DNA from: Kiloniella laminariae
GTDB lineage: Bacteria; Pseudomonadota; Alphaproteobacteria; Kiloniellales; Kiloniellaceae
Direction of reading: 5' to 3'
Length of the DNA: 64,000 nt
NCBI RefSeq assembly: GCF_027214005.1
Contig: NZ_JAPWGY010000001.1
Location: 682,001-746,000, forward strand
Positions within the stretch are counted from its first letter, which is position 1. Each line of letters opens with the position of its first letter. Made by a program: the position numbers and the translations under genes. Shown one piece after another: positions 1 through 64,000 of the stretch. The notes below the pieces were generated by a model. The model was not told the origin of the DNA and did no database searches. It saw nothing but the letters and a program-made list of their open reading frames with translations.

Positions 1-1039
1 CACCGTTTTTGTCATAGGTTTCGCTGTTCGTCTTCGCGGGTTCTGCTGCTGCAGGGGCATAGCTGCTGCGCACGGCGGTCTGCAGGCGCAGGTTCAGGGC
101 TTCGACCAGTTCGTGCAGGCTGTGGGCGCTGTCCTGATGCCGGGTCGTGGTTTCTGTGACATGATTGACCTGTCCGACGACGTGCGCCATGGTCGCCGTG
201 ACCTGGCGGGTGCTGACGGCGGCCTGTTGCGCATTGCGGCCGATTTCGTTGACGGCGGCGACCTGTTCCTGGACCCGGTCGGCGACTTCAGAAGAAAAAT
301 CCTCAACCTCGCCAATGACTTTTGTGATACTGGAAATTGCCTCGACCGCCAGTCGGGTGACCTGCTGGATTTCCTCGATCTGTGCCGTGATATCCTGGGT
401 GGCTTTGGCGGTCTGCTGTGCCAGGCTTTTGACCTCGCTGGCGACCACGGCAAAACCCTTGCCCGCATCCCCGGCCCGCGCGGCCTCGATGGTGGCATTG
501 AGCGCGAGCAGGTTGGTCTGCCCGGCGATGCCTTCGATCAGGCGGACCACACTGCCGATACGTTCGGAGGCACTGGCCAGGGTCTGGATGGTCTCGGCAG
601 CCTGGGTTGCTTCAGCAGAAGCGCCCTTCGCACCTTCTGCTGTCTTGGCCACATGGTCGCCGACCAGGGCGATGGAGGCGTTCATTTCCTCGGTTGCTGC
701 TGCAACAGCATCGACATTCTGGGTCGCGGTTTCCGCATCCACTTCCAGCTGCCGCGAACGCTCGGCCACATCGTTCAGGGCCTGTCTGGTTTCCTCTGAG
801 GCCGCGGTCATGGTTTCTCCGGCCTTCTGGGCCTGGCTCATGGTGCCTTCGAATTCTCCCTGAAGGGCATCGCCCAGGGTATGAAGATCCCGGCGGGCAT
901 GACAGGCGGCGCGACAGGCAATCAGGTGGGCTTTGCTGTAGAGCGCAGGAGAAGCGTTTTCAGCTGCCATATCAGGATAGTTGTCAAGATTTGCATGCAC
1001 CATAGCTTTGCCGGGCTCAAGAATTCCTGAGCGGTTCAT
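1..1039 (-). CDS. soluble methyl-accepting chemotaxis protein (3' end outside window)
   Basis: Chemoreceptor signalling protein that would pass a signal to the CheA/CheW complex. The minus strand reads open from an ATG at 1037-1039 to the window edge, giving about 346 residues without a stop. The hairpin tip IAGQTNLLALNATIEAARAG is at residues 171-190, followed by GFAVVASEVKSLA and long heptad-rich helices on both sides. No membrane segment or periplasmic domain precedes the coiled coil, so the receptor should be cytoplasmic. The short N-terminus holds a Cys/His cluster (H38, C42, C46, H47, H53) that might bind a metal or cofactor; that is inference. The C-terminus is not in the window. Long open frames on the plus strand here are shadows of this gene. 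Confidence 0.93.
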   Translation of the reverse strand, partial: MNRSGILEPGKAMVHANLDNYPDMAAENASPALYSKAHLIACRAACHARRDLHTLGDALQGEFEGTMSQAQKAGETMTAASEETRQALNDVAERSRQLEVDAETATQNVDAVAAATEEMNASIALVGDHVAKTAEGAKGASAEATQAAETIQTLASASERIGSVVRLIEGIAGQTNLLALNATIEAARAGDAGKGFAVVASEVKSLAQQTAKATQDITAQIEEIQQVTRLAVEAISSITKVIGEVEDFSSEVADRVQEQVAAVNEIGRNAQQAAVSTRQVTATMAHVVGQVNHVTETTTRHQDSAHSLHELVEALNLRLQTAVRSSYAPAAAEPAKTNSETYDKNG

Positions 1040-1205
1040 TTGCTTTAGACCTTTCAAAGTCTCGCAGTACCGGTTTTTATTCTTATGATTATACGAGCGG
1101 AACTGTTTTTGTTGTTCTTAAGCTCTGGTGACCCGCTGAAGAGGATCTGCTATTAAAGTTAACAAATAGTTTTCTTTGGCGGGATGGCCCTGATTCCTGT
1201 CCATC

Positions 1206-1275
1206 TGTGTATCCCAGGCCTGTGTATCCCAGGCCTGTGTATTCCGGGCCTGATTATTCTGGCCTGATTATTCCG
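1206..1275. repeat. 15-bp degenerate tandem repeat, about five units
   Basis: Units at 1206-1220, 1221-1235 and 1236-1250 read TGTGTATCCCAGGCC or nearly so; two decayed units (TGATTATTCTGGCC and a partial one) follow to 1275. The array reaches into the last codons of the hydrolase gene that stops at 1268. The rest of the 1040-1267 gap shows no gene. Confidence 0.85.
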
Positions 1276-2338
1276 TGACCAGTAGGCGGGGAGACAAAAT
1301 GTCGATGATTGTGGTTGAAATCTCGGTATGCAGCGCGTCTCGGTCACGCCGACCAGGCTCCCTGCAGATGGCTTGGTCTTCGCCTTCCTCTGCCAGGATG
1401 GCAGCTCCGGCGGGTTTACAGATATTGAAAACACTGAATTGTGAGGCAGTCTCCATGATTGTGTAGCGGCTGTCCGGGATCAAGGTTGCCAGAACTGATG
1501 CGTCCAATCCAGGCGGGAGAGTGTCAGGCGCCCCCAAGTTCAGTATCGCAGTCGGGGATGTGATCGCGCTCAGGCTGTCGGGCGAAAAGACTGTCGAGAG
1601 TTCAGGATCAACCGCGATGGCGATCTTGATACGGGGATCCAGGTTGGAGCGGGCAATTCTGGTGGCATCGACCTGGTGCAGATCAACGTTGTTCTGGGCG
1701 AACCAGCGGCAGTCAAGACCCGTCCCGCCCTCATCACAGCTCTGGCTATAGCGATCAGGATCAAGTTGCGCGCCGACAAGTGAGAGAACAGAGCTGCCGC
1801 CCAGAAAGAACCCGAGAGCCCCAACCCTGTCCGGCTTGATATGTCTGGCCCAGGAGGTGTTGGTTTCAAGGTCGTCCAGCACTGCGGAAAGATCACCGGG
1901 GCGCAACCAGATTTCAGCCGGAGCAAGATGTGCATCGCTGGCGCGAAGCCGCGGCGGCTGGACAACAAGGGCGATAAAACCTTGTGCAGCAAGACGTGAA
2001 CCGATCCACCCGCCAAGGCCGGGCGCTGCCCTCATCCCGCCCAGCGAGACAAGCACGACAGGAAAGGTGCCTTCGGCGATGGGGGCGTCCCTGGAGCCCT
2101 GCACACCGATAAAAAGAGGCGTATCACCGACCAGTACGGCTTCTCCTCCGGCTCCTGCCGGGTACCAGGAGGTAACTTCCAGCAGGCTTTGTCGCTCTGG
2201 TGAGGTGATCTGCAGGGTTGAAACGCCGACCAGTTCCCCGGCATTTGCTGTTTTGTCTGGATCAACGACCAGATTGACTGTGACCAGAAGGGCCAGAACA
2301 GCGCATATCCGCTTCAGTTTCATCCGTTTCACTTTCAT
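1268..2338 (-). CDS. secreted alpha/beta-hydrolase-fold protein, nucleophile missing
   Basis: 356-residue exported protein with the fold of the dienelactone hydrolase/PAF-acetylhydrolase-like group. Residues 1-33 form a signal peptide (basic start, hydrophobic core ICAVLALLVTVNLVV, cut near ANAGE). The sheet and nucleophile-elbow region is recognisable (FPVVLVSLGG at about 92-101, VGALGFFLGGSSVLSL at 172-187). The elbow should read GxSxGG, but residue 178 is Phe (codon TTT), so the catalytic Ser is absent. The paralogue at 57702-58643 has GFSLGG and an oxyanion-type SHGTGG where this protein has SLGGM. It is probably a non-catalytic member or a recently inactivated enzyme. It stands alone, upstream of a minus-strand aldolase-like gene. 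Confidence 0.85.
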   Translation of the reverse strand: MKVKRMKLKRICAVLALLVTVNLVVDPDKTANAGELVGVSTLQITSPERQSLLEVTSWYPAGAGGEAVLVGDTPLFIGVQGSRDAPIAEGTFPVVLVSLGGMRAAPGLGGWIGSRLAAQGFIALVVQPPRLRASDAHLAPAEIWLRPGDLSAVLDDLETNTSWARHIKPDRVGALGFFLGGSSVLSLVGAQLDPDRYSQSCDEGGTGLDCRWFAQNNVDLHQVDATRIARSNLDPRIKIAIAVDPELSTVFSPDSLSAITSPTAILNLGAPDTLPPGLDASVLATLIPDSRYTIMETASQFSVFNICKPAGAAILAEEGEDQAICREPGRRDRDALHTEISTTIIDILSPRLLVTE

Positions 2339-2441
2339 CGTTCAGGGCTCAGGGACTGCCGTTTTGATAACGCATAAAAGTGAGTTAGGCACTTGTTTTT
2401 GCTTTTCAAGTTTGCCTGATCGACTGAAGCTATCCACTTTA

Positions 2442-3233
2442 TTACTCGCGATAGGAAGGATCTGTCTGGTCCAGCATGGCCTTGAGCTGGTCAAAATGGG
2501 CAAAGGAGGCGTCTTTGAAATCTTCCCAGCTGCGGGCGGTTTTTTCGGCAATCTCGTCGCTGAGAATGCTGAGCTCCTGACCCGTCGAATAGGCCAGGAT
2601 CAGGGTCTTGGCGGCGCGTTCCAGAAAATAGAGATCTTCAAAGGCCTCGGCGATGGTATTGGCGGCAACTGCGACACCGTGGTTGCCCATCATCATGACC
2701 GAATGGTTGCCAAAGGCGCGGGCGATACGCTGGCCTTCGGCGGCATCATCAGCCAGACCGCCAAAATTCAGATCGATGGCCATACGGTTGAAAAAGCGGG
2801 CGGTGTTCTGGTCGATCGGCTTGATTGACGGGTCCTTCAGGGTTGCCAGTGCGGTGGCATAGGCCGGGTGACAGTGCAGCAAAACCCGGGCGTTGGGCAC
2901 AGCGGCATGCACGGCCCCATGAATACACCAGGCGGTAGGATCCGGCGCATCCGGGCCTTGCATGGCCTCGGGATCATCCGCATCCAGTAACAAGAGGTCG
3001 CTGGCGCAGATGGTCGAGAAATGTTGCCATTTCGGATTGAGCAGAAACTTTTTCCCGTCTGAAGACACTGCGGCAGAGAAGTGATTGCCGACGGACTCAT
3101 GCCAGTCAAAATGCACCGCGAGGCGAAAGGCCGCGGCGAGATCGACCCGCAGCTGCCATTCCGCGGGATCATACGCCTTGCCTGTACGGCCAGAGATGAT
3201 CTGGTTGGTGGAATGGTTGGTTATCTGGGACAT
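2442..3233 (-). CDS. class II aldolase/adducin family protein
   Basis: 263-residue cytoplasmic protein of the class II aldolase/adducin family, whose enzymes are zinc-dependent aldolases, epimerases or decarboxylases acting on phosphosugars and hydroxy acids. Family marks are GNHFSAAVS near residue 48, the metal-site motif LLHCHPAYATALA near 118-130, and MMMGNHGVAVAA further on. The length matches the longer, adducin-like members rather than FucA (about 215). The substrate cannot be read from the sequence. It is divergent from the LysR regulator at 3391 with a 157-bp gap, the usual layout for a LysR gene and its target, so it may be regulated by that protein. Confidence 0.9.
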   Translation of the reverse strand: MSQITNHSTNQIISGRTGKAYDPAEWQLRVDLAAAFRLAVHFDWHESVGNHFSAAVSSDGKKFLLNPKWQHFSTICASDLLLLDADDPEAMQGPDAPDPTAWCIHGAVHAAVPNARVLLHCHPAYATALATLKDPSIKPIDQNTARFFNRMAIDLNFGGLADDAAEGQRIARAFGNHSVMMMGNHGVAVAANTIAEAFEDLYFLERAAKTLILAYSTGQELSILSDEIAEKTARSWEDFKDASFAHFDQLKAMLDQTDPSYRE

Positions 3234-3390
3234 AGGGTTTCTCCGGCAGAGGGGACAGCGTATTCAATCGAGGGCAGACAGCTGGTCATCAGGTGATTCT
3301 GGAAGAAGGCAGAAGCATTTACAAACGAGAAAAAAGCAGTAGTGTCATAAGTGAAACTAATGCCTGAATAATGACAAAGGAAAGCCGGGT

Positions 3391-4257
3391 ATGAGTGGCA
3401 AGCGTCTTCCCCCGTTGAACTGGCTTCATGCCTTTGAGGCCTCGGCCCGGCAGCTGTCCTTTACCGGGGCGGCGGCTGAGCTGAACATGACCCAGTCGGC
3501 AGTATCGCAGCAGATCAAGGCGCTGGAACAGCGACTTGGCCATCCGCTTTTTATCCGTCGTCCCCGCAGTCTGTTGCTGACAGAAGCCGGAGAGCGTTAT
3601 CTGCCCGTGGTACAGGATGCCTTTGACAGATTGCAGCGGGGAACCCGGGCGCTGACAGGCGAGGGCGAGGCAGAACGCCTGACAGTCCAGTGCAATATGG
3701 CCTTTTCGATTTTCTGGCTTGCCCCGCGGCTGCCCGGTCTGTTGAAACGCTTCCCCTGGCTGAGCATCAATGTGGTCCCGGAAATCTGGATCAATCAGGC
3801 TGAACCCCTGGCCCCGGTGTTGATCCGCTATGGGCGCAAGATTGAACAGGGGCTGGAAGCACGGCTGTTGTCGCGCGGCAGCTTCTATCCGGTTTGTGCC
3901 CCGGAACTGGCCGGGGCGGCGGACTGGCGCCGGGATCGGCTGTTTGACTGCAGCGGGGTTTTCTGCTGCTGGGAGAACTGGCTGGCGGATCAGGGAGAAC
4001 AGTTGCCGCCGGGGCAGAACATCAACCTGGCCTCGACCTATTCCATTACCCTGAGCGCCGCGTTGCACGGGGCGGGGCTGGCCATGGGCCATGATGTGCT
4101 GGTGTCTGACCTGCTGCAAAGCGGGCAGCTGGTGCGCCCTTTCGCGCCGGAAGTGCGGATGCAGGAAGCCTATTATCTGATCCAGCCGGCGCGTCACAGC
4201 CAGACCCGGGCCAGTCAGGCCTTTGTCAGCTGGATAGAGGAAGAGTTCGGACTCTGA
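3391..4257 (+). CDS. LysR family transcriptional regulator, GcvA-like
   Basis: 288-residue LysR-type regulator. The N-terminal winged helix-turn-helix is clear: LNWLHAFEASARQLSFTGAA, then SAVSQQIKALEQRLGHPLF and a wing with LLLTEAGERYLP (residues 8-70). The rest is the effector-binding domain with FSIFWLAPRLPGLLKRFPWL near 110-130, typical of the GcvA subgroup. LysR proteins usually bind the shared upstream region and respond to a small ligand. Divergence from the class II aldolase gene suggests that gene as target. The ligand is unknown. Confidence 0.92.
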   Translation: MSGKRLPPLNWLHAFEASARQLSFTGAAAELNMTQSAVSQQIKALEQRLGHPLFIRRPRSLLLTEAGERYLPVVQDAFDRLQRGTRALTGEGEAERLTVQCNMAFSIFWLAPRLPGLLKRFPWLSINVVPEIWINQAEPLAPVLIRYGRKIEQGLEARLLSRGSFYPVCAPELAGAADWRRDRLFDCSGVFCCWENWLADQGEQLPPGQNINLASTYSITLSAALHGAGLAMGHDVLVSDLLQSGQLVRPFAPEVRMQEAYYLIQPARHSQTRASQAFVSWIEEEFGL

Positions 4258-4414
4258 GCCAGCAGGGCGGGATAATATTCACAGGATTTGTTCTGGCTTT
4301 TCTGTTATGATGATCTCGTCAGTTCTTACAGACAGTTTGAGGATACCTCAGGAGAGAGCGGCATTTTACCTTTCAGCTGCAGCTTTTGAGGGGTGCCGTT
4401 TCGGAGTAGGAGAG

Positions 4415-5362
4415 ATGATCAGGACAGCTGAAAGCGGCATTTTCCAGAAAAACCGGGAAATGACAAAAACAGGATCGCAGCCGGGCAAGCTGTTCTTCGG
4501 GGTATTGGCCCTGTTTTCGCTGTTCCTGTTCCTTTCTGCCGCGGTATCTGCCCAGCAGACAGCTCCCGATCCGTCCGCCCAGACTTCTCCTCAAATTTCC
4601 CCCCAAACTTCACCTCAAATTTCACCTCAAATTTCAGGGACAGACCCAGCCCATGGCAGTGAAACCCACCCCTTGCAGATTACGGTCGGGGAATGGCCGC
4701 CCTATATTTCAGAAAAGCTGGATCACCACGGGGCGGTTGCCCATCTGATTTCCGATATCTTTGCCGCCGAAGGCATTCCGGTCGAGTTGATATTCCTGCC
4801 CTGGGGCCGCGCCTATTCCGAAGCGGCCAACGGGAATTTTGTTGCCACCGGGGTCTGGATGCACAAGGCCGAACGCGAAGCGGATTTCCTCTATAGCGAG
4901 CCGGTTCTGAACGAGGAATTTGTGTTTTTCCATCGCGCAGACATGCCTTTTGACTGGCAGGATTTCAGCGAACTGACCGACCAGCGCATGGGCGGCGGGA
5001 TCAAATACAGCTACGGCCCCGGGCTGGATGCCTATCTTGACAGCGGGCAGATCTATATGGATCGCCTGCCGACCGACCGTCAGAATTTTGAAAAACTGCT
5101 GGCAGGACGGATCAGTCTCTATCCCCAGGAAGTCAATGTGGGCTATGCGGCCTTGCGGGAAAACTTCCCCCCCGAAGTGCAGAAACTGATTACCCACCAC
5201 CCGCGGCCCGTGCTGGTCAACCTGAGTTACGTGCTTTTCCCCAAAAGCCTGCCGGACAGTGTTGCGCTGCGTGACCGGTTCAACACCCGCCTGCAGATGT
5301 TCCGCAACAGCGGCCTCTATGATGTCTATATGGATGCACTCAAGGACGGCAGGTATATGTAA
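4415..5362 (+). CDS. periplasmic substrate-binding protein (SBP_bac_3 type), orphan
   Basis: 315-residue exported binding protein of the type-3 extracellular solute-binding fold. Start chosen at 4415 because GGAGTAGGAG lies just before it; a longer frame opens at 4307 and a shorter start exists at 4460. After a long N-region comes the hydrophobic core LFFGVLALFSLFLFLSAAVSA, then a low-complexity linker in which five-residue units like QISPQTSP repeat (15-bp DNA repeat). The mature domain starts ITVGEWPPYIS and contains LPWGRAYSEAANG, the layout of orphan SBP_bac_3 proteins. No permease or ATPase is adjacent. Related proteins are at 19774 and 21274. Confidence 0.88.
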   Translation: MIRTAESGIFQKNREMTKTGSQPGKLFFGVLALFSLFLFLSAAVSAQQTAPDPSAQTSPQISPQTSPQISPQISGTDPAHGSETHPLQITVGEWPPYISEKLDHHGAVAHLISDIFAAEGIPVELIFLPWGRAYSEAANGNFVATGVWMHKAEREADFLYSEPVLNEEFVFFHRADMPFDWQDFSELTDQRMGGGIKYSYGPGLDAYLDSGQIYMDRLPTDRQNFEKLLAGRISLYPQEVNVGYAALRENFPPEVQKLITHHPRPVLVNLSYVLFPKSLPDSVALRDRFNTRLQMFRNSGLYDVYMDALKDGRYM

Positions 5363-5671
5363 GCAGGGACATGTACTCTGCGCAACTGTCCTGGAAACAG
5401 ACACAGATAACGGGACATAATCTTTTCTAACAATGTATTTGTCTTTTGTTGCTGATAGTTACAAAATCAATTGTGTTTTTCACATCTTTTGCACGTCAGG
5501 TTCTTTACGTGCATCTAATCCAAACTGCGCATCTGGTCTGATTTAAATCGGACCAAATCTAATATCTGGCCCTGTATTCAAAACCTTTGTTCGTGGGTGT
5601 TATGAACAGCCAAGGACTTTCAGGTGATCAGATCAACAAGCTTGCTTGATAAAAAAACAAGAGGGGAAAAA
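5363..5671. other. 309-bp intergenic region upstream of TRAP operon
   Basis: No credible gene. The segment is AT-rich for the neighbourhood, holds the palindrome at 5535-5554, and ends in a strong ribosome binding site (GAGGGG) before 5672. It presumably holds the promoter of the TRAP operon. Confidence 0.7.
5535..5554. promoter_or_regulatory. 20-bp operator-like palindrome upstream of TRAP operon
   Basis: GGTCTGATTTAAATCGGACC is self-complementary except for one base pair. It lies 117 bp before the dctP-type start. The length and symmetry fit a dimeric regulator such as a GntR or IclR protein; no such regulator lies next to the operon in this window. Confidence 0.55.
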
Positions 5672-6664
5672 ATGAAACACTGGATTTTGGGGGCCGCCGT
5701 TGCGACCGGGTTGGCCGTATCAACCACATCGGCTTTTGCCGAAAAAGTCATTCGGGTAACGTTGCAGCTGCCGGAAACCCATTCATTGGGGCAAAACTGG
5801 ATGGATTTTGCCCGGATTGTCGAGGAAAAATCCGGCGGTGAGCTGAAAATCCAGCTCTTTCCCTCGGCCCAGCTGTTCAAGGATCAGGATGTGCCGAACG
5901 CGGTCGGAACAGGTGCCGTTGAGGCAGGTTCCGCTTTTATCGGGCGCTTTGCCGGCTCCGTTCCGGCGGTTGATGTGATCGCCATTCCCTTTGTGTTTGA
6001 AAATGAAAAACATCTGCGGGCTTCTGTTGCTCCGGGATCAGAACTGCGCAAGGAAATTGACGGAGCCATCGTCAAGGAAACCAATGCCAAGGTTTTGTGG
6101 TGGCAGGCCTTTGGCCGGAATATCTATCTGAACAATGGCTCGGCCATTCGCACCCCGGCAGATATCAAAGGCAAGAAAGTCCGCACCTATGGCAAGGTGC
6201 ACGGCTGGACTGTCGAAGCCCTGGGCGGTGCACCGACCCTGATGTCCGGTTCGAAACAGTTTCTGGGGTATCAGCAAGGCGCGGTTGACGTCGGCATGAC
6301 AGGGGCCTCTGCGGTCAAGTCGCGCAAACTGTTTGAAGTGATGGATCACATGACCCTGACTTTTGACAGCGCGATCGAGTTTGTCGCGGTGATGAATCAG
6401 GATTTCTATAACGATTTGTCTGACGCGGAAAAGGCCATCATTGATGATGCCGCTTTGGAGGTTGAAGCCAAACTGCGCGATGAAATCTATACCGAAGAAG
6501 CTGAAATCGTTGATGAAATGAAATCGGTGATGACCGTGGTTGATCTCAGCGATGCCGAGCGGGCCGAGTGGGTCGCGGCGACAGAGGGCGTTGTCACCCG
6601 CTTTGTCGAGGAAACCGGTGAAACCGGCGCTGCCTCGATTGACGCAATCAAGGCGGCAAAATAA
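5672..6664 (+). CDS. TRAP transporter substrate-binding protein, DctP family
   Basis: 330-residue periplasmic receptor of a tripartite ATP-independent transporter. Start set at 5672 after AGAGGGG; the frame opens at 5624 but the signal peptide begins here (MKHWILGAAVATGLAVSTTS, cut at AFA-EK). The DctP fold is clear: VTLQLPETHSLGQNWMDFA at the start, LFPSAQLFKDQD, GKKVRTYGKVHGW with the conserved ligand Arg region near 165, and MTGASAVKSRKLFEV. DctP receptors usually bind carboxylates through that Arg; the actual ligand is not readable. First gene of a three-gene operon. Confidence 0.95.
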   Translation: MKHWILGAAVATGLAVSTTSAFAEKVIRVTLQLPETHSLGQNWMDFARIVEEKSGGELKIQLFPSAQLFKDQDVPNAVGTGAVEAGSAFIGRFAGSVPAVDVIAIPFVFENEKHLRASVAPGSELRKEIDGAIVKETNAKVLWWQAFGRNIYLNNGSAIRTPADIKGKKVRTYGKVHGWTVEALGGAPTLMSGSKQFLGYQQGAVDVGMTGASAVKSRKLFEVMDHMTLTFDSAIEFVAVMNQDFYNDLSDAEKAIIDDAALEVEAKLRDEIYTEEAEIVDEMKSVMTVVDLSDAERAEWVAATEGVVTRFVEETGETGAASIDAIKAAK

Positions 6665-6694
6665 ATCCGGTTAAAACAGGTTCTGGTATCTACT

Positions 6695-6735
6695 GCCGGA
6701 GCCCTGGTTCCAGGCCGGGGCTCCGGGTTGTTTTT
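6695..6735 (+). terminator. hairpin between TRAP binding-protein and permease genes
   Basis: CCGGAGCCC (6696-6704) pairs with GGGCTCCGG (6718-6726) across a roughly 13-nt loop, and GTTGTTTTTA follows. It has the shape of a rho-independent terminator. Lying inside the operon, it would let the binding protein be made in excess over the permeases. Confidence 0.7.
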
Positions 6736-6760
6736 ACCTCAGTGAATGCAGGAGTGAGCC

Positions 6761-7294
6761 ATGAACAGCGCTCTGCAGCTTTTTATGCGGGGAATAGATG
6801 CCCTGTCTGATGGGGCGGGGAAAATTGCGGCCTGGTGTCTGTTTGCTATCGGGTTTTTCATCACCTATGAGGTGGTGATGCGCTACGTCTTTGTTGCCCC
6901 GACCATCTGGGTTGATGAGGTCAGTCGTTATCTGATGGTCTGGGTGGTGTTTCTTTCGTCAGCCTATGTGCTCAAGCGACAGGAGATGATCACGATCGAG
7001 GTCTTTCTCGCCGAGCCTTCTTCCCTCGGGCGCAAGCTTGCCGAAACCCTGGCGACGGTGATGTTATTGATCTTTGCAGGCACAGCGGTCTATTTCGGCT
7101 TTCAGATCTGGCTGAAATATACACTGGCCGGGCACACTACCGACAGTTATCTCGCCCCGCCAAAATGGCTGACCCATGCCCCGGTCTGGGTCGGAGGCCT
7201 GCTGTTTTCCCTGCAGGGACTGGTACAGCTGATCCGGGTCTGGCGTGACGAGTTGCCAACCCCGAAAGACAACACGCTGGAAATATCGCACTGA
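6761..7294 (+). CDS. TRAP transporter small permease subunit, DctQ family
   Basis: 177-residue inner-membrane protein with four predicted helices (about 24-42, 57-75, 98-118 and 140-160). Family signs are ITYEVVMRYVFVAPTIWVDEVSRYLMVWVVFLSSAYVLK spread over residues 35-73, in which the WVDEVSRYL loop is typical of DctQ. It pairs with the large subunit to form the Na+-coupled permease. Its stop overlaps the start of the next gene by one base (TGATG), so the two should be translationally coupled. Confidence 0.93.
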   Translation: MNSALQLFMRGIDALSDGAGKIAAWCLFAIGFFITYEVVMRYVFVAPTIWVDEVSRYLMVWVVFLSSAYVLKRQEMITIEVFLAEPSSLGRKLAETLATVMLLIFAGTAVYFGFQIWLKYTLAGHTTDSYLAPPKWLTHAPVWVGGLLFSLQGLVQLIRVWRDELPTPKDNTLEISH

Positions 7295-8568
7295 TGGAAG
7301 CTTTTTTGATTCTGACGGCCTTGCTGGCCTTGCTGTTGTTGCGGACCCCGGTTGCGATTGCGCTGGGGGGGCTGGGGGTGATCCTGCTGGTGCTCAAGGG
7401 ACTGCCGCTGGTGGCGGTGCCCCAGCGTCTGCATGGCTCGGTTGACAGCTTTGAACTGCTGGCGGTGCCGATGTTTCTCTTGATGTCCAATATTTTGCTC
7501 AAGGGCGGGGTCGGGCGTGACCTCTATGCCGCGGTACAAAGCTGGGTCGGCCACTGGCCGGGCGGGCTGGGCGTGGCGACAATCCTGTCCTGCACCCTGT
7601 TTTCCGCCATCTCGGGCTCTTCGGTTGCGACAGCTGCGACCGTCGGCACTGTTGCCATTCCCGAAATGACACGGCGCGGCTATGACCGTCCCTTTGTGTT
7701 GGGGATGCTGGCAGCCGGGGGAACTCTGGGTATTCTGATCCCGCCGTCCATTCCCCTGATTATTTACGGGGTGGTGACAGAGACATCCATCCCGCTGCTG
7801 TTTCTGGCGGGGATCGGGCCGGGGCTGTTTCTGGCCGGTGCCTTTATTGTCTATGGCCTGCTGTTTGCCCGGATTACCGGTGCGTACCAGCCGATGCCCA
7901 AAGCGAGCTGGGGCGAGCGGGGCCGGGCGTCGCTGATGGCTTTGCCGACGGTCTTGCTGGCTGTCGGGATTGTCGGGTCGATCTATGCGGGGATTGCTAC
8001 CCCGTCGGAAAGTGCGGGGCTCGGTTTTGTCTTTGCACTGGTGATCACACTGGCCATGAAGCGGCTGGATTTTGCCATGCTGAAAGAAGCTGTCCAAAAT
8101 TCGCTCAGCACCACTGTAATGATCCTGATCATTATTGCCGGGGCCAAAGTCTTTTCCTATGCGATTACACTCTATCTGATCCCCCAGTCGATCAGTGTAC
8201 TTCTGACGGAAAACATTTCTACGCCGGGTCTGTTCGTGCTGGCTGTCGGGGCCGTGCTGCTGATCATGGGTTTTTTCCTCGAAAGCCTGTCGATGTTGCT
8301 GATCATGGTGCCGGTATTGTTGCCAGCGGTGCTTAACGTCAACATCGATCCGATCTGGTTCGGGATCTTTTTTGTCGTGCTGATTGAAACTGCGTTGATC
8401 ACACCGCCGGTGGGGATGAACCTTTTTGTCATCCAGGCCGTGGGCAAGGCCAGCCTGCAGGAAGTCGCCAGGGGGGCCCTGCCCTTTGCCGGGATCATGC
8501 TGGCAACAGCGGTGTTGCTCTGGTTCTGGCAGGATCTGGCGCTCTATATTCCCTATGCGCTGCGGTGA
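7294..8568 (+). CDS. TRAP transporter large permease subunit, DctM family
   Basis: 424-residue polytopic membrane protein, the transport subunit of the TRAP system. It has about twelve hydrophobic helices. Family landmarks include FSAISGSSVATAATVGTVAIP with EMTRRGYDR after it, GGTLGILIPPSIPLIIYGVV, ATPSESAGLG near residue 230, and ITPPVGMNLFVIQ near 370. Length is normal for DctM (about 425). Last gene of the operon; a weak hairpin lies downstream (AGGGCTG at 8595-8601 with CAGCCCT at 8621-8627). Confidence 0.95.
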   Translation: MEAFLILTALLALLLLRTPVAIALGGLGVILLVLKGLPLVAVPQRLHGSVDSFELLAVPMFLLMSNILLKGGVGRDLYAAVQSWVGHWPGGLGVATILSCTLFSAISGSSVATAATVGTVAIPEMTRRGYDRPFVLGMLAAGGTLGILIPPSIPLIIYGVVTETSIPLLFLAGIGPGLFLAGAFIVYGLLFARITGAYQPMPKASWGERGRASLMALPTVLLAVGIVGSIYAGIATPSESAGLGFVFALVITLAMKRLDFAMLKEAVQNSLSTTVMILIIIAGAKVFSYAITLYLIPQSISVLLTENISTPGLFVLAVGAVLLIMGFFLESLSMLLIMVPVLLPAVLNVNIDPIWFGIFFVVLIETALITPPVGMNLFVIQAVGKASLQEVARGALPFAGIMLATAVLLWFWQDLALYIPYALR

Positions 8569-8657
8569 TTAACCCTTGCGGGGCATAGATGACCAGGGCT
8601 GACAGCTTGTCGTAAAGCGCCAGCCCTTTGTCATCGTCAGGTGCTCAGCGGGTCAGG

Positions 8658-9110
8658 TTATTCCACCGTGATGGTGATCACTTCAGAAAAGACCGGCGGG
8701 TTGTGCGGGATGTGGTCCTTGTCGGCCAGCACCAGCTGTAGCGTGTGGGTGCCGGGGGCGAGGTCCAGTGTGGTTTCGGTCTGACCGCCGCCATAGTGGA
8801 TGTGATGGTCATCAGCGGGCAGATTGGCGTCAAATTCATCTGCGCCGTCTTCGCCTTCACCCAATGCCGGACGGTCGATCAGCAGGTGATGATGCCCGGT
8901 TTTTTCCTTGTCAATGCCCGCAGGCGCGACACCCATGCCGGAAAGACCAAAGATCACCTTTACCGGGGCCTTGACCGTGGCGCCGTCTTCCAGATTGACA
9001 AAATACTGCACCGTACCGGGGACAGAGGCTGTTTCTCCGGCAAAGGCTGAGCCGCTGAGGGCAAGGCTGAAGCAAAGTGACAGTGCAGAACGTGAAAGAA
9101 TGTTTTTCAT
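8658..9110 (-). CDS. DUF4399 domain secreted protein
   Basis: 150-residue exported protein. A signal peptide (LSLCFSLALSGSAFA-GE) covers residues 1-24. The remainder matches the DUF4399 pattern: VQYFVNLEDGATVKAPVKV, then GHHHLLIDRP, HHIHYGGGQTETTLDL and a closing LQLVLADKDHIPHNPP with a beta strand. The His-rich loops suggest a metal site but the family function is not known to me. It faces the TRAP operon tail to tail and has no obvious partner. Confidence 0.88.
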   Translation of the reverse strand: MKNILSRSALSLCFSLALSGSAFAGETASVPGTVQYFVNLEDGATVKAPVKVIFGLSGMGVAPAGIDKEKTGHHHLLIDRPALGEGEDGADEFDANLPADDHHIHYGGGQTETTLDLAPGTHTLQLVLADKDHIPHNPPVFSEVITITVE

Positions 9111-9463
9111 GTGCTTTTCCCTGATGTGGTATGAAGCCTGATGTGACGCGAGGCCTGATATGACGTGAAGCCTGATATGACGTAAAGATAGCCCGGTCAG
9201 ATTATTTTCAAAGGGATCGCCCGACCCCTGTTCCGGGTCAATCCGGCGAGACGTTAACCATACTATAGTTTTATGAAAATGTGTCTTTTTAATTGACCTG
9301 TCAGATGACAGAAGCGCGTAAAGGTTGTTTTCGTTTTTGCAAGGCAGACGAAAAATGCAGGGTTGTTGGGCAGAAAAAAGGCGCTATAAAATCTTCTCGC
9401 TCCTTTGCTGATACGCCGTTTCGGCGCGGGTGTTTCCGATCTTGTTTTTTTGGGGGATCTTTG
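9111..9463. other. 353-bp intergenic region
   Basis: No credible gene. It holds the 17-bp tandem repeat at 9133-9183, an AT-rich stretch around 9260-9300, and the GGGGGATC ribosome binding site for the gene at 9464. Confidence 0.65.
9133..9183. repeat. three 17-bp tandem repeats
   Basis: Units at 9133-9149, 9150-9166 and 9167-9183, consensus GAAGCCTGATATGACGT, each with zero to three changes. They lie just upstream of the DUF4399 gene on its promoter side. Confidence 0.9.
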
Positions 9464-10027
9464 ATGGCTGACTTTTTTCCTCTTTTGACTGATCGCCTTT
9501 GCTTGCGCGCCTTTCGCGCGGAAGACCTCAGCGCCTTTACCCGCTATCGCAACCAGCCCGAGGTGGCACGTTATCAGAGCTGGAGCAGTTTCACTGCCGA
9601 GGATGCCCGGCGGTTCTGGCAGGGGCAGCAGGATCTCGCCTTCAACCGGGATGACAGCTGGTTCCAGATTGCGCTGGCCCGCCGGGAAGATGATGTTCTG
9701 CTCGGCGATATCGCGGTGCATTTTTTTGACAATGGACAGCAGGCCGAACTGGGCTTTACCCTCGACAGCGATCACCAGCAACAAGGCTATGCCCGAGAAG
9801 CGTTGGACTGTGTGCTTGATCTTCTGTTCGCGCGTCTGGACAAACACCGCCTGAGTGCGATCATCGACACGCGTAACGAAGCTGCCCGCAAGCTGCTGGA
9901 AAAATCCGGCTTCCGGCGCGAGGCCCACTACCGCGAGAATATCCACTTCAAGGGCAGCTGGTCCGATGAATACGGCTATGCCCTGTTACAATCCGAATGG
10001 CGTCAGGCCCGGGGCCGTTCCGGCTAG
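9464..10027 (+). CDS. GNAT family N-acetyltransferase, RimJ/RimL type
   Basis: 187-residue acetyltransferase. Start set at 9464 (ATG, GGGGGAT before it) rather than the longer frame from 9293, because the family N-terminus LLTDRLCLRAFRAEDLSAF begins at residue 7. The acetyl-CoA loop is QQQGYAREALDCVLDLLF, followed by the typical DTRNEAARKLLEKSGFRREA. This Rim-type branch acetylates protein N-termini, antibiotics or small amines; the substrate is unknown. It is monocistronic and sits ahead of the family A array. Confidence 0.9.
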   Translation: MADFFPLLTDRLCLRAFRAEDLSAFTRYRNQPEVARYQSWSSFTAEDARRFWQGQQDLAFNRDDSWFQIALARREDDVLLGDIAVHFFDNGQQAELGFTLDSDHQQQGYAREALDCVLDLLFARLDKHRLSAIIDTRNEAARKLLEKSGFRREAHYRENIHFKGSWSDEYGYALLQSEWRQARGRSG

Positions 10028-10239
10028 AAATTCTCGCTCTCCCCAAAAAGACATAGCTGAAGATAAAGCTTAAGATACTGATACCGCGCTGAACCGTAGA
10101 GAGTTTTCGCTGCGCGTTACACGAGCTTTGTGCGGTTGCCGGGTGAAATCTGGCCCTCTTGCAAAAAAATGTTGCAAGAAAGTCCGTATGCGGGAAGGCT
10201 GGGTCTGATATTTTTTTTTCAGCTTTTGCGGGTGTCGTT

Positions 10240-10914
10240 GTGGCTTCTCTCTTCAAGATTTTCCTGCTGTTCTGTTCACGCGAATTCAGGGATTTCTATG
10301 CCGAGAAGCAGCGACAGGGGTTGATTGAACCCGAGGTGCGCAACAGTATTACCCGCGGCGTTCTTTTCTGGCTGTTGCTGGCTCTTTTTCCCCCGTTCCT
10401 TGCCGGTGGGCTTTTCTGGCTGAACTATGCGGACTTGAGCCGGGAAATTCCCGATTTCTCGCTGCTGAGCCCTGTTATAATTTGCTTTCTGGTGGCTTGC
10501 TTTACGCTGGCTCTTGCCCGGCGGAAAATCCGCCTTCAGGAAATCCTCGCCTTTGTCTACAGCGATGGTGTGCTGCTGGACGCCCAGTTGCTCTCTTCAG
10601 ATCATAAAGATTATCACTACAGCTATGTTTATGAATATTGTATGGCCGGGGAGTGGTTCCGCAAGAAGATGACTTTTCGCAGGTTTTCTGCGCCGCGAGA
10701 CGAAAAGGTCGGGGACTTTGTCACCTTTATCTGTGCAGAAAGCTGCCCGCGTTTTGCCTATTATTATGATGTGGTTGATTTCTGGCGCAACTGCCTGATC
10801 CGTGACAGGGAAATGCCGGGGAGACCTGCGAGCTGGCAGGTCGATCAGCGGGCCAAAGAGCTGGAAGAACCAAAAAAACCCTTCCTCTATCCGGGGCACT
10901 CACATCGCCAATAG
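10240..10914 (+). CDS. family A two-helix membrane protein, copy 1
   Basis: 224-residue membrane protein of unknown function, first of six tandem paralogues (also at 11650, 12336, 13139, 13852, 15724). The GTG start at 10240 is chosen because it aligns the conserved N-terminus (FLLFCSREFRDFY, then EKQRQGLI) with the other copies; the open frame begins at 10159. Two hydrophobic helices lie at about 45-67 and 82-100. The soluble C-terminal half carries a Tyr-rich strand segment (KDYHYSYVYEY), then GDFVTFICAE, FAYYYDVVDFWRNCLI and an acidic tail. The plan of two helices then a small beta domain recalls DUF3592 proteins, but I would not assign it. Confidence 0.8.
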   Translation: MASLFKIFLLFCSREFRDFYAEKQRQGLIEPEVRNSITRGVLFWLLLALFPPFLAGGLFWLNYADLSREIPDFSLLSPVIICFLVACFTLALARRKIRLQEILAFVYSDGVLLDAQLLSSDHKDYHYSYVYEYCMAGEWFRKKMTFRRFSAPRDEKVGDFVTFICAESCPRFAYYYDVVDFWRNCLIRDREMPGRPASWQVDQRAKELEEPKKPFLYPGHSHRQ

Positions 10915-10992
10915 CCGATGTGGAAGCCGCCGTGAAAGCCACTGTGAAAGCTGGGGGAGAAGCCGGGTGGAGAAGTTGGTCCGGGTTTTTGC

Positions 10993-11331
10993 TCAATTGA
11001 TTTTTGGCGGTGGTGTCAGCGGGGTCAGTTTGGGAACAGTTGGCGTTTGGGCGATCTCTGTTCCGCTATTGGCAGAGGGGAGCGGGGCAGGACCAAGCGG
11101 CAGCGGAAAGCCTTTTTCTCTGGTCAGCGGCACGGGTAGCGTTGGTGAGGTGGTTTGTTTCCAGTTTTCCCTGACCTTTTCGCGCCATTTGATATCGGCG
11201 ACCAGGCTTTGCAGCGTCATTTTCTGTTTGTTGTCCCCGAGCGGGTATTTGGGTTCCTGAGCAGGAGAAATCTGGGGGACTGTCAGGGCGGAACCGGACA
11301 GGGCAAGCAGCAACAGGAATTTTTTTACCAA
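10993..11331 (-). CDS. small exported proline-rich protein, unknown
   Basis: 112-residue protein with a clear signal peptide (KKFLLLLALSGSALT, cut near ISPAQ-EP). The mature part is short and rich in Pro, Thr and Lys with no domain I recognise; it ends LTPLTPPPKIN. It is the only minus-strand gene within the family A array and separates copy 1 from copy 2. It could be a periplasmic or envelope peptide. The signal peptide is the main evidence that it is a gene. Confidence 0.6.
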   Translation of the reverse strand: MVKKFLLLLALSGSALTVPQISPAQEPKYPLGDNKQKMTLQSLVADIKWREKVRENWKQTTSPTLPVPLTREKGFPLPLGPAPLPSANSGTEIAQTPTVPKLTPLTPPPKIN

Positions 11332-11649
11332 CGCGACCTCATACCAAGTAAAAAGAACAGGCGAGAAAACATCCCCGAAAATCTCTCGAAAATCTTTTGG
11401 GGAAGAATCTGTTGTAGAAATGTAACGGGTGCTTCCCGGCCCCGGTCAGCAACAGATTCCCGGCAAGCGGGAAGTGGTGGAAACACAGCCGGAAATGTAA
11501 ACGCGCGCCTGTTTATCGATTGTTGTTGAACCTTTCAATCCCCATTTGTGGCAGGTAGATGAAATATAAGAGATTTTCTGTACCTGGAAAACTAAATCGC
11601 CTATAGAATAGCTGCCGTGCTTCTGTTTTTTCCTCTGATGCGGGTAATT
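11332..11649. other. 318-bp intergenic region
   Basis: No gene seen. It separates the minus-strand small exported protein from family A copy 2, so it should hold two divergent promoters. An imperfect inverted repeat built on TTCCCGGC and GCGGGAAG lies around 11456-11475. Confidence 0.5.
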
Positions 11650-12330
11650 ATGTCCTTTGTCTTTCGGTTCTTTCTGCTGTTTTGTTCCCGTAATTTCAGG
11701 GATTTTTATATCGAGAACGAGCGGCAGGGGCTGATAGATTCCAGAGCGCGGCTCAATTATTTCCTGCTGTTTTTCTTCTGGTTTTGCGTGGTGGCACTGG
11801 CCCTGCTAACGGCAGTTTTATTCGTCAAAAGGGCATGGGAGCTTTATACGACCCCGTTCTTGCTTGACGAGTTGACAGAGGTATTTGCCCTGTTGCTGAT
11901 TGCGGGTACGCTTTATTCACACGGGCGAAGAAAAATCCGGCAACTGGAAAAAAGCGCTTTTATCTACAGTGCAGGCGCGGTTGCTGTGTCGGTGCTGGTC
12001 GACAAGGTTTCCCATAAAGGCGGGAAAGATAATCACAGCTATCGTTATGAGGTCGAAGGCAAGCCATATTGGCTGGAATGTGATTATGCAGGGGAGCGTA
12101 ACATCGGGGATAAAGCCCCGGTGATTTTTGTGCAAAACCTTCCCAAAACTGTCTGTCTCTATGATCCCTCGGCTTTCCGCCGCAACTGTCTGATCCGGGA
12201 CAAACCTGAACCGGGGCAAGTTTCAGGCTGGGATCTCGACGGACATCTGGCCGAAGCCGAGAAGCCGCAACAATCGTTTGTTTCTCCGGGCCGCTTTAAC
12301 CGCAACGATCCCCCGTGGAAGCAGGAATAA
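11650..12330 (+). CDS. family A two-helix membrane protein, copy 2
   Basis: 226-residue paralogue of the proteins at 10240 and 12336. The ATG at 11650 aligns with the family start (FRFFLLFCSRNFRDFYIENE); an upstream in-frame start exists at 11617. Two helices at about 37-60 and 72-90 are followed by GRRKIRQLEKSAFIYSAG. The soluble part has HSYRYEVEGKPYWLEC, GDKAPVIFVQNLPKTVCLYD, then RNCLIRDK and WDLDGHLAEAEKPQ. The C-terminus is thus nearly shared with copy 3. Function unknown; it is followed after 5 bp by copy 3 and probably co-transcribed with it. Confidence 0.82.
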   Translation: MSFVFRFFLLFCSRNFRDFYIENERQGLIDSRARLNYFLLFFFWFCVVALALLTAVLFVKRAWELYTTPFLLDELTEVFALLLIAGTLYSHGRRKIRQLEKSAFIYSAGAVAVSVLVDKVSHKGGKDNHSYRYEVEGKPYWLECDYAGERNIGDKAPVIFVQNLPKTVCLYDPSAFRRNCLIRDKPEPGQVSGWDLDGHLAEAEKPQQSFVSPGRFNRNDPPWKQE

Positions 12331-12335
12331 AGCCG

Positions 12336-12971
12336 ATGCAAGTCTTGTTCAGGGTTTTCCTGCTGTTTTGCTCCAGAGATTTTATCCGCTTTTATGCAGA
12401 AAAACAGCGGCAGGGGATGATTGATCCCGAGGTGGCGAGGGGGTATTTTTTCCGGTTTCTCGGATGGTTGATGCTCTACCTTCTCCCGGTTATCTGTATT
12501 ATTTATGCATATTGGCAACCCTACATGAAGGTAAGAACCCTTACGTTTGATCTGATTTTTGGCGGTTTTTTATTGGGTTGGTACTTACTTTTCGCGATAT
12601 TAAGAAAGCGTCAGCTGGAAAGAATGGTTTTTGCCTATAGTGATGCACACTTGATAGAGGCCAGACTGTTTCGACAATTCATTTCCCGGCTCTTATTTCG
12701 GACGGATCATTATGAATACACCGTCGCAGGGAAAATCTTGAAGGCAAGCCATCGTTATCATCTGATCTTTGCCCGGAGAGAGAGGCAGATTGGTGATGTT
12801 GACCCTTTTGTCTATGCGCAGTCAGCCCCGGGTTTTGCCTACCTGTATGAGCCGAAAAAGTTCAAGAGCCGCTGCCTGATCAAGGATCAACTTGCACCAG
12901 GCAAAGCCCCGGACTGGGATCTGGACGGGCGGGCAGAACAGGCAGAAAAAAGCATGATCTATCCCCAGTGA
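12336..12971 (+). CDS. family A two-helix membrane protein, copy 3
   Basis: 211-residue paralogue. The start at 12336 follows the previous stop by 5 bp and aligns with the family (VLFRVFLLFCSRDFIRFYAE, then QRQGMIDPEV). Two helices lie at about 42-62 and 72-92, then RKRQLERMVFAYSDAHLIEARL. The soluble half contains YEYTVAGKILKASHRYHLIF, GDVDPFVYAQ, APGFAYLYEPKKFKSRCLI and WDLDGRAEQAEKS. The run GDxxxFVYAxxxPxxAYLY is the best preserved element between copies and resembles the closing strand of DUF3592 domains (inference). Confidence 0.82.
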   Translation: MQVLFRVFLLFCSRDFIRFYAEKQRQGMIDPEVARGYFFRFLGWLMLYLLPVICIIYAYWQPYMKVRTLTFDLIFGGFLLGWYLLFAILRKRQLERMVFAYSDAHLIEARLFRQFISRLLFRTDHYEYTVAGKILKASHRYHLIFARRERQIGDVDPFVYAQSAPGFAYLYEPKKFKSRCLIKDQLAPGKAPDWDLDGRAEQAEKSMIYPQ

Positions 12972-13138
12972 TGTTCTTCCTTGATCAACAGTCGGTACCA
13001 GCGGGGGGATATATTGCAAACATTCTTCTGATCCCTGTACCCACCGGGATTTTGGCTCTATAGTCCTGCCGTTCTGATCTGGATGTTTCTAGTTTTTTCT
13101 GGCTTTGCACCCTTTCCCCTTCCTGTCACGAGTGATCC

Positions 13139-13807
13139 ATGGCCCCCTTGTTCGAGTTTTTTCTGTTTGTTGGCGCGCGAGATTTTCTGCCCCGGTACCG
13201 GGAGCTGAAACAGCAGGGGCGGGTGAATGAGGGGGCGCGGCGTTATTATCTGATCCGCTTTTATCTCTGTACCCTGCTGGCGTTCACAGTGGCTATGGGC
13301 ATGTTCTGGGTTGCGGGGATCCTTCGTCTGACAGAGGGGGTGGAGGGAGCGGGCTTTTCCCTGAGCCTGCAGTTGATAGATGACACTGCCGGGGACCAGC
13401 CTTTGGGCGGGGCTCTGCCTCTGGTTATTGCGCTGGTGATCTCGCTCTATATCTGGTGGAGCCTGATCGAGATGGTCGGCAAGATGGCTCATGTCTACAG
13501 CCGGGGCCGGGTGGCAAAAACCACGGTGATGGGCACCAAGTCGAACATGGGGCGCGGTTTTAATGTGCTACACCGTTTTGAGCTGGGCGAGCGGGTGATC
13601 GAGACCTCCTTTACCCGCCAGATCGGCCAGAAGACCTATTGGGACTGGAAAAAAAGCAACAAGGTCGAGATCCTCTATGCCGAGGACAAGCCGGAAATGA
13701 CGGTGGAATACGCCAGCGGTGATGAGACGGATGATCAAGCGGAACTGGACCGGATCTTTGTCCTGCGCTGTCTCGACAGCAGCCGGACAACAGCGCCCAG
13801 GGATTGA
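13139..13807 (+). CDS. family A two-helix membrane protein, copy 4 (divergent)
   Basis: 222-residue diverged paralogue. It keeps the amphipathic N-terminus (FEFFLFVGARDFLPRYRELK, then QQGRVNEGARRYY), two helices at about 42-62 and 98-116, and a soluble C-terminal domain with a short strand pattern (FNVLHRFELGERVIETSF) followed by KVEILYAEDKPEMTVEYASG. The WDLDG tail of copies 2 and 3 is missing, and the inter-helix loop is longer. It follows copy 3 by 167 bp on the same strand. Function unknown. Confidence 0.75.
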   Translation: MAPLFEFFLFVGARDFLPRYRELKQQGRVNEGARRYYLIRFYLCTLLAFTVAMGMFWVAGILRLTEGVEGAGFSLSLQLIDDTAGDQPLGGALPLVIALVISLYIWWSLIEMVGKMAHVYSRGRVAKTTVMGTKSNMGRGFNVLHRFELGERVIETSFTRQIGQKTYWDWKKSNKVEILYAEDKPEMTVEYASGDETDDQAELDRIFVLRCLDSSRTTAPRD

Positions 13808-13851
13808 ACTGAGACGAGAGGAAGACATCTCTTTGGGGAGAGAAAGAGATC

Positions 13852-14466
13852 ATGTATCTGCTGACTGAATTTTATCTGATGTTCTGTTCGGGGAACTTCA
13901 CCCGGCTTTACCGCGAACTGAGGTCGCAGGACAATCTTGATGAGACGGTAATGAAAGGCCATCTCGGCTGGTTTTTCTTCTGGCTTGTCGTGGTGTTGGG
14001 GCTTGTGGCTTATTTTTTTGTCTGGCTGCAGCCGCAACCTGATCCGAATTTGCAGAATCTCATGGAAACAGGCAGAGGTAATGATCTGGCAGCAGGGGGC
14101 ATCCTGTTCATCGGTCTTTGCTTCGGGGTTATGAATATCCGGCGGCTGGAAAAACCGTTACTGGCCTGTAGTGATGGCCGGGTGATTGACGGTTACGTTC
14201 GGGAAAGGCGTTATGTTGAGCATAGAGATAGGGATAATACAACACACCGGTTCTATCAGCTTTTTTTTGCTTATATGGCCCAAGGTAAAAGCTATCGCCT
14301 GCAAGAGACATCGACAGATAGCGTCTATCCCCATCTGCGTGAAGGCGATCTGATTGACATCATCTATGCCCGGTGTGATCCCTCGATTGCCTATCTTTAC
14401 AATGAAGAGCAGTTTCACAATCATTGCCTGCGTAAGGACAAACGTTTGATGACTTTTCGCGATTAA
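13852..14466 (+). CDS. family A two-helix membrane protein, copy 5
   Basis: 204-residue paralogue that follows copy 4 by 44 bp with GGGGAGAGAAAG before the ATG. N-terminus LLTEFYLMFCSGNFTRLYRE, helices at about 42-62 and 78-96, then NIRRLEKPLLACSDGRVIDG. The soluble domain has HRFYQLFFAYMAQGKSYRLQ, REGDLIDIIYARCDPSIAYLYNEEQFHNHCLRKDK. The YxxGK-then-Y strand pair and DPSIAYLY match the end of DUF3592-like domains. Probably co-transcribed with copy 4. Function unknown. Confidence 0.8.
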   Translation: MYLLTEFYLMFCSGNFTRLYRELRSQDNLDETVMKGHLGWFFFWLVVVLGLVAYFFVWLQPQPDPNLQNLMETGRGNDLAAGGILFIGLCFGVMNIRRLEKPLLACSDGRVIDGYVRERRYVEHRDRDNTTHRFYQLFFAYMAQGKSYRLQETSTDSVYPHLREGDLIDIIYARCDPSIAYLYNEEQFHNHCLRKDKRLMTFRD

Positions 14467-14778
14467 TAATCGGCGAACGTCGGTGAGAGCGAGGCAAGTT
14501 CTCTTTGCCACAGCCTTAGCAAGGTAAGCCGCTGTAAACAATTTTCAGTATTTTTTACCCTATAGTCATTAATCATCGCAGGGGCACTGACCCAGATGAT
14601 ATTTTAAATCTAAACCACCTGTCCCTGGATCATCTTCTCAAACATCACAGGCAAGGGCGCTGATCCAAAGGGCTGATTTACCTGCTTGCCGTTGTAAAAC
14701 ACCTTGTTTTCTAAAGGGATATCTGCACACTCAATCAGGAAACATCTCTCATTCTTCTCGCCTTTAAGGAATAACTCC
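14467..14778. other. 312-bp intergenic region
   Basis: No gene I can support. A minus-strand frame of up to 71 codons covers 14610-14825 but overlaps the start of the dehydrogenase gene. AAGGAATAA before 14779 is the ribosome binding site of that gene. Confidence 0.5.
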
Positions 14779-15681
14779 ATGGCTGTTATCGCGTTTCTCG
14801 GCACCGGATTGATGGGCTCTGGCATGGCGGGCTGTCTGCTGCGCGCCGGGCACGAGGTCCGGGTCTATAACCGCACCGCGGCGAAGGTAGCGGCGCTGTC
14901 GCAACCCGGGGGCATACTTGAAGGCGCTGAAGTGGCGTCCAGCCCGGCTGAGGCGGTGCGCGGGGCCGAGGTGATCTTTTCCATGCTCGGGGATGACGAG
15001 GCCTCGCGGGCGATCTGGAGCGGGCCGCGCGGGGTGTTGGCCGGGAAATTCCAGCCCGGTGCGCTGGCGATTGAATGCTCGACCCTGTCACACGACTGGG
15101 TGCTGGAGCTGGCAGACCTGGCGGCAAAAGCAGGGCTGGATTATCTCGATTGTCCCGTGACCGGGCTGCCCATGGCGGCGGCCAGTGGCAATCTGGTCCT
15201 GTTTTTGGGCGGCAGCAAAGCCACGATTGACCGGGCGTTGCCGCTGCTTGAGGTGCTCTCGACCGATCAGATCCACTTTGGCGAGACCGGGTCGGGTACG
15301 GCCTATAAACTGATCGTCAACCTGATGGGCTCGATCCAGATTGCCGCCGCTGCAGAAGGGCTGGTCACGGCTGAACGCGCCGGGCTCGATCTTGATCTGG
15401 TGGCAATGGCGCTGGCCTCTGGCGGCTGTGGCAGCCCGCAGGTCGCGCGCAATGCCGCGTTGATGGTCCGCGGTGAACACGACAAGGATGTGCTGTTTTC
15501 AACCCGCTGGCGGCTGAAAGACACGGACTATGGCTTGCGCTTTGCCAGCAAGATGGGGCTGGAACAACCGCTGGGCGCGGGGGCGGCCCAGGCCTTCACG
15601 GCAGCCAAAGATGACGGCTACAGCGACCTTGCCGAAAGCAGCGTGATCGAAAGCCTGCGGAAGACGTTACCGAAGAAATAG
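14779..15681 (+). CDS. NAD(P)-dependent beta-hydroxyacid dehydrogenase (3-hydroxyisobutyrate dehydrogenase family)
   Basis: 300-residue oxidoreductase. Start at 14779 gives the Rossmann motif right at the N-terminus (AVIAFLGTGLMGSGMAGCLL, then AGHEVRVYNRT). The substrate-site signature DCPVTGLPMAAASGNLVLFLGG and the catalytic-Lys helix TAYKLIVNLMGSIQIAAAAE are both present, and the all-alpha C-terminal domain is complete. Family members reduce or oxidise tartronate semialdehyde, succinate semialdehyde or 3-hydroxyisobutyrate; which one is unknown. Length is normal (about 290-300). It interrupts the family A array between copies 5 and 6 and looks functionally unrelated to it. Confidence 0.93.
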   Translation: MAVIAFLGTGLMGSGMAGCLLRAGHEVRVYNRTAAKVAALSQPGGILEGAEVASSPAEAVRGAEVIFSMLGDDEASRAIWSGPRGVLAGKFQPGALAIECSTLSHDWVLELADLAAKAGLDYLDCPVTGLPMAAASGNLVLFLGGSKATIDRALPLLEVLSTDQIHFGETGSGTAYKLIVNLMGSIQIAAAAEGLVTAERAGLDLDLVAMALASGGCGSPQVARNAALMVRGEHDKDVLFSTRWRLKDTDYGLRFASKMGLEQPLGAGAAQAFTAAKDDGYSDLAESSVIESLRKTLPKK

Positions 15682-15723
15682 GGGGGGGCGCATTTCGTCA
15701 GCAATCCGGGGGGATTATTCTTC

Positions 15724-16314
15724 ATGAGCTATCTGTTCTATCTGCTGCTGCTGTTTTGTCCATGGAAGTTTGACCGCTATGTGTTTCAGTTACAGCGCGA
15801 AGACAAGCTGGATAATTCGGCAATGTTTCGACATTTTATTGCTTTTGTCGGAAAATTTACTGGCTTTGCTGCCGTTGTTTATTTGGGGTTGATGATGCTG
15901 GATGTAATATCAGCCCCCTGGAGAGAGCGAGAACTTTTTCGGGGCTGGGATCAACTTTGGGGCATTCCCGTTATTCTTCTGGCTTGCACCTTCGGCTTTT
16001 TCTCTCTGCGAAGTGTACTTCGACGCGCAGAGATCTATACCATGGGGCGGATCAGACCAGCGGTATTAACAGAAAAAGAATGGTGCAAGGAGAGCGAAGG
16101 CGGGGGATCTTTTAGCTTGACCTTCAGTTATCAGGTGGGGTTGCGTCATTACCAGTTGCATAAAAGTGAGGATCAAGTCTTGGGGGCTATGTTTCAAGTC
16201 GGCTACAACTTCAACATCATCCATTCCCGCAGCAACCCCGGCGTTGCCTTTCTATATAACCGTGATGATTTTGAACGCTATTGCATCCACAAAGACAAGG
16301 TCTTGCCGGAGTGA
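15724..16314 (+). CDS. family A two-helix membrane protein, copy 6
   Basis: 196-residue paralogue, downstream of the dehydrogenase gene by 42 bp. It starts SYLFYLLLLFCPWKFDRYVF and continues QLQREDKLDNSAM, with helices at about 37-60 and 75-94. The soluble half has SLTFSYQVGLRHYQLHKSED, QVGYNFNIIHSRSNPGVAFLYNRDDFERYC and ends in a KDKVLPE tail. A Sel1 protein gene begins 7 bp after its stop, so these two are probably one transcript. Function unknown. Confidence 0.8.
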   Translation: MSYLFYLLLLFCPWKFDRYVFQLQREDKLDNSAMFRHFIAFVGKFTGFAAVVYLGLMMLDVISAPWRERELFRGWDQLWGIPVILLACTFGFFSLRSVLRRAEIYTMGRIRPAVLTEKEWCKESEGGGSFSLTFSYQVGLRHYQLHKSEDQVLGAMFQVGYNFNIIHSRSNPGVAFLYNRDDFERYCIHKDKVLPE

Positions 16315-16321
16315 GGGTCAG

Positions 16322-17365
16322 ATGAAAAAAGCGAGCGGTTTGTTTTTTCTTGTTGTAACGGTTTTTCTGACCGTAACGGTTCTTCCGGGTAAGCAGGTGA
16401 TATCAGCGGATCTGGACAAGGTCGCCGAGGCGCTGGAAAAAAGCGATTATGCCACGGCACTCACCCTGCTGGAACCACTGGCGGCGGCGGGGGATGCCGT
16501 GGCCCAGTACAATCTGGGGGTGCTGTACCGGGAAGGCAAGGGTGTACCCCGGGATGGCGGCCAGGCTTTCAAATGGTTCGAGCAGGCGGCGGCGCAGGGG
16601 CATGTTCCTGCGTTGAATAATCTTGGCATGGCCTATAGTGAAGGATTTGGTGTGCCCCGGGATGCGAAAGCAGCCGTCCGTTACTTCACCATTGCTGCGG
16701 AAAAAGGCAGTGCTTCTGCCCAGGGCAATCTGGGTTCTGCCTATGAAAAAGGGCAAGGTGTCGCGGTGGACGAGGAAGCCGCATTCCATTGGTATAATCT
16801 GGCCGCGCAGCAAGGCGATGTGATCGGGCAATATAATCTGGGGGTCATGTATCTTGGCGGGACTGGGGTTGCCCGTGACCCGGCAACCGCGATCAGGTGG
16901 TTTGAACTTGCGGCCAGTCAGGGCTCTGCAGATGCCCGGTACAATCTGGGACTGATCTACCATAAAGGGCTTGGCGTTCCCGGTGATGTGCGTGAAGCCA
17001 TCCGCTGGTATAAACTTGCGGCGGATCAGGGGCTTGCCTCGGCGCAGTACAACCTGGCTTTTGCCTATGCACTGGGCGAGGGTGTCCCCGTGGACGGGGT
17101 TCAGGTGGTCAAGTGGCTCAGGCTTGCCGCAGAACAGGGACACGCCAAGGCGCAGTTCTCGCTGGGCAAGCTGTATCTACAGGGGCAAGGCGTCCCGCAG
17201 GACTATTTGCGGGCGCATATGTGGTGGAGCTTTGCCGTTGCCGGCGGATTGAACGAAGTGTCGGAGGGGCTGGAAATGATTGAGCGGGAAATCTCTGCAG
17301 TCCAGCTGAACGAGGCCAAAAAGCTGGCGGACAACTGCCGGGGGAAAAACTACAAGGGGTGCTAG
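16322..17365 (+). CDS. exported Sel1-repeat protein
   Basis: 347-residue periplasmic or outer-membrane-facing repeat protein. The start at 16322 follows GAGGGTCAG and opens a signal peptide (GLFFLVVTVFLTVTVLPG). Seven Sel1-like repeats of 36 residues follow, marked by AQYNLGVLYREGKGVPRD, ALNNLGMAYSEGFGVPRD and so on to FSLGKLYLQGQGVPQD, then a closing MWWSFAVAGG helix and a C-terminal Cys. Sel1 repeats are protein-protein interaction scaffolds. Coupling to family A copy 6 suggests they act together. Related Sel1 genes lie at 41925 and 45582-48395. Confidence 0.9.
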   Translation: MKKASGLFFLVVTVFLTVTVLPGKQVISADLDKVAEALEKSDYATALTLLEPLAAAGDAVAQYNLGVLYREGKGVPRDGGQAFKWFEQAAAQGHVPALNNLGMAYSEGFGVPRDAKAAVRYFTIAAEKGSASAQGNLGSAYEKGQGVAVDEEAAFHWYNLAAQQGDVIGQYNLGVMYLGGTGVARDPATAIRWFELAASQGSADARYNLGLIYHKGLGVPGDVREAIRWYKLAADQGLASAQYNLAFAYALGEGVPVDGVQVVKWLRLAAEQGHAKAQFSLGKLYLQGQGVPQDYLRAHMWWSFAVAGGLNEVSEGLEMIEREISAVQLNEAKKLADNCRGKNYKGC

Positions 17366-17451
17366 AGGGTTAAGTGGCTGGTGTTCTCGGGGGGAGATGG
17401 CAAATCAGACCATGTCATCAGCACAGAAACCAGTGCGGGAAGGAGGAAGCA

Positions 17452-17982
17452 ATGTCGGGACCAGAGAAATCCATCGTCGTTGTTGATTATGATCCGAAAT
17501 GGCCAGAGACTTTCTTTCACCTGAAGTTGCGGCTGGAAGCGTTGCTGGGCTGTACTGTGCAGGAGATTGTACATATCGGCAGCACGGCTATTCCCGGCCT
17601 TTGTGCCAAACCCAAGATTGATGTTGATGTCGTTCTGGGAGCAGAAAAACATATCCCGCAAGCGATCGACGTGATGAAAGCAGCGGGTTATAACTTCCAT
17701 GGCAACAAATATAACGATGGCATGTGGGCTTTTACCACGGGGCGTGGTTCCCGGGGAGAGCGGGTCTATCTCTGTGCGCCGGAAAATGCGACCCATGACA
17801 AGCGCCTGCTTTTTCGAGACTATCTGCGCGCCCATCCGGAAGAGGCGAGGCGTTATGGCCTGCTCAAACGCAAGCTGGCTTCGGAAACCTTACACGACTG
17901 GGACTATTATACCGGAGGCAAGGGAGCCTTTGTGACAGAGATTATTCACCGGGCAATGGCAGAGAGGGTAAAACCCGCGTAA
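17452..17982 (+). CDS. GrpB family protein (UPF0157), nucleotidyltransferase-like
   Basis: 176-residue cytoplasmic protein. The start at 17452 has a perfect AGGAGG. The family pattern is intact: VVVDYDPKWPETF near the N-terminus, EIVHIGSTAIPGLCAKPKID (the nucleotidyltransferase-like GS...DxD core, with VDVVLG after it), then FRDYLRAHPEEARRYGLLKR and YTGGKGAFVTEI. GrpB proteins resemble aminoglycoside-type nucleotidyltransferases; the substrate is not established. Monocistronic. Confidence 0.92.
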   Translation: MSGPEKSIVVVDYDPKWPETFFHLKLRLEALLGCTVQEIVHIGSTAIPGLCAKPKIDVDVVLGAEKHIPQAIDVMKAAGYNFHGNKYNDGMWAFTTGRGSRGERVYLCAPENATHDKRLLFRDYLRAHPEEARRYGLLKRKLASETLHDWDYYTGGKGAFVTEIIHRAMAERVKPA

Positions 17983-18052
17983 ACATTCGGAAGTTTTACA
18001 CCGGAGTAACCTGTTAGGGGTGGACAGCTGTTCTTCTTGTCCCTTGTCGGGT

Positions 18053-18595
18053 TTATGGCAATTCGTATCTGATCACTTCGGCGTTGTCGGGCATGCGGCC
18101 GATCATTTCCTGAAAGAACAGGCCGTGACCGACGATGGCCAGCGGGCGGGTCTTGCTTTCACGCAGAACCTGGTCAAAACGACGGACCCGCTGTTGAAAC
18201 ACCTCGAGCGGTTCATGCGCCACGCCATGCCGATTTTCCGGGCCGTCGTGCCACCAGCGATCGGGCAGGTGAGCAAAGTCGAGCTGGGGAAAGTCCTGTG
18301 CCAGGGCATCGCGATGCCGCCCGACATCGCAGGAATTGCACAGCATCTCGTGATGTCCGGCCTGTACGCCAATCGGAGCCTGCCCTTCAAAGATCCGCAA
18401 GGCGGTCTGGATCGCACGGGTCAGCGGCGAGGTGATGACCTGCCGGATGCCAAAGTCGCGCACGATCTCTTTTGCCCGGTCCGCCTGTGCCCGGCCCAGT
18501 TCGGTCAGCGGCGCATCATAGATCAGCGCATCAATGCCATCGCGGGCGACAGCATTAAATTCGGACTGGCCGTGACGGATAAGGTAGATCGGCAT
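18053..18595 (-). CDS. histidine phosphatase family protein
   Basis: 180-residue phosphatase of the histidine phosphatase (phosphoglycerate mutase-like) superfamily. The phosphohistidine motif is at the very start (IYLIRHGQSEFNAV, His at residue 7), with the conserved LTELGRAQADRA and TSPLTRAIQTALRI blocks. The second catalytic His is in AIVGHGLFFQEM near residue 160. The fold is complete and of normal length. Substrates range from sugar phosphates to phosphoproteins (SixA-like) and cannot be told here. It is convergent with the GrpB-like gene. Confidence 0.92.
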   Translation of the reverse strand: MPIYLIRHGQSEFNAVARDGIDALIYDAPLTELGRAQADRAKEIVRDFGIRQVITSPLTRAIQTALRIFEGQAPIGVQAGHHEMLCNSCDVGRHRDALAQDFPQLDFAHLPDRWWHDGPENRHGVAHEPLEVFQQRVRRFDQVLRESKTRPLAIVGHGLFFQEMIGRMPDNAEVIRYELP

Positions 18596-18776
18596 GGGAC
18601 GTTGTTCTGCTTTCTGATTGGGCGCTGTAATAACTAGCGGGGTGACTTATCGCTTTTACAACGATCTGTTCGCTCGGAAAAGGGAAACAGGAAGATCTTT
18701 GATATAGCCTGATAATAATGATTTTCCTGTTTCCGTTCTGAAGGAGAGAGTGTCGCCAGCGTCTATCTATCGCGAG

Positions 18777-19562
18777 CTATCTTTGGCGAGCTATCTCCCT
18801 CTGGACTTGATTCATGATCCTATCTTCAAAATATTGCGGAGTTTGTAGAAATTTATCGAGGGATTTATCAAGATTAGTGATGCTCTTGTCCCATAGATCT
18901 TTTGCTTTATCATTTGTTCTGTCCCAGCCTTGCTCGATAGTGGTCTCAAAACCTTTGGCAAAGTTATCAATCTGTTGTTTGGTTTTCACGAAATCGATGA
19001 TTGGGGTTTCATAGACATTACCATCTTTGTCAATTGCGAGATCATCAACGCCTGGGTGGGTTCCTTGATAAATTCTCCAATAGCCTTCATTCTCCGGCAT
19101 CGTGTTTGCTGGATCAAAGCCGAGTACCCGAAGCCCCAGGCTGGTGACAGAGTTACTATTAATGCCCTCATGGTCATATTCAAATTTTTGTTTATCAATC
19201 TTGCCTTTGAGTTGAATTAGATCCCGCCAACCTTCTCGGGCTTTTGTTCCTGTCATTAGGACGCGGCTCCCCCTTTGCTCAGGTGTCTGTCCTTTCCGGC
19301 TATCTATTGATTCTTGAATTGGCATAACATCAATGACGAGGAACACATCTTTAAAACCCGGACTTGAGGGGTATTGGTCATGGGTTGCAGAATAGGCCCA
19401 TTCCTTGCCATCTTCATCCCGATAGACGAAATAGGAATGCCCTTTCGGGAGATTAATGGAGTTAGTTAATTTTACCGGGCGGGTCTCTACCCGGAGTTCG
19501 GGTTCAAATTTGGGTTTTGAATTGCCGTAGAGTTTTTTTGCATGATCGACTGCCTGAACCAT
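18777..19562 (-). CDS. AT-rich orphan protein, possible papain-like fold
   Basis: 261-residue protein with no signal peptide and base use clearly more AT-rich than its neighbours, suggesting transfer. I do not recognise the family firmly. Residues about 40-60 read PKGHSYFVYRDEDGKEWAYS and residues about 130-150 read YDHEGINSNSVTSLGLRVLG. A His early and an NSNS motif later is a layout I associate with NlpC/papain-like domains in phage and toxin proteins; this is low-confidence inference. The C-terminal third is a charged helix (KQQIDNFAKGFETTIEQGWD) that may be a coiled coil. Confidence 0.65.
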   Translation of the reverse strand: MVQAVDHAKKLYGNSKPKFEPELRVETRPVKLTNSINLPKGHSYFVYRDEDGKEWAYSATHDQYPSSPGFKDVFLVIDVMPIQESIDSRKGQTPEQRGSRVLMTGTKAREGWRDLIQLKGKIDKQKFEYDHEGINSNSVTSLGLRVLGFDPANTMPENEGYWRIYQGTHPGVDDLAIDKDGNVYETPIIDFVKTKQQIDNFAKGFETTIEQGWDRTNDKAKDLWDKSITNLDKSLDKFLQTPQYFEDRIMNQVQREIARQR

Positions 19563-19773
19563 TTTGTTGTCCTTTTGTTCTTTGGAAAGAACAAGGATCA
19601 GGCGATAGACCCCGGGTTACAATTCATCACGTGATGGGATAAGTGCGGTGGCTTTCTATGACACAAAGTCGCGTGGCTGGCGGTTCAAATTTTCTGGCAG
19701 TCAGATCACTCGTCATCGACTTGATGGTTGTGGCACAAATATATTTTTGCGATCACTCACCCTCAAAGAAGGT

Positions 19774-20601
19774 CTAAAACGCTGCCCGGATCTTTTCGGC
19801 ACTGCCGTTCTGTTCCAGCTTGTCGAGGGCGTTTTGCAGTTCTGTCAGCAAAGCCGGGTCTGTGTTTTTGTTGCAGGCGACCCAGAGACCGATTTCGCGG
19901 ATGGCGAAAATCTCTTTGACCTGTTCATACTGCTCGCCCTTGAGGATCTGCTGGCCCGATATCCGTCCCGTGCCCCAGAGATCTATCCGGCCCGACAACA
20001 GCTTGCGGACGTTGGTTTCATCGTTGGCCGGGACGAGATCGAGTTTCGGGTGTCCGGATTTTTGCAGATGTTCGGTGAAACCCCAGCCGTCAACCAGACC
20101 GACATTGTAATCGAAGGTATCCTGAAGTCGGCTCAGCCTGATCTTGCTGTCTGCGCGGGCATAGAAAGACCAGGCATCACTTGCCAGAGGCCCGACCCAG
20201 AGAAAGAGATCCTCGCGTTCTTCGGTGCGCCAGGTTGAATAGATGCAGGTCTCTGGACGGTTCCGGGCCAGAAAATATCCCCGTTTCCAGGGCAGCAGGC
20301 GAATATCGAGCTTCAGGTCAATATCTTTTGCTGCAAGGCGCAGCAGTTCTGTGGCAACACCGGTAATCTCGCCTTCGGGCCCATACATGTTCAGCGGCGG
20401 ATATTCCTCTGTCACCAGACTAAGCTCTGCTGCCCGGGCGGTGCTGAGCGCGAGCAGAACTGACAACAGCAGCGCCATAAAGAGGCCGACCCACGGAGTA
20501 AAGATCCGGCCAAAGGGGCGGGCCTTCTGATCTGCTGAAACACTGTACAGACAGTCGGGGAGGCTGAAAGTAGCTGTTGGGGACCTGGGGGAAGGGGGCA
20601 T
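19774..20601 (-). CDS. periplasmic substrate-binding protein (SBP_bac_3 type), orphan
   Basis: 275-residue exported binding protein. A signal anchor (GLFMALLLSVLLALSTARA) ends near residue 58; the N-region is long, and an alternative start at 20478 would leave only the hydrophobic core. The mature part begins ELSLVTEEYPPLNMYGPEGE and has the LPWKRGYFLARNRPE motif plus LSGRIDLWGTG, matching orphan SBP_bac_3 proteins. It may sense or bind an amino-acid-like ligand. No transporter genes are adjacent. A strong inverted repeat lies upstream of it at 20641-20672. Confidence 0.87.
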   Translation of the reverse strand: MPPSPRSPTATFSLPDCLYSVSADQKARPFGRIFTPWVGLFMALLLSVLLALSTARAAELSLVTEEYPPLNMYGPEGEITGVATELLRLAAKDIDLKLDIRLLPWKRGYFLARNRPETCIYSTWRTEEREDLFLWVGPLASDAWSFYARADSKIRLSRLQDTFDYNVGLVDGWGFTEHLQKSGHPKLDLVPANDETNVRKLLSGRIDLWGTGRISGQQILKGEQYEQVKEIFAIREIGLWVACNKNTDPALLTELQNALDKLEQNGSAEKIRAAF

Positions 20602-20640
20602 TGAAACTCGGATGTTGCCTGTTGTCCGGGACGGGGGAAT

Positions 20641-20672
20641 CTTGCCTCATAGTTCCCTGTTTATGAGGCAAG
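20641..20672. promoter_or_regulatory. perfect 11-bp inverted repeat
   Basis: CTTGCCTCATA (20641-20651) pairs exactly with TATGAGGCAAG (20662-20672) around a 10-nt loop. No T-run follows on either strand, so it is not a classic terminator. It lies between two minus-strand genes, 40 bp upstream of the binding-protein start, and may be an operator or an RNA control hairpin. Confidence 0.65.
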
Positions 20673-20752
20673 TACAAGCAGAAGCTGCGGCGCCTGTCAG
20701 ATGTATAATCCGGGGGGCTGGCGGACAGCAGAGGATATCGGATAAAACCCTG

Positions 20753-21094
20753 TCAGCGAAGTGAAAATCCGGGAGAGAAGCTTTCCTGATAAGGCCTGAT
20801 AAAAGCCGCGAAGGGACTGGCGGGTTTCGTGGCGGATTGACGGGCGAGGAGCTCTTGGGCCCGGCGAATTTCACGGTCGGTTGTCAGCAGGTAGTTGCGG
20901 ATTTTCTGACACAGCGGCTGGTCATCACAGCTCTGATAGGCGCCAATGTGTGCTTTGTCATAGCCGTAAAGCTCTACCTCTCCAGCCAGCAGCGTGTCGT
21001 CTTCCAGTCCGATCGCCACCCGGACGTCGAATTCCGCTGCGACCCGCCCGCCACAGGCATAGGGAAAGGTAAGTTCCAGCCAGAGCTGCTGCAT
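20753..21094 (-). CDS. small protein under a phage-repressor-type operator, unknown
   Basis: 113-residue protein, ATG at 21094 preceded by GGAG at a good distance. The N-terminal half is strand-rich (QQLWLELTFPYACGGRVAAE) and the C-terminal half is a charged helix (KIRNYLLTTDREIRRAQELL). It has no signal peptide and no family I recognise. Its upstream region carries GTATCCATAATGGATAC at 21169-21185, almost the same site as the operators of the S24 repressor gene at 31373-32212, which suggests control by that repressor and a phage-linked or stress-linked role. Confidence 0.7.
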   Translation of the reverse strand: MQQLWLELTFPYACGGRVAAEFDVRVAIGLEDDTLLAGEVELYGYDKAHIGAYQSCDDQPLCQKIRNYLLTTDREIRRAQELLARQSATKPASPFAAFIRPYQESFSPGFSLR

Positions 21095-21168
21095 TTTGTT
21101 CTCCGCTCAATTGTGGGGATAAGGCAAATCCCACTGTAGCGTTCTCACAGAGGCGGGACAAAGTATCT

Positions 21169-21185
21169 GTATCCATAATGGATAC
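21169..21185. promoter_or_regulatory. 17-bp operator matching the S24 repressor sites
   Basis: GTATCCATAATGGATAC is a perfect 8-bp inverted repeat about a central A. It differs by one base per arm from GTGTCCATAATGGACAC at 32249-32265. It sits between the divergent genes 20753-21094 and 21274-22143, 75 bp from the first and 88 bp from the second. Confidence 0.8.
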
Positions 21186-21273
21186 TTTTGGCGATGTTGA
21201 AGATGGATTAAATTAATATTAATTATTTGTTTTTAAAAGAAATGGTCTTCTCTTGTTGGCAGTGACTTTTGAT

Positions 21274-22143
21274 ATGATACCTGTTTCCGTGATAAAGACT
21301 AAGCCGTTCGGGGGTGTTTTCCGCGGTGTTTTCCGGGACGTTTTCTCTGTATGTCTGTGGTCCGGGTGTCTGGGGATGGCTGCTCTGGCGACGGAAGCTG
21401 TTGCCCAAAGCAATAACACGATCCGTTATTGTTATAATGACTGGCCCCCCTATACCATGCAAACCGAAGGCGGGTATGAGATCAACGGCTCACAAAAAGC
21501 CCGATCCGGAGGAATCTCGGTCGAGGTGATGACCGAGGCTTCACACAGGGCGGGCTATGAGGCTGTTTTTGTTGAACTGCCTTGGAAACGTTGCCTGCAG
21601 TCTGTTCGCAATGGCGAGCTGGATGCGGTTCTGGATGCTGCACCCAGAGATGATTTTTTACAGGGACCTGCCTATAACAGCATCTATACCAATACCTTCT
21701 GGGTGTCTGACGACAGCCCGATCCATTCGCCTGATCTTGCGGCGATTGTGGCGAGAAAACCGAAGGCATTGATCGGGCTGGTCGATGGTTATGTCTATCC
21801 GGAAAACCTCCTGGCGGAAATCGAAGCGGCGGATCTCGAGATTGACTATGCGGTTGATGACCCGGCCAATCTCCACAAGCTGTCCCAGGGGCGGGTGAAC
21901 ATTGTTGTCGCCGATTTTGTATCGACCTTCTATTACAACTCTGTCCATCACCTGTCTCTTCGGGCGCTGCAGCCGGCACATTCCTTTGATCCGCTGTTTC
22001 CCTCTTTCCATCCGGGGCGGGTCAAGATGCAACGACGGGTGAACTCTGCGCTGGAGGAAATGACCCGCGACGGCAGCCTTGATTCGATCTATCAGGAGGC
22101 TATCGGCATATCTTTTTCAGGCCTTGGTCAGGATAATCCCTAG
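21274..22143 (+). CDS. periplasmic substrate-binding protein (SBP_bac_3 type), orphan
   Basis: 289-residue exported binding protein. The first ATG at 21274 is used; an upstream TTG at 21253 would add seven residues. Signal region FSVCLWSGCLGMAALATEAVAQ, then TIRYCYNDWPPYTMQTEGGY, VELPWKRCLQSVRNGELDAV and RDGSLDSIYQEAIG at the C-terminus. The PWKR motif and overall layout match the proteins at 4415 and 19774. No transport genes adjoin it. It shares its promoter region with the gene at 20753 and so may also be affected by the operator at 21169-21185. Confidence 0.88.
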   Translation: MIPVSVIKTKPFGGVFRGVFRDVFSVCLWSGCLGMAALATEAVAQSNNTIRYCYNDWPPYTMQTEGGYEINGSQKARSGGISVEVMTEASHRAGYEAVFVELPWKRCLQSVRNGELDAVLDAAPRDDFLQGPAYNSIYTNTFWVSDDSPIHSPDLAAIVARKPKALIGLVDGYVYPENLLAEIEAADLEIDYAVDDPANLHKLSQGRVNIVVADFVSTFYYNSVHHLSLRALQPAHSFDPLFPSFHPGRVKMQRRVNSALEEMTRDGSLDSIYQEAIGISFSGLGQDNP

Positions 22144-22294
22144 GTGGTTTAGGGGTGGTTCCTGTACAACCAACCGGGGATGGCAGCCGGATTAATTCTG
22201 AACCTTTTTTCCCTTGCCTCCGACAAACGCTGTAACGGCAGCAACGCTGTTGCCGCGATGTCATCAATCTATCATGTGAACGACGGGGATTATC

Positions 22295-23173
22295 ATGTTC
22301 AGGAAAACCGGGTCTGACAGTTCTGTCCAGGCGATCAAGACGCTGATTAAGAGCGAGATGGGGAGAATCGCTGGCGGTGCCATTCTAGCCATCACGGGAA
22401 TTTTTTCGGGGGCGGTTACCACGCCTGCACTTGCCTGTGAGGAAACCCTTGTCGTTGCCTATCAGGGCAGCGATGCAGGGAAACTGACCATTGCAGTCAA
22501 CGATGTTGTCCTGTTGCGGGACAATCCGGGCAGCTTTGCCAACTTTGTCGTGCCAAGCCTGCTTCTCGAAGGTGAAAACACCCTTCGGGTCCGGCTGGTG
22601 GCAGACGAGGCCGCAGCGGACACAGAGGGGCAACCAAGCGCAAAAGCCGAGGTTTTCAACGCCTGTCAGGGAACCTTTCCCGAAGCGCCCGGCCAGAACC
22701 CAGATGTGATCGGCGAGATCAGTCTGGATAAGGCGGGGGAGATGGTTATCCCCTTCAGGATCAGCGGTCTGCCTGCCTATGGCTATCTTTCAGCAGAACC
22801 AAGTGATGATGCGGGATTGCTCGAGGCGATTGCCCGGCTGCGCAAGGCCGCCAGTGACGGCGATATCGCGGAATATATGACCTATCTCACGCCTTTGAAA
22901 AATGATCTGGTGACGATTGAAGGCATGCCCGCCGATCTGCTTGAAGGAATGGCAAATGATCTGTTGGGCGGGGATTACAAAGTAAGCGACCCGGGCGAAT
23001 TGAGCCTGCACCCCGTTATCGGCGGACGGGCCTATCAGGTTGCCACTGCCGGGGGCGATGGCCCGTTGATCTTTGAACCCAAAGATCCGGGGAACCAGGA
23101 TCTGCTCGACAAACTGGCCCAGGCCGGGATCTGGATCAAAACCGATGCGGGCTGGAAAATCCTGCGCCATTAG
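22295..23173 (+). CDS. secreted protein of unknown function
   Basis: 292-residue protein with a long N-region and a signal peptide core (IAGGAILAITGIFSGAVTTP, cut near ALA-CE). Two parts can be seen: residues about 50-130 look like a beta sandwich (LTIAVNDVVLLRDNPGSFAN, LLLEGENTLRVRLVAD), and residues about 185-292 are a mixed domain ending IWIKTDAGWKILRH. The closing segment resembles the end of NTF2-like or DUF4440-like folds, but that is weak. Monocistronic and convergent with the family B array. Confidence 0.8.
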   Translation: MFRKTGSDSSVQAIKTLIKSEMGRIAGGAILAITGIFSGAVTTPALACEETLVVAYQGSDAGKLTIAVNDVVLLRDNPGSFANFVVPSLLLEGENTLRVRLVADEAAADTEGQPSAKAEVFNACQGTFPEAPGQNPDVIGEISLDKAGEMVIPFRISGLPAYGYLSAEPSDDAGLLEAIARLRKAASDGDIAEYMTYLTPLKNDLVTIEGMPADLLEGMANDLLGGDYKVSDPGELSLHPVIGGRAYQVATAGGDGPLIFEPKDPGNQDLLDKLAQAGIWIKTDAGWKILRH

Positions 23174-23282
23174 CGGCGATGGAAACCTGCCGTTCATACA
23201 CCTTGCAGGACCAGCCTGATCCTGCGGGGTGTTGTCTGTCGGTGGTCTGGATTACGGTGTTTCCTTGTTTTGGGGCGCAGCG

Positions 23283-24542
23283 CTATTCAAAACGCAGCAC
23301 CCCGGCGCTCTGTTCCTGTCTGTGTCGTCTGCCGGAAACCCAAAGCTGCGCCAGCCAGCCGAACAGTGCGCCAATCGGCAGGATCAGCAACAGCCAGTAG
23401 TTCAGCGTGAAGAAGAAGCTCAAATATTTATCCAGCGCACTTTGCAGGATAATGCTGTAAAAGATGCGGGTTTCCGCTTCGAATTCCGGGACATAATTGA
23501 TCGTGAGTGTCAGGCTGTTGAGAGCGGGAAACGTCCCATAGAGCAAAGTGGCAACCAAGGTCGTCAGGATACCGCCGATAATGGCTGCTTGTGGTTGCTG
23601 ATAACGGTCCTGCAGGAATGGCGGCAGGACCAGAAGGGCTGCAATCATGCCGCAAAGGGGAATGATTGGAACGCTTGTTGGATTCATAAAATTAAAACCA
23701 AGAATCTGTAGCAGACACAAGCCAGCTAAAAACAGGACAAACAACAGTATCTGCAGGAGAGACATCAGCCGATGGTAGCTGTGGTGACCCTTGTCAGAGC
23801 TGTTTTTGCGAATGGCGGTAAACCAGAGCAGGCCTGCGACAGGGAGAAGGGTCAGTATAATCATAAAAGGATAGTCTCCGGTGTCAAAATCCTTGATCCG
23901 GTAGAGCTCAGACTGGTTGGTGAGAAAATATATCAGCGGGAGCAGGAATAACCCGGCAAAAGCCCCGCAAAGGCCACTTGTCAAGATCGTTTCGTTATAG
24001 ATATTGATCTTTGCAGGAATCGGTTGAGTGGCTGTTTCCTTGATCTTCCAGAGCGAAATGGTGTGTTTCAGACGGTAGATAAGGGCATAACAGGGCAAGA
24101 CCAACAGCCAGAAGAGCGTACCTGCAGCAAGCGAAATGCCAGTAAGAACCATAAGATACCAGAGAGCCAGATTTATCTCTGATTGAAAACTTGAGAAATC
24201 TTGGTCAGAACTTCTCATGCCGGGTAGCCAGAGAGAGGACTCAGCGATGGCGAAAGCCAGATAGGCAAGAAAGCCGAACAGGACGGCGGTTTTCAGACAA
24301 CCCAGCAGCAGATAGAAGGCCCTGAATTTTTCCTGCGCGAAATAGGCCGGCAGGATCAGAAATCCGGCGATCAGTCCGCCCGGCAATCCGGCCATAAAGT
24401 GCAGGGAAAAATAATAGCCATCGGGGCGCTGCATATAGTTGGCCTGATCCTCAATATAGCTGGTCAGGATAACCGGCACGACGCAAAGCAACACGGTATA
24501 GGCCGCAACAATCAAACGTAGACGAAAGGTTGGGGTTGTCAC
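23283..24542 (-). CDS. family B modular membrane protein, two-module, gene 9 of array
   Basis: 419-residue polytopic membrane protein, last gene of the array. Two copies of the family module are visible: GGLIAGFLILPAYFAQEKFR (about 55-75), and CGMIAALLVLPPFLQDRYQQ near 305-325, the second followed by IIGGILTTLVATLLYG. It closes with the family's C-terminal motif LPIGALFGWLAQLWVSGRRH. About ten hydrophobic helices. Unknown function. The divergence from other copies is high, so recognition rests on module order rather than overall identity. Confidence 0.82.
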   Translation of the reverse strand: MTTPTFRLRLIVAAYTVLLCVVPVILTSYIEDQANYMQRPDGYYFSLHFMAGLPGGLIAGFLILPAYFAQEKFRAFYLLLGCLKTAVLFGFLAYLAFAIAESSLWLPGMRSSDQDFSSFQSEINLALWYLMVLTGISLAAGTLFWLLVLPCYALIYRLKHTISLWKIKETATQPIPAKINIYNETILTSGLCGAFAGLFLLPLIYFLTNQSELYRIKDFDTGDYPFMIILTLLPVAGLLWFTAIRKNSSDKGHHSYHRLMSLLQILLFVLFLAGLCLLQILGFNFMNPTSVPIIPLCGMIAALLVLPPFLQDRYQQPQAAIIGGILTTLVATLLYGTFPALNSLTLTINYVPEFEAETRIFYSIILQSALDKYLSFFFTLNYWLLLILPIGALFGWLAQLWVSGRRHRQEQSAGVLRFE

Positions 24543-24683
24543 GGGGGGGCTCCGGCTGATCAGTTGTTTGAGATATCAAAAACAGAAAGCTGGAAAAAGT
24601 CGAGGGATTTTATCGCTTTGATTGCGCAGGGGCGCAGCAGAGGGCTGGGTCAGCGGGGGTGGTTATTGATTTCGCGGGCCTGA

Positions 24684-25202
24684 TCAGCTCCAGTATTGGC
24701 TGCGGGATCCGGTGCCGTAGACCAGCTTGTTGACCAGCCAGCCCAGAGGCGCGCCGAGGGGAGCAAAGAGCAGGGCGTAGAGAGCCGGGGGGACCAGATT
24801 TTCACCGAGGGTGGAGAGAAATGCCTCGTTCATGTAGCCGCTTTCGAAGTGGGGCAGCAGCACCAGCTGGATCAGCAGCAGCAGGAAGGCCGCCAGACCA
24901 CAGGTCAGCACCCCGCCCCAGATTGCCCGGCCGGGTTTATAGGCGCGGGCCGAGGTGTAGGCAGGGAATACCAGAAATCCGGCAATAAAGCTGCCGGGAA
25001 CAACCCAGAGATCATCCAGCGAGAAGACAGCGAAGAAGGCCGCAATATCCGGCTGGCTCTGTCCTGCTGTCTGGCCCGTAACAAAGGCATCGCGCACCGC
25101 AAGCGTCAGTAACGCGTGCAGGCCGCTGTAGAGCAGGTAGCCGATGATGACGCAGTAGAACGCCAGAACAAGTCGGAGAAGCAGGGTCGGTGTCGATTTC
25201 AT
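24684..25202 (-). CDS. family B membrane protein, one-module, gene 8 of array
   Basis: 172-residue protein with four predicted helices (about 10-35, 66-83, 92-112 and 135-162). Module core: VVPGSFIAGFLVFPAYTSAR, then KPGRAIWGGVLTCGLAAFLL, and the terminal APLGAPLGWLVNKLVYGTGS. This is the cleanest single-module member and defines the unit: helix 1, an extracytoplasmic loop, helix 2 with GFxxxPxF, a short basic loop, helix 3 with GGxxT, and helix 4 running into a basic tail. Function unknown. Confidence 0.82.
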   Translation of the reverse strand: MKSTPTLLLRLVLAFYCVIIGYLLYSGLHALLTLAVRDAFVTGQTAGQSQPDIAAFFAVFSLDDLWVVPGSFIAGFLVFPAYTSARAYKPGRAIWGGVLTCGLAAFLLLLIQLVLLPHFESGYMNEAFLSTLGENLVPPALYALLFAPLGAPLGWLVNKLVYGTGSRSQYWS

Positions 25203-25263
25203 TCTGCTACAGAAGCAAATTATCCCCGATAAGTCGAGAAGTCTTTAGGATAAAAGGTTTTTT

Positions 25264-26166
25264 TTATTCTGTTTTCGCCAGTTGGCTCCGGTGACGGCGA
25301 TAGCGATAATAAACAAAGGGCAGACACAGCAGTCCGACGACAGGGCCGAGCGGCAGGGCAAGTTGCAGGACAAAGGGGATCGAGTAAAAACTTTCCCAAC
25401 TCGGCAGGGTCTGTTTGATCCCGGCGTAAAACAGCGAATGCAGGGCCAGAGCCGTCGCAAACAACATGCCCGCAGCAAGCGTGCTCAGCAGCCCGCCAGC
25501 AAAAACCGCAAAGGGGCGAAAGTCATGCCGGGAATGAAAACGGGCAAGAATGCTGTAACCGGATAAAAAACAGCAGCAGGCAAAAAGCAGGAAATAACCG
25601 GGGCCGTCTGCAAACAGGGGGAAAAACAGCAGGGCGAGAACGGCGGCAAAAAGCCCGCAAGCGGTTTTGTCTTTACCGGCTGTCGTGATCAGAGCCTGGC
25701 TTTCCGGCAGGTGACGGCGCATAAACAGATAAAACAATCCTGCGGCCAGAGACCCCGGAATAGCCCAGGCAAGCACCAGGGAAAGACTGTAGATCGGCAG
25801 GGCAACAAGCCTGAACTGTTCGAAGTCTTCGGGGGATCTCAGCAGACGATATCCGGCAAAGAGGTACAGCACGGCTGCTGTGATCATGCCACCGCCAAAC
25901 AGGGCTCGCGCCAGATTGTGCTGCGGGGTGTCAAGGAAACGGGGCAAGAGCCAGAACCCACAGAGGAAGAGGATGAGGAAGAGGGTGGGGATCAGGCCCG
26001 GGATCACGAGATGGTCTTGATCGAGCAAAGTATAAGGCACTTGCGGGTCTTTGCGGAAGATGCCGTAGACAAAACTTCCCCCCAGACGGTAAAGCAAAAA
26101 GCCGACCAGCGTGACATAGAGCGCTGAAAGCAGCGGCAGATACAGAGGGTGTCCCGGTTTTATCAT
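25264..26166 (-). CDS. family B membrane protein, two-module, gene 7 of array
   Basis: 300-residue polytopic membrane protein with two modules. Module 1: LILFLCGFWLLPRFLDTPQH, then NLARALFGGGMITAAVLYLF. Module 2: CCFLSGYSILARFHSRHDFR, then PFAVFAGGLLSTLAAGMLFA, and the terminal LPLGPVVGLLCLPFVYYRYR with a basic tail. About eight helices. Exact doubling of the single-module plan suggests internal duplication or fusion of adjacent genes. Function unknown. Confidence 0.82.
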   Translation of the reverse strand: MIKPGHPLYLPLLSALYVTLVGFLLYRLGGSFVYGIFRKDPQVPYTLLDQDHLVIPGLIPTLFLILFLCGFWLLPRFLDTPQHNLARALFGGGMITAAVLYLFAGYRLLRSPEDFEQFRLVALPIYSLSLVLAWAIPGSLAAGLFYLFMRRHLPESQALITTAGKDKTACGLFAAVLALLFFPLFADGPGYFLLFACCCFLSGYSILARFHSRHDFRPFAVFAGGLLSTLAAGMLFATALALHSLFYAGIKQTLPSWESFYSIPFVLQLALPLGPVVGLLCLPFVYYRYRRHRSQLAKTE

Positions 26167-26312
26167 GGTTTAATGGCTCCGATGTGGGGGCAAGTGATCC
26201 TGCCCTTGCAAAAGGGTTTTATCGGAAGGCGAAGTGTTTTTAGTCTCACCGTATTGTTTATGCATTGTTTTTGCGGGATTTATTTTTGGCGGCTGATCTT
26301 TTTGTCCTCTCC

Positions 26313-26834
26313 CTAGAGGTTGTCCCACATTTTCATGAAACTTCGTGGCAGTTGCAACAGTACTTGCAGGACAAGCCCGACAAAGGCCCCGAGGATCAGA
26401 AAGGGGATGAGTTCAAGTAACGAGACGAACAGAAGGGGGCCGATCATTTCCGTCATGTCGTGGCCTGTGTCCAGAGGTATATATTGATCCGGGACACTGT
26501 TGGAGTTGAACAGGGCAGGTCCAAACTGCAACCAGAGACGGGTAAAGCTGTTAAGCAGCGAGGCGCAGGCCGCGATCAGACCGCCGTAAAGAAAGGCCCG
26601 ACCCGGGCGAAAGTCCTCTTGCGCCTGGCTCCGGGGGAAAAAACAGCTCCCGGCGAGAAAAAATATCAGCAGGAACTGGACATCCTGCACAAGAAAACCA
26701 TCAAAAAGTTCTTTGCGCCCGAAACTGGACATGACGAGGGGGAAGCTGAAGTAGTAATCAGTCAGCCGAAACAGTGCGTAGGCGGGGAGGGTGAAAACAA
26801 GCCCGAGAACCAGGGGCCGGATCAGTCCGTACAT
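26313..26834 (-). CDS. family B membrane protein, one-module, gene 6 of array
   Basis: 173-residue four-helix protein. Module core: FLLIFFLAGSCFFPRSQAQE followed by DFRPGRAFLYGGLIAACASL, with a final hydrophobic segment ILGAFVGLVLQVLLQLPRSF in place of the more basic tails of other copies. Its start follows the stop of the upstream gene (26836) by one base, so translation is probably coupled. Function unknown. Confidence 0.8.
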   Translation of the reverse strand: MYGLIRPLVLGLVFTLPAYALFRLTDYYFSFPLVMSSFGRKELFDGFLVQDVQFLLIFFLAGSCFFPRSQAQEDFRPGRAFLYGGLIAACASLLNSFTRLWLQFGPALFNSNSVPDQYIPLDTGHDMTEMIGPLLFVSLLELIPFLILGAFVGLVLQVLLQLPRSFMKMWDNL

Positions 26835-26835
26835 A

Positions 26836-27315
26836 TCAGCTCCCTTGCCGTTTGCGCAGCAACAGCCAGTCGAGCAGAACGGCTGTCAGACCGCCAATCA
26901 GGGCGAGACCGCTGGACCCGATCAGGATGATGCCGAAAACCGTGCCGTGGGCCTCGGTGAAATCCTGACCAGAATGGAGCAGCGTGATCGACAGCAGCAG
27001 GATCACGATCCCGGCGGTACAGAAGGTGGTGAGCAGGCCACCGAGAAAAGCCCGCCCCGGTCGCCAGCGATCAAGCGAGAAAAACCGCGGCAGGACCAGC
27101 CACCCCGCCAGCCCGGCAGAAAGCGCCAGGGGCAGCGGTTCAAAAAATCCGGCAAAGGGCAGGCTGCTGGCCCCGGCAAGCAGGCCAGCGCAGATTGCGC
27201 AGGTGAGTTTCTCATTGGCAGAAAGCGCCCGCGGTGGCACCCCCCAATTGCCAATCGGCGGCAGGGGGGCAGGTTTTTCAAAGGTTTTGGGAGATCGGGA
27301 TGTCATGAGGATCAC
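26836..27315 (-). CDS. family B membrane protein, one-module, gene 5 of array
   Basis: 159-residue four-helix protein. Module core: LSAGLAGWLVLPRFFSLDRW, then RPGRAFLGGLLTTFCTAGIV, and terminal LALIGGLTAVLLDWLLLRKR. It is close to the second modules of the proteins at 28469 and 29889, sharing LPRFFS and GGLxAVLLDWLL. It overlaps the upstream gene by 4 bp (ATGA) and is followed by the next gene after one base. Function unknown. Confidence 0.84.
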   Translation of the reverse strand: MILMTSRSPKTFEKPAPLPPIGNWGVPPRALSANEKLTCAICAGLLAGASSLPFAGFFEPLPLALSAGLAGWLVLPRFFSLDRWRPGRAFLGGLLTTFCTAGIVILLLSITLLHSGQDFTEAHGTVFGIILIGSSGLALIGGLTAVLLDWLLLRKRQGS

Positions 27316-27851
27316 TCAAACACATTGCTGTCGACAGGCGCGTTCTCTTCCCGTTGGCGGCTCAGGCGACGGTTGAGATAGATCGCCACAGCCCCGATGA
27401 CGGGGGAGAAAAAAACAGAGATCACGAAAGAGGTATAGATAAACCAGAAGGCGAGGCCTTCTGCTTCCCATTTTCCGACCCAACTCACTTCTCCCGCTGC
27501 TGCTTCAAGGAAGACGACGATGAGAAGTCCATTGAGAAATGCTGCTGCGGGGCCAGCGGCGACGGTAATGAGAAACCCGCCGATAAAAGGGACGAAGACC
27601 CGGCTGTTATCACGAAAGAAAAAGAACGGTAACAGCAGATAGGCAAGCAGAAAACCGACGAGCATCAGGATGGGGATTATCACGTAATGGGAAACATAAG
27701 GTTCGGTTGGGGAACTGGTGTTGAGGACTAGTAACAGGAAGCTCAGAATAGAGAGTGCCGGAAAGACAATCCCGGCCATGACGAGGCCGCAGGTCATTCT
27801 CTCGCGCTGGGTCGGCGGGATGCGATCTGAGAGGGAGGAGTTACGGGTCAT
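27312..27851 (-). CDS. family B membrane protein, one-module, gene 4 of array
   Basis: 179-residue four-helix protein. The N-terminus MTRNSSLSDRIPPTQRERMT is shared with the next upstream gene (MTRKSSPTDRIPPERPET), showing recent kinship. Module core: MLVGFLLAYLLLPFFFFRDN, then FVPFIGGFLITVAAGPAAAF, and terminal FFSPVIGAVAIYLNRRLSRQ. It overlaps both neighbours by 4 bp (ATGA), a sign of coupled translation. Function unknown. Confidence 0.84.
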   Translation of the reverse strand: MTRNSSLSDRIPPTQRERMTCGLVMAGIVFPALSILSFLLLVLNTSSPTEPYVSHYVIIPILMLVGFLLAYLLLPFFFFRDNSRVFVPFIGGFLITVAAGPAAAFLNGLLIVVFLEAAAGEVSWVGKWEAEGLAFWFIYTSFVISVFFSPVIGAVAIYLNRRLSRQREENAPVDSNVFE

Positions 27852-28408
27852 TTGCGGTCTCTGCTATTGCGGCGGCGGGTCAGGACAAAGTTGAGCAGGA
27901 GAGAGAGGAAGGCGACGAGAGGGCTGGGAATAACCGCGATCCAGAAACCGACAATCATGGAAAAGATGAATGTTGCCTCGCCCATATACCCGGGGTCGCT
28001 GTCTTCATGGAAGATCAGGTAAGAGAGCAGCCCAGCCAGCACGCCTGTGGTCAGAGTGGTTATAAAGCCCCCGATTAGCGGGAGAAGGATGCGCCATTTA
28101 TGCCAGAAGAAAAAGGCGGGTAACAGGACTGATCCAATGACGAAGGCAACAAGCGGCCACACCAGCCACGGGGCGATGTCTTCGACCAACACTGAAAGTA
28201 TCTCGTTATAACCGGATGAACCGTAGATCTCCGAGCCGTATTGGTCGGCAATAAGCAGGACAAAAACCCCCGCCAAGATGAAGCCACAGATCGCCCGTTC
28301 ACACCAGGTTGGCTGGATGCGGGACCCCTTCGGACGCGGCATCTGTCCTGCAGATGTTTCGGGCCTTTCTGGCGGGATGCGATCTGTGGGGGAGGATTTA
28401 CGGGTCAT
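27848..28408 (-). CDS. family B membrane protein, one-module, gene 3 of array
   Basis: 186-residue four-helix protein with a longer soluble N-terminus (MTRKSSPTDRIPPERPETSA) than its sister at 27312. Module core: LVAFVIGSVLLPAFFFWHKW, then ILLPLIGGFITTLTTGVLAG, and terminal PSPLVAFLSLLLNFVLTRRR. It overlaps the downstream gene by 4 bp. Function unknown; part of the same transcript by all appearances. Confidence 0.84.
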   Translation of the reverse strand: MTRKSSPTDRIPPERPETSAGQMPRPKGSRIQPTWCERAICGFILAGVFVLLIADQYGSEIYGSSGYNEILSVLVEDIAPWLVWPLVAFVIGSVLLPAFFFWHKWRILLPLIGGFITTLTTGVLAGLLSYLIFHEDSDPGYMGEATFIFSMIVGFWIAVIPSPLVAFLSLLLNFVLTRRRNSRDRK

Positions 28409-28468
28409 GCTGTCTGCTGTCTCGTCTGGTTGTTTGGTCTGGTTATTATTTAAGCGGGCCGGGGGCCC

Positions 28469-29833
28469 TTATTCAAAGGCTGTGGTGTCGAAGACCGGGT
28501 TTTTCTGTCGGCGGCGGAAGAGCAGCCAGTCAAGCAGAACGGCTGCCAGACCGCCGATCAGGGAAAAGGGCAGGGAGATCACCATGCCGATGAGCGCCAT
28601 AGGGATGAGGAAAGCAAGGTCCTCCGGGGCAAATTTTTCGACCAGGGTGAAGAGCAAAAAAGCTGTTATTCCTGCAGAGGCAACGGTGGTCAGCGCGCCG
28701 CCAAAAAAGGCCCGAAAGTATTGCCAGCGGTTTCGCGAGAAAAATCGTGGAAGTATCAGGTACCCGGCGCTCATGCCCCCGACAATAAAGGGTAGGGACG
28801 GCAGGTCGCTTTTGATCAGCCATGCTGTAAACACGGCAATCGTTGCGGTGTAGACCCCGGCGAGCAGCTTTTCCCACAGGGCGATGCCTTGCAGATCCAG
28901 AGCCGGGCGGGAAAGAGGCGGGGGCGTCAGGAAGCTCAGGTCCTGACTTCCGGGGCCGGATACAAGATCAGATCCAGCAGAAGTGTTCTGTGTTTTCAGG
29001 CGTGCCTGTTGGGTATAGAGCAGGGCATGTGTCGCCCAGGCCGTTCCGGCGAGCAGCGGGACAAAGATATAAAACCAGCCGAACAACGTGAAAAAAGCCA
29101 GGCCCTGGATAATTTCACCAGCCAGGGATAGCTCTGCCAGTGTTCCCTGGCTGTAGTTCTGGGCAAAGGTGAGATAACCGCCGAGGACGAATTGGGCAAG
29201 AAGGATGGCAAGAGCCGCCCCGGTCATGGCAAGCAGAGGCCGATAGGGCGGGAAACCCTGCTGGTTTCGGGGCGCGTCGCTGTTCTTTTGAAAGGCCAAC
29301 AGGGCAAAGAGCCTCCCCGCAAGGTTGGCGGGGAAGGCCCCCGGTGCAACAAAAGCAGGCAGGAAACAGAAGCCGGCGAGAAAACCGATAAAGGGGATTT
29401 CGGCAAGTATAGGCAAGAGATAGTAGAACTCTGTCACACTGCCCATGGCGACAAGGGAGAGCCCGAACAGAACAATCAGCAAAAGACAGAACAGGCTGAC
29501 CAGCCAGCCAGGGGTCAGACCCTGCCCCCGGTAATGGCTGGGGGGCCGTGCCTCTTCCGCCTGCCCGCCAGTGGGAACCACAAAGTCATCAGCCGGAACC
29601 ACAAAAAAAAACCGCCGCAGCCAGCGCAGCAGAAAAAAGCCGCCTGCCAGTGCCACAAGAGCCAGCAGATAGATCAGCAGGGTGAAATCCAGCCCGGCCT
29701 GGGGACTCTGGAGCCAGGTGTGGAGGTGGACGAGGTTGAGGTCAATCAGCGCGGCGAGAAGAGCCAGAATCGCGCCGGAAATGCCAAGGACCAGACGCAG
29801 GGGGAGCGTTGGTTTTACTATCACAGAAGCCAT
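28469..29833 (-). CDS. family B membrane protein, two-module, gene 2 of array
   Basis: 454-residue polytopic membrane protein. Module 1: IPFIGFLAGFCFLPAFVAPG followed by a loop with AGRLFALLAF. Module 2: GGMSAGYLILPRFFSRNRWQ, then FRAFFGGALTTVASAGITAF, and terminal FSLIGGLAAVLLDWLLFRRR. A poorly conserved hydrophilic loop (about 85-105) and a Gln/Pro-rich loop near 290-310 lie outside the modules. Very similar in plan to gene 1 of the array at 29889, including the paired IPFIGFxAGFCFLPAFV motif. About eleven helices. Function unknown. Confidence 0.85.
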   Translation of the reverse strand: MASVIVKPTLPLRLVLGISGAILALLAALIDLNLVHLHTWLQSPQAGLDFTLLIYLLALVALAGGFFLLRWLRRFFFVVPADDFVVPTGGQAEEARPPSHYRGQGLTPGWLVSLFCLLLIVLFGLSLVAMGSVTEFYYLLPILAEIPFIGFLAGFCFLPAFVAPGAFPANLAGRLFALLAFQKNSDAPRNQQGFPPYRPLLAMTGAALAILLAQFVLGGYLTFAQNYSQGTLAELSLAGEIIQGLAFFTLFGWFYIFVPLLAGTAWATHALLYTQQARLKTQNTSAGSDLVSGPGSQDLSFLTPPPLSRPALDLQGIALWEKLLAGVYTATIAVFTAWLIKSDLPSLPFIVGGMSAGYLILPRFFSRNRWQYFRAFFGGALTTVASAGITAFLLFTLVEKFAPEDLAFLIPMALIGMVISLPFSLIGGLAAVLLDWLLFRRRQKNPVFDTTAFE

Positions 29834-29878
29834 GCTGGATCAGGTGCCTTTGTCATGCAAGGGGGCGTAGAGATAAGA

Positions 29879-29945
29879 GGAATTACAGCTATAAATCGTG
29901 GTTACTTTGCGGCGCTGGCGGGGCGGTTGTAAAGCGGATTTGTCT
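29879..29945. repeat. 67-bp direct repeat, copy 1 (3' end of family B gene 1)
   Basis: Matches 31191-31257 at 65 of 67 positions. It covers the last 19 codons, the stop, and ten bases beyond of the gene at 29889-31151. Confidence 0.95.
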
Positions 29946-31151
29946 GCGCCGGATATGATAGAGCAAGCCATCGAGCAGGAGGGCAGCAATACCACCAATC
30001 AAGGCAATTGGCAGGAAGAAGATCACTGCAAAGGCTGTCATATACATGACGACGAGAAAATCCCATGAAGCATGGATTGTTATGAGAAACCCGGCAATAA
30101 TGCCAGCCAGCAAGATCGTCATGGCGCCTGCGAAAAAGGCGCGAAAAAACTGCCAACGGTCACGAGAAAAAAATCGCGGGAGGATCAGATAACCTGCGAC
30201 AAGCCCTCCGATAAAGAAGGCAGGCTCTATGTGTCCGAATGGGAATGGAAACTGAAGCATTGTGATCACGGCAATCCCGCCGGAGAAGACGCTGGTAAGT
30301 AGTGTTTCCCAAAAGGGGACACTGTTAGCCTGCGGGCCCAGGGAGGGTCGTTTTTTTTGTTGGCGTACAAAGAGCAGGCAATGAATAGCCCAGGCAAATG
30401 GCCCGAGCAGCAGGGATAAAATACTGAGCCAGACAATACTTCGAGAGATTTCCCCGTGGAGAATATTCTCGCCGAAAAAGTTAAGCTCTCCCATCCTGCG
30501 GGCTTCGGCAATGCTGAAATAACCGACGTAGCACAGTTGGGTAAACAAGAGAGATCCCGGTACGCCTACCAGAACCAGAAGAGGCCGAAAGGAGGGAGAC
30601 GCATCAGTAATATCTGTGCGGATCTGTTTGTCTGTCTTGGTTGTCCCTCTGTACAATAGACGGCACAATCGCCCGCCAGGATTGTGGCGCCGGGCATTGG
30701 GCTGGACAAAAGCAGGGAGGAAGCAGAAGCCAGCGACAAAGCCAATAAAGGGGATACTGCTACGGCCAGGCAAAAGATAGTATGGCTCGAGCATATCTAT
30801 GCTTGCGAGGTAAGACAGGCCTGCGATGATGCTGAGCGTGATTCCCAGCGGGTAGAACAGATAGTAAAATCCCTTGGCAGGCGTCAGCCTGACCGGAACG
30901 GCTTTGCTCAAGGCGGAAAGGCAAGCGGTTGACTTGGACCAGTATAGTGGAAGCAAGCCAATGATCGGGCAGGCGAGAACGAGAAGATAAACCAAGAGAG
31001 CATGACTGTGCCCAGTTACACTGCCGGGCGGCCAGTGATCGGGGGGAGCCGTACTTAGTACGATCATCTGTGTAATCAACCCAAGAAATAATCCTGCGAG
31101 ACCGAGGGTAAAGCGGAGGTCGAAAGACGGTTTTACTGTCTGGAGAGGCAT
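29889..31151 (-). CDS. family B membrane protein, two-module, gene 1 of array
   Basis: 420-residue polytopic membrane protein, the first gene of the nine-gene run. Module 1: IPFIGFVAGFCFLPAFVQPN, then a loop with GGRLCRLLYRG. Module 2: GGLVAGYLILPRFFSRDRWQ, then FRAFFAGAMTILLAGIIAGF, and terminal LPIALIGGIAALLLDGLLYH with a basic tail and TTAPPAPQSNHDL at the end. The upstream region holds a copy of this gene's own last 19 codons (31191-31257), so an extra copy of the gene or its end once lay there. Function unknown. Confidence 0.85.
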   Translation of the reverse strand: MPLQTVKPSFDLRFTLGLAGLFLGLITQMIVLSTAPPDHWPPGSVTGHSHALLVYLLVLACPIIGLLPLYWSKSTACLSALSKAVPVRLTPAKGFYYLFYPLGITLSIIAGLSYLASIDMLEPYYLLPGRSSIPFIGFVAGFCFLPAFVQPNARRHNPGGRLCRLLYRGTTKTDKQIRTDITDASPSFRPLLVLVGVPGSLLFTQLCYVGYFSIAEARRMGELNFFGENILHGEISRSIVWLSILSLLLGPFAWAIHCLLFVRQQKKRPSLGPQANSVPFWETLLTSVFSGGIAVITMLQFPFPFGHIEPAFFIGGLVAGYLILPRFFSRDRWQFFRAFFAGAMTILLAGIIAGFLITIHASWDFLVVMYMTAFAVIFFLPIALIGGIAALLLDGLLYHIRRRQIRFTTAPPAPQSNHDL

Positions 31152-31190
31152 ATAGGAGGAGATGCTTTTGGTTGAGATGAGCCTGATTAG

Positions 31191-31257
31191 GGAATTGCAG
31201 CTATAAATCGTGGTTATTTTGCGGCGCTGGCGGGGCGGTTGTAAAGCGGATTTGTCT
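31191..31257 (-). pseudogene. 3' remnant of a lost family B gene
   Basis: Minus-strand reading gives the final 19 codons of a family B gene (ending in the motif PPAPQNNHDL and a stop), with one residue changed from the intact copy at 29889. No upstream body of the gene remains. It is what unequal crossing-over between neighbouring copies would leave behind. Confidence 0.8.
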
Positions 31258-31294
31258 TTGGAACCGTTTCCGAAAGCCGATAAAACGGGAAGGT

Positions 31295-31327
31295 CCGGAA
31301 GGGGCGTGTCCCTTCCGGTTCTTTTTT
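31295..31327 (+). terminator. rho-independent terminator-like hairpin
   Basis: CCGGAAGGG (31295-31303) pairs with CCCTTCCGG (31310-31318) across a 6-nt loop and TTCTTTTTT follows. The T-run is on the plus strand, though both flanking genes are minus; the A-run on the other side could let it act for the repressor gene in part. The same stem recurs at 39754-39778. Confidence 0.7.
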
Positions 31328-31372
31328 GACCTTGTTTCTTTTGTCTACATCCTGCCGCCTATATCTTGCCGC

Positions 31373-32212
31373 CTACATTCTGCGGCCATACCAGATGACG
31401 CGGCCGATGATGTTGACCTCGTCGAAGGTGCGCTGGTATTCGGCGTGGTTGGCGTTGTCAGAGCTGATGCGCAGCAGGGGCGGGTCGGTGTTGGGGATGT
31501 GTTCGATGCGTTTGACCACCACGCCAAAACCGTCCCAGAGGGCAAAGATCCCCGGCGGGGTCGGGCGCTGGTCGTTGATGTCGATCATGACGCGATCACC
31601 GGAGACCAGGGTCGGGGTCATGGAATCGCCCTGGACCTCGATAATGCGGGCGGCGGTTGGCTGGACATGCAGTTCGGTGCGCAGGTATTCGCTGGGCAGG
31701 GACCAGTTGCCGCGGATGTCGTCGGCGATAGAGACATCGCCCTTGCCGTCGGGGTGGTAGGCGACCCCGGCCTCGCCGCCGCCGCCCATACCGCCGCGCA
31801 CGTCAATTTCGGCAACGCTGTCGCTGCCTTTGGGCGGGCGCTGGCGCGTGCCTGAACCAGAAGAACCTGATCCAGAAGAACCCGAGCCAGAGGGGTGTTT
31901 TCTGTTCGGGTCTGTTTTTCTTGATCCAGCAGAGCTCCGGCCAGTTTCTTCCTCGTGGCTGTCCAGCTCATCATCCAGCTGGTCTCCCCTTGAGTCTCGG
32001 GCGGGCAGGTGGCGGCTGGCGCGGCTGGTATCCATCAGCTCTTTCGGGTCACAGGCCAGGGCGATGGACAGGCGCACCATCCAGAGATCGGTGAGGCGGC
32101 GGTCGCCCTTTTCCAGTTTCATGACCTGGGCCTTGGTGGTTCCGGCCTTGTCGGCGACCTGTTGCAGGGTCAGGCCCTTGGCCAGTCTGAGTTCTTTGAT
32201 GCGGTTGTCCAT
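31373..32212 (-). CDS. phage-type repressor with HTH and S24 peptidase domain
   Basis: 279-residue CI/LexA-like repressor. Residues 1-60 form an XRE helix-turn-helix (ELRLAKGLTLQQVADKAGTT, then KAQVMKLEKGDRRL). A long linker includes SGSGSSGSGSSGSG (residues 108-121). Residues 185-279 are the S24 domain with catalytic Ser197 in VQGDSMTPTLVSGDRVMID and Lys234 in VVVKRI. An Ala-Gly at 148-149 (GEAGVAY) is a candidate self-cleavage site. It should repress its own and a divergent promoter via the three sites at 32249-32321, and be inactivated on RecA activation. Linker is unusually long for the family. Confidence 0.92.
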   Translation of the reverse strand: MDNRIKELRLAKGLTLQQVADKAGTTKAQVMKLEKGDRRLTDLWMVRLSIALACDPKELMDTSRASRHLPARDSRGDQLDDELDSHEEETGRSSAGSRKTDPNRKHPSGSGSSGSGSSGSGTRQRPPKGSDSVAEIDVRGGMGGGGEAGVAYHPDGKGDVSIADDIRGNWSLPSEYLRTELHVQPTAARIIEVQGDSMTPTLVSGDRVMIDINDQRPTPPGIFALWDGFGVVVKRIEHIPNTDPPLLRISSDNANHAEYQRTFDEVNIIGRVIWYGRRM

Positions 32213-32248
32213 CAGGAAATACCTGTGTCGGGGCTGGAGGAATGGGAA

Positions 32249-32265
32249 GTGTCCATAATGGACAC
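32249..32265. promoter_or_regulatory. repressor operator 1
   Basis: GTGTCCATAATGGACAC, perfect 8-bp arms about a central A, 37 bp upstream of the repressor start. Best conserved of three sites in this divergent region. Confidence 0.85.
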
Positions 32266-32271
32266 AAATTA

Positions 32272-32288
32272 GTTTACAAAATGGATAC
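32272..32288. promoter_or_regulatory. repressor operator 2 (imperfect)
   Basis: GTTTACAAAATGGATAC: right arm ATGGATAC matches the 21169 site exactly, left arm is degenerate. Centre is 23 bp from operator 1. Confidence 0.6.
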
Positions 32289-32304
32289 TTTTATCTTGAC
32301 TTCG

Positions 32305-32321
32305 GTTTCCATTGTGGATAC
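32305..32321. promoter_or_regulatory. repressor operator 3 over a rightward promoter
   Basis: GTTTCCATTGTGGATAC, one mismatch per arm to the consensus. It lies just after TTGACT (32296-32301), a good -35 element for rightward transcription; bound repressor would block that promoter. The -10 element is not clear. Confidence 0.65.
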
Positions 32322-32326
32322 CTATG

Positions 32327-32539
32327 ATCTGCAGAGTCAAGAAAATAATTGAAGATCCCGTCTCTGGTAAAGTCCTCTTCGGCAAAGCCCTCTCAGGCAA
32401 AGCCGGCTTTGGTAAAGTTGGCCCTGTAACCGGACAGCCCTTTTCAAGGGGGCCGGGGAAGAGTGCTAGAAAGAGGGCCCTAAAGAGGCCGAAACCGGCG
32501 CAGGATTTGAGACGCAGAAGGGTTGTTTCCATCGGGTAG
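32327..32539 (+). CDS. possible small basic protein in the Cro position
   Basis: 70-codon frame starting ATG at 32327, directly after operator 3 and divergent from the repressor, where phages usually place cro. The product is very basic (GKSARKRALKRPKPAQDLRR) and has a degenerate repeat in its first half (GKVLFGKALSGKAGFGKVGP). No helix-turn-helix is evident and no ribosome binding site is strong. It may be a real small gene or a repeat-derived open frame. Confidence 0.35.
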   Translation: MCRVKKIIEDPVSGKVLFGKALSGKAGFGKVGPVTGQPFSRGPGKSARKRALKRPKPAQDLRRRRVVSIG

Positions 32540-32650
32540 TTGCTCGGGGCTGTGTTTACAGGGTGTTTACTGTTCAAAAAAGGAACAAATCATGAATATG
32601 ATTATCGTTTTTTATCTGTTTTGGCAAGTTTGGGCAAGGGGTTGTCGATA

Positions 32651-32920
32651 ATGAAGCCAGCCCGGATCAGGCAGAGAGACAGAAAACAGGGATATCGGAA
32701 GGTGACGGGATTGTCTCTGGCACCAGTCACAACGGCCAAGGCCCGCCTGGCCCGGCGGAACGACTGGCAGGACTTTTATCGCCAGCAGCTGGCCCTCTGT
32801 GAAGAGCTGATCCACCTGCCCGAGGTCCTGCCGCCCCGGGAAATGCCCGCCCCGACCTTTATCCAGAGCCCCAAACCCGAACCAGAACCCAATCCTGAAC
32901 CCGGTTTCAAAACCAGATGA
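32651..32920 (+). CDS. small phage-region protein, unknown
   Basis: 89-residue basic protein from ATG at 32651; a longer frame opens at 32540 but gives an unlikely N-terminus. It begins KPARIRQRDRKQGYRKVTGL, has a central helix (DWQDFYRQQLALCEELIHL) and ends in an acidic proline repeat (KPEPEPNPEPG). No domain recognised. It lies 26 bp before the zinc-ribbon gene on the same strand, presumably in the early operon controlled by the repressor. Confidence 0.6.
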   Translation: MKPARIRQRDRKQGYRKVTGLSLAPVTTAKARLARRNDWQDFYRQQLALCEELIHLPEVLPPREMPAPTFIQSPKPEPEPNPEPGFKTR

Positions 32921-32946
32921 ACGTCTCTCAATAAGGAAAGCCAACG

Positions 32947-33741
32947 ATGAAATACAATCCCCGTGAAGACTTCACAGCCGACAGCAGCATCGGCTTTTCC
33001 CCGGTTTCAGCCCCGCGTTTGTCAGAACCGGCCAACAAGCATGAAGCCAGCCAGAATAAAGCCAGCCAGAAGGAAACAAACCAGAACCAATCCCTTCAGG
33101 ATAACAGGGGGGCGGAAAAGAGCGCGGAGAGGCTGGATTTAAATGTGTTAACTGAAATAAAGTTAACTGGTGATTTCGCGGTAAAAACTGCCCCGATTAT
33201 GGAGCCTGCTTCCCTGGAACCTGCCCCTCTTGAAACGACCTCCCATGAATTGCCCCCTCTTGAGTTAACGGGGGCGCCCTTTGCGGTTTTTTCCGCGCTG
33301 GTGGTGGCCCTGGCAGAGCAGAGCCATCTGCCGCCTGAACAGCGGGCAGTGGAATATAACCGCCTGAAATGCCTCAGCGGCATGGACCAGACCCGCTCCT
33401 TTCCCAAGCACATCCAGGAACTGGTGGCCAAGGGCGCGGTGCTCTGTCTGGGTCCGCACTGCGAACGCCTTGTGACCCTGCGAATGGACCCGGCGCGGGT
33501 GGTCGCGGTCAAACGCTATGCCCGTCAGACCAGCCAGCATTCAAGGCCGCTGGTCAGCAGCGCGGTTAAAATCCGCAAGTGCCTGAGTTGCCGCAAGGAA
33601 TTTGAAAGTCACTGGGCGGGCGAGCGCGTCTGTTCCCCCTGCAAGGAAGGCCCTGACTGGGGCGAACACGACGGCCCCTTTACCCCCATCGGCGACAGCG
33701 ACGGCGCCGGGTTGTCCGACCTGATGACCGGATTGATCTGA
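32947..33741 (+). CDS. phage-region protein with C-terminal zinc ribbon
   Basis: 264-residue protein, AGGAAA before the ATG. The first 110 residues are low-complexity and variable (Gln/Asn/Lys rich, then a Pro/Glu/Leu repeat). The conserved part starts near 115 with FSALVVALAEQSHLPPEQRA and ends in a CxxC-x(n)-CxxC ribbon, CLSCRKEFESHWAGERVCSP, around residues 213-235. Zinc ribbons of this type often bind nucleic acid. It is in the early phage-like operon. A palindromic hairpin (33781-33798) follows. Confidence 0.75.
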   Translation: MKYNPREDFTADSSIGFSPVSAPRLSEPANKHEASQNKASQKETNQNQSLQDNRGAEKSAERLDLNVLTEIKLTGDFAVKTAPIMEPASLEPAPLETTSHELPPLELTGAPFAVFSALVVALAEQSHLPPEQRAVEYNRLKCLSGMDQTRSFPKHIQELVAKGAVLCLGPHCERLVTLRMDPARVVAVKRYARQTSQHSRPLVSSAVKIRKCLSCRKEFESHWAGERVCSPCKEGPDWGEHDGPFTPIGDSDGAGLSDLMTGLI

Positions 33742-33780
33742 CGCGGTGAGATTTCGAGCTGAGATCTCGTGTTGAAATGT

Positions 33781-33798
33781 GCAAGGCCATGGCCTTGC
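33781..33798 (+). terminator. terminator-like palindrome
   Basis: GCAAGGCCATGGCCTTGC is a perfect 18-bp palindrome (7-bp stem, CATG loop) followed by GCTTTATT. It lies between the convergent genes ending at 33741 and 33843 and may stop transcription of the early phage-like operon before it enters the oppositely oriented block. Confidence 0.55.
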
Positions 33799-33842
33799 GC
33801 TTTATTCGTCCTGTTCCTGCGACGGCCACTATTCCCGGTGGT

Positions 33843-34370
33843 CTACGACAGCGGACTGTTCAGGACCTGAAGGTTGAAAAGTCGATAGGCATGATAAAAC
33901 AGCAGGATAAAAGCCGTGATCAGGCAGAAGACCGAAAAGACCCGGATCTTGCGCGACAGGCTGGGGGTGCCAGGTTTGCTTTTGATGCCGCTTTCATGGC
34001 GGGTCTGACGGCGGATCACCACCCAGACGGCGGACAGAAAACTCAGCAGCAACAGGGTGATGGCGGCAAAAACCGGCCCGGAGTGGATAAAGGGCAGCGC
34101 GTTGAGGCTGACCCCGATGCCGACGGTGAAAACCAGCAGGCGCATGGCCTCGGAGGGCGGGATATCGCGCAGACTGTGGCCCGATACCGGGCCGCTGCTT
34201 TTGGACGTCGGGACTGTGGAGGTCGGGCCGTTGGCGGAAAGGGGTGTCGGCGCCATGTGGTCCCGGTGAGACGGGGCTCTCTGGCTGTCTCTCTGGCTGT
34301 CTCTCTGGCTGTCTCTGGGGTTTTCTTTGTGGCTCTGTTCCCTGTTGCTCTGCTCTTTGTTCTGAACCAT
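33843..34370 (-). CDS. membrane protein with DSQR tandem repeat, unknown
   Basis: 175-residue protein; start at 34370 has GGAG nine bases upstream, while the frame opens at 34448. The soluble N-terminus contains RDSQRDSQRDSQRAPSHRDH, coded by a 12-bp tandem repeat near 34278-34320. Two or three hydrophobic helices follow (LLVFTVGIGVSLNALPFI, VFAAITLLLLSFLSAVWVV, VFSVFCLITAFILLFYHAY). No family recognised. It is the last gene of the minus-strand cargo block in the phage-like region. Confidence 0.7.
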   Translation of the reverse strand: MVQNKEQSNREQSHKENPRDSQRDSQRDSQRAPSHRDHMAPTPLSANGPTSTVPTSKSSGPVSGHSLRDIPPSEAMRLLVFTVGIGVSLNALPFIHSGPVFAAITLLLLSFLSAVWVVIRRQTRHESGIKSKPGTPSLSRKIRVFSVFCLITAFILLFYHAYRLFNLQVLNSPLS

Positions 34371-34509
34371 CACAAGGTACTCCTGCCGGGAAAAAAGACC
34401 GCTCTGATTCCCACTATCTTCCTGCCCCGAAGCCTTGTCAATCGGCATCGGTGGGAGAGCATTTATACAAAATTGAACAGCAGAGAATTTTTGTATAACC
34501 CGGAATCTT

Positions 34510-34889
34510 CCTCAACTTTTCTTTCCGATCGTGCCAGAGGAAAAAACAATGACCAGCCAGATCAGATCGCCGAGGTACCACAGTGCCATGAACCCTGCGA
34601 GGAAGATTGCCCAGTGCAGGGAGCTGAAATTGACAGTCAGAAACGCCCCGACAACCAAGAGCCAGAAAATAACAAAGCAGGCGCCACTGATATATCGGCC
34701 CAGATAAAACCGGTGCGCCCCAAACACGCCGAGAAAAAACCACAGGATAAAGGCAAGACCCATGGTTTTGCCGGCGTTTTTATCAGCCAGTTGTTGTGCA
34801 GGGAAATCCGGGGAGGTCTGGCTCATGATGTACTTGCCTTGAAGATTGAGAGAGCGGGGGTGTCACCAGTCACAGGGATAGATTTCCTT
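34510..34889. repeat. 380-bp direct repeat, copy 1 (TM2 gene plus 3' end of the gene before it)
   Basis: Nearly identical to 36052-36430 through the TM2 gene and the intergenic stretch, fading into the last codons of the upstream immunity-like gene. Shows duplication of an immunity-TM2 gene pair. Confidence 0.93.
34512..34826 (-). CDS. TM2 domain membrane protein, copy 1
   Basis: 104-residue protein with the TM2 domain: GLAFILWFFLGVFGAHRFYL followed by GRYISGACFVIFWLLVVGAF, giving two or three helices, and a further helix (IFLAGFMALWYLGDLIWLVI). TM2 proteins are small inner-membrane proteins of mostly unknown function, often next to secreted effectors or immunity genes. Only three of 104 residues differ from the copy at 36054 (S2N, an N/S and an I/A change). 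It follows an immunity-like gene by 36 bp. Confidence 0.9.
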   Translation of the reverse strand: MSQTSPDFPAQQLADKNAGKTMGLAFILWFFLGVFGAHRFYLGRYISGACFVIFWLLVVGAFLTVNFSSLHWAIFLAGFMALWYLGDLIWLVIVFSSGTIGKKS

Positions 34890-35210
34890 CAACAGCGCGC
34901 CGACGATATCCATGGCGGGGGCATTGTTGTCTTTGGGGGTTCGGGCGAGGTGGCTGTTGAGCTTTTCCTCCAGCCCGATTGGATAACTGCCATAGCTGCA
35001 GACCTCGCCGTCCTGTTCTTTTTGATCCCGGATGGCGAGAATGTACCCGGCGCAATAGCTGCGCAACAAGGTGCTCAGGTCTTTGCCAGGGGTGTCATGA
35101 CAATATTGATTAAGTACCCTGGCGCTCAGCGGTTTGGCCTCGGCCATGGGGCTGAGCAGAGTAAGGGCAACCGTGACAATCACAGAAGAAAGGAAAGGCA
35201 GTTTGCGCAT
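34863..35210 (-). CDS. Rap1a/Tai-immunity-like secreted protein 1
   Basis: 115-residue periplasmic protein. Signal peptide SSVIVTVALTLLSPMAEA. The mature domain carries four Cys at 37, 53, 71 and 113 in the spacing shared by its three neighbours, with the motifs YCAGYILAIRDQ near 52-63 and EIYPCDW at the end. This matches the small all-alpha Rap1a/Tai immunity fold, which in type VI secretion binds and blocks peptidoglycan amidase effectors in the periplasm. No cognate effector gene lies beside it, so the immunity role is inferred from family resemblance. Confidence 0.75.
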   Translation of the reverse strand: MRKLPFLSSVIVTVALTLLSPMAEAKPLSARVLNQYCHDTPGKDLSTLLRSYCAGYILAIRDQKEQDGEVCSYGSYPIGLEEKLNSHLARTPKDNNAPAMDIVGALLKEIYPCDW

Positions 35211-35234
35211 TACGGGTTCCTTGTTATTGCTGGC

Positions 35235-35609
35235 TCAGGTGCAGGGATCAGCCTTGATCAGGACGCTTTTGACCACGGTAAAGGCCGGAAGTCCGGCTTC
35301 CTGTGGATGGGTCTTGAGATGGGTGGCGAGTTTCTGGTCCATGCCTTCGATGTTTTGCTCGCCGCTACAGATCGCGCCGCTGTGGGCCAACTGGTCGTGC
35401 AGGGCGAGGATATAGCCCATACAGATGACCGGGCCGAGGCTGTCGATTTCGGCGCTCAGGCTGGAGTTGTCAATTTTGTTGCGGCAAAAGCGGTTGAGTT
35501 CTCCGGCACTGGTAGCTGCACTGGCCATGACCTGTGGAGGCAAAAGTGTCAACAGCAAGATCAAAGCCGCCAATATAATAGGCAGGTGCCACTTCATCGT
35601 TCTTGTCAC
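35235..35609 (-). CDS. Rap1a/Tai-immunity-like secreted protein 2
   Basis: 124-residue paralogue with signal peptide IILAALILLLTLLPPQVMAS. Cys at 42, 63, 81 and 123 match the array pattern, around VICMGYILALHDQLAHSGAI and a final ADPCT. The mature domains of the four array members are diverged, sharing mainly the Cys and the GY motif, as expected for immunity proteins selected by different effectors. It begins at the base before the stop of the upstream gene. Confidence 0.75.
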   Translation of the reverse strand: MTRTMKWHLPIILAALILLLTLLPPQVMASAATSAGELNRFCRNKIDNSSLSAEIDSLGPVICMGYILALHDQLAHSGAICSGEQNIEGMDQKLATHLKTHPQEAGLPAFTVVKSVLIKADPCT

Positions 35610-35963
35610 TCAGTTGCAGGGATAGGCATTGGTCAAGGCCTGATAAGTGGCTTGGTCGGCATCAAGTTTACGGCTTTCCGGGTGGCTTTTGATATAGCCG
35701 ATAATGGCATCGCGTACCTCGCCAAGAGAGGCAGTGCGGTTGCCCTGGTTGTGGCAGGAGTGCCCGAGGCTGCCCAGGTGCCCGGCGGTGGCAACAACAT
35801 ATCCCAGGCAATAGGCACTTTTCTGGTCAAAAAACGCGTCACTCTTTTGCGCTGTACAGGCGTCGTACAGGTCATTGCCGTCATAGGGAGCGGCCTGTGC
35901 CGGGCCATTGGCAAGAACTGCGTTGAGGAGAAGGGCGGAAAAAGTCGGGGCAAAAAATTTCAT
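35610..35963 (-). CDS. Rap1a/Tai-immunity-like secreted protein 3
   Basis: 117-residue paralogue with signal peptide FSALLLNAVLANGPAQA. Cys at 36, 52, 70 and 116 follow the array pattern; motifs are YCLGYVVATAGHLGSLGHSC (51-70) and a C-terminal NAYPCN. It abuts the next gene with no gap, suggesting coupled expression. Function inferred from family resemblance only. Confidence 0.75.
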   Translation of the reverse strand: MKFFAPTFSALLLNAVLANGPAQAAPYDGNDLYDACTAQKSDAFFDQKSAYCLGYVVATAGHLGSLGHSCHNQGNRTASLGEVRDAIIGYIKSHPESRKLDADQATYQALTNAYPCN

Positions 35964-36051
35964 CAGAAAATACCTGTATATATGAGAGAAAGCGCGAAAG
36001 TGAGCCGGACAAAGCAGCTCTCTTGCGCGTGGGATAAGGGGGAGGGCTTTG

Positions 36052-36430
36052 CCTCAACTTTTCTTTCCGGCTGTGCCAGAGGAAAAAACAATGACCAGCC
36101 AGATCAGATCGCCAAGGTACCACAGTGCCATGAACCCGGCGAGGAAGATTGCCCAGTGCAGGGAGCTGAAACTGACGGTCAGAAACGCCCCGACAACCAA
36201 GAGCCAGAAAATAACAAAGCAGGCGCCACTGATATATCGGCCCAGATAAAACCGGTGCGCCCCAAACACGCCGAGAAAAAACCACAGGATAAAGGCAAGA
36301 CCCATGGTTTTACCGGCGTTTTTATCAGCCAGTTGTTGTGCAGGGAAATCCGGGGAGGTCTGGTTCATGATGTACTTTCCTTGAAGATAGAGAGAGCGGG
36401 GATGTTACCGATTACAAGGGTAAATTCCTT
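36052..36430. repeat. 379-bp direct repeat, copy 2
   Basis: Partner of 34510-34889; see that entry. The few differences include three amino acid changes within the TM2 gene. Confidence 0.93.
36054..36368 (-). CDS. TM2 domain membrane protein, copy 2
   Basis: 104-residue near-duplicate of the protein at 34512, starting MNQTSPDFPAQQLADKNAGK. The same GAHRFYLGR helix-loop-helix core is intact. It follows the immunity-like lipoprotein gene at 36405 by 36 bp, as copy 1 follows immunity gene 1, which shows that the duplicated unit was an immunity-TM2 pair and suggests the two proteins act together. Confidence 0.9.
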   Translation of the reverse strand: MNQTSPDFPAQQLADKNAGKTMGLAFILWFFLGVFGAHRFYLGRYISGACFVIFWLLVVGAFLTVSFSSLHWAIFLAGFMALWYLGDLIWLVIVFSSGTAGKKS

Positions 36431-36785
36431 TCAAAGCTTGAATGATAACCTCTCTTGCTGTGAGGCTATGGCTCTGCGGGTTTTTCCTGATAAAATTGAC
36501 AACTGTGTCATGGGTTTCACGGGCACTGGGGAATCCAGGATAACAGGTTGCTTTTTTCACGTCGGGTCGAAGCGAAACATAGGAAATGTACCAGGTGCAG
36601 ATGTCATGTTCGCGCCAGTTTTCCCGGCTGTCCATTGTGGTATAGGCGCAGCGCTCATAAAAACTGTGTCCATCATAGGCTTCATCCTCCGACAACTCAT
36701 AGGCCGTCTGGTAGGATTTTTGCGAAGGTTGGTGTGGACAACCTGCAAGGAACAAGGCAGCGCCCAAAACAAACAGATATTTCAA
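36405..36785 (-). CDS. Rap1a/Tai-immunity-like lipoprotein 4
   Basis: 126-residue lipoprotein. The TTG at 36785 is chosen because GGGGG lies nine bases before it and the product opens with a perfect lipoprotein signal (KYLFVLGAALFLAGC, lipid Cys16); the open frame extends to 36917 without such a start. Cys at 46, 63, 81 and 124 fit the four-Cys array pattern, with ICTWYISYVS and KGIYPCNR as motifs. Lipid anchoring sets it apart from the three soluble members and would hold it at the membrane. First gene of the cargo block. Confidence 0.73.
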   Translation of the reverse strand: MKYLFVLGAALFLAGCPHQPSQKSYQTAYELSEDEAYDGHSFYERCAYTTMDSRENWREHDICTWYISYVSLRPDVKKATCYPGFPSARETHDTVVNFIRKNPQSHSLTAREVIIQALKGIYPCNR

Positions 36786-36880
36786 AATGATAATTCCCCC
36801 ATAACGTGTGGGTTTACTGTGCCGTTCGTCCGGCAGGCTGTCAATGATCGCGGGCTGCAAAGCCGTTTCAGGAGGGCGGC

Positions 36881-38296
36881 ATGAGCAAGGTGTCTTCAGG
36901 TCACCCGGGCACAACAAAGCTGCCCTGGTTCAAGTTCTATCCGACGGACTGGCGGGCCGATGCGGGGCTCAAGCTCTGCTCGCTGGGCGCGCGCGGGCTG
37001 TGGATTGAAATGCTGGCGATCATGCACGAGGCCGGGGGCTATCTGGAAATCAATGGCAAGGCGGTGAACACGCGGGCGCTGGCGGCCCTGTCAGGCTGTC
37101 TGCCGGAAGAAATCACCGCGACGCTGGAGGAACTGGAACAGGCGGGGGTCTTCAGCCGCGACCGCCGGGGCCGGATCTATTCCCGCCGTATGTTACGCGA
37201 TCTGAAAAAAGCCGGACTGGCCAGAAGCAACGGTCGTAAAGGCGGCAATCCAGCGCTGCGCACGCCGTCCCCGGCGCAGGGGGCAAGTGATTGTGATGTC
37301 AGGGAAAACAACGGTTCGGTTAAGGGGCCAGATAGGCAAAGGGATAAGCAGCCGGATAAACCGGGAGATAAGGTCCCGGTTAAGGCCGGGCTTAAAACCC
37401 AGAAGCCAGAAGCCAGAGTCCAGAAAGATAAAACACCTCCTGCCGGAGGTATAAAAGAGGGGGGAGCTATAAAAAATCTGCAAGCGGCTTTGGCTGAACA
37501 GGTGGAGGCGGAGGCCCCGCTCTGGCGGGATGAAGATGCTGGTGATCTTCCGGGAGAGCAAAGCGCGGGGCGGATCTGGCCAGAGCTGGCAGAGATGACC
37601 GAACTGCTGCGCGACAGCCGCTCGCCGCCAGCTGGTTCAAAGGCCGGGGCGACAGCTACAGCAGAACCGGAAACGGAAACGAGACCAGAACCAGAAACCA
37701 GACCCGTAAGCAAACCTGTAACATCCGGCAAGGCCGGGCGCGGCAGTCGGCTGGATCAGGACTGGCAGCCAAGCGAAGACGATCAGAATTTTGCCCGGGA
37801 AAGGGGGATGGATGATGAGTTATGTGCCACCGAAGCACTCAGATTTCGCAATTACTGGACCAGCCTTGCCGGGCGACGCGCCTGCAAGCTTGACTGGCAC
37901 CGCACCTGGCAAAACTGGGTCCTGCGCGCGCTTGAGCCGGGAAGCCCCGGCGGCTCCAGAAACGCCGGAAGTTTCAGAAGTCACGGAAGTTTCAGAAGCT
38001 CCGGAAGCAGGTCTTTCCCGGTTTCAACCTCCCCTGGCAGCAGTCACCCCCACCGGGATCACTCCAACAGCAGTCGCTCCCACGGGGAGGAGCCCGGCTG
38101 GGGCGGCGCTGGTCAGGGCGGGGGAGCGGCTGGCGCAGGCTATCCGGGCCGGGGGGCGGGTGGCCGACAACGACCAGGCGGTTTTGACCTCGCTGAGGTC
38201 GCTGCTCGGCTGCTCGATCGGGCTGCGGCACAGGACGATCTTTCCGAAAGAGGGGGAGATGCTGGAACGGCTGGACAGCGTGACCCTGCCGCCTGA
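36881..38296 (+). CDS. DUF1376/YdaU-type phage replication protein
   Basis: 471-residue protein with GGAGGG before the ATG. Residues about 12-110 are a DUF1376-type winged-helix domain (PWFKFYPTDWRADAGLKLCS, then GARGLWIEMLAIMHEAGGYL). A long charged linker follows. Residues about 300-350 carry the closing replication-protein motif (DWQPSEDDQNFARERGMD, FRNYWTSLAGRRACKLDWHR, TWQNWVLRAL), which resembles the DnaT-like DNA-binding end of phage O-like proteins. The last 120 residues are Gly/Ser/Arg low complexity and lie out of frame over the next gene, so the natural end may be nearer 37950. Confidence 0.82.
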   Translation: MSKVSSGHPGTTKLPWFKFYPTDWRADAGLKLCSLGARGLWIEMLAIMHEAGGYLEINGKAVNTRALAALSGCLPEEITATLEELEQAGVFSRDRRGRIYSRRMLRDLKKAGLARSNGRKGGNPALRTPSPAQGASDCDVRENNGSVKGPDRQRDKQPDKPGDKVPVKAGLKTQKPEARVQKDKTPPAGGIKEGGAIKNLQAALAEQVEAEAPLWRDEDAGDLPGEQSAGRIWPELAEMTELLRDSRSPPAGSKAGATATAEPETETRPEPETRPVSKPVTSGKAGRGSRLDQDWQPSEDDQNFARERGMDDELCATEALRFRNYWTSLAGRRACKLDWHRTWQNWVLRALEPGSPGGSRNAGSFRSHGSFRSSGSRSFPVSTSPGSSHPHRDHSNSSRSHGEEPGWGGAGQGGGAAGAGYPGRGAGGRQRPGGFDLAEVAARLLDRAAAQDDLSERGGDAGTAGQRDPAA

Positions 38297-38759
38297 TATC
38301 ACCCCGGCGCAACGGGCCGAGGCAATCCGCACCCTGCGTCTGTCGCTGGCCCCGCTCAGCCGCAGCCAGACCATGCGCGAGCTGTTGAAGCTCAAGGTCA
38401 AGACCGGCAGCCGCAACATGGATGCGCAGACGCTGGAGTTGCAGCTGGAAGTCTATGCCGACGAGCTGGCGCGCTTTCCCGCCGACTGTGTGTTGCAGGT
38501 GCTGGCCGAGGTCGGGCGCGGCAAGTGGTGGCCGGAATGGGGCGAGATCGAACGCCGCCTGACCCCGCTGGAAACCACCCGCCGCCGGATCTTGCGAACG
38601 CTTGAGCTGCCGGACGGGCCACAGAAAAGTTGTCAGGTTAAAAGCTGTCAGATTACCGGGGGTGTTAAAGGCCGGGGCGCGCAACGGCTGGGGGATCTGC
38701 TGAAGCGACCGGAAACACCAGAAGAACCAGAAACACCAGAAGAACCCGACACGAGATGA
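37815..38759 (+). CDS. phage-region protein, overlaps replication gene out of frame
   Basis: 314-residue protein. The ATG at 37815 has AAGGGGG seven bases before it; an ATG at 37812 is also in frame. The first 110 residues are Pro/Thr/Ala rich with a short repeat (EVSEVTEVSEAPEAG). The globular part starts near 110 (GAALVRAGERLAQAIRAGGR) and includes RTLRLSLAPLSRSQTMRELL and GRGKWWPEWGEIERRLTPLE near the end, a pattern seen in phage proteins next to replication genes. It overlaps the upstream frame by 482 bp and the next gene by 4 bp. Confidence 0.75.
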   Translation: MSYVPPKHSDFAITGPALPGDAPASLTGTAPGKTGSCARLSREAPAAPETPEVSEVTEVSEAPEAGLSRFQPPLAAVTPTGITPTAVAPTGRSPAGAALVRAGERLAQAIRAGGRVADNDQAVLTSLRSLLGCSIGLRHRTIFPKEGEMLERLDSVTLPPDITPAQRAEAIRTLRLSLAPLSRSQTMRELLKLKVKTGSRNMDAQTLELQLEVYADELARFPADCVLQVLAEVGRGKWWPEWGEIERRLTPLETTRRRILRTLELPDGPQKSCQVKSCQITGGVKGRGAQRLGDLLKRPETPEEPETPEEPDTR

Positions 38760-39712
38760 ACAGAAAACCCAACGACCTGCCCTTAACCGACAAATTTTCA
38801 GAGACTGTCATAAGGGCGGAAATGGCAAAGCCGCTCCATTGCCTCGACACCACAACCAAAACCGCACCACAACGACCACAATTCTTTTATGTTCCTATTT
38901 CCTGGGGAGATCGCCGGATGACACGACAGCAGAGCAACAAACCCGAAAAGAACGGCTCAACAAAAACAGCGCCGGAAAAAATCTCAACCGAACAGGCGCC
39001 AGAACTGGTGTCTCGACAGGCGTCCCTACAGGCCAGAACCGGAGCATCAACGACTGGCCAACCCGCCATGTGCAGAAAGGAGGCCGCTATCGGCAAAAAA
39101 CAACCCGCCATGGCTCATAGGCAGACTGCTATGGATCACAGGCAACCCGCCACGGGTCAAAGGGCTCCTGGCACAGGCAAAAGGCAGCCCGCCACGGGCT
39201 ATCTGGAAATTGTCACCGCCGAGCGCCTGACCAAAGAGGATATCATCCGCCGCAACAGCCAGCACGACAGCGACGCGCTGTTGCGGGTCGAGGCCCCGAC
39301 GCTGGTTGAACGGCTCTATGACCGCGGGGTCTTTGGCCGCAAGCAAAGCCGCGACGGCGAGGCAGAAACCCGGCGCGACAACGGCCTGTGGCTGATGCAG
39401 CTCTATGACCAGCTCTATCACAGCGAAGGTGTCGGGCGCTATCAGCCCTATGGTCTGGGCGGCTATAACAGCGGGGGCGAGGCGGAGATGAGCGACGCCG
39501 AAGCCGAACTGCGTGCACTCTATCACCGCTATCTGCGCGGCCTGCCCGCCAGCACCACCCAGAGCCTGCGCTTTCTCTGCCGCGACCAGCAACTGCCCCG
39601 CGTCCTGACCGAACCCCTGGGCCAGAGCCTCGATGCGCTCAACTCCTGGCGCCAGCAAGACCGCCAGATCCAGCGCGACCGTCAGGAACAGACCGAACGG
39701 GGAGAAGGGTGA
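38756..39712 (+). CDS. phage-region protein, unknown
   Basis: 318-residue protein whose start overlaps the previous stop (ATGA). The first 150 residues are low complexity with imperfect repeats (KKQPAMAHRQTAMDHRQPAT). The globular part begins near 147 (GYLEIVTAERLTKEDIIRRN) and contains RVEAPTLVERLYDRGVFGRK and NGLWLMQLYDQLYHSEGVGR, a helical domain I do not recognise by name. Its position after replication genes is that of late-switch or antitermination genes in phages, but this is only positional inference. Confidence 0.68.
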   Translation: MNRKPNDLPLTDKFSETVIRAEMAKPLHCLDTTTKTAPQRPQFFYVPISWGDRRMTRQQSNKPEKNGSTKTAPEKISTEQAPELVSRQASLQARTGASTTGQPAMCRKEAAIGKKQPAMAHRQTAMDHRQPATGQRAPGTGKRQPATGYLEIVTAERLTKEDIIRRNSQHDSDALLRVEAPTLVERLYDRGVFGRKQSRDGEAETRRDNGLWLMQLYDQLYHSEGVGRYQPYGLGGYNSGGEAEMSDAEAELRALYHRYLRGLPASTTQSLRFLCRDQQLPRVLTEPLGQSLDALNSWRQQDRQIQRDRQEQTERGEG

Positions 39713-39750
39713 GGTCGCAGACGGCGGGGGAAGGTTGGCAGGTCTTCAAA

Positions 39751-39796
39751 GCACCGGAAGGGAGCTTCTCCCTTCCGGGCCATCCCGGCTTTATTC
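39751..39796. repeat. repeat A flanking lipoprotein gene
   Basis: GCACCGG...GAGCTTCTCCCTTCCG then CCATCCCGG and TTTATTC. It matches 40602-40642 in order with a few substitutions and a short gap. The pair brackets the gene at 39922-40575. Confidence 0.7.
39754..39778. terminator. strong 11-bp hairpin after phage-like operon
   Basis: CCGGAAGGGAG (39754-39764) pairs perfectly with CTCCCTTCCGG (39768-39778) with a 3-nt loop. No T-run follows directly. The inner stem CCGGAAGGG is the same as at 31295-31318. Confidence 0.6.
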
Positions 39797-39921
39797 TGCC
39801 CCCTTTACTGTAAGAGTAGGCTTGCTTCCTATACTGGTGGTTCATTTCTGGACATCTCTTTTCAGCTGTATTATTGGTGATTGGGTTGATCCCGCCGTTC
39901 TAAAGCCAGAGTTTATTCCCT

Positions 39922-40575
39922 ATGATACGCATTTTTCTCGCTCCGCTTTTCCTGTTGACCCTTGCCGCCTGTCAGACCACGAGCAGCAGTGGCAATACCA
40001 CCAGTACGTCTCATGCAAATAGCTCGGGAAAGTTTCTGACTGAAATCCAGCCGCTGGAAATGAGTGGCAAGCTGAGTGGTGATTTTTCGCTTGAAAAGAG
40101 CCTGTGGAATGGCAGTTTCATCCGCTATTCTGATGAAATTCTGGCTGATCTGGAAAAAGCGAAGAGCGGCTTTGAGGAACCGGGAACGGCAATTGGCTAT
40201 CTTGCTTTTGATAAACAGCTGAACATTGATCGTAACAGAGGGGTGTTTCGGCAGGAGTTTCCTGATCCTTCTATCTCTCGAAATTTCAATGCAAAGCAGA
40301 AGGCGATCGTCGGCAAGATCAGAGAGCGTCTGAGTAATGTGACGCCAGAAGAGATATCGATTGCGTCCAGCTGTCTGGCAAAAGATGAATGGACACTTCT
40401 GCCGGAAGATCACCGGGCGATCCTCAATAAAATGGCGTTGGGTGAAGACGTCGTTCCGGCTGAACTGGAACGACTCAAGGAACGCACCCGGATCAAGCGC
40501 CAGGAAAGCATGCGGATCAAATGTATGCTTGAACCCTATGGCCTCTATGATGAACTGATGGCCAGCTTGAGATAA
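39922..40575 (+). CDS. lipoprotein of unknown function
   Basis: 217-residue lipoprotein: signal RIFLAPLFLLTLAAC with Cys17, then a Ser/Thr/Asn linker (QTTSSSGNTTSTSHANSSGK). The mature domain is mostly helical, with a basic stretch (RNFNAKQKAIVGKIRERLSN) and two Cys near 150 and 204 that could pair. I do not recognise a family. It lies alone between two related repeats (39751-39796 and 40602-40642), which suggests insertion as a unit. Confidence 0.75.
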   Translation: MIRIFLAPLFLLTLAACQTTSSSGNTTSTSHANSSGKFLTEIQPLEMSGKLSGDFSLEKSLWNGSFIRYSDEILADLEKAKSGFEEPGTAIGYLAFDKQLNIDRNRGVFRQEFPDPSISRNFNAKQKAIVGKIRERLSNVTPEEISIASSCLAKDEWTLLPEDHRAILNKMALGEDVVPAELERLKERTRIKRQESMRIKCMLEPYGLYDELMASLR

Positions 40576-40601
40576 TCCTCGTCACAATACCGCAAGCGAG
40601 G

Positions 40602-40642
40602 AGCACCGGAGATCTCCCTTCCGAACCATCCCGGTTTGTTCC
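40602..40642. repeat. repeat B flanking lipoprotein gene
   Basis: GCACCGGAGATCTCCCTTCC and the CCATCCCGGTTTGTTC following it correspond to repeat A at 39751. It lies between convergent genes and could double as a weak terminator. Confidence 0.68.
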
Positions 40643-41533
40643 CTACTTCATTCCGAAGGTGCAGCTGGCGGCGGCGATGGCCTTGCAGAGGCTGGCGTAG
40701 AGCAGGGGAAGCTGGCGGTTATAGTCCATCTGGTCGCGCGGGGTGGTGAAACGCTGGTTGTTCCAGGCGCCCAGACCGCCAAAGACCCAGCCGTGATAGG
40801 CGGCGGAAAACAGGCGCTGTGCCGCTTCGGGATAGGCGTCGAGCAACGGGAAATCGATGTGTTCGGGAAAGCTGATCGCGCCGCCGGGTGTCAGCGGCTC
40901 AAGCGCCTGTTCAAAACAGTGCAGCCAGCTGTCATCCGGCAGCCTGCCTGCCAGGGCGCGGCCCTGTTGCAGAGTGTCGCGCAGTTCATGGCTGATGGCA
41001 GCCAGATCGGGTTTGGGCCGGGGCAGGGCCTCGGGCAGCTGTTCGATACAGCCATAGGTCACTTTCCAGAAATGCTGTCCCTTGACCTCGGGGTTGTCCA
41101 CCTCCCACTTCGCGGCCCAGCGTTCGGTCTGGGGGCCGCCGTTACTCACGCTTGAGACATGGCCGGAAACCAGCAGGGTCCAGTTCCTGCCGCCGGGAAC
41201 AAAGGCGGAAAGCGGGGCATTTTCAATCGGCTCTGCCGCATAGTCCAGCCAGGCCGCCTGGACCCGGCTGTGCTGCAGGTCCTCGATCCAGTCACCCAGC
41301 CCGTAACAGCGCGGCACTTCCTGTTGCTGCCCAAAGAGGTCGCTTTTGATATCGATAAAGTCAAGCGCGGTACAGTTGATCAGGCTGGCATGCCTGTCGC
41401 CCAGAGGCGCTGTTTCTGTCGTTATGCCCGCAGCCGGGGCCGTCTGTGTTGCGGTCTGTAAAGGGGAGGCTGAATTGCTCAGGGAGTTGGCCAGAGTTGA
41501 AAGAAAAACCAGCTGGTCTATTTCTCCGTACAT
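40643..41533 (-). CDS. hypothetical protein
   Basis: 296-residue protein with no signal peptide, membrane helix or family I can name. The core is Trp- and Gly-rich: RCYGLGDWIEDLQHSRVQAA, GGRNWTLLVSGHVSSVSNGG, TERWAAKWEVDNPEVKGQHF and WVFGGLGAWNNQRFTTPRDQ. The even distribution of hydrophobic and aromatic residues suggests a folded globular protein. It is divergent from the Sel1 gene at 41925, with 391 bp between. Confidence 0.75.
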   Translation of the reverse strand: MYGEIDQLVFLSTLANSLSNSASPLQTATQTAPAAGITTETAPLGDRHASLINCTALDFIDIKSDLFGQQQEVPRCYGLGDWIEDLQHSRVQAAWLDYAAEPIENAPLSAFVPGGRNWTLLVSGHVSSVSNGGPQTERWAAKWEVDNPEVKGQHFWKVTYGCIEQLPEALPRPKPDLAAISHELRDTLQQGRALAGRLPDDSWLHCFEQALEPLTPGGAISFPEHIDFPLLDAYPEAAQRLFSAAYHGWVFGGLGAWNNQRFTTPRDQMDYNRQLPLLYASLCKAIAAASCTFGMK

Positions 41534-41924
41534 CGTCTTGGGAAAACCTCTTTGTCTTTACCTGGCAGAGAGCAGGCGGGGAATTTGCGCCGATCATAGA
41601 GGCTGGCCCGGCAAAGGTCAAAGAGCCTGAAATTCCGCGATACCAGACCAGGGGCGAGGCTTGTGTCAGGGGGCAAAGAACCTTTTATTTTCGGAAGAGA
41701 CGGGAAAGTATAACGGAACTCAAGTCATGGGTGAACGTTTCCGTCGGGATTAGGGCGTTGAGTGTTATAGCGAGATTTCAGGTTTTGTCGCTCTGGATAC
41801 TGCGTTCTTGCTCTCGCGCTATGATAGTATATTTTGTCATAGGTTTCTTCTTTAACTGTTCCCGTTGTTGTCTTGCCCGGGATTCCTGTTTCCTCAATTC
41901 GGTTTCAAAGGTCTGGTTCATTAC
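41534..41924. other. 391-bp divergent intergenic region
   Basis: No gene I can support; plus-strand open frames here have no family features or start signals. It should hold the promoters of the two divergent genes. Confidence 0.5.
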
Positions 41925-42842
41925 ATGAAACGTCTGTTTGCTCTTTCCTTTTTCTGCGCAATTTTATTTCTGAGATATCCGGCTTTTGCTGTTGATCAAA
42001 GACAGCTGCAGGAGCTTCTTGATAAAGGGGATTATGTGACATTTTCCAGACTGATCAGACCTTTTGCGGAACAAGGAGATGCCGATGCCCAGTTCAACAT
42101 GGGGGCGTTTTATGAACAGGGGCAGGGCGTCCCCCGGGATTACCTCGAGGCGGCGAGATGGTATCAGAAAGCCGCCGATCAGGGACAGGTATTTGCCCAG
42201 TACAATCTCGGGGTGCTTTACCTGAATGGGCTGGGGCTCCACGAAGATGCCGAGACGGCAATGCGGTGGTTTGACGCGGCAGCACAACAGGGAGACCCAA
42301 AAGCCCAGTTTATTCTGGGCGTTGGCTATAGTGGAGGCGAAGGTGTGCCGCAGAACAACACCACAGCTCGCCACTGGTTCCAGCTTGCGGCGGATCAGGG
42401 GAATGATTCAGCGCAGTCCTGGCTGGGCAGGTTCTATTATGAAGGGCGCGGAGGAGAGAAAAACTATGATGAGGCCCTGAAGTGGTTGCAACGTGCCGCT
42501 GACCAGGGCGTGGGCGAAGCCAAGTATCAACTGGGCAGGCTACACGAGGAAGGAAAGGCCGTGCCTCAGGACTACAAGGCTGCGTTGATCTGGTACAGCA
42601 TTGCCGCGCAGCAGAAAATTGTCGAGGCACAGTTCCGCCTGGGCGGAATGTATGAAAGCGGCAAGGGAACCCTGCAGGATTACTCTCGCGCCCTGATGTG
42701 GTATAATATCGCCGCCGCCAGCGGGCATTATCAGGCAGAGATCAGTCAAGGGATTATTGCGCGCAGGCTTTCCGCCACAGAGCAGGAACGCGCGGAACGG
42801 CTGGAAACAGACTGTCTTGCGAAAAAATATATCGGCTGCTGA
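41925..42842 (+). CDS. exported Sel1-repeat protein
   Basis: 305-residue Sel1 protein. The start at 41925 opens a signal peptide (RLFALSFFCAILFLRYPAFA). Six Sel1 repeats are marked by AQFNMGAFYEQGQGVPRD, AQYNLGVLYLNGLGLHED, and on to FRLGGMYESGKGTLQD, then an MWYNIAAASGHYQAE helix and a C-terminal KKYIGC. Similar order to the protein at 16322 (closing Cys included). Sel1 proteins are scaffolds for envelope signalling or virulence; the partner is unknown. Confidence 0.9.
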   Translation: MKRLFALSFFCAILFLRYPAFAVDQRQLQELLDKGDYVTFSRLIRPFAEQGDADAQFNMGAFYEQGQGVPRDYLEAARWYQKAADQGQVFAQYNLGVLYLNGLGLHEDAETAMRWFDAAAQQGDPKAQFILGVGYSGGEGVPQNNTTARHWFQLAADQGNDSAQSWLGRFYYEGRGGEKNYDEALKWLQRAADQGVGEAKYQLGRLHEEGKAVPQDYKAALIWYSIAAQQKIVEAQFRLGGMYESGKGTLQDYSRALMWYNIAAASGHYQAEISQGIIARRLSATEQERAERLETDCLAKKYIGC

Positions 42843-43034
42843 AACGCGAAAGTCGGAATGACAAGGCGAGTTTGCCCAACAGTCTGGGAAAAGCGGAAGG
42901 GGTCCCCCTGTTACCTTGAAACCCGCCTGTATTTTCCTCTATAATCCAAAAGCTAGTCGCTCCCACATTGAAGCAATACCGGGAGATCAATGTGCGTAGG
43001 CTGAGTGCAGGAAGGGAGCCGGCTCAATCACCGA

Positions 43035-43898
43035 CTAGTACTTGATAAAACCTGTTACTACCCAGACTTCATTCTTTCCCTGCCTTTTAAGGCTCAGAGT
43101 TACCAGTTCTGTGGAAGTTTCTATATCAGCTCGTCTGCCATTCTCCGGGCCATACAGTTTTGTCAACCTTCCTTCCGCGAGTATCTTGGGCAGACGTTCT
43201 TTTACGAATTTCAGACCATCTATGCCGTCTTCTGCAGTGCGTTTTTCAGCGATATGGCTTAGTCCCCAGCCTTTTTTGAAATTCCTTTCCGGGTTGCCGG
43301 GGGTGCCAAGATCGATGGTAATTTCGCCAAGGTCTTCCCTGAAGAGCCTGTTTTTTGATGAGGTTCCGGTTTTAATGACTTCACTGATCTCGCTGGCAAA
43401 CTCTTTCACACTTGAGGTGCTGCGACGATAGAGCGGTGTACGCGCACCCGACATGCCGAAAATGGCAGCGTTTCTTTGCGCCGTTCTGGGAAGAAGGGCA
43501 GAACCGGAAAGAAAACCACCGCCTGTCATATTTAACGCGGCATCAACCGTGTCCTGGCGGTTTATCTCTCCGCCGTCCAGTGCATGCTTGGGCAAGGCTA
43601 CAGTTTTTGCCAAATCATAAACAACCTGTGGCGCTGTCCAGTTGCCCCAGTCAATATTGCCGTCAGATCCTCTACGAGGGAGAGGAATGAACGCCGGGCG
43701 GCGAATACCGGGTTCCAGACCGAAAACCTCCTGGATTTTGTCTTCCATATTCCGAGGAGAAGCTTGGTTTGGTGAGGTTTGTGAGCGCTGCTTTTGCGGC
43801 CGGGCTTTAACGGCTGCTGGATATAGTTTGCTGTAATGTTCGGTGAACTGGCTTTGTTGTGCTGGTACGAAATGTTCCTGAAGATCCTGAATTCCCAA
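43035..43898 (-). CDS. phage virion-like protein with C-terminal nuclease-like domain (5' end doubtful)
   Basis: 287-residue minus-strand frame with only a TTG start and no good ribosome binding site, so the gene may be cut at its 5' end. Residues about 75-140 (GNWTAPQVVYDLAKTVALPK, then TVDAALNMTGGGFLSGSALL) resemble a linker seen in phage virion polyvalent proteins. The C-terminal 90 residues read KKGWGLSHIAEKRTAEDGID, FVKERLPKILAEGR and a closing WVVTGFIKY, the pattern of the barnase/EndoU/colicin-like (PBECR) nuclease group. It is probably a phage remnant or captured toxin domain. Confidence 0.7.
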   Translation of the reverse strand: MGIQDLQEHFVPAQQSQFTEHYSKLYPAAVKARPQKQRSQTSPNQASPRNMEDKIQEVFGLEPGIRRPAFIPLPRRGSDGNIDWGNWTAPQVVYDLAKTVALPKHALDGGEINRQDTVDAALNMTGGGFLSGSALLPRTAQRNAAIFGMSGARTPLYRRSTSSVKEFASEISEVIKTGTSSKNRLFREDLGEITIDLGTPGNPERNFKKGWGLSHIAEKRTAEDGIDGLKFVKERLPKILAEGRLTKLYGPENGRRADIETSTELVTLSLKRQGKNEVWVVTGFIKY

Positions 43899-44250
43899 GG
43901 AAAAAGAATCGCAGTTGAAGAGGGGAGGAACAATTCATCTGAAGAGGGATGTTGCGAAAGAGAAGAGAACGGTTCACCAACAGAAATGATACCTAGTTGT
44001 TTTACCCTCCCCCGCTTTTTCCTGCAGTGCACAGGGCCTGTTCCTCTGGCTCTGCTCTTGTGAGCCTGTTGGCGGTGGATTTTGATTGATCGCTTCCGGT
44101 TGCCCGGTTAATCCTGTTAGGCACAGTAAAAGCAGTGCGCTTTGTTTAACCGTCCGTGTATTCCTGACCCGTGTATTCCCTGATCCGGGTTTCCCACTTG
44201 ACGAACCCCGCGCTGCTTATTCACGACCCACTTATTTCGAGGCCCAGAAC
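43899..44250. other. 352-bp intergenic region
   Basis: No supported gene. It may contain lost 5' sequence of the phage-like gene; the reading frames are broken. It also holds the promoter of the gene at 44251. Confidence 0.45.
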
Positions 44251-45078
44251 ATGTCGCACAGCTCGTATTATTCGCCCCAGGGTGGCTTGCCGCCGCAGAC
44301 CCAGATCCTGACCGATCGCGCCATGTTTACCGAGGCCTATGCCGTGATCCCCAAGGGGACCATGAGCGATATCGTCACCAGCTTTCTGCCCCATTGGGAC
44401 AAGACGCGGCTCTGGGTGCTGTCGCGACCCCTGTCCGGCTTTGCCGAGACCTTTTGCCAGTACATCATGGAAGTCCAGCCCGGTGGCGGCAGCACAAAAC
44501 CCGAACCCAATGCGCAGGCGCAGGGGGTGATCTTTGTCGTCGAGGGCGGCCTGTCCCTGACGATCGAGGGCAAAAGCCATGAACTGGCCGAGGGCGGCTA
44601 TGCCTATCTGCCCGCGGGCTGCACCTGGTCGCTGGTCAACAACACCAAGGCCCTGGTGAAATTCCACTGGGTTCGCAAGGCCTATGAAGCGGTCGAGGGG
44701 CTGGACAAGCCCGTCGCCTTTGTCACCAACGAAAAGGACATCGCCCCCACCGCCATGCCCGGCACGGACGGCAAGTGGGCGACCACGCGCTTTGTCGCGC
44801 CCGAAGACCTGCGCCACGACATGCATGTCAACATCGTCACCTTCCAGCCCGGCGGCGTGATCCCCTTTGCCGAAACCCATGTGATGGAACACGGGCTTTA
44901 TGTGCTGGAAGGCAAGGCGGTCTATCGCCTCAACCAGGACTGGGTCGAGGTCGAGGCCGGTGATTACATGTGGCTACGCGCCTTCTGTCCGCAAGCCTGC
45001 TACGCCGGGGGCCCCGGCCCCTTCCGCTACCTGCTGTACAAAGACGTCAACCGCCATATGAAACTGGGCGGTCTGTAA
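44251..45078 (+). CDS. allE: (S)-ureidoglycine aminohydrolase (bicupin)
   Basis: 275-residue double-cupin enzyme of purine catabolism that turns (S)-ureidoglycine into (S)-ureidoglycolate and ammonia, using Mn2+. Start at 44251 because the family N-terminus (YYSPQGGLPPQTQILTDRAM) follows at once. Cupin 1 spans about 70-150 (VEGGLSLTIEGKSHELAEGG), cupin 2 about 190-270 with the metal ligands in GGVIPFAETHVMEHGLYVLE and GDYMWLRAFCPQACYAGG. Length fits AllE/YlbA. No allantoate amidohydrolase or other ureide gene is near, so it is isolated from its pathway here. Confidence 0.93.
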   Translation: MSHSSYYSPQGGLPPQTQILTDRAMFTEAYAVIPKGTMSDIVTSFLPHWDKTRLWVLSRPLSGFAETFCQYIMEVQPGGGSTKPEPNAQAQGVIFVVEGGLSLTIEGKSHELAEGGYAYLPAGCTWSLVNNTKALVKFHWVRKAYEAVEGLDKPVAFVTNEKDIAPTAMPGTDGKWATTRFVAPEDLRHDMHVNIVTFQPGGVIPFAETHVMEHGLYVLEGKAVYRLNQDWVEVEAGDYMWLRAFCPQACYAGGPGPFRYLLYKDVNRHMKLGGL

Positions 45079-45127
45079 GGGGAGTGATCAAGGCAGATCC
45101 AAAACACAGACCTATGAGACGAAAGCG

Positions 45128-45478
45128 ATGATGCAACAGGCGGTTCCCCTTGGGAATTCTAAAGAACTCGGGAACTCTGAAGAACCTGAAAATTCCAGAG
45201 AATTGGGGAACTCCAAAGGATTTATCGTCACTTCGGTCGATAAGCTCTATCGCTCCCCGGCCTTCCAACAGGGTTATGAGGATTACCGCCGCGGGCTGCC
45301 GTTTACATACCCGCAAAAATGCAAAGGCCCCAATCCCGGTCTGAAAAGCGCTGAACAGGCCTATGAAACCGGACGGCAGTTTGCCGCCTGGCTCGGGCCG
45401 AATTTCTATCGCTCAAATCTGGTCTGCCTGAGATCCAAGTTTTCAGAAGCTGTCAGCTCCAAAAGCATCATTTTATAA
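45128..45478 (+). CDS. small RMF-like protein
   Basis: 116-residue protein. The first 31 residues are a degenerate repeat (GNSKELGNSEEPENSRELGN). The rest has a short domain reading SPAFQQGYEDYRRGLPFTYP and EQAYETGRQFAAWLGPNFYR; the QGY...G...P...WL layout is like ribosome modulation factor, which dimerises ribosomes on starvation, but the match is loose. No strong ribosome binding site. It follows the allE gene by 49 bp and may be its partner in transcription. Confidence 0.6.
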   Translation: MMQQAVPLGNSKELGNSEEPENSRELGNSKGFIVTSVDKLYRSPAFQQGYEDYRRGLPFTYPQKCKGPNPGLKSAEQAYETGRQFAAWLGPNFYRSNLVCLRSKFSEAVSSKSIIL

Positions 45479-45514
45479 ACCCGGTTCCGGGTATTTTTTG
45501 TCCCTTATATCCTG

Positions 45515-45581
45515 CTCTCAATGCGGGTGTTTTCTGATCGCTCTCTTTACTTTAATTATAAAACCGGAATAGAGTTCGGAC
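45515..45581 (+). promoter_or_regulatory. conserved Sel1 upstream region, copy 1
   Basis: About 60 bp (GCGGGTGTTTTCTGATCGCT, then a CTTTACTTTAATT stretch and GGAATAGAGTTCGGAC) precede the ATG and recur before the next two Sel1 genes with few changes. Conservation of the noncoding part suggests a shared promoter and leader. Confidence 0.85.
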
Positions 45582-46391
45582 ATGAAAAAATTCCTGATTA
45601 TCCCGCTGGTTCTGCTGTCGCTTGTTTCATCCCCGAGTTGGGGGGGTGATATTGACAAGGGCCTTGCGGCTTATGAACGTGGCGATTTCGCCACGGCCTT
45701 GCGTGAATGGACCCCTCTTGCCGAACAGGGGAATGCCGAAGCCCAGTCCCTTCTGGGCTGGATGTACGCTGAAGGAGACGGCGTTCCCGAGGACGATGCG
45801 GCTGCAGCGAAATGGTACAGGCTTGCCGCCGACCAAGGGTATGTCTATGCCCAGTTCTATCTGGGGGCTGTATATGAGGAAGGAAAGGGCGTTCCCGCTG
45901 ACCAGGAGGCCGCGGCGAAGTGGTACAGCCTTGCTGCCGAACAGGGATTTGCCGATGCACAGCTCAATCTGGGTGTTATGTACAGAGAAGGTCGTGGTGT
46001 TCCATTGGACAATGAATCTGCCGTGAAATGGTACAGGCTTGCCGCGGAACAGGGACTTGCCGCTGCCCAGCACAATCTGGGGGTGATGTATGACGAGGGC
46101 GAAAGCGTTCCCCTGGACGATAAGATCGCGGTTAAATGGTACAGCCTTGCTGCTGAACAAGGGCATACTGGAGCCCAAACCAATCTGGGTTTTATGTACG
46201 TCAGAGGAGAGGGTGTTCCACAGGACTACCTCTATGCCCATATGTGGTGGAATATCGCCGCAACATCAGGGGAAAGTGAGAGCGCATCAATAGCCAGAGA
46301 TACTCTTGAGCAGAGAATGACTTCGGAGCAGATTGCAGAAGCAAAGAGACTTGCTGGCGAATGTGTTGGCTGGAGCTTCATGAGCTGTTGA
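45582..46391 (+). CDS. exported Sel1-repeat protein, tandem copy 1
   Basis: 269-residue exported protein. Signal FLIIPLVLLSLVSSPSWGG, then AYERGDFATALREWTPLAEQ and five Sel1 repeats (marked AQSLLGWMYAEGDGVPED to AQTNLGFMYVRGEGVPQD), an MWWNIAATSGE helix and a C-terminal Cys (CVGWSFMSC). Two further tandem copies follow at 46531 and 47586 with the same signal, the same first repeat and nearly the same upstream region. Sel1 repeats bind partner proteins; the partner is unknown. Confidence 0.92.
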   Translation: MKKFLIIPLVLLSLVSSPSWGGDIDKGLAAYERGDFATALREWTPLAEQGNAEAQSLLGWMYAEGDGVPEDDAAAAKWYRLAADQGYVYAQFYLGAVYEEGKGVPADQEAAAKWYSLAAEQGFADAQLNLGVMYREGRGVPLDNESAVKWYRLAAEQGLAAAQHNLGVMYDEGESVPLDDKIAVKWYSLAAEQGHTGAQTNLGFMYVRGEGVPQDYLYAHMWWNIAATSGESESASIARDTLEQRMTSEQIAEAKRLAGECVGWSFMSC

Positions 46392-46462
46392 GGGGAAGTC
46401 CCCTAACCGTAGATCTCTCCCCGATCTATCGCTATTTATCCCGTTCAGCCATTAATTTTCCG

Positions 46463-46530
46463 CTCTCAATGCGGGTGTTTTTCTGATCGCCTTCTTTACT
46501 TTAATTGCAAAGCCGGAATAGAGTTCGGAC
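46463..46530 (+). promoter_or_regulatory. conserved Sel1 upstream region, copy 2
   Basis: Same noncoding leader as at 45515-45581, ending GGAATAGAGTTCGGAC before the ATG, with one or two single-base changes and one inserted T. Confidence 0.85.
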
Positions 46531-47445
46531 ATGAAAAAATTCCTGAGTATCCCGCTGGTTCTGCTGTCATTTTCTTCATCCCCGGGGTGGGGTGATGATT
46601 TCGGCAAGGGCCTTGCTGCTTATCAAAATGGCGACTTTGCCACAGCCTTGCGCGAATGGACCCCGCTTGCCGAACAGGGCGATGCAAAGTCCCAGTACAA
46701 TCTGGCTGTGCTGTACGACGAAGGACAAGGTGTTCCCGAGGACGATCAGGCAGCGGCGAAATGGTACAACCTGGCCGCGGAACAGGGGCATGCGAAGGCC
46801 CAGTTCAATCTGGCGGTATTGTACGACGAAGGAGAAGGTATTCCCGAGGACGATCAGGCCGCGATGAAGTGGTACAACCTTGCCGCCGAACAGGGATATG
46901 CCGCGGCCCAGTACAATCTGGGGGTGATATACGCTGAAGGAGATGGCGTTCCCCAGGACGATGCGGCTGCGGTGAAGTGGTACAGCCTTGCCGCGGAACA
47001 GGGGTTTGCCGATGCCCAGCACAATCTGGGGGTGATGTATGACGAAGGCGAGGGTGTTCCCCTGGACGATGAAGCCGCTGTGAGATGGTATCGCCTTGCC
47101 GCGGAACAGGGGTTTGCCACTGCCCAGCACAATCTGGGGGTGATGTATGACGAAGGCGAGGGCGTTCCCCTGGACGATGAAGCCGCTGTGAAATGGTATC
47201 GCCTTGCCGCGGAACAGGGGTATACCCCTTCCCAGGCCAATCTGGGCTTTATGTACCTCAATGGCGAAGGCGTCACACAAGACGATGTATTTACTCATAT
47301 GTGGTGGAACATCGCCGGATCAGCCGGGGACAGTGATGCGGTCAAGGACAGAGGTATTCTTGAGAGAAGAATGACCGCTGCTCAGATTGCCGAGGCAGAG
47401 AAACTGGCCCGCGAATGTATTGCCCGGGACCTCAAGGGCTGTTGA
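46531..47445 (+). CDS. exported Sel1-repeat protein, tandem copy 2
   Basis: 304-residue copy with the signal FLSIPLVLLSFSSSPGWGDD and six Sel1 repeats (AQYNLAVLYDEGQGVPED type). Repeats 4 and 5 (46990-47097 and 47098-47205) differ by only four bases in 108, so the gene has recently gained one repeat. The C-terminus EAEKLARECIARDLKGC is shared with copy 3 and with the remnant at 49469. Role as for copy 1. Confidence 0.92.
   Translation: MKKFLSIPLVLLSFSSSPGWGDDFGKGLAAYQNGDFATALREWTPLAEQGDAKSQYNLAVLYDEGQGVPEDDQAAAKWYNLAAEQGHAKAQFNLAVLYDEGEGIPEDDQAAMKWYNLAAEQGYAAAQYNLGVIYAEGDGVPQDDAAAVKWYSLAAEQGFADAQHNLGVMYDEGEGVPLDDEAAVRWYRLAAEQGFATAQHNLGVMYDEGEGVPLDDEAAVKWYRLAAEQGYTPSQANLGFMYLNGEGVTQDDVFTHMWWNIAGSAGDSDAVKDRGILERRMTAAQIAEAEKLARECIARDLKGC
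46990..47205 (+). repeat. recent 108-bp tandem duplication within Sel1 gene
   Basis: Units 46990-47097 and 47098-47205 are 104/108 identical. Each codes one 36-residue Sel1 repeat, so the reading frame is kept. Confidence 0.93.
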
Positions 47446-47525
47446 GGGGCGGGTCTCTTCTCGCCTCCAACTTCGGCAAATGTATCTTTGCTCATCCAGC
47501 TCAGATATAAATTGTTCACCATCAC

Positions 47526-47585
47526 TGCGGGTGTTTTCTGATCGCTCTCTTTACTTTAATTGCAAAGCCGGAATAGAGTTCGGAC
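47526..47585 (+). promoter_or_regulatory. conserved Sel1 upstream region, copy 3
   Basis: Third occurrence of the leader, beginning TGCGGGTGTTTTCTGATCGC and ending GGAATAGAGTTCGGAC before the ATG at 47586. Confidence 0.85.
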
Positions 47586-48395
47586 ATGAAAAAATTCCTG
47601 ATTATCCCGCTGATTCTGCTGTCGTTTTTTTCTTTCCCGGCTTGGGCGAATAATTTCAGCACGGGCCTTGCTGCTTATGAACGTGGCGATTTCGCCACGG
47701 CTTTACGTGTATGGACCCCGCTTGCTGAGCAGGGCGATGAAAAGGCCCAGTACGGTCTGGGCCAGATATACATCAAAACATATGCTGTTGCAGAGGACGG
47801 TGAGGCCGCAGCTAAATGGTTCAAGCTTGCTGCCGAACAAGGGCATGGTTCTGCTCAGTACAATTTAGGTGTGATGTACTCCGCTGGAAAAGGCGTCGCA
47901 CAAGACCATAAGGCCGCGTTTAAATGGTACAGTCCTGCTGCCGAACAGGGGCATACTGGGGCCCAGTACAATCTGGGTGCGATGTATTACGAAGGAAACG
48001 GCGTTCCAGAGGACCACAAGATCGCAGTGAAATGGTTCAGGTTTGCAGCTGAACAGGGGCATGTCTCTGCGCAGTACAATCTGGGTGTGATGTACACCAA
48101 AGGACAGGGTGTTTCAGTGGACGATAAGGCTGCGTTTAAATGGTACAGCCTTGCCGCGGAACAGGGGCATACTGGGGCGCAAACCAATCTGGGTTTTATG
48201 CACGTCACAGGAGAGGGGGTCCCTCAGGATAACCTCTATGCTCATATGTGGTGGAATATCGCCGCATCGTCAGGGAAAAATGAGAAGGCAGCACAAAGCA
48301 GAGAAGTCCTTGAGCAAGAAATGACCGCTGCTGAAATTGCCGAGGCCGAGAAACTGGCCCGTGAATGTATCGCCCGGGGTCTCAAGGGCTGTTGA
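47586..48395 (+). CDS. exported Sel1-repeat protein, tandem copy 3
   Basis: 269-residue copy with signal FLIIPLILLSFFSFPAWAN and five Sel1 repeats; a typical one reads AQYNLGVMYSAGKGVAQD. The repeat bodies differ from copies 1 and 2 more than the signal and leader do, which fits gene conversion or selection at the ends and divergence in the binding surface. C-terminus EAEKLARECIARGLKGC. Confidence 0.92.
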   Translation: MKKFLIIPLILLSFFSFPAWANNFSTGLAAYERGDFATALRVWTPLAEQGDEKAQYGLGQIYIKTYAVAEDGEAAAKWFKLAAEQGHGSAQYNLGVMYSAGKGVAQDHKAAFKWYSPAAEQGHTGAQYNLGAMYYEGNGVPEDHKIAVKWFRFAAEQGHVSAQYNLGVMYTKGQGVSVDDKAAFKWYSLAAEQGHTGAQTNLGFMHVTGEGVPQDNLYAHMWWNIAASSGKNEKAAQSREVLEQEMTAAEIAEAEKLARECIARGLKGC

Positions 48396-48782
48396 GGGGC
48401 GGGGCTCTCAAAGCGTACTCCTCCACCCGATCAATTACCCTTTATCCCTATCAGGCATCAATGTCCTGCTCTCGATGGTTTTTCTGGCGGCCCAGTACTG
48501 TAAAACGATCCGGAATCCGTTTGCGATTAGCCTGGCCGATAGCCAGATGTCTGATGCCGATAAGCTCCCGGTTCAAAAAGGCGTTGGTCAGCTTGTCCAT
48601 TGTTTCAGACCGGAACAGATTTTTTATCTGGGGAATTAATGGCTGGTCTAAGGGGGATTACTGGATTTTTTTGGGGGCTTTTGCCATACTGGCCCTTGCT
48701 CCTGTCCCACTGTTGTCAGAACAAGCGACTTTGTCTGGCTCGCCGATTTGGACTTCGCTCGCCAAACTGAAAAGGGAACGCA
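48396..48782. other. 387-bp intergenic region
   Basis: No gene I can support. It starts with the conserved TGAGGGGCGGG trailer of the Sel1 copies. Short frames on both strands around 48460-48640 lack start signals or family features. Confidence 0.5.
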
Positions 48783-49316
48783 ATGTTTAGCCTGGAACGC
48801 TTTGTCGAAGACTGTTGCACTGCTGTGCGAAGCGATAAAACACATAAAAGCGTCGCAGAGATATTTGACCGTGCCTTTCATGATCCCTCGGCGATAACGG
48901 CTGCCCTCGGGGAACCGGAAAAGGCCGGATTAACACCGATCTATTGTTCGTCGGATGTGACTATTCTTAATCTGGTGTGGAAGCCATCAATGATAATCCC
49001 GCCGCACAATCACAATATGTGGGCGATGATCGGTGTTTATGGCGGGCGCGAAGACAATATCTTTTGGCGACGCATCAAGGACGACCCTGATGGGCGGATC
49101 GAAGCCGCCGGGGCTGCGGCGCTGAGTACGGGGGACTATACGCCCCTGGGACATGATATTATCCATTCCGTCGCAAACCCCATTACAAAACTTACGGGCG
49201 CAATCCATGTCTATGGCGGCGATTTTTTCGAAGCCGAACGCAGTGAGTGGGACCCGGAGAATTTATCAGAACAGGATATTGATTTGGAAAAGCTGAAGGC
49301 GCTGTTTAACGATTGA
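48783..49316 (+). CDS. cysteine dioxygenase-like cupin protein
   Basis: 177-residue cupin. Residues about 70-85 read IIPPHNHNMWAMIGVYGGRE, holding the HxHxxW metal-binding strand, and GHDIIHSVANPITKLTGAIH near 130-150 supplies the third His. This fits the cysteine dioxygenase/DUF1637-like branch that binds Fe(II). Such enzymes oxidise thiols; the substrate here is not known. The gene sits between the Sel1 cluster and its 3' remnant, so it may have been inserted there. Confidence 0.85.
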   Translation: MFSLERFVEDCCTAVRSDKTHKSVAEIFDRAFHDPSAITAALGEPEKAGLTPIYCSSDVTILNLVWKPSMIIPPHNHNMWAMIGVYGGREDNIFWRRIKDDPDGRIEAAGAAALSTGDYTPLGHDIIHSVANPITKLTGAIHVYGGDFFEAERSEWDPENLSEQDIDLEKLKALFND

Positions 49317-49468
49317 AAAAATTATTCCGATCCCGCTGTGATCCCTCAGGCTTCAGGGAGTGACAAGCGGACTTGAAACCCGTTTTGTTTCCAGGATGTA
49401 TCTGGCGGTTATGAAGGGAGATGTGCCCAGAAACCAGCCAATAACCAGCCAATAATCAGAGAGAGGTC

Positions 49469-49528
49469 GCGGCAGAGAAACTGGCTCGCGTATGTATTTT
49501 CCCGGGACCTCAAGGGATGTTGAGGGCG
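49469..49528 (+). pseudogene. 3' remnant of a fourth Sel1 copy
   Basis: GCAGAGAAACTGGCTCGCGT, then ATGTATTTTCCCGGGACCTC and AAGGGATGTTGAGGGCG, matches the last 16 codons, stop and trailer of the Sel1 copies, with one inserted base and a few substitutions. It has no intact frame. Confidence 0.85.
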
Positions 49529-49535
49529 ACAGAGC

Positions 49536-49934
49536 TTATGCCGTCCATTCCCGGTTTTGCAGGACAACCCGATAGCCGTCGAGGTCTTCAAAGGTTTTGC
49601 CAACCACATCCCAATAGCCGTTGTAGGACGGCACCAGCCGAAAACCTGCGTCAAGCATCTGCTGGCAACAGCCCTCCCACAGCGCAGTGTCTGTGAAATA
49701 GAATACCAGCAAGTTGTCCTGGGTCGGGGCCTTGCCCGCCACCGTCCCGCGATGATGGGTGAATTCCAGATGATAATTGTGCTGTGCATGCCCGATGATC
49801 GAGCCATCAAAGCCGTTGTGCCCCTTGAATTCTCCCAGCAATTTAAACCCCAGTCCCGCCACGTACATTTGCGTGATCTCGGCCAGATTGTCGGTTGGAC
49901 GGGCGATCCTGAGCTTGCTGGTAACGGGGATCAT
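49536..49934 (-). CDS. VOC family (glyoxalase-like) protein
   Basis: 132-residue single vicinal-oxygen-chelate domain pair. Motifs are RIARPTDNLAEITQMYVAGL at the start, GHAQHNYHLEFTHHRGTVAG in the middle and WDVVGKTFEDLDGYRVVLQN near the end, with the LDGYRVVL strand typical of the family. Metal ligands are plausibly His56 region and the Asp/Glu near the C-terminus. VOC proteins include lyases, dioxygenases and resistance proteins; the role is not defined. It is convergent with the Sel1 remnant. Confidence 0.88.
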   Translation of the reverse strand: MIPVTSKLRIARPTDNLAEITQMYVAGLGFKLLGEFKGHNGFDGSIIGHAQHNYHLEFTHHRGTVAGKAPTQDNLLVFYFTDTALWEGCCQQMLDAGFRLVPSYNGYWDVVGKTFEDLDGYRVVLQNREWTA

Positions 49935-50104
49935 GGGGCTTCCTTTATCAAAAATCTGGGTCTAGCAAAAATCTGGGGCTAGCAAAAATCGGGTTGTCAA
50001 AGAGTTCTGTCCGGGGGGACTTTTGGGATGATTTTCGGGGAAAATCCGTTGTAGAGGTACAGGCCAACTGACCTGTATATAGCCTGCCGTAATTGTCTCC
50101 CCCC

Positions 50105-51076
50105 TCACTGCCGCATCGCGTTGATCCCCAGTTCCCCCAGATACCATTGCAGGGATCTTTCGCCGCCGAGATGACCGGCGCCGACGGCGATGAACGTTTT
50201 GCCCGAGCCCGCGAGGATCTGGCTGATCTGTCCGGCCCAATCCTTGTTGCGGTCATAGAGCAGGGCGGTTTTGGTTCTTTCGTCCTCGCCAAAGCTGTCG
50301 TTGAGCAGCTGGCTCAGGGTCGCGATATCGCCGGCTTTCCAGGCGGCGATCATGTCTTCGACCAGGGTTGGTTCTTCGAGGATCTGGCCAAGCAGTTCTT
50401 CGAACATGGCCAGTTCCTCATCCGGGGGAATGTCGCCGAACAGGGCGAGTTGCTGTTCCAGGCTTTCAAAATAGCCCAGCTGCAATCCGCGGCTTTTTGC
50501 TTCTGCCAGCAGGATCCGGTCTACCCCGGCCTCTGGGTCATAACCGCGCTGTTGCATCTGGATGCCGACCAGGGTAATCCCGGCCAGCCAGGGGCGGAAG
50601 GGGGCGAAGTTGTCCATGGTTTCTGGCGGCAGCTTGAGGAACTGCAACACCTGTTGATAGCGGCTGCGGGCCTCTGGGGAGAGGTCATCGGCAAAGGGTC
50701 TGCCGCTGTGATTGATGCCGTAACGCTGGATCAGCGGTTGCATGTTCTCGGGTGTGGCGTCGCCGACGGGGGCCTCGATATACAGGCTGTCGGCTGCGGC
50801 AAAGGCCTGTTGTACCACCGGGCTGCGCCATTTTACTTCCGGGGGCAGGACATGGATGGTGCCAAAGATCCAGATCTCGCTGTCGGCATCGCTGACCTTC
50901 CACAGGGCCGGACCGGGTGTTGGGGCTTCTGTTGCTGTCGCGGTCGGCAGGTTCGCAAGGAAAATACCAGAGGCAAGGCCTGCGCCGAGCAACAGGACCA
51001 GCAGAGGCCGGAACAGGTGCTGGATCCGTCGAGCGGCTGAGGCTTTGACCGGGAAAAAGGCGACAGTCGGGAACAT
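50105..51076 (-). CDS. TraB/GumN family protein
   Basis: 323-residue exported protein. Start moved to 51076 because GGAG lies before that ATG; the frame opens at 51103. A signal anchor (LLVLLLGAGLASGIFLANLP) ends near residue 48. TraB/GumN motifs: IWIFGTIHVLPPEVKW near 65, FESLEQQLALFGDIPPDEEL near 210, and KTFIAVGAGHLGGERSLQWY near the C-terminus. Members are thought to be proteases or pheromone-shutdown-like enzymes with conserved GxxH and Glu residues, but the chemistry is unsettled. Confidence 0.92.
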   Translation of the reverse strand: MFPTVAFFPVKASAARRIQHLFRPLLVLLLGAGLASGIFLANLPTATATEAPTPGPALWKVSDADSEIWIFGTIHVLPPEVKWRSPVVQQAFAAADSLYIEAPVGDATPENMQPLIQRYGINHSGRPFADDLSPEARSRYQQVLQFLKLPPETMDNFAPFRPWLAGITLVGIQMQQRGYDPEAGVDRILLAEAKSRGLQLGYFESLEQQLALFGDIPPDEELAMFEELLGQILEEPTLVEDMIAAWKAGDIATLSQLLNDSFGEDERTKTALLYDRNKDWAGQISQILAGSGKTFIAVGAGHLGGERSLQWYLGELGINAMRQ

Positions 51077-51157
51077 GGAAATCTCCGGAAAAGGGAACGG
51101 CAACTTTAGCGGGATAAAATCTTTACGTTACAGAAATCCTTACGTCACTAAAAAGGC

Positions 51158-52264
51158 TTAATCCAGTTCTTTCGGGCTGAAGGCCATCCAGACAGACCAG
51201 CTTTCGCCCGGGGCGAGAATTTTCATGCCGCTGTCTTTGGGGGGCATGGCGGGTTTTTCTGGCGCAGCAGCGCTGAGATTGAAGGCATCGGTGATGTGCG
51301 AGACCGGCTCGACACAGAAATAGCCTTTGTTCCGGGGGGCATAGACCACCAGCCGGTCGAGATCCGCGCTGGCGCTCAGGTCCAGCTGTAGTTTCAGCGC
51401 GGGCCAGGTGATCCGGGCCTGTCCGTCCCAGGGTTCGAACAGGTTGTCACAGCGCAGCCCGGCAACGGTCCTGCCATCGCGCAGGTGCAGATGATCGGGA
51501 CAGGCGATGCGCTCGGTGGGCAGGCAGGTGGCGTCGGTCATCCAGACCGCCTCGACATTGGCCTGAAGGTGAGGGCCTTCTTGCCCTTGGTCGCTTTCCT
51601 GCAGATCGGCCTGTTCATGTGCCCCTTCATATGTCGGGTCATATGTCGGGAAATAGGGGTGCAGGCCCAGACCTGCGGGCATGGGGCGGTCTGATCGGTT
51701 GGTCAGGGTCACTTCATGACGCAGATCGGCCCCGGTCAGGGTGAAGGTCTGGCTGGCGTGAAAGGCAAAGGGCCAGCCGCTTTCTTCGGGGGTGCGCCAG
51801 TGCGCCGGATCGTGCGACAGCTCCAGCGTGATGCTGTTGTCATCCTGTGCTGTCTCCTCCTGGGCCGCGACCTGCCAGAGCCGCTGCCAGCCGATACCGT
51901 GGATGCTGTGCGGGTGATCGCCAAAATTCAGCGGCAGTTGCCATTGCAGTCCGGCAAAGTTCAGGCGGCCATCGCGCAAGCGGTTGGAATAGGGGATCAG
52001 GGCAAAGGAGGCCGGGCCTTCTGGCTTTACTTCTGAGAGGGGGACTTCTGAGGGCTGTACGTCCCGGGGCAGAGCTTCAGGCGGGCGGGTCCCGGCGGAA
52101 TGATCAGCAGCAACAGAGGTCTGTTGTGGCATGGGGCGGAGCAGATCAAGCGGACCACCCGGTCGCGACAATTGATAACTGGCAAGACAGCCGCCCAGCG
52201 GGGTCACGCTGAAACGGGCGGTGCCATTATCAAGGGTGATCGGGGCGGAAGAGAGCTGTTGCAT
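51158..52264 (-). CDS. aldose 1-epimerase family protein
   Basis: 368-residue sugar mutarotase of the GalM/aldose epimerase superfamily. Start at 52264 (MQQLSSAPITLDNGTARFSV); the longer frame from 52450 is a repeat-rich upstream region. Landmarks are LIPYSNRLRDGRLNFAG, HPHSIHGIGWQRLWQVAAQE with the catalytic His region near 140, LHPYFPTYDP near 205, and VVYAPRNKGYFCVEPVSHIT near 315 with the catalytic Glu. It interconverts sugar anomers; the sugar is unknown. It probably does not share a transcript with the TraB gene (81-bp gap), though both are minus. Confidence 0.9.
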   Translation of the reverse strand: MQQLSSAPITLDNGTARFSVTPLGGCLASYQLSRPGGPLDLLRPMPQQTSVAADHSAGTRPPEALPRDVQPSEVPLSEVKPEGPASFALIPYSNRLRDGRLNFAGLQWQLPLNFGDHPHSIHGIGWQRLWQVAAQEETAQDDNSITLELSHDPAHWRTPEESGWPFAFHASQTFTLTGADLRHEVTLTNRSDRPMPAGLGLHPYFPTYDPTYEGAHEQADLQESDQGQEGPHLQANVEAVWMTDATCLPTERIACPDHLHLRDGRTVAGLRCDNLFEPWDGQARITWPALKLQLDLSASADLDRLVVYAPRNKGYFCVEPVSHITDAFNLSAAAPEKPAMPPKDSGMKILAPGESWSVWMAFSPKELD

Positions 52265-52588
52265 GGCTGTCCTGTTCTTTGTCAGGTTTTTCTGAATTCT
52301 GGTCTTGGTTCTTGGTCTTGGTCCCTGGCCTTGATCCCTGGTCTTGATCCGGGCCGTAATTTTGCGGGTATTTTCGGGGTGCTTTCCGGGGAGGCGACAA
52401 CCGATCCCTGTGGCGTGCCAGATATCCCGACTGCAACCGCTGCGGGGCAAATGTGTCCTGCTTTAAGGGGTTTGACAAGATCGGAAAGCATGCCTGAAGA
52501 GGGAAGAGCCTGATTTTCCAGTACTTATCAAAACATTTTTTCTGTAGCAGTCGAGATTTAAGGCCTTTTTAACACCGATTGTGATTTT
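52265..52588. other. 324-bp intergenic region with short repeats
   Basis: No gene. From about 52300 to 52350 GGTCTTGGT and GGCCTTGATCCCTGG variants recur as a degenerate repeat. It separates the epimerase gene from the divergent hybrid kinase gene. Confidence 0.55.
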
Positions 52589-55318
52589 ATGGTTTTTTAT
52601 ATCCTGTCTCCCGTCTCCCATCTGGGTAGAGGAGTGCCTGTGTTCTCTGTTGCGAAAATTATTTCAGTCGGCTTGCTGTTGACCTTTCTGATTTTTGGAG
52701 GCTGGGCGAGTCAAATTCTGCTGGATGTCGGGAAAGACAGAGCTGCTCTTGCCGCTGTCGTGGAAAAGCGTGTGTCCTCTCTCCAACAGGCTGAAATCTT
52801 CAGCCGGGCCATGGGATACAATGGCTTTATCCATCACTATAAAAATTATCTTTTGCGCGGTGATGAAAGCTATTTTACTGCGGCCCAGCAGGATCTGGCT
52901 AAAGCGATTGTCGTGCTTGACGAACTGGAACAATACAGTGAAGCGATCGAGGAAAAACTCGCTTTTGCCGCTGTGCGGGAAACCGTGTTGCTCTATCAGA
53001 AAAATATGGCGGAATCCGCCGTGTTGGTGCGCCAGGGACTGAGGCCGTCCGAGGTGGACAAGGTTTCCCGTATTTCTGATGTCGAGGCGGAACGCGGGAT
53101 CGATTTTGCCATTGGGGCGCTTCAGGACCGGTTGAGCGGTGAAGTGGCCATCCTGCGCAACACAATGGACAAAAAGGTCCAGGATATCTATCTGCTGTTT
53201 GGCCTGCTCGCGATCATGCTGCTGTCCATGACCGGGCTGGCCTATGTGCTTTTGAGGCTGGTCAAAAGCAAGGAGAAAATTACCGCCAGATTTGTCGAGG
53301 CTGACCGGATTGCCCAACAGATGCACGAGGCCGAGATTCTGGGAAAAGTCGGGTATTGGGCACTTGGCGGTGAAGGGGCCATTCTGGAATGGTCTGACGG
53401 AATTTTTTATATCCATGGTCGGGATCCGGCAAAGGGTACGCCACCGTTGGAGGTGGCCATCGGGGACTATCACCCGGATGACCGGGAAGAAATAAAGCGG
53501 CTGATCGCGAAGGCACAGCAAGATGGCGAGACGTTTGAATTTCAAAAGCGGATTGTTACGGGGGAGGGGCAGGAGAAAACGGTTTTTGTCCGGGGAGAAG
53601 TCAAGAGATCTCCGTCAGGGCAGGTGATATCCGGCGTTATGATGGATATCACCGAACAGGTGGCAATCCAGAGCGAGTTTACGGCTGTCAAACAGCGGTT
53701 TGAACTGGCCCGCAAGGCGGCGGAAATCGGGGTTTGGGAGTATGATCCTGCCACGCAGGCCCTTGCCTGGGATGAGGGCATGTTCCAGCTTTATGGGATA
53801 AAGGAGCAGGATTTCAGGGGCATCTATGCTGACTGGGCAGACCGGGTACATCCCGATGATCTGGGCCGAGCGGAAGCAGAGGTTCAGGAGGCGATAGAAA
53901 ACTATCAACCCTTTAATTCCCGCTTTCGCGTGGTTCAGCCGGACGGGACGATACGCTGGATCAATGGTCGGGCCAGGGTGTTCGCTGATGATCAGGGGGT
54001 GGCAAACCGCATGATCGGGGTGAATATCGATATCACCGAGATGGTGCAGGCCGAGGAAAAGGTCCATACAGCCCTGGCCGAAGCAAAACAGGCCAATGCA
54101 GCGAAATCGGATTTTCTGGCGGTGATGAGCCACGAGATCCGGACGCCGCTAAACGCGATTATGGGTATGCTGGAACTTTTGGACAAGGACAGCTTGCCTG
54201 CTGCTGACCAGATGCTGGTCAAAACGGCGCTGTCCAGCAGTCAGCAGCTTCTGACCGTCCTGTCGGATATTCTCGATATGTCGCGGATCGAAGCTGGCAA
54301 GCTGGAGATCGAAGCCCGGCCCTTTAATGTGCTGTGGGCTTTGCAGCAGACCATGTCGCTGCACAATGGTATTGCACAGGAAAAGGGGTTGAAAGTTGAC
54401 TATTCCCTGCCGGAAAACTCACCACCTGTCCTGCTTGGCGATGAAAACCGCATCCGCCAGATCATTGGCAACTTCCTGAGTAATGCGATCAAATTTACCA
54501 CAAAGGGTACGATCTCTGTTGATGCAACTGTCATTCCGGCCACAGCAGAGGAGACCGATGCTGTTTTCACCATCAAGGTGACAGATCAGGGTATCGGTAT
54601 TCCGGCAGAGAAAATCACGGCGTTGTTTCAGCCTTTTGAACAGATTGACGGTGGCCGCACCCGCAAATATGGCGGAACCGGGCTGGGCCTGTCGATCTGT
54701 AAACGTCTGGCCGAAGCCATGGGGGGAACTGTTGGTGCCGATAGCGAAGCAGGCAAGGGCAGCACCTTCTGGCTGCGTCTGGTGTTGCCGATCAGCCATG
54801 AGGCCAAACAGGCACCAAAGCGGGATCTGAAAGACATCCTGTTGCCGTCGCTGAAAATTCTTGCCGCTGAAGATGCAAAACCCAACCAGTTCCTGTTGAT
54901 CAACATGTTGCAAAACAAACTGGGCATGGATCTGCACATCGTCGGTAACGGGGCGCTGGCCCTCGAAGCCGTTCAGCAAGACGACTATGATGTCATCCTG
55001 ATGGATGTGCAGATGCCGGTCATGGACGGGGTAACGGCGACCAGGGCGATCCGGGCGCTGCAGGCCCCTTGCGCAGAGATACCGATTATCGGCCTGACCG
55101 CCAATGCCCTGACCGAACAGCAGGATGAATACCGCGAGGCCGGGATGACCTTTTGCCTGACCAAGCCGATTGACTGGCGCGAGCTGATTATCACCCTGGC
55201 ATCTTTAAAAGAGCCCGAACCAGAAACGGGGAGTGAAGCCAGCGATGAAACCAGCGATGAAGCCAGTGATGAAAACGGGGCACCTCAAGAACAGCTGTCC
55301 GACGTTTCTCCGGGCTAG
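52589..55318 (+). CDS. hybrid sensor histidine kinase with two PAS domains and receiver
   Basis: 909-residue membrane kinase. TM1 (IISVGLLLTFLIFGGWASQI, about 24-43) and TM2 (FGLLAIMLLSMTGLAYVLL, about 203-223) enclose a 150-residue extracytoplasmic helical sensor. Two PAS domains follow (about 245-355 and 370-490). HisKA has His515 in MSHEIRTPLNAIMGMLELL, HATPase has DQGIGIPAEK and GTGLGLSICKRLAEAMGG. A C-terminal receiver has Asp806 in LMDVQMPVMDGVTATRAI. No response regulator is adjacent, so the output partner is elsewhere. The tail has a 15-bp repeat (coding a run like ASDETSDEASDE). Confidence 0.93.
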   Translation: MVFYILSPVSHLGRGVPVFSVAKIISVGLLLTFLIFGGWASQILLDVGKDRAALAAVVEKRVSSLQQAEIFSRAMGYNGFIHHYKNYLLRGDESYFTAAQQDLAKAIVVLDELEQYSEAIEEKLAFAAVRETVLLYQKNMAESAVLVRQGLRPSEVDKVSRISDVEAERGIDFAIGALQDRLSGEVAILRNTMDKKVQDIYLLFGLLAIMLLSMTGLAYVLLRLVKSKEKITARFVEADRIAQQMHEAEILGKVGYWALGGEGAILEWSDGIFYIHGRDPAKGTPPLEVAIGDYHPDDREEIKRLIAKAQQDGETFEFQKRIVTGEGQEKTVFVRGEVKRSPSGQVISGVMMDITEQVAIQSEFTAVKQRFELARKAAEIGVWEYDPATQALAWDEGMFQLYGIKEQDFRGIYADWADRVHPDDLGRAEAEVQEAIENYQPFNSRFRVVQPDGTIRWINGRARVFADDQGVANRMIGVNIDITEMVQAEEKVHTALAEAKQANAAKSDFLAVMSHEIRTPLNAIMGMLELLDKDSLPAADQMLVKTALSSSQQLLTVLSDILDMSRIEAGKLEIEARPFNVLWALQQTMSLHNGIAQEKGLKVDYSLPENSPPVLLGDENRIRQIIGNFLSNAIKFTTKGTISVDATVIPATAEETDAVFTIKVTDQGIGIPAEKITALFQPFEQIDGGRTRKYGGTGLGLSICKRLAEAMGGTVGADSEAGKGSTFWLRLVLPISHEAKQAPKRDLKDILLPSLKILAAEDAKPNQFLLINMLQNKLGMDLHIVGNGALALEAVQQDDYDVILMDVQMPVMDGVTATRAIRALQAPCAEIPIIGLTANALTEQQDEYREAGMTFCLTKPIDWRELIITLASLKEPEPETGSEASDETSDEASDENGAPQEQLSDVSPG

Positions 55319-55830
55319 GTCCTTGATCAGGAGCACTGATCCTTCCTGTTTTCGCCGCGAAGCAGCAGGACCTGCAGGGAGATGGCACTGTGTGCTGGCT
55401 TGCAGGTCGGCAAGCTAGAAATCCCTTTGACTGTTCTTGTGCCGGAGCCGGGACATCCTGCAGGAAAAAGCTTCCTGCCACAGTACTTCGCGTCTGTTGC
55501 GCCCCGGCGGGAGCGGTTGCGGCCAGATATCGGTAGCTGCTTCGCAATAGGTAGAGGGAATGTCTCTTCTCTGCTGATCCCTGGCTGAAGCCGGGATTTC
55601 TCGTGGGCTGTTCTGCATGTTTCTGTTCCACTCTGGCTGTTCATACTGCGTACTGTTAAAAAATGCAGCTTGCCGCCCAAACGAGGGGAAGAGATGTCGT
55701 AAATATGGCACGAGCAGGGAAAAGCCTGATCCTGACAGGGATTGTTTTCTGATCTGGAATAATCCCGGCGTCAGGTTTATAAAAGCAACAAGAAAAGCAA
55801 AAGCTTGCAGGCAAATCTTCGGGACGTGAC
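55319..55830. other. 512-bp intergenic region
   Basis: No gene I can support in either direction. Possible resolvase recombination (res) sites upstream of the gene at 55831 would lie here but I see no clear paired sites. A short inverted element with TCCTGCAGGA is around 55449-55458. Confidence 0.5.
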
Positions 55831-56265
55831 ATGAAAATCGGTTATGCCAGGGTATCGGCAGAGGGGCAAAATCTGGCGCAGCAGGTGGCGGCGCTTGAAG
55901 AAGCGGGCTGTGAACAGGTGTTTCAGGAAGTCATCGGCTCGAACCGGGTGGTGCGCCCGGCGCTGGATCAGGCGCTGGCGCTGGCACAGGCGGGGGATAC
56001 GCTGGTGGTCTGGCGGCTGGACCGTCTGGGGCGACGCACGGTCGAGCTGATCGATTTTATCCGCAGGCTCGAAGCCCGGGCGATTGATTTCCAGTCCCTG
56101 ACCGAAGGCATCAATACCGCCACGCCGCTGGGCAAGATGGTCTACAGCTTTATCGCCGCACTGGCCGAAAACGAACGTGATCTGGCAATCGAGCGCAGCC
56201 TGAAAGCGGGAAAGCCGACGAAGCAGAGCAAGGCAAACGGGCAGGGGAAAAAGGCTGGGTCATGA
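55831..56265 (+). CDS. serine recombinase catalytic domain, HTH missing
   Basis: 144-residue resolvase/invertase catalytic domain. The N-terminal motif KIGYARVSAEGQNLAQQ has nucleophile Ser9, and RLDRLGRRTVELIDFIRRL (Asp64, Arg65, Arg68) completes the active site. TEGINTATPLGKMVYSFIAA and AENERDLAIERS, typical of the dimer helix, follow. Normal resolvases run to about 185-200 residues with a C-terminal helix-turn-helix; this one stops after a short basic tail, so DNA targeting by itself is doubtful. Either truncated or a solo domain. Confidence 0.85.
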   Translation: MKIGYARVSAEGQNLAQQVAALEEAGCEQVFQEVIGSNRVVRPALDQALALAQAGDTLVVWRLDRLGRRTVELIDFIRRLEARAIDFQSLTEGINTATPLGKMVYSFIAALAENERDLAIERSLKAGKPTKQSKANGQGKKAGS

Positions 56266-56316
56266 ATTCGCGATTTGCATCGTAATTATTAGATTTGAAC
56301 CTCTGGGGTATGAAAT

Positions 56317-56862
56317 ATGGGAATGAAAGAAACTTTATTAGAGGTTAAGGCTAAGGGCCGACTTGTTTCGTTACATTCAAAGCCTGAAAATTGGAATAAA
56401 TGCTGTGTCGGTTATGTTGATTGTGTGAGCGATGAACATGTCAGGCTTCGCGCGATTTCTGTTTATGGCGAAGCTGCAGGTTATGAAGTTCGAAGGCTAT
56501 CAGAAATTTTCAAAATCGAATTTGATGGCCAGTATACTAAGAAAATTGAAAAACTGAATCAGAATCAGGGATCAGTGTTCAAAGAAGTAAAGCTGTATGA
56601 AAAGTCATCAGGCGATCTTGTTCGGGAAACACTCGAAAGTGCCCGGCATGAATCTGTCTTGGTTGTCGTGTGGGGAAATGACCCGGATGATTCATTGGTC
56701 GGTTATGTTGATAAGATCGAAACCGATTTACTGACGATAAGGCTGGTTGATGAGTTTGGCGTAGATGATGGAGTTTCCGTAATTAGATTTGAAGAGATAA
56801 CAGATGTTGACTTCAATACTCGATCGGAACAGGCCAGAATTTTTTTGCACAAGAACAGGTAG
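56317..56862 (+). CDS. AT-rich protein with internal duplication, unknown
   Basis: 181-residue protein, much more AT-rich than neighbours, so probably transferred. Two halves align: residues 31-69 (VGYVDCVSDEHVRLRAISVY onward, to EIFKIEF) and residues 128-166 (VGYVDKIETDLLTIRLVDEF onward, to EITDVDF). Each half looks like a small beta barrel (Sm/SH3-like) with the motif VGYVD. No family recognised. It follows the solo resolvase and may have arrived with it. Confidence 0.72.
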   Translation: MGMKETLLEVKAKGRLVSLHSKPENWNKCCVGYVDCVSDEHVRLRAISVYGEAAGYEVRRLSEIFKIEFDGQYTKKIEKLNQNQGSVFKEVKLYEKSSGDLVRETLESARHESVLVVVWGNDPDDSLVGYVDKIETDLLTIRLVDEFGVDDGVSVIRFEEITDVDFNTRSEQARIFLHKNR

Positions 56863-56888
56863 TGCCGTGAATTGGTACGTTAAAACCG

Positions 56889-57518
56889 CTAGCTGTTGAG
56901 GTTTGTGACAGTGCCATAGCCGATCAGTTGCGAAGCCTCTTGCAGTGGAAATCTGTAACCCACGACAATCTCGGGGGCAGAAAAACAGTTGACCCAGAAA
57001 AAAGCGATATTGGCTTGGAAAGACTTGCCGGGGGTAAAGACTTCAGCCCCGTCGAGGCTGGTGATGATGGCTCCGTTCAGACCGACACTGAGCGGGATGT
57101 GCGACCAGCCACCAGAAAGTACCGGTGTGTCGCGGCCTCCTTCTTCCTTGGTCAAATAGCGGATCTTGGCATCGAAATTGAGCATGATCCCTGCGCAAGG
57201 ATCCGCTTCGGCCTCCAGCGTCGTCTTTATTCTGGCTCTCACCATGGCCTGTGCTTTTGCCAGGGCCTCGGTCTGGTCATAGTCCTCAAGTATCTGCTCA
57301 TTGGCGCTTTTGTAGCGTTGCTTTAACACCGTATCGAGCGAGCAGAGAATATCATGCAAGACAAGCTGACTTGCGGAAGAGGGCAGAGTGTTGCTGGCTT
57401 GCTCCTGTAGCAAGCTTTGCAGAATCAGGGCGTAGTCTTCGCTCAGATGAAGCTTGACCGACTGGTCGACAACTCTGGTTGCCTTAAGGTGAGGGTTCTG
57501 TGCTTTTGAGGACGGCAT
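56889..57518 (-). CDS. protein with EF-Tu-like beta-barrel domain
   Basis: 209-residue protein; start at 57518 chosen since the frame before it (from 57635) lacks family features. The first 95 residues are helical (LHLSEDYALILQSLLQEQAS, LDTVLKQRYKSANEQILEDY). Residues 112-209 look like an EF-Tu-type barrel: LNFDAKIRYLTKEEGGRDTP, then GGWSHIPLSVGLNGAIITSL and APEIVVGYRFPLQEASQLIG. No G domain is present. Free-standing EF-Tu-barrel proteins exist as domains of unknown function. Immediate context is the AT-rich gene at 56317 facing it. Confidence 0.75.
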   Translation of the reverse strand: MPSSKAQNPHLKATRVVDQSVKLHLSEDYALILQSLLQEQASNTLPSSASQLVLHDILCSLDTVLKQRYKSANEQILEDYDQTEALAKAQAMVRARIKTTLEAEADPCAGIMLNFDAKIRYLTKEEGGRDTPVLSGGWSHIPLSVGLNGAIITSLDGAEVFTPGKSFQANIAFFWVNCFSAPEIVVGYRFPLQEASQLIGYGTVTNLNS

Positions 57519-57701
57519 GAAGTCGGTTTTCTTGTGAAGAAAGACACTTGGGTGGGAATGGCATTCAATGCCGTGATTGTTCGACAGCTTTGCCTTCTTG
57601 CTGGAAGCTGTCAAGCAGGATGGACCTGTCGCCAAAGTGGAAACATTCCTGAAGTCAGGAGCGGGACTTTAAACTTGGGCTATGTGATTCCTGCTCCATT
57701 C

Positions 57702-58643
57702 TCAACGCGCGATGATTTTCAGGACGAAGTCGGTGGCTTGTTTGTGAATCTCTTTGCGGTTTATGCCTTCGGGGTCGTAGAACAGCTCGGGCTCTCTTGC
57801 TTTGTCGCTGGCGGTGCCTTCTGGCAAAAAGACATAGTGGCCGACGGTTTTTCCCAGCAGCTGCAGCTCCATGGCCGGGTTTTGCTGCTTGAGCCAGCAG
57901 GCGCAGTCCAGATGGGGCGCTTCCCGGTCGTTCTGCCCGACCAGAATACCCACAGGGACGGTGATCGATTTCAGGCTGTCGGGTTCAAAGGCCCGGACGG
58001 GCGGCGGCGGGGCAAGGGCAACCGCGGCAGTGATGCGCCCGTCTTTGTAAGACAGGTTCTGCCGATCCATGGACTGGCGAAACTTTTCCGAAGTCTCCTG
58101 TAACCGGGGCAGGGAAAGCGCCAGATCGGGAAACTCTCTCGGGCCGCTGTCTGGTATTTTCCGGCTGGCGAGCCAGTCGCGAAACAGGTCATAGCGGGTC
58201 CGCGCGCCGAGGAGCGAGAGAACGCTGTAGCCGCCCAGAGAAAAGCCGACCGCTGAAACCCGCGTCAGATCAAGCCGACCGGAAAAGGGCGCCTTTGCAC
58301 CCAGCCGGTCCAGAAGAACGCTGAGATCCCTTGCCCGTTCCCACCAGCAGATAAAACCCTCTGCCATATAGGGTTCAACGCAAGTATTGCCGTGATGAGA
58401 GACCGCAAGGCAGATATAGCCCTGTGAAGCCAGTCCGCTTGCCAGCCAGGACAGGGATTGTGCCAGCCCGCCGGTACCGTGAGAGAGCAGGATCACAGGA
58501 AAGCGGTCCTGTTGATGGCTTGGGTCGTGGCCGTCGTCACTCGGGTACCAGGCGGCCCAGATCAGCGGGCGGGTGGCGGCTTCGCGCCAGTGTTCGCGCG
58601 CAGGGTCAACTTCCAGACCTTCCCGAAAGGCAACAGAATACAT
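57702..58643 (-). CDS. alpha/beta hydrolase, dienelactone hydrolase-like
   Basis: 313-residue hydrolase. The nucleophile elbow is VSAVGFSLGGYSVLSLLGAR with Ser135 in GFSLGG; the oxyanion strand is ILLSHGTGGLAQSLSWLASG. A catalytic Asp and His lie in the last third, with PVGILVGQNDREAPHLDC near 235 and KTVGHYVFLPEG near 270. It is the active counterpart of the protein at 1268, which has Phe at the nucleophile position and a signal peptide that this one lacks. Substrate unknown (small esters or lactones). Confidence 0.9.
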   Translation of the reverse strand: MYSVAFREGLEVDPAREHWREAATRPLIWAAWYPSDDGHDPSHQQDRFPVILLSHGTGGLAQSLSWLASGLASQGYICLAVSHHGNTCVEPYMAEGFICWWERARDLSVLLDRLGAKAPFSGRLDLTRVSAVGFSLGGYSVLSLLGARTRYDLFRDWLASRKIPDSGPREFPDLALSLPRLQETSEKFRQSMDRQNLSYKDGRITAAVALAPPPPVRAFEPDSLKSITVPVGILVGQNDREAPHLDCACWLKQQNPAMELQLLGKTVGHYVFLPEGTASDKAREPELFYDPEGINRKEIHKQATDFVLKIIAR

Positions 58644-58905
58644 GCGGCGCTCTTCCCCTCAGATGAGATACAGATGTGATCTGCTGCTCACTCTACAAAG
58701 GATCGGGGTTTGTTTTCCAGTATTTTCCACCCGGGATAGCCAGCCTGATCTCGACAGATACTCGGGGAATGTTTTTAAAGGGGCAGGTTCATGCCGCAGG
58801 ACAGTCAAGGGTTCGGGAAATACTCCCGGTCTGCCTGCCAGAAGAGAGAACCTCTGGCAGGGCAGCCTGAAGACCAACAAGTGTCTCTGCGCGAAGACGG
58901 GAACA

Positions 58906-59193
58906 CTACCCCCGGTTCAGTTCCTGCAACAGGTGGCGGAATTCGCCTTCGCTGAATTCCAGATCGGGGCTTTCCTGCATGGTGTTGAGCTGCAGCAGCT
59001 TGTTGTCGAGGTAGGGACTGAGTTCCCGGTCATGTGCCCGGTAGATTTTGACCGCGGCCCGGGAAATCTGACGGGGGTTGTAACCGCTTTTCAGCTCGTT
59101 CTGTAAATCTTCGTGGAGGTTTTTTGCACTGTACGCCACTTCCGAACTCCCTGTCACAAGGTTGGGTCCCGGTGGCTTTTTCAAGGCCGTCAT
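58906..59193 (-). CDS. small cytoplasmic helical protein, unknown
   Basis: 95-residue protein without signal peptide. It is mostly helical: SAKNLHEDLQNELKSGYNPR, QISRAAVKIYRAHDRELSPY, then LDNKLLQLNTMQESPDLEFS. No domain I recognise. The upstream 59194-59554 gap separates it from a small membrane protein gene facing away. A small regulatory or phage-type protein is possible, but there is no direct evidence. Confidence 0.6.
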   Translation of the reverse strand: MTALKKPPGPNLVTGSSEVAYSAKNLHEDLQNELKSGYNPRQISRAAVKIYRAHDRELSPYLDNKLLQLNTMQESPDLEFSEGEFRHLLQELNRG

Positions 59194-59554
59194 CAGGACC
59201 GGATTGCTGATTGAACTGGGTTCCGAACAGCCTTGTTACAGGCCGTCCCGTTGGCAAAAACTTGTCTTGTCCCCTGAAAATTCCTGTCCTTGAAGCCTGC
59301 GAACTTCACGTTACCAGCCGAAGAGCATTCCGCTTCTTGCCAGGGCTGTTAGTGCGAACACAAGCGGCGATGGTACCACTGCCAGAGAAAAGCACCAAGA
59401 GGGACAAATTCCTATAAAGCTCTTGCCGGAGGACTGTGGAATTTATTCTTGCCCTTGAAACAACCCTTCCTTGTGCAGATATGAAAAAGAACCAGCAAAG
59501 GACTGGTGGTGACGCGGTTGCGGGATAAAGGACAGAGGAGAAAAGGGGCATGCC
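59194..59554. other. 361-bp divergent intergenic region
   Basis: No gene. Holds the promoters for the divergent genes at 58906 and 59555. Confidence 0.5.
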
Positions 59555-59830
59555 GTGGGCGAATTGATTGGCGAGGTGATCGGCGCGGTGATCGGCGCGG
59601 TGCTGCGCGGCGTGTTCTTTCTGCTGCAGTATGTGGTTTTTGACCTGTTTTTCGAATTCCTCAGCTGGTTTTTCCGGGTCGTGGTGATGGGCTGGATCAA
59701 CCTCTGGCGGCTTCCCTTCGAAAAGCTGCTGCCCCAAAGCCGCGTTCGCGTCGGCGTTCTGGCCTGCCTCTGTGCGCTGGCGTTCAACCCGGTTACCATT
59801 CCGATCGGGATCTATTACGGGGTGGTCTGA
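59555..59830 (+). CDS. small membrane protein, unknown
   Basis: 91-residue protein, GTG start with AAAAGGGG shortly before. Hydrophobic segments LIGEVIGAVIGAVLRGVFFL, FDLFFEFLSWFFRVVVMGWI and LACLCALAFNPVTIPIGIYY predict two or three helices. The first carries an IGxVIGxVI repeat. No family name. Long minus-strand frames across this interval are shadows. Confidence 0.72.
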   Translation: MGELIGEVIGAVIGAVLRGVFFLLQYVVFDLFFEFLSWFFRVVVMGWINLWRLPFEKLLPQSRVRVGVLACLCALAFNPVTIPIGIYYGVV

Positions 59831-59852
59831 TCTGAGCGCGATCCTCCCGGGC

Positions 59853-60539
59853 TTAATGTTCCCGTGATTCACAGCGTTCCATTTCCATGAAAGCACTGAG
59901 CCCTGTTGCCTCATCCTGAACGAACTCTTCACCTGTCAGGGTGAGGCTGGTGATGCGGTCAAACCGGAATGTCCGGAAATCCTGCCTGAGTTCGCACCAG
60001 GCGGAGAACATCCAGCCGTCGGTCAGATTCCAGATCACAAGCGGCCGCACCCGGCGGTCGGACTGTTTCCCTGCGCCGTTTTTATAGGCGATCTCCACGA
60101 CTTCCCGCTTGCGGATCGCCTCGCGGAGCAGCGCCATATCAGGTGTGGCGCCATTTCTGTTCTGAATATTGTAAAAGGGGGCATCCGAGAGCTTGCGTTC
60201 TTCCGGCTGGGGCAGGCTTGCCTGGATTTTCGCCCGGGCTTCGCGGGCTGCGGCTGCCAGAACGGGATCGCCGGTGCGCTCAACGAAGGAAAGGCCAACA
60301 GCCAGCGCGTCGATCTGGTCATAGGTAAAGGTTACATTCGGCAGATCAAAGCCCGGGCGCAGCAGATACCCCACTCCGGCCTCGCCTTCAATCGGAAGGC
60401 CGGAGGCCTGGAGATGGGCAATATCCCGATAGATCGTGCTGACGCTGACTTCCAGATGCCGGGCAAGTTCGTTGGCCCGGCTGATACCCCGGGTCCGCAT
60501 TTCGTTGATCAGCCGGAAAAGTCTTTCTGCGCGTCGCAT
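59853..60539 (-). CDS. YafY-type HTH/WYL transcriptional regulator
   Basis: 228-residue regulator. The N-terminal winged helix has RLFRLINEMRTRGISRANEL and VSVSTIYRDIAHLQASGLPI (DeoR/HTH_11 type, residues 4-60), followed by the helical spacer with DQIDALAVGLSFVERTGDPV. The C-terminal WYL domain includes VVEIAYKNGAGKQSDRRVRP and NLTDGWMFSAWCELRQDFRT (about 138-205). WYL domains sense ligands or nucleic acids. The likely target is unknown; the gene is separate from its neighbours by 204 bp upstream. Confidence 0.92.
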   Translation of the reverse strand: MRRAERLFRLINEMRTRGISRANELARHLEVSVSTIYRDIAHLQASGLPIEGEAGVGYLLRPGFDLPNVTFTYDQIDALAVGLSFVERTGDPVLAAAAREARAKIQASLPQPEERKLSDAPFYNIQNRNGATPDMALLREAIRKREVVEIAYKNGAGKQSDRRVRPLVIWNLTDGWMFSAWCELRQDFRTFRFDRITSLTLTGEEFVQDEATGLSAFMEMERCESREH

Positions 60540-60743
60540 GGGCTATATCGTTATCCGGATATCAAGGTTGTGGGGACAGAGCTGTTCCAATCCTAGACTA
60601 TACATAAACCCGGCGCGCTTCGATAGTTCAGAACGGGAGAGACGCAACAGCCTGTCCGTGATCGCGTGATCTTTCCCTCAAACCTTTCCCCCAGATCTTT
60701 GAGGGCGCAAGCCGTCGCGTTGCGGACTTTACGGCGCTCTCTC

Positions 60744-61139
60744 TCAGTCCGCAGCCGTGGCCTCGATCTCGAACAAGAGCGGGGGGATCGCCAGCCGGGT
60801 TACGCCCAGAAGCGTCATCGGCGGGGCGACCTCTAGCGGCCCGAAACGGGAGCCAAGGATGTCAAAGTGCTTCATGGCTTCGTCTACATCCGTGGTATAG
60901 ATCTGGAGCCGGATGACGTTGGCCAGGCTCATACTGGCAGCGCCGAGGACGGCTTCCAGATTGTCGAGAGCAAGGGCGATCTGGCTGCGCATGTCTCCAG
61001 GATGCTGCGGGTTGCCCTCGGCATCGACGGCGGTCTGGCCGGCACAGACCAGATGACGCTGTGTGCCTTCGACGATCTCGGCCTGGTTATAGCCGAAATT
61101 CAGTGACCAGGCCCAGGGGTTAACGGCTGTTCGTTTCAT
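60744..61139 (-). CDS. RidA family protein (reactive imine deaminase)
   Basis: 131-residue RidA/YjgF-type protein. Start at 61139 is chosen because the family core begins AVNPWAWSLNFGYNQAEIVE; the frame reaches 61199. Key features are HLVCAGQTAVDAEGNPQHPG, the substrate-binding Arg in ANVIRLQIYTTDVDEAMKHF near residue 83, and PPMTLLGVTRLAIPPLLFEI at the end. RidA proteins hydrolyse enamine/imine intermediates from PLP enzymes and form trimers. Family length is normal. No PLP enzyme is adjacent. Confidence 0.92.
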   Translation of the reverse strand: MKRTAVNPWAWSLNFGYNQAEIVEGTQRHLVCAGQTAVDAEGNPQHPGDMRSQIALALDNLEAVLGAASMSLANVIRLQIYTTDVDEAMKHFDILGSRFGPLEVAPPMTLLGVTRLAIPPLLFEIEATAAD

Positions 61140-61385
61140 CGATTTTGTGTCCTTAACAATAATGAAGATGACAGCAATGTAACAAAGGCCTCTGTTCACC
61201 GTGGTGACAGGAGTGAAGCAGGTCCGAAGGCGTTGTATTCGACAGCTTTCAAATCGGGTATCGCGCGACTTGTGGAACTGGCCTGACAGGATCGGGGCCG
61301 GATCGGGGGGGCGAGATCAGAGGCCGGATTGGGTCCGGATGATTGCAAAACCCGGCAGCCGACGATAAGAATAAGGGTGACTGAT

Positions 61386-62066
61386 ATGAGTATTGCTGAT
61401 CGTGAGGTGCCTTTGAGCCAACAGAACTTACCGACCTTTGAAAGTGAACGGCTGCTGGTCCGGCCCCGGGTCTTGGCCGATCTGGAGGACTGTCTGGCGA
61501 TGGACCGGGACCCCGAGGTGACACGCTATATCCCCGGCCCCTGGAATGATCCGCAAAAACACCCGAATGATCACCCGAATAATCACAGGGATTTTGTTCT
61601 GGGGCGGATGACGGCGGACTATCCAGCCGGGTTGGGGTACTGGTCGGTTGTAGCCAAAAGGGAAAACAAAGCCAGAGAACAAGCCAGAGAACAAGCCGGA
61701 GAACAAGACAACAGTGCAGGGCAGTCAGAGGAATTCCTCGGCTGGATCCTGCTGCTGGCCTATCCTGACGAAACCGCAGAGGTTTTACCGGGTAAAGCTG
61801 AAGATACGAGCCGGGTCGAGATCGGCTGGCGCTTTGTCCGTGCGGCCTGGGGCAAGGGCTATGCCTCTGAAGCTTCGGCGCTGGTCCTCAAACATGCGCT
61901 GGCCCTGCCCGCCGTCCGCGAGGTGGTGGCCGATATCGATCCGGAAAACAGCGGATCGATCCGCGTGGCGGAAAAAATCGGTCTGGTCTTCTGCGGGGAA
62001 CGCCGGGTCGATGGCGAATGGGTCTATTGCTATCACCAGACCTGTGACGCTAAGCCTGCTTTCTAG
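61386..62066 (+). CDS. GNAT family acetyltransferase with repeat insert
   Basis: 226-residue acetyltransferase of the RimJ-like branch. Start at 61386 leads into ERLLVRPRVLADLEDCLAMD. The acetyl-CoA loop is RAAWGKGYASEASALVLKHA near 150-165, followed by VVADIDPENSGSIRVAEKIG. A low-complexity insert (NKAREQAREQAGEQDNSAGQ, coded by a degenerate 12-bp repeat near 61668-61710) breaks the beta sheet between strands 3 and 4, and a HPNDHPNNH segment precedes it. Normal otherwise; substrate unknown. Confidence 0.9.
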   Translation: MSIADREVPLSQQNLPTFESERLLVRPRVLADLEDCLAMDRDPEVTRYIPGPWNDPQKHPNDHPNNHRDFVLGRMTADYPAGLGYWSVVAKRENKAREQAREQAGEQDNSAGQSEEFLGWILLLAYPDETAEVLPGKAEDTSRVEIGWRFVRAAWGKGYASEASALVLKHALALPAVREVVADIDPENSGSIRVAEKIGLVFCGERRVDGEWVYCYHQTCDAKPAF

Positions 62067-62071
62067 GGGCT

Positions 62072-63199
62072 TTATCTCAGGTCAAGCTGCGCGATGTTCA
62101 GATAACCGTAATCCCCGTCGGGGGTATAGACGGGATACCAGTTGCCGAAAATCTCGGCACCGGCACGCTGCAGGGGCGCGGCCTGTTCGTCACCATTGAG
62201 CCAGATCAGCACCGGGGCGGTTGAGGCCGGACCTACCCGCAGCGCCTGTCGACCGGGCAGGAGGTAAAGCCCTTTGCTTGCCTTTGCCGGGGTGTCTGTC
62301 TCTGTCGTGGTCTCGGCTTCGGCTTCGTCCTCGGCTTTGGGCGTAATTTCAGTGACATCAGAAGACGCGGTTTCAGCTTCGGGAGAGGGGGCAGAGCCAT
62401 CGCTGCCTGCGGGGACATCACTGTCCTCGATGCTGCCCAGCTGGTAATCAGCCTGGGAGATCAGCAGGATTTCCTGTTGTTTTTCCGGCGGGAAGACGGC
62501 CTGTTCCAGAGACATCTCGCTTTCGGTAATCATGCGGTCATAGGCAACAGACAGTGCGCCGGGGTAAAGGGTCATTTCGGTAAAATAATCCCCGGTGACT
62601 TCGAACAGCGGCACCGTGCTGCCGGGAGCATAGATACTGACGCGCTGGCTGTGGGCGCCCACATGACAGGCGACCCCGACATAACTTTCCTGTCCAAGAC
62701 GCAGGGGGAAGATTCCGTCCGCACTGCAGTTGTCTTCGTCATCCGGGTCTTCTGAAGTGATCTGGCAGAAATGACAGCCGGAGAGATCGACACGGCTGAT
62801 GCTGCTGTCGGGATTATTGTCAGCATTGTTTTCCGGATTATTTTCTGGTGTGCTGGCTGGTGACGGGGCAAGGGGTGTCATCAACAGTTGCCACTGGCCC
62901 TGTGAGCCTTCGATCCGGTAGGTCCCGGTTCCCCCGGGCAGCGGCAGGGTCTGTCCCTGCTCGGGCATTTCGGCCAGGACGCTCTGCGAAAAAAGTACCA
63001 GGGCCAAAAGCCCGCCAAGCCCTGCCAGATGATCACGACAGCGGGCAGCAGCGAAAGATATAGGGGCACGGAAACGTGCGCGGTTCGGGACAGAGACAGG
63101 TTCGGACAAGAAACGGGCTTTCGGCGGAAAACAGTTGTGGCTGAGGACCGGGCAGAAAATATAGTATTTGCCCGATCGGGTCCACAGGACTTTAACCAA
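62072..63199 (-). CDS. exported protein with C-terminal SH3-like domain, start uncertain
   Basis: 375-residue frame beginning with a TTG; no ATG lies before the signal segment LAGLGGLLALVLFSQSVLAE (about 58-77), so the start is unsure. The mature part has a Cys-bearing region (LSGCHFCQITSEDPDDEDNC), a low-complexity spacer of Pro/Glu/Thr repeats near 270-310, and a final SH3-like domain (SKGLYLLPGRQALRVGPAST to DGDYGYLNIAQLDLR). SH3-like ends of this kind bind cell wall or partner proteins. It is downstream of the partial gene at 63344 on the same strand. Confidence 0.8.
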   Translation of the reverse strand: MVKVLWTRSGKYYIFCPVLSHNCFPPKARFLSEPVSVPNRARFRAPISFAAARCRDHLAGLGGLLALVLFSQSVLAEMPEQGQTLPLPGGTGTYRIEGSQGQWQLLMTPLAPSPASTPENNPENNADNNPDSSISRVDLSGCHFCQITSEDPDDEDNCSADGIFPLRLGQESYVGVACHVGAHSQRVSIYAPGSTVPLFEVTGDYFTEMTLYPGALSVAYDRMITESEMSLEQAVFPPEKQQEILLISQADYQLGSIEDSDVPAGSDGSAPSPEAETASSDVTEITPKAEDEAEAETTTETDTPAKASKGLYLLPGRQALRVGPASTAPVLIWLNGDEQAAPLQRAGAEIFGNWYPVYTPDGDYGYLNIAQLDLR

Positions 63200-63233
63200 A
63201 GAACCTTGTCAGGAAAATATGACGGCAAGAGCG

Positions 63234-63269
63234 GATGGCCTGGGCGCGGGAGGGGGCGCCCAGGCCATC
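63234..63269. terminator. strong 14-bp hairpin between two minus-strand genes
   Basis: GATGGCCTGGGCGC (63234-63247) pairs perfectly with GCGCCCAGGCCATC (63256-63269) around an 8-nt loop. No T-run on either strand. It may stop or slow transcription, or shield mRNA ends, between the genes at 63344 and 62072. Confidence 0.55.
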
Positions 63270-63288
63270 ACATCGAAAACCGGATCCC

Positions 63289-63336
63289 CTGCTGGATCTT
63301 CTGCTGGATCCTGTGCCGGATCCTGTACGGGATGCC
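63289..63336. repeat. 12-bp degenerate tandem repeat
   Basis: Four units of the type CTGCTGGATCCT or CTGTGCCGGATC, in the gap before the 3' end of the partial gene. Another case of the short repeats common in this window. Confidence 0.7.
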
Positions 63337-63343
63337 CTGTGCC

Positions 63344-64000
63344 CTAGGGAGCTTTGCGCTGTTTCAGGCGGGCAGGGTTCTGGCTTTTCTGTTGCGGGTT
63401 TTCCTGTTTTTGCTGCAGCAGGGGGGCTGTCCGGAGCGTGGGGCGCGGGATGAGGTTCTGCCGGGCAGGAGCTGTTGGGGCAAAGCCGTCTGCGGCACTC
63501 CCTGCGAGGGGAGAGGCTGTGATCGGGCGACAGGTGAAAACGCTGGTTTTCTCGACACTGTCGACCACATCGCCGCTGGCATTGGTGACATTCAGCCGGA
63601 AGGTAACGGACTGTTGCATGAAGGCCAGACCGTCCCAGGACAGGCTGTGGGGACCCTGAAAAAAGACGGTTTCTTCCTGGTCAATGGTATAGGCTTTCAG
63701 GGCTTTAATTGCGCCTTCGGCCAGAATTGCGGCCGCGCCTGATGATTTCCCCCGACCTGCGAGTTTGCCAATCAGGTTCAGGTTGTCCGGGCAGGCCATG
63801 CCCCGGTGGATGGCTTCCTTCTGAACGGCGACCACAAGGCTGGCCTCTGGTGGCAGATGGGTCATCAATTCGTCGGGGGCGGCGCTGCAGTTGACCTCGT
63901 AATCAGCCCAGTTTGACAGAAAGGCATGGCTGCTGCCGATCATCCGGACTTTGCCATCTGCCGTGTCGGCACTGACGGGATAGCTGTGTTCAAAGCTGCT
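63344..64000 (-). CDS. hypothetical protein, 5' end outside window
   Basis: Minus-strand frame open to the window edge, at least 218 residues. The visible part begins SSFEHSYPVSADTADGKVRM and runs HAFLSNWADYEVNCSAAPDE, LVVAVQKEAIHRGMACPDNL, SGAAAILAEGAIKALKAYTI and FMQQSVTFRLNVTNASGDVV, a mostly mixed fold, and ends in a basic Gln/Pro-rich tail (LLQQKQENPQQKSQNPARLK). No family recognised. Its product and that of the gene at 62072 may be a functional pair by position. Confidence 0.7.
   Translation of the reverse strand, partial: SSFEHSYPVSADTADGKVRMIGSSHAFLSNWADYEVNCSAAPDELMTHLPPEASLVVAVQKEAIHRGMACPDNLNLIGKLAGRGKSSGAAAILAEGAIKALKAYTIDQEETVFFQGPHSLSWDGLAFMQQSVTFRLNVTNASGDVVDSVEKTSVFTCRPITASPLAGSAADGFAPTAPARQNLIPRPTLRTAPLLQQKQENPQQKSQNPARLKQRKAP

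Follow-up and report, generated by a model that had tools for sequence, protein, structure and literature searches.

A modular family of four-helix membrane proteins encoded behind the CI-type repressor of a retained prophage region in Kiloniella

We analyzed a stretch of 64,000 nucleotides from a Kiloniella genome (hereafter, the window) and found nine consecutive genes for modular four-helix membrane proteins; they belong to a Kiloniella family that is encoded as one to nine genes directly 3΄ of a CI-type repressor gene and on the same strand. The repressor belongs to a prophage immunity and replication region that has been retained by the genus. By analogy with known systems, we tentatively suggest that the array may be an expanding accessory operon of this domesticated region, whose products would exclude phages; we consider this function possible rather than probable. 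The genes of the array (g1 to g9) are as follows:

23283..24542, minus strand: g1, 419 aa; module, two helices, module; C-terminus RFE
24684..25202, minus strand: g2, 172 aa; one module
25264..26166, minus strand: g3, 300 aa; two modules
26313..26834, minus strand: g4, 173 aa; a single, strongly diverged module
26836..27315, minus strand: g5, 159 aa; one module
27312..27851, minus strand: g6, 179 aa; one module; C-terminus VFE; GTGA overlap with g5
27848..28408, minus strand: g7, 186 aa; one module; ATGA overlap with g6
28469..29833, minus strand: g8, 454 aa; two helices, diverged module, module; C-terminus AFE
29889..31151, minus strand: g9, 420 aa; two helices, diverged module, module; heads the array

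All nine ORFs were present where the first-pass annotation had placed them, and hydropathy identifies each product as a membrane protein. The several ATGA overlaps described there were reduced to a single one (27848–27851), accompanied by one GTGA overlap (27312–27315); g5 and g4 are separated by 1 base, and the remaining gaps are 55–146 bp. The count of 13 modules, with one in each of five genes and two in each of the other four, was reproduced. To each module we applied a profile built without the gene being tested, with 1000 hydropathy-preserving block shuffles per module as the control, and all 13 modules outscored every shuffle (30–93 bits, compared with 19–34 bits for the best shuffle), which supports the claim of a shared module. 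The five single-module genes exhibited four hydropathy peaks each and the multi-module genes more, with a layout of 4+2+4 helices in g1 and 2+4+4 in g8 and g9 (9 of 10 peaks in g8). The N-terminal modules of g8 and g9 are strongly diverged and preceded by the extra helix pair. The motifs originally offered as a common plan were only partly upheld, since FFSRxRW occurs in 2 of the 13 modules and GGx(A/T)AxLLD in 3, and these two therefore describe g5, g8 and g9 and not the whole array.

Across a set of 30 modules, of which 11 come from the window, the conserved signature is made up of (R/K)L where helix 1 begins, GxxxLPxF, RAFxGGxL, and a helix 4 motif, SxxGG. The conserved features are glycines and basic edges, and the membrane core carries no conserved charge. 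K+R exceeded D+E in the C-terminal part of 25/30 modules, in loop 1 of 1/30 and loop 3 of 3/30, and in just 16/30 N-termini and 17/30 second loops; judged by this charge distribution, the topology is predicted to be N-in/C-in, with the N-terminus and loop 2 near even. A structural model of g5 contained four helices at residues 33–54, 60–78, 86–115 and 122–158 (pLDDT 88.3, pTM 0.75). The mean pLDDT of the full-length g8 model was 61.7, and for this reason only its C-terminal module was considered.

These models bear on the possibility that the four-helix module is related to ECF transporter S-components, in a shortened form, and acts in transport by binding small molecules, which we regard as quite unlikely. 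The top structural match of both paralogues, whose models were built from different alignments, was PanT (6zg3_C): g5 matched with a Foldseek E of 0.18 and a VIA Z of 7.9 (127 residues, 4.1 Å), and residues 317–446 of g8 with a Z of 8.1 (127 residues, 4.5 Å). In the two models, the four helices superpose on PanT residues 57–207, and S-components other than PanT recur in both match lists; some family members, moreover, have 2+4 helices, and the CbiM and ECF_trnsprt models gave weak matches in 2/30 and 1/30 modules (E 0.0055 and 0.025). However, VIA Z values below about 13 are common among helical bundles according to the tool's own note, and the modeled fold likeness (Z 7.9–8.1, Foldseek E 0.18) is not significant. 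Using hhalign, we obtained probabilities of 0.3 and 0.7% against BioY-like and CbiM-like Kiloniella proteins (a single sequence of each kind, named by eye), compared with 99.6% for a family member; the use of single sequences limits this comparison. PF12822 was over its cut-off in 0/58 genomes and in 4/14 controls, a result that counts for little because this model also remained below the cut-off on the Kiloniella BioY-like protein. Some S-components are encoded apart from their energising module, and S-components vary widely in sequence. In the genome analyzed, the sole EcfT-type (CbiQ/EcfT) gene found lies beside a CbiM-like gene on C6, a different contig from that of the array. The array differs from ECF S-components (PanT, HmpT, FolT and RibU) in that no sequence relation was found and no ECF module adjoins it. 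The transport, channel or envelope role first proposed is conjectural; the weak S-component likeness has no backing in sequence, and the core lacks a conserved charge.

The view that the family is undescribed was borne out, in that no known family consistently matched the nine genes (Pfam, NCBIfam) or the 30 modules (Pfam, PHROGs, PADLOC). All nine genes stayed below each listed cut-off of Pfam and NCBIfam; the top NCBIfam row for g6 was NF038216 (the ABZJ_00895 family; E 0.0029, 17.5 bits), whose cut-off is 33 bits and which had no match in the other eight genes. With Pfam, any one family touched at most 2 of the 30 modules, and PHROGs and PADLOC yielded isolated weak rows (best E 0.013 and 0.0047, respectively). 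Phage holins (PHROG 126), which are also small membrane proteins, matched 2/30 modules (best E 0.044), but the array differs from them in lying behind a repressor and not in a late operon, with no lysis gene adjoining, as judged by eye. A sequence search of the PDB gave no convincing relative, the best match in a viral-protein fold search was not significant (E 0.096), and no paper on the family was among the open-licence papers listed for Kiloniella genomes (15 of 157) and for lineage-specific tandem membrane protein arrays (3 of 3).

Among related genomes, the family was present in 8/9 from Kiloniella; named genomes were also scanned by pattern with g8, and none yielded a relative. In a search of the class, 3/385 genomes matched, namely two Kiloniella genomes and one other (G188, E 5e-5); about nine candidates were scored per genome, and weak relatives in other genomes may therefore have escaped detection. 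The G188 protein reads by eye as an MFS-type transporter and was rejected as a family member; unrelated membrane proteins can therefore reach such a score. In the rest of the order and the class sample, this transporter and a weak, provisional match in a genome of the same taxonomic family (G021, E 0.0014) were the only hits outside Kiloniella, from which genus alone the family thus appears to be known so far.

The setting of the array is defined by the following features:

31373..32212, minus strand: phage CI-type repressor (HTH and Peptidase_S24; PHROG 4 transcriptional repressor, E 1.7e-31), the immediate upstream neighbor of the array
36881..38296, plus strand: phage-type primosomal/replication initiation protein, encoded beyond the repressor and divergently from it
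32249..32321: three operator palindromes (32249–32265, 32272–32288 and 32305–32321), consensus GTATCCATnnTGGATAC
21169..21185: extra perfect operator lying outside the array and flanked by a 113-aa gene and the gene of a solute-binding protein
31295..31318: hairpin between the repressor and the array, identical in sequence in K. laminariae; possible terminator

The adjoining repressor and replication genes had been overlooked in the first-pass annotation. In 7/7 loci, the first gene after the CI gene is a family gene on the same strand, with a gap of 65–236 bp from the CI stop codon. A row of operators likewise lies upstream of the repressor in 7/7 loci, although the third site is degenerate in four of these; such retention indicates that the switch is still under selection. 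No operator-like site above 9 bits was found inside the array in the seven loci, and direct control of the array by the repressor is therefore not claimed. Diverged relatives also occur at other sites, where no phage gene was recognized by eye: three lie next to long proteins (the one tested has RTX repeats) and four next to a methyltransferase-like gene. The phage setting is therefore not universal.

This arrangement recalls the RexAB-type systems. According to PMC12894663, a RexAB-type defence system of P. putida, whose membrane part has four predicted helices, is encoded two genes beyond a CI-like repressor and within one operon with it; PMC7542560 describes four-pass membrane components for the lambda, Sbash, CarolAnn and Butters systems. 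Like the RexB-like proteins of lambda and P. putida (PMC12894663), the Kiloniella products are four-helix membrane proteins encoded 3΄ of a prophage CI-type repressor, as found in the g5 model and the hydropathy of the five single-module genes for the helices and in 7/7 loci for the position on the same strand. The array differs from lambda, P. putida RexABpp, Sbash, CarolAnn and Butters in its one to nine tandem paralogues with fused modules. Moreover, no RexA-like cytosolic partner was found in the array of the window, where the interval between repressor and array could not hold a further gene, and none was seen in the other loci; no family named RexB appeared among the Pfam and PADLOC matches.

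The phage-exclusion reading, tentative but our leading one, is supported by the CI-adjacent position (7/7), the match of the repressor to phage CI repressors, the phage-type replication gene, the kept operators, the four helices, the N-in/C-in charge pattern, the birth and death of copies and the Rex precedent. The array would be an accessory (lysogenic) operon expressed while the repressor is on; its products, lodged in the inner membrane, would hinder incoming phages, possibly by exclusion or abortive infection through membrane disturbance, and the divergence among copies may reflect changing targets. Several observations count against this reading: the array has no RexA-like partner and no operator-like site above 9 bits; diverged relatives lie outside the phage setting; the hairpin, which precedes the array in two species, may terminate transcription from the repressor gene; the membrane protein of the Butters system is dispensable for defence, according to PMC12894663; and the PADLOC row at E 0.0047, a 2TM effector, is a weak match in 1/30 modules. 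In addition, g8 matched none of 50,697 phage and 72,556 plasmid records, a pattern scan of IMG/VR viral contigs with g8, g5 and one EL199 member gave no relative, and no significant family member (best E 0.023) was present in the regions retrieved from 12 IMG/VR contigs that encode related repressors.

Alternatively, the array may encode host envelope proteins with no phage role, that is, small inner-membrane proteins of an orphan family, with a scaffold, adaptor or stress role, that expanded by chance beside a relic prophage. Their C-terminal tail, which is basic before the final F-D/E, would be bound by a protease or by another partner in the cytoplasm. The F-D/E end occurs in 17/42 family ORFs compared with 2/518 of the remaining ORFs at these loci, a total that includes spurious ORFs, and this account is also favored by the relatives at sites with no recognized phage gene and by the lack of an operator in the array. 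However, a change in copy number from one to nine is unusual for a housekeeping envelope part, and a family gene comes first after CI in every locus; we consider the account doubtful. It is also improbable, in our estimation, that the modules guard the membrane against the membrane-acting toxins or bacteriocins of rivals, with copies building up as an immunity store. The array does consist of diverged paralogues, and genes for two Rap1a-type immunity proteins lie close by in this region of the window and one in the MAG locus, but no toxin gene was recognized by eye beside the array and its proteins match no known immunity family of Pfam or NCBIfam.

The proposal that the family expands by duplication and fusion was supported by the variation in copy number between species, by duplication scars and by genes with one, two or three modules. 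Two copies of a repeat are located around g9:

29879..29945, minus strand: 67-bp repeat, copy 1, 3΄ end of g9; 63 bp are 100% identical to one K. laminariae copy
31191..31257, minus strand: 67-bp repeat, copy 2, 97%, upstream of g9

The second copy reads as the putative 3΄ end of a lost g9-like gene; no stable fold was predicted for the repeat (z +0.9 and +1.2), and Rfam gave no match in the window from 19 to 42 kb. The array of the MAG locus contains a 3΄ remnant of the repressor gene. Taken together, it is strongly suggested that the array enlarges and shrinks through tandem duplication and fusion. The gene remnant upstream of g9 and a gene of Kiloniella sp. EL199 split into two overlapping ORFs could also point to non-functional or drifting genes, but nine family orthologue pairs exhibited dN/dS values of 0.11–0.42, compared with 0.16–0.37 for four flanking-gene controls, and drift, already disfavored, is extremely improbable. 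These values support coding on the minus strand and indicate purifying selection on the array genes, as judged from codon substitutions; for example, g2 and its K. laminariae orthologue are 79% identical (dN/dS 0.16).

A more specific version of the phage-exclusion reading, which we consider unlikely, is that the domesticated immunity region serves as a growth site for a genus-private, combinatorial set of diverged membrane exclusion effectors of one, two or three modules; recombination beside the repressor, for which the 67-bp repeat would be one of the substrates, would extend this set, and the effectors would act without a cytosolic sensor. The family is nameless and has no recognized relative in the libraries searched, yet it is tractable, as cultured species hold one to nine copies at one fixed site. 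If these copies exclude phages, a dead prophage would have been turned into an expandable defence array, and a partner-less design would be added to the Rex-type systems; if not, the array is still a clean case of a module spread by fusion and tandem duplication in one genus. Within the array, the paralogues g6 and g7 exhibited a dN/dS of 0.53, and the first 38 bp of their genes are 92% identical, yet the proteins are 31% identical.

We examined the nine minus-strand genes (g1 at 23283 to g9 at 29889, g9 being the first gene) that the first-pass annotation had described as a modular membrane-protein array at 23283-31151. All nine ORFs (159-454 aa) lie on the minus strand at the coordinates claimed, and each contains the shared four-helix module: when every module was scored with a profile trained on modules of genes other than its own, 13 of 13 outscored every one of 1000 shuffles within ten-residue blocks, a control that keeps the hydropathy pattern and differs from real membrane proteins. 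Profile training always left out the N-terminal modules of g8 and g9, which are diverged, whereas the close paralogues g6 (27312) and g7 (27848) remained in each other's training set. The weakest modules were the N-terminal one of g9 (30.2 bits, compared with 19.7 for the best shuffle) and that of g4 (26313; 32.6 and 19.1, respectively); the best non-family ORF of the loci reached E 0.036 against a first family profile. The motif description proposed for the modules held for g5 (26836), g8 (28469) and g9, and fits the remaining genes loosely. Despite long antisense ORFs in the array region, substitution patterns support the minus strand as coding: dN/dS was 0.16-0.42 for five orthologue pairs between the window and Kiloniella laminariae DSM 19542 (a genome distinct from that of the window; hereafter K. 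laminariae) and 0.11-0.14 for four family pairs among other species, compared with 0.16-0.37 for four neighbouring genes; the paralogues g6 and g7 gave 0.53.

An alignment of 30 modules revealed a common signature across members: a basic residue opening helix 1, GxxxLPxF at the end of helix 2, RAFxGGxL beginning helix 3 and SxxGG within helix 4, together with a basic exit, but with no conserved charged position in the membrane core. Basic residues (K+R) outnumbered acidic ones (D+E) in loop 1 of 1, loop 2 of 17, loop 3 of 3, the N-terminus of 16 and the C-terminal part of 25 of the 30 modules; this charge distribution would place the N- and C-termini on the cytoplasmic side, with less certainty for the N-terminus. 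A C-terminal F-D/E was found in 17 of 42 family ORFs versus 2 of 518 non-family ORFs (100 aa or longer) from the same loci, spurious ones counted (Fisher P = 3e-19, with related and hence non-independent sequences). One K. laminariae gene contains three modules, the first of them diverged. AlphaFold2 with the family alignment predicted four helices for g5 (pLDDT 88.3, pTM 0.75); the full-length model of g8 was poor (pLDDT 61.7). For both g5 and the C-terminal module of g8, the top structural match was a pantothenate S-component (Foldseek E 0.18 for g5), and we keep a relationship to ECF S-components as a rival account. However, the structural Z values were of a size typical of unrelated helical bundles, and sequence tests of limited power found no relation to S-components; the family was not filed there.

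In profile searches, the family was found in 8 of 9 Kiloniella genomes, the window's own counted (the genome without it is 77% complete), with no match at E 0.001 among 52 additional genomes from the order; at E 0.01, one genome of the same taxonomic family (G021) matched weakly (E 0.0014). A 385-genome sample of the class yielded matches in two Kiloniella and one transporter, the latter read as background, and the few family queries tried had no match in phage, plasmid and viral collections. We compared the window with loci from K. laminariae DSM 19542, K. spongiae, K. litopenaei, Kiloniella sp. EL199, K. majae and a MAG. The similar arrays that the annotation had suggested seeking were present next to a repressor gene at 7 of 7 Kiloniella loci (window counted), where a family member is always the next gene past the repressor on the same strand, 65-236 bp from the stop codon.

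The repressor (HTH and S24), directly upstream of the array, matches PHROG 4, the phage transcriptional repressor group (E 1.7e-31), and about half of its length matches CI repressors of alphaproteobacterial phages. At E 1e-10 it was found in 7 of 9 Kiloniella (absent at that level in G005 and G006), with partial, weaker matches in 8 of 49 other relatives. A second relative in K. litopenaei (G004:C26:31527-31973; 55% identical over residues 131-279) perhaps marks another prophage. Upstream of the repressor, a row of three palindromes (consensus GTATCCATnnTGGATAC) occurs in 7 of 7 loci, the third being degenerate in four. The mismatch-free pattern has three sites in the 4.38-Mb genome, namely two of the repressor's three and one at window 21169; tolerating a single mismatch gave 9 forward matches and 11 reverse ones, versus 5 and 5 for a reversed control. 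These and associated features are as follows.

21169-21185: perfect putative operator, ~11 kb from the repressor, flanked by a 113-aa gene (family unrecognised) and a gene for a solute-binding protein
31373-32212 (-): phage CI-type repressor gene
34863-35210 (-): Rap1a immunity-family protein gene (PF18602), E 7e-8
36405-36917 (-): Rap1a immunity-family protein gene (PF18602), E 5e-10
L028 4807-5202 (MAG locus): Rap1a immunity-family protein gene (PF18602), E 3e-13

In K. litopenaei and EL199, the gene immediately after the array is, by eye, a relative of the 113-aa gene. The Rap1a genes sit inside the repressor/replication region; an ORF of 1035 aa (33777-36884, +), which contains a near-repeat, overlaps both window copies on the opposite strand and is probably not a gene. 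Beyond the repressor, a divergent gene for a phage-type replication initiation protein lies 4.7 kb off, and the same block holds a gene at 38756 (function unassigned) carried by 8 of 9 Kiloniella and by 0 of 49 other relatives. No phage structural gene was recognised by eye among the listed window ORFs. The region thus resembles a remnant of prophage immunity and replication functions that Kiloniella has retained.

The number of family genes behind the repressor varies: nine in the window, six in K. laminariae, four in EL199 (where one is broken into a pair of overlapping ORFs), three in K. litopenaei, two in K. majae and one in K. spongiae; the MAG has three up to a contig end and four more members on another contig. 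K. laminariae keeps the order of the g9, g8, g6, g5 and g2 counterparts, the last two being separated by an insertion of three unrelated genes.

L025 13460-14822 (K. laminariae locus): ArsR-like (by eye), AHSA1 (Pfam) and GFA-like (by eye) genes

In the window species and K. laminariae, a 67-bp stretch with no other strong match across nine genus genomes flanks the first array gene; one copy forms the end of g9, and the second looks like the tail of a gene copy that has been lost. These copies are 92-100% identical between the two species, compared with 0.30-0.57 synonymous differences per site in nearby genes, and identity, high between the midpoint of the repressor gene and the repeat, falls at g9, as though an exchanged tract ended at that point; strong constraint would account for the pattern as well. 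The MAG array contains a repressor 3' remnant, and otherwise diverged array genes share short blocks of 79-93% DNA identity. In a tree of 44 modules, whose deep branches are weak, neither the two modules of g1 nor those of g3 pair together.

The membrane family follows a phage switch that is under selection. In prophages, genes just behind such a repressor are often lysogenic accessory genes. The nearest functional precedent, in its repressor-downstream position and four-helix membrane part, is the RexAB type: the Pseudomonas putida pair is described as sharing an operon with a CI-like repressor and lying downstream of it, at a distance of two genes, with a membrane part of four predicted helices (PMC12894663), and four-pass membrane parts are described for the Sbash, CarolAnn and Butters systems (PMC7542560). 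On the basis of this position and precedent we favour, tentatively and while regarding it as rather doubtful, the reading that the array products may act in phage exclusion. Against exclusion, the RexAB type has a cytosolic partner whereas the array has none, no operator lies within the array, in two species a hairpin lies ahead of it, and diverged relatives occur at sites without a recognised phage gene.

A diverged subfamily adjoins a gene for a protein of ~1370 aa in three species (L059 4709-5203, L061 4369-4851 and L062 4464-4928), with RTX repeats in the one neighbour tested. The window also contains another paralogous run at 10159-16314 (+), comprising some six proteins, each around 200-250 aa long and beginning near variants of FxLLFCSRxF (no Pfam match for the two tested), and four Sel1-repeat protein genes at 41865-48395 (+), three of them adjacent (one assigned by Pfam, the rest by eye).
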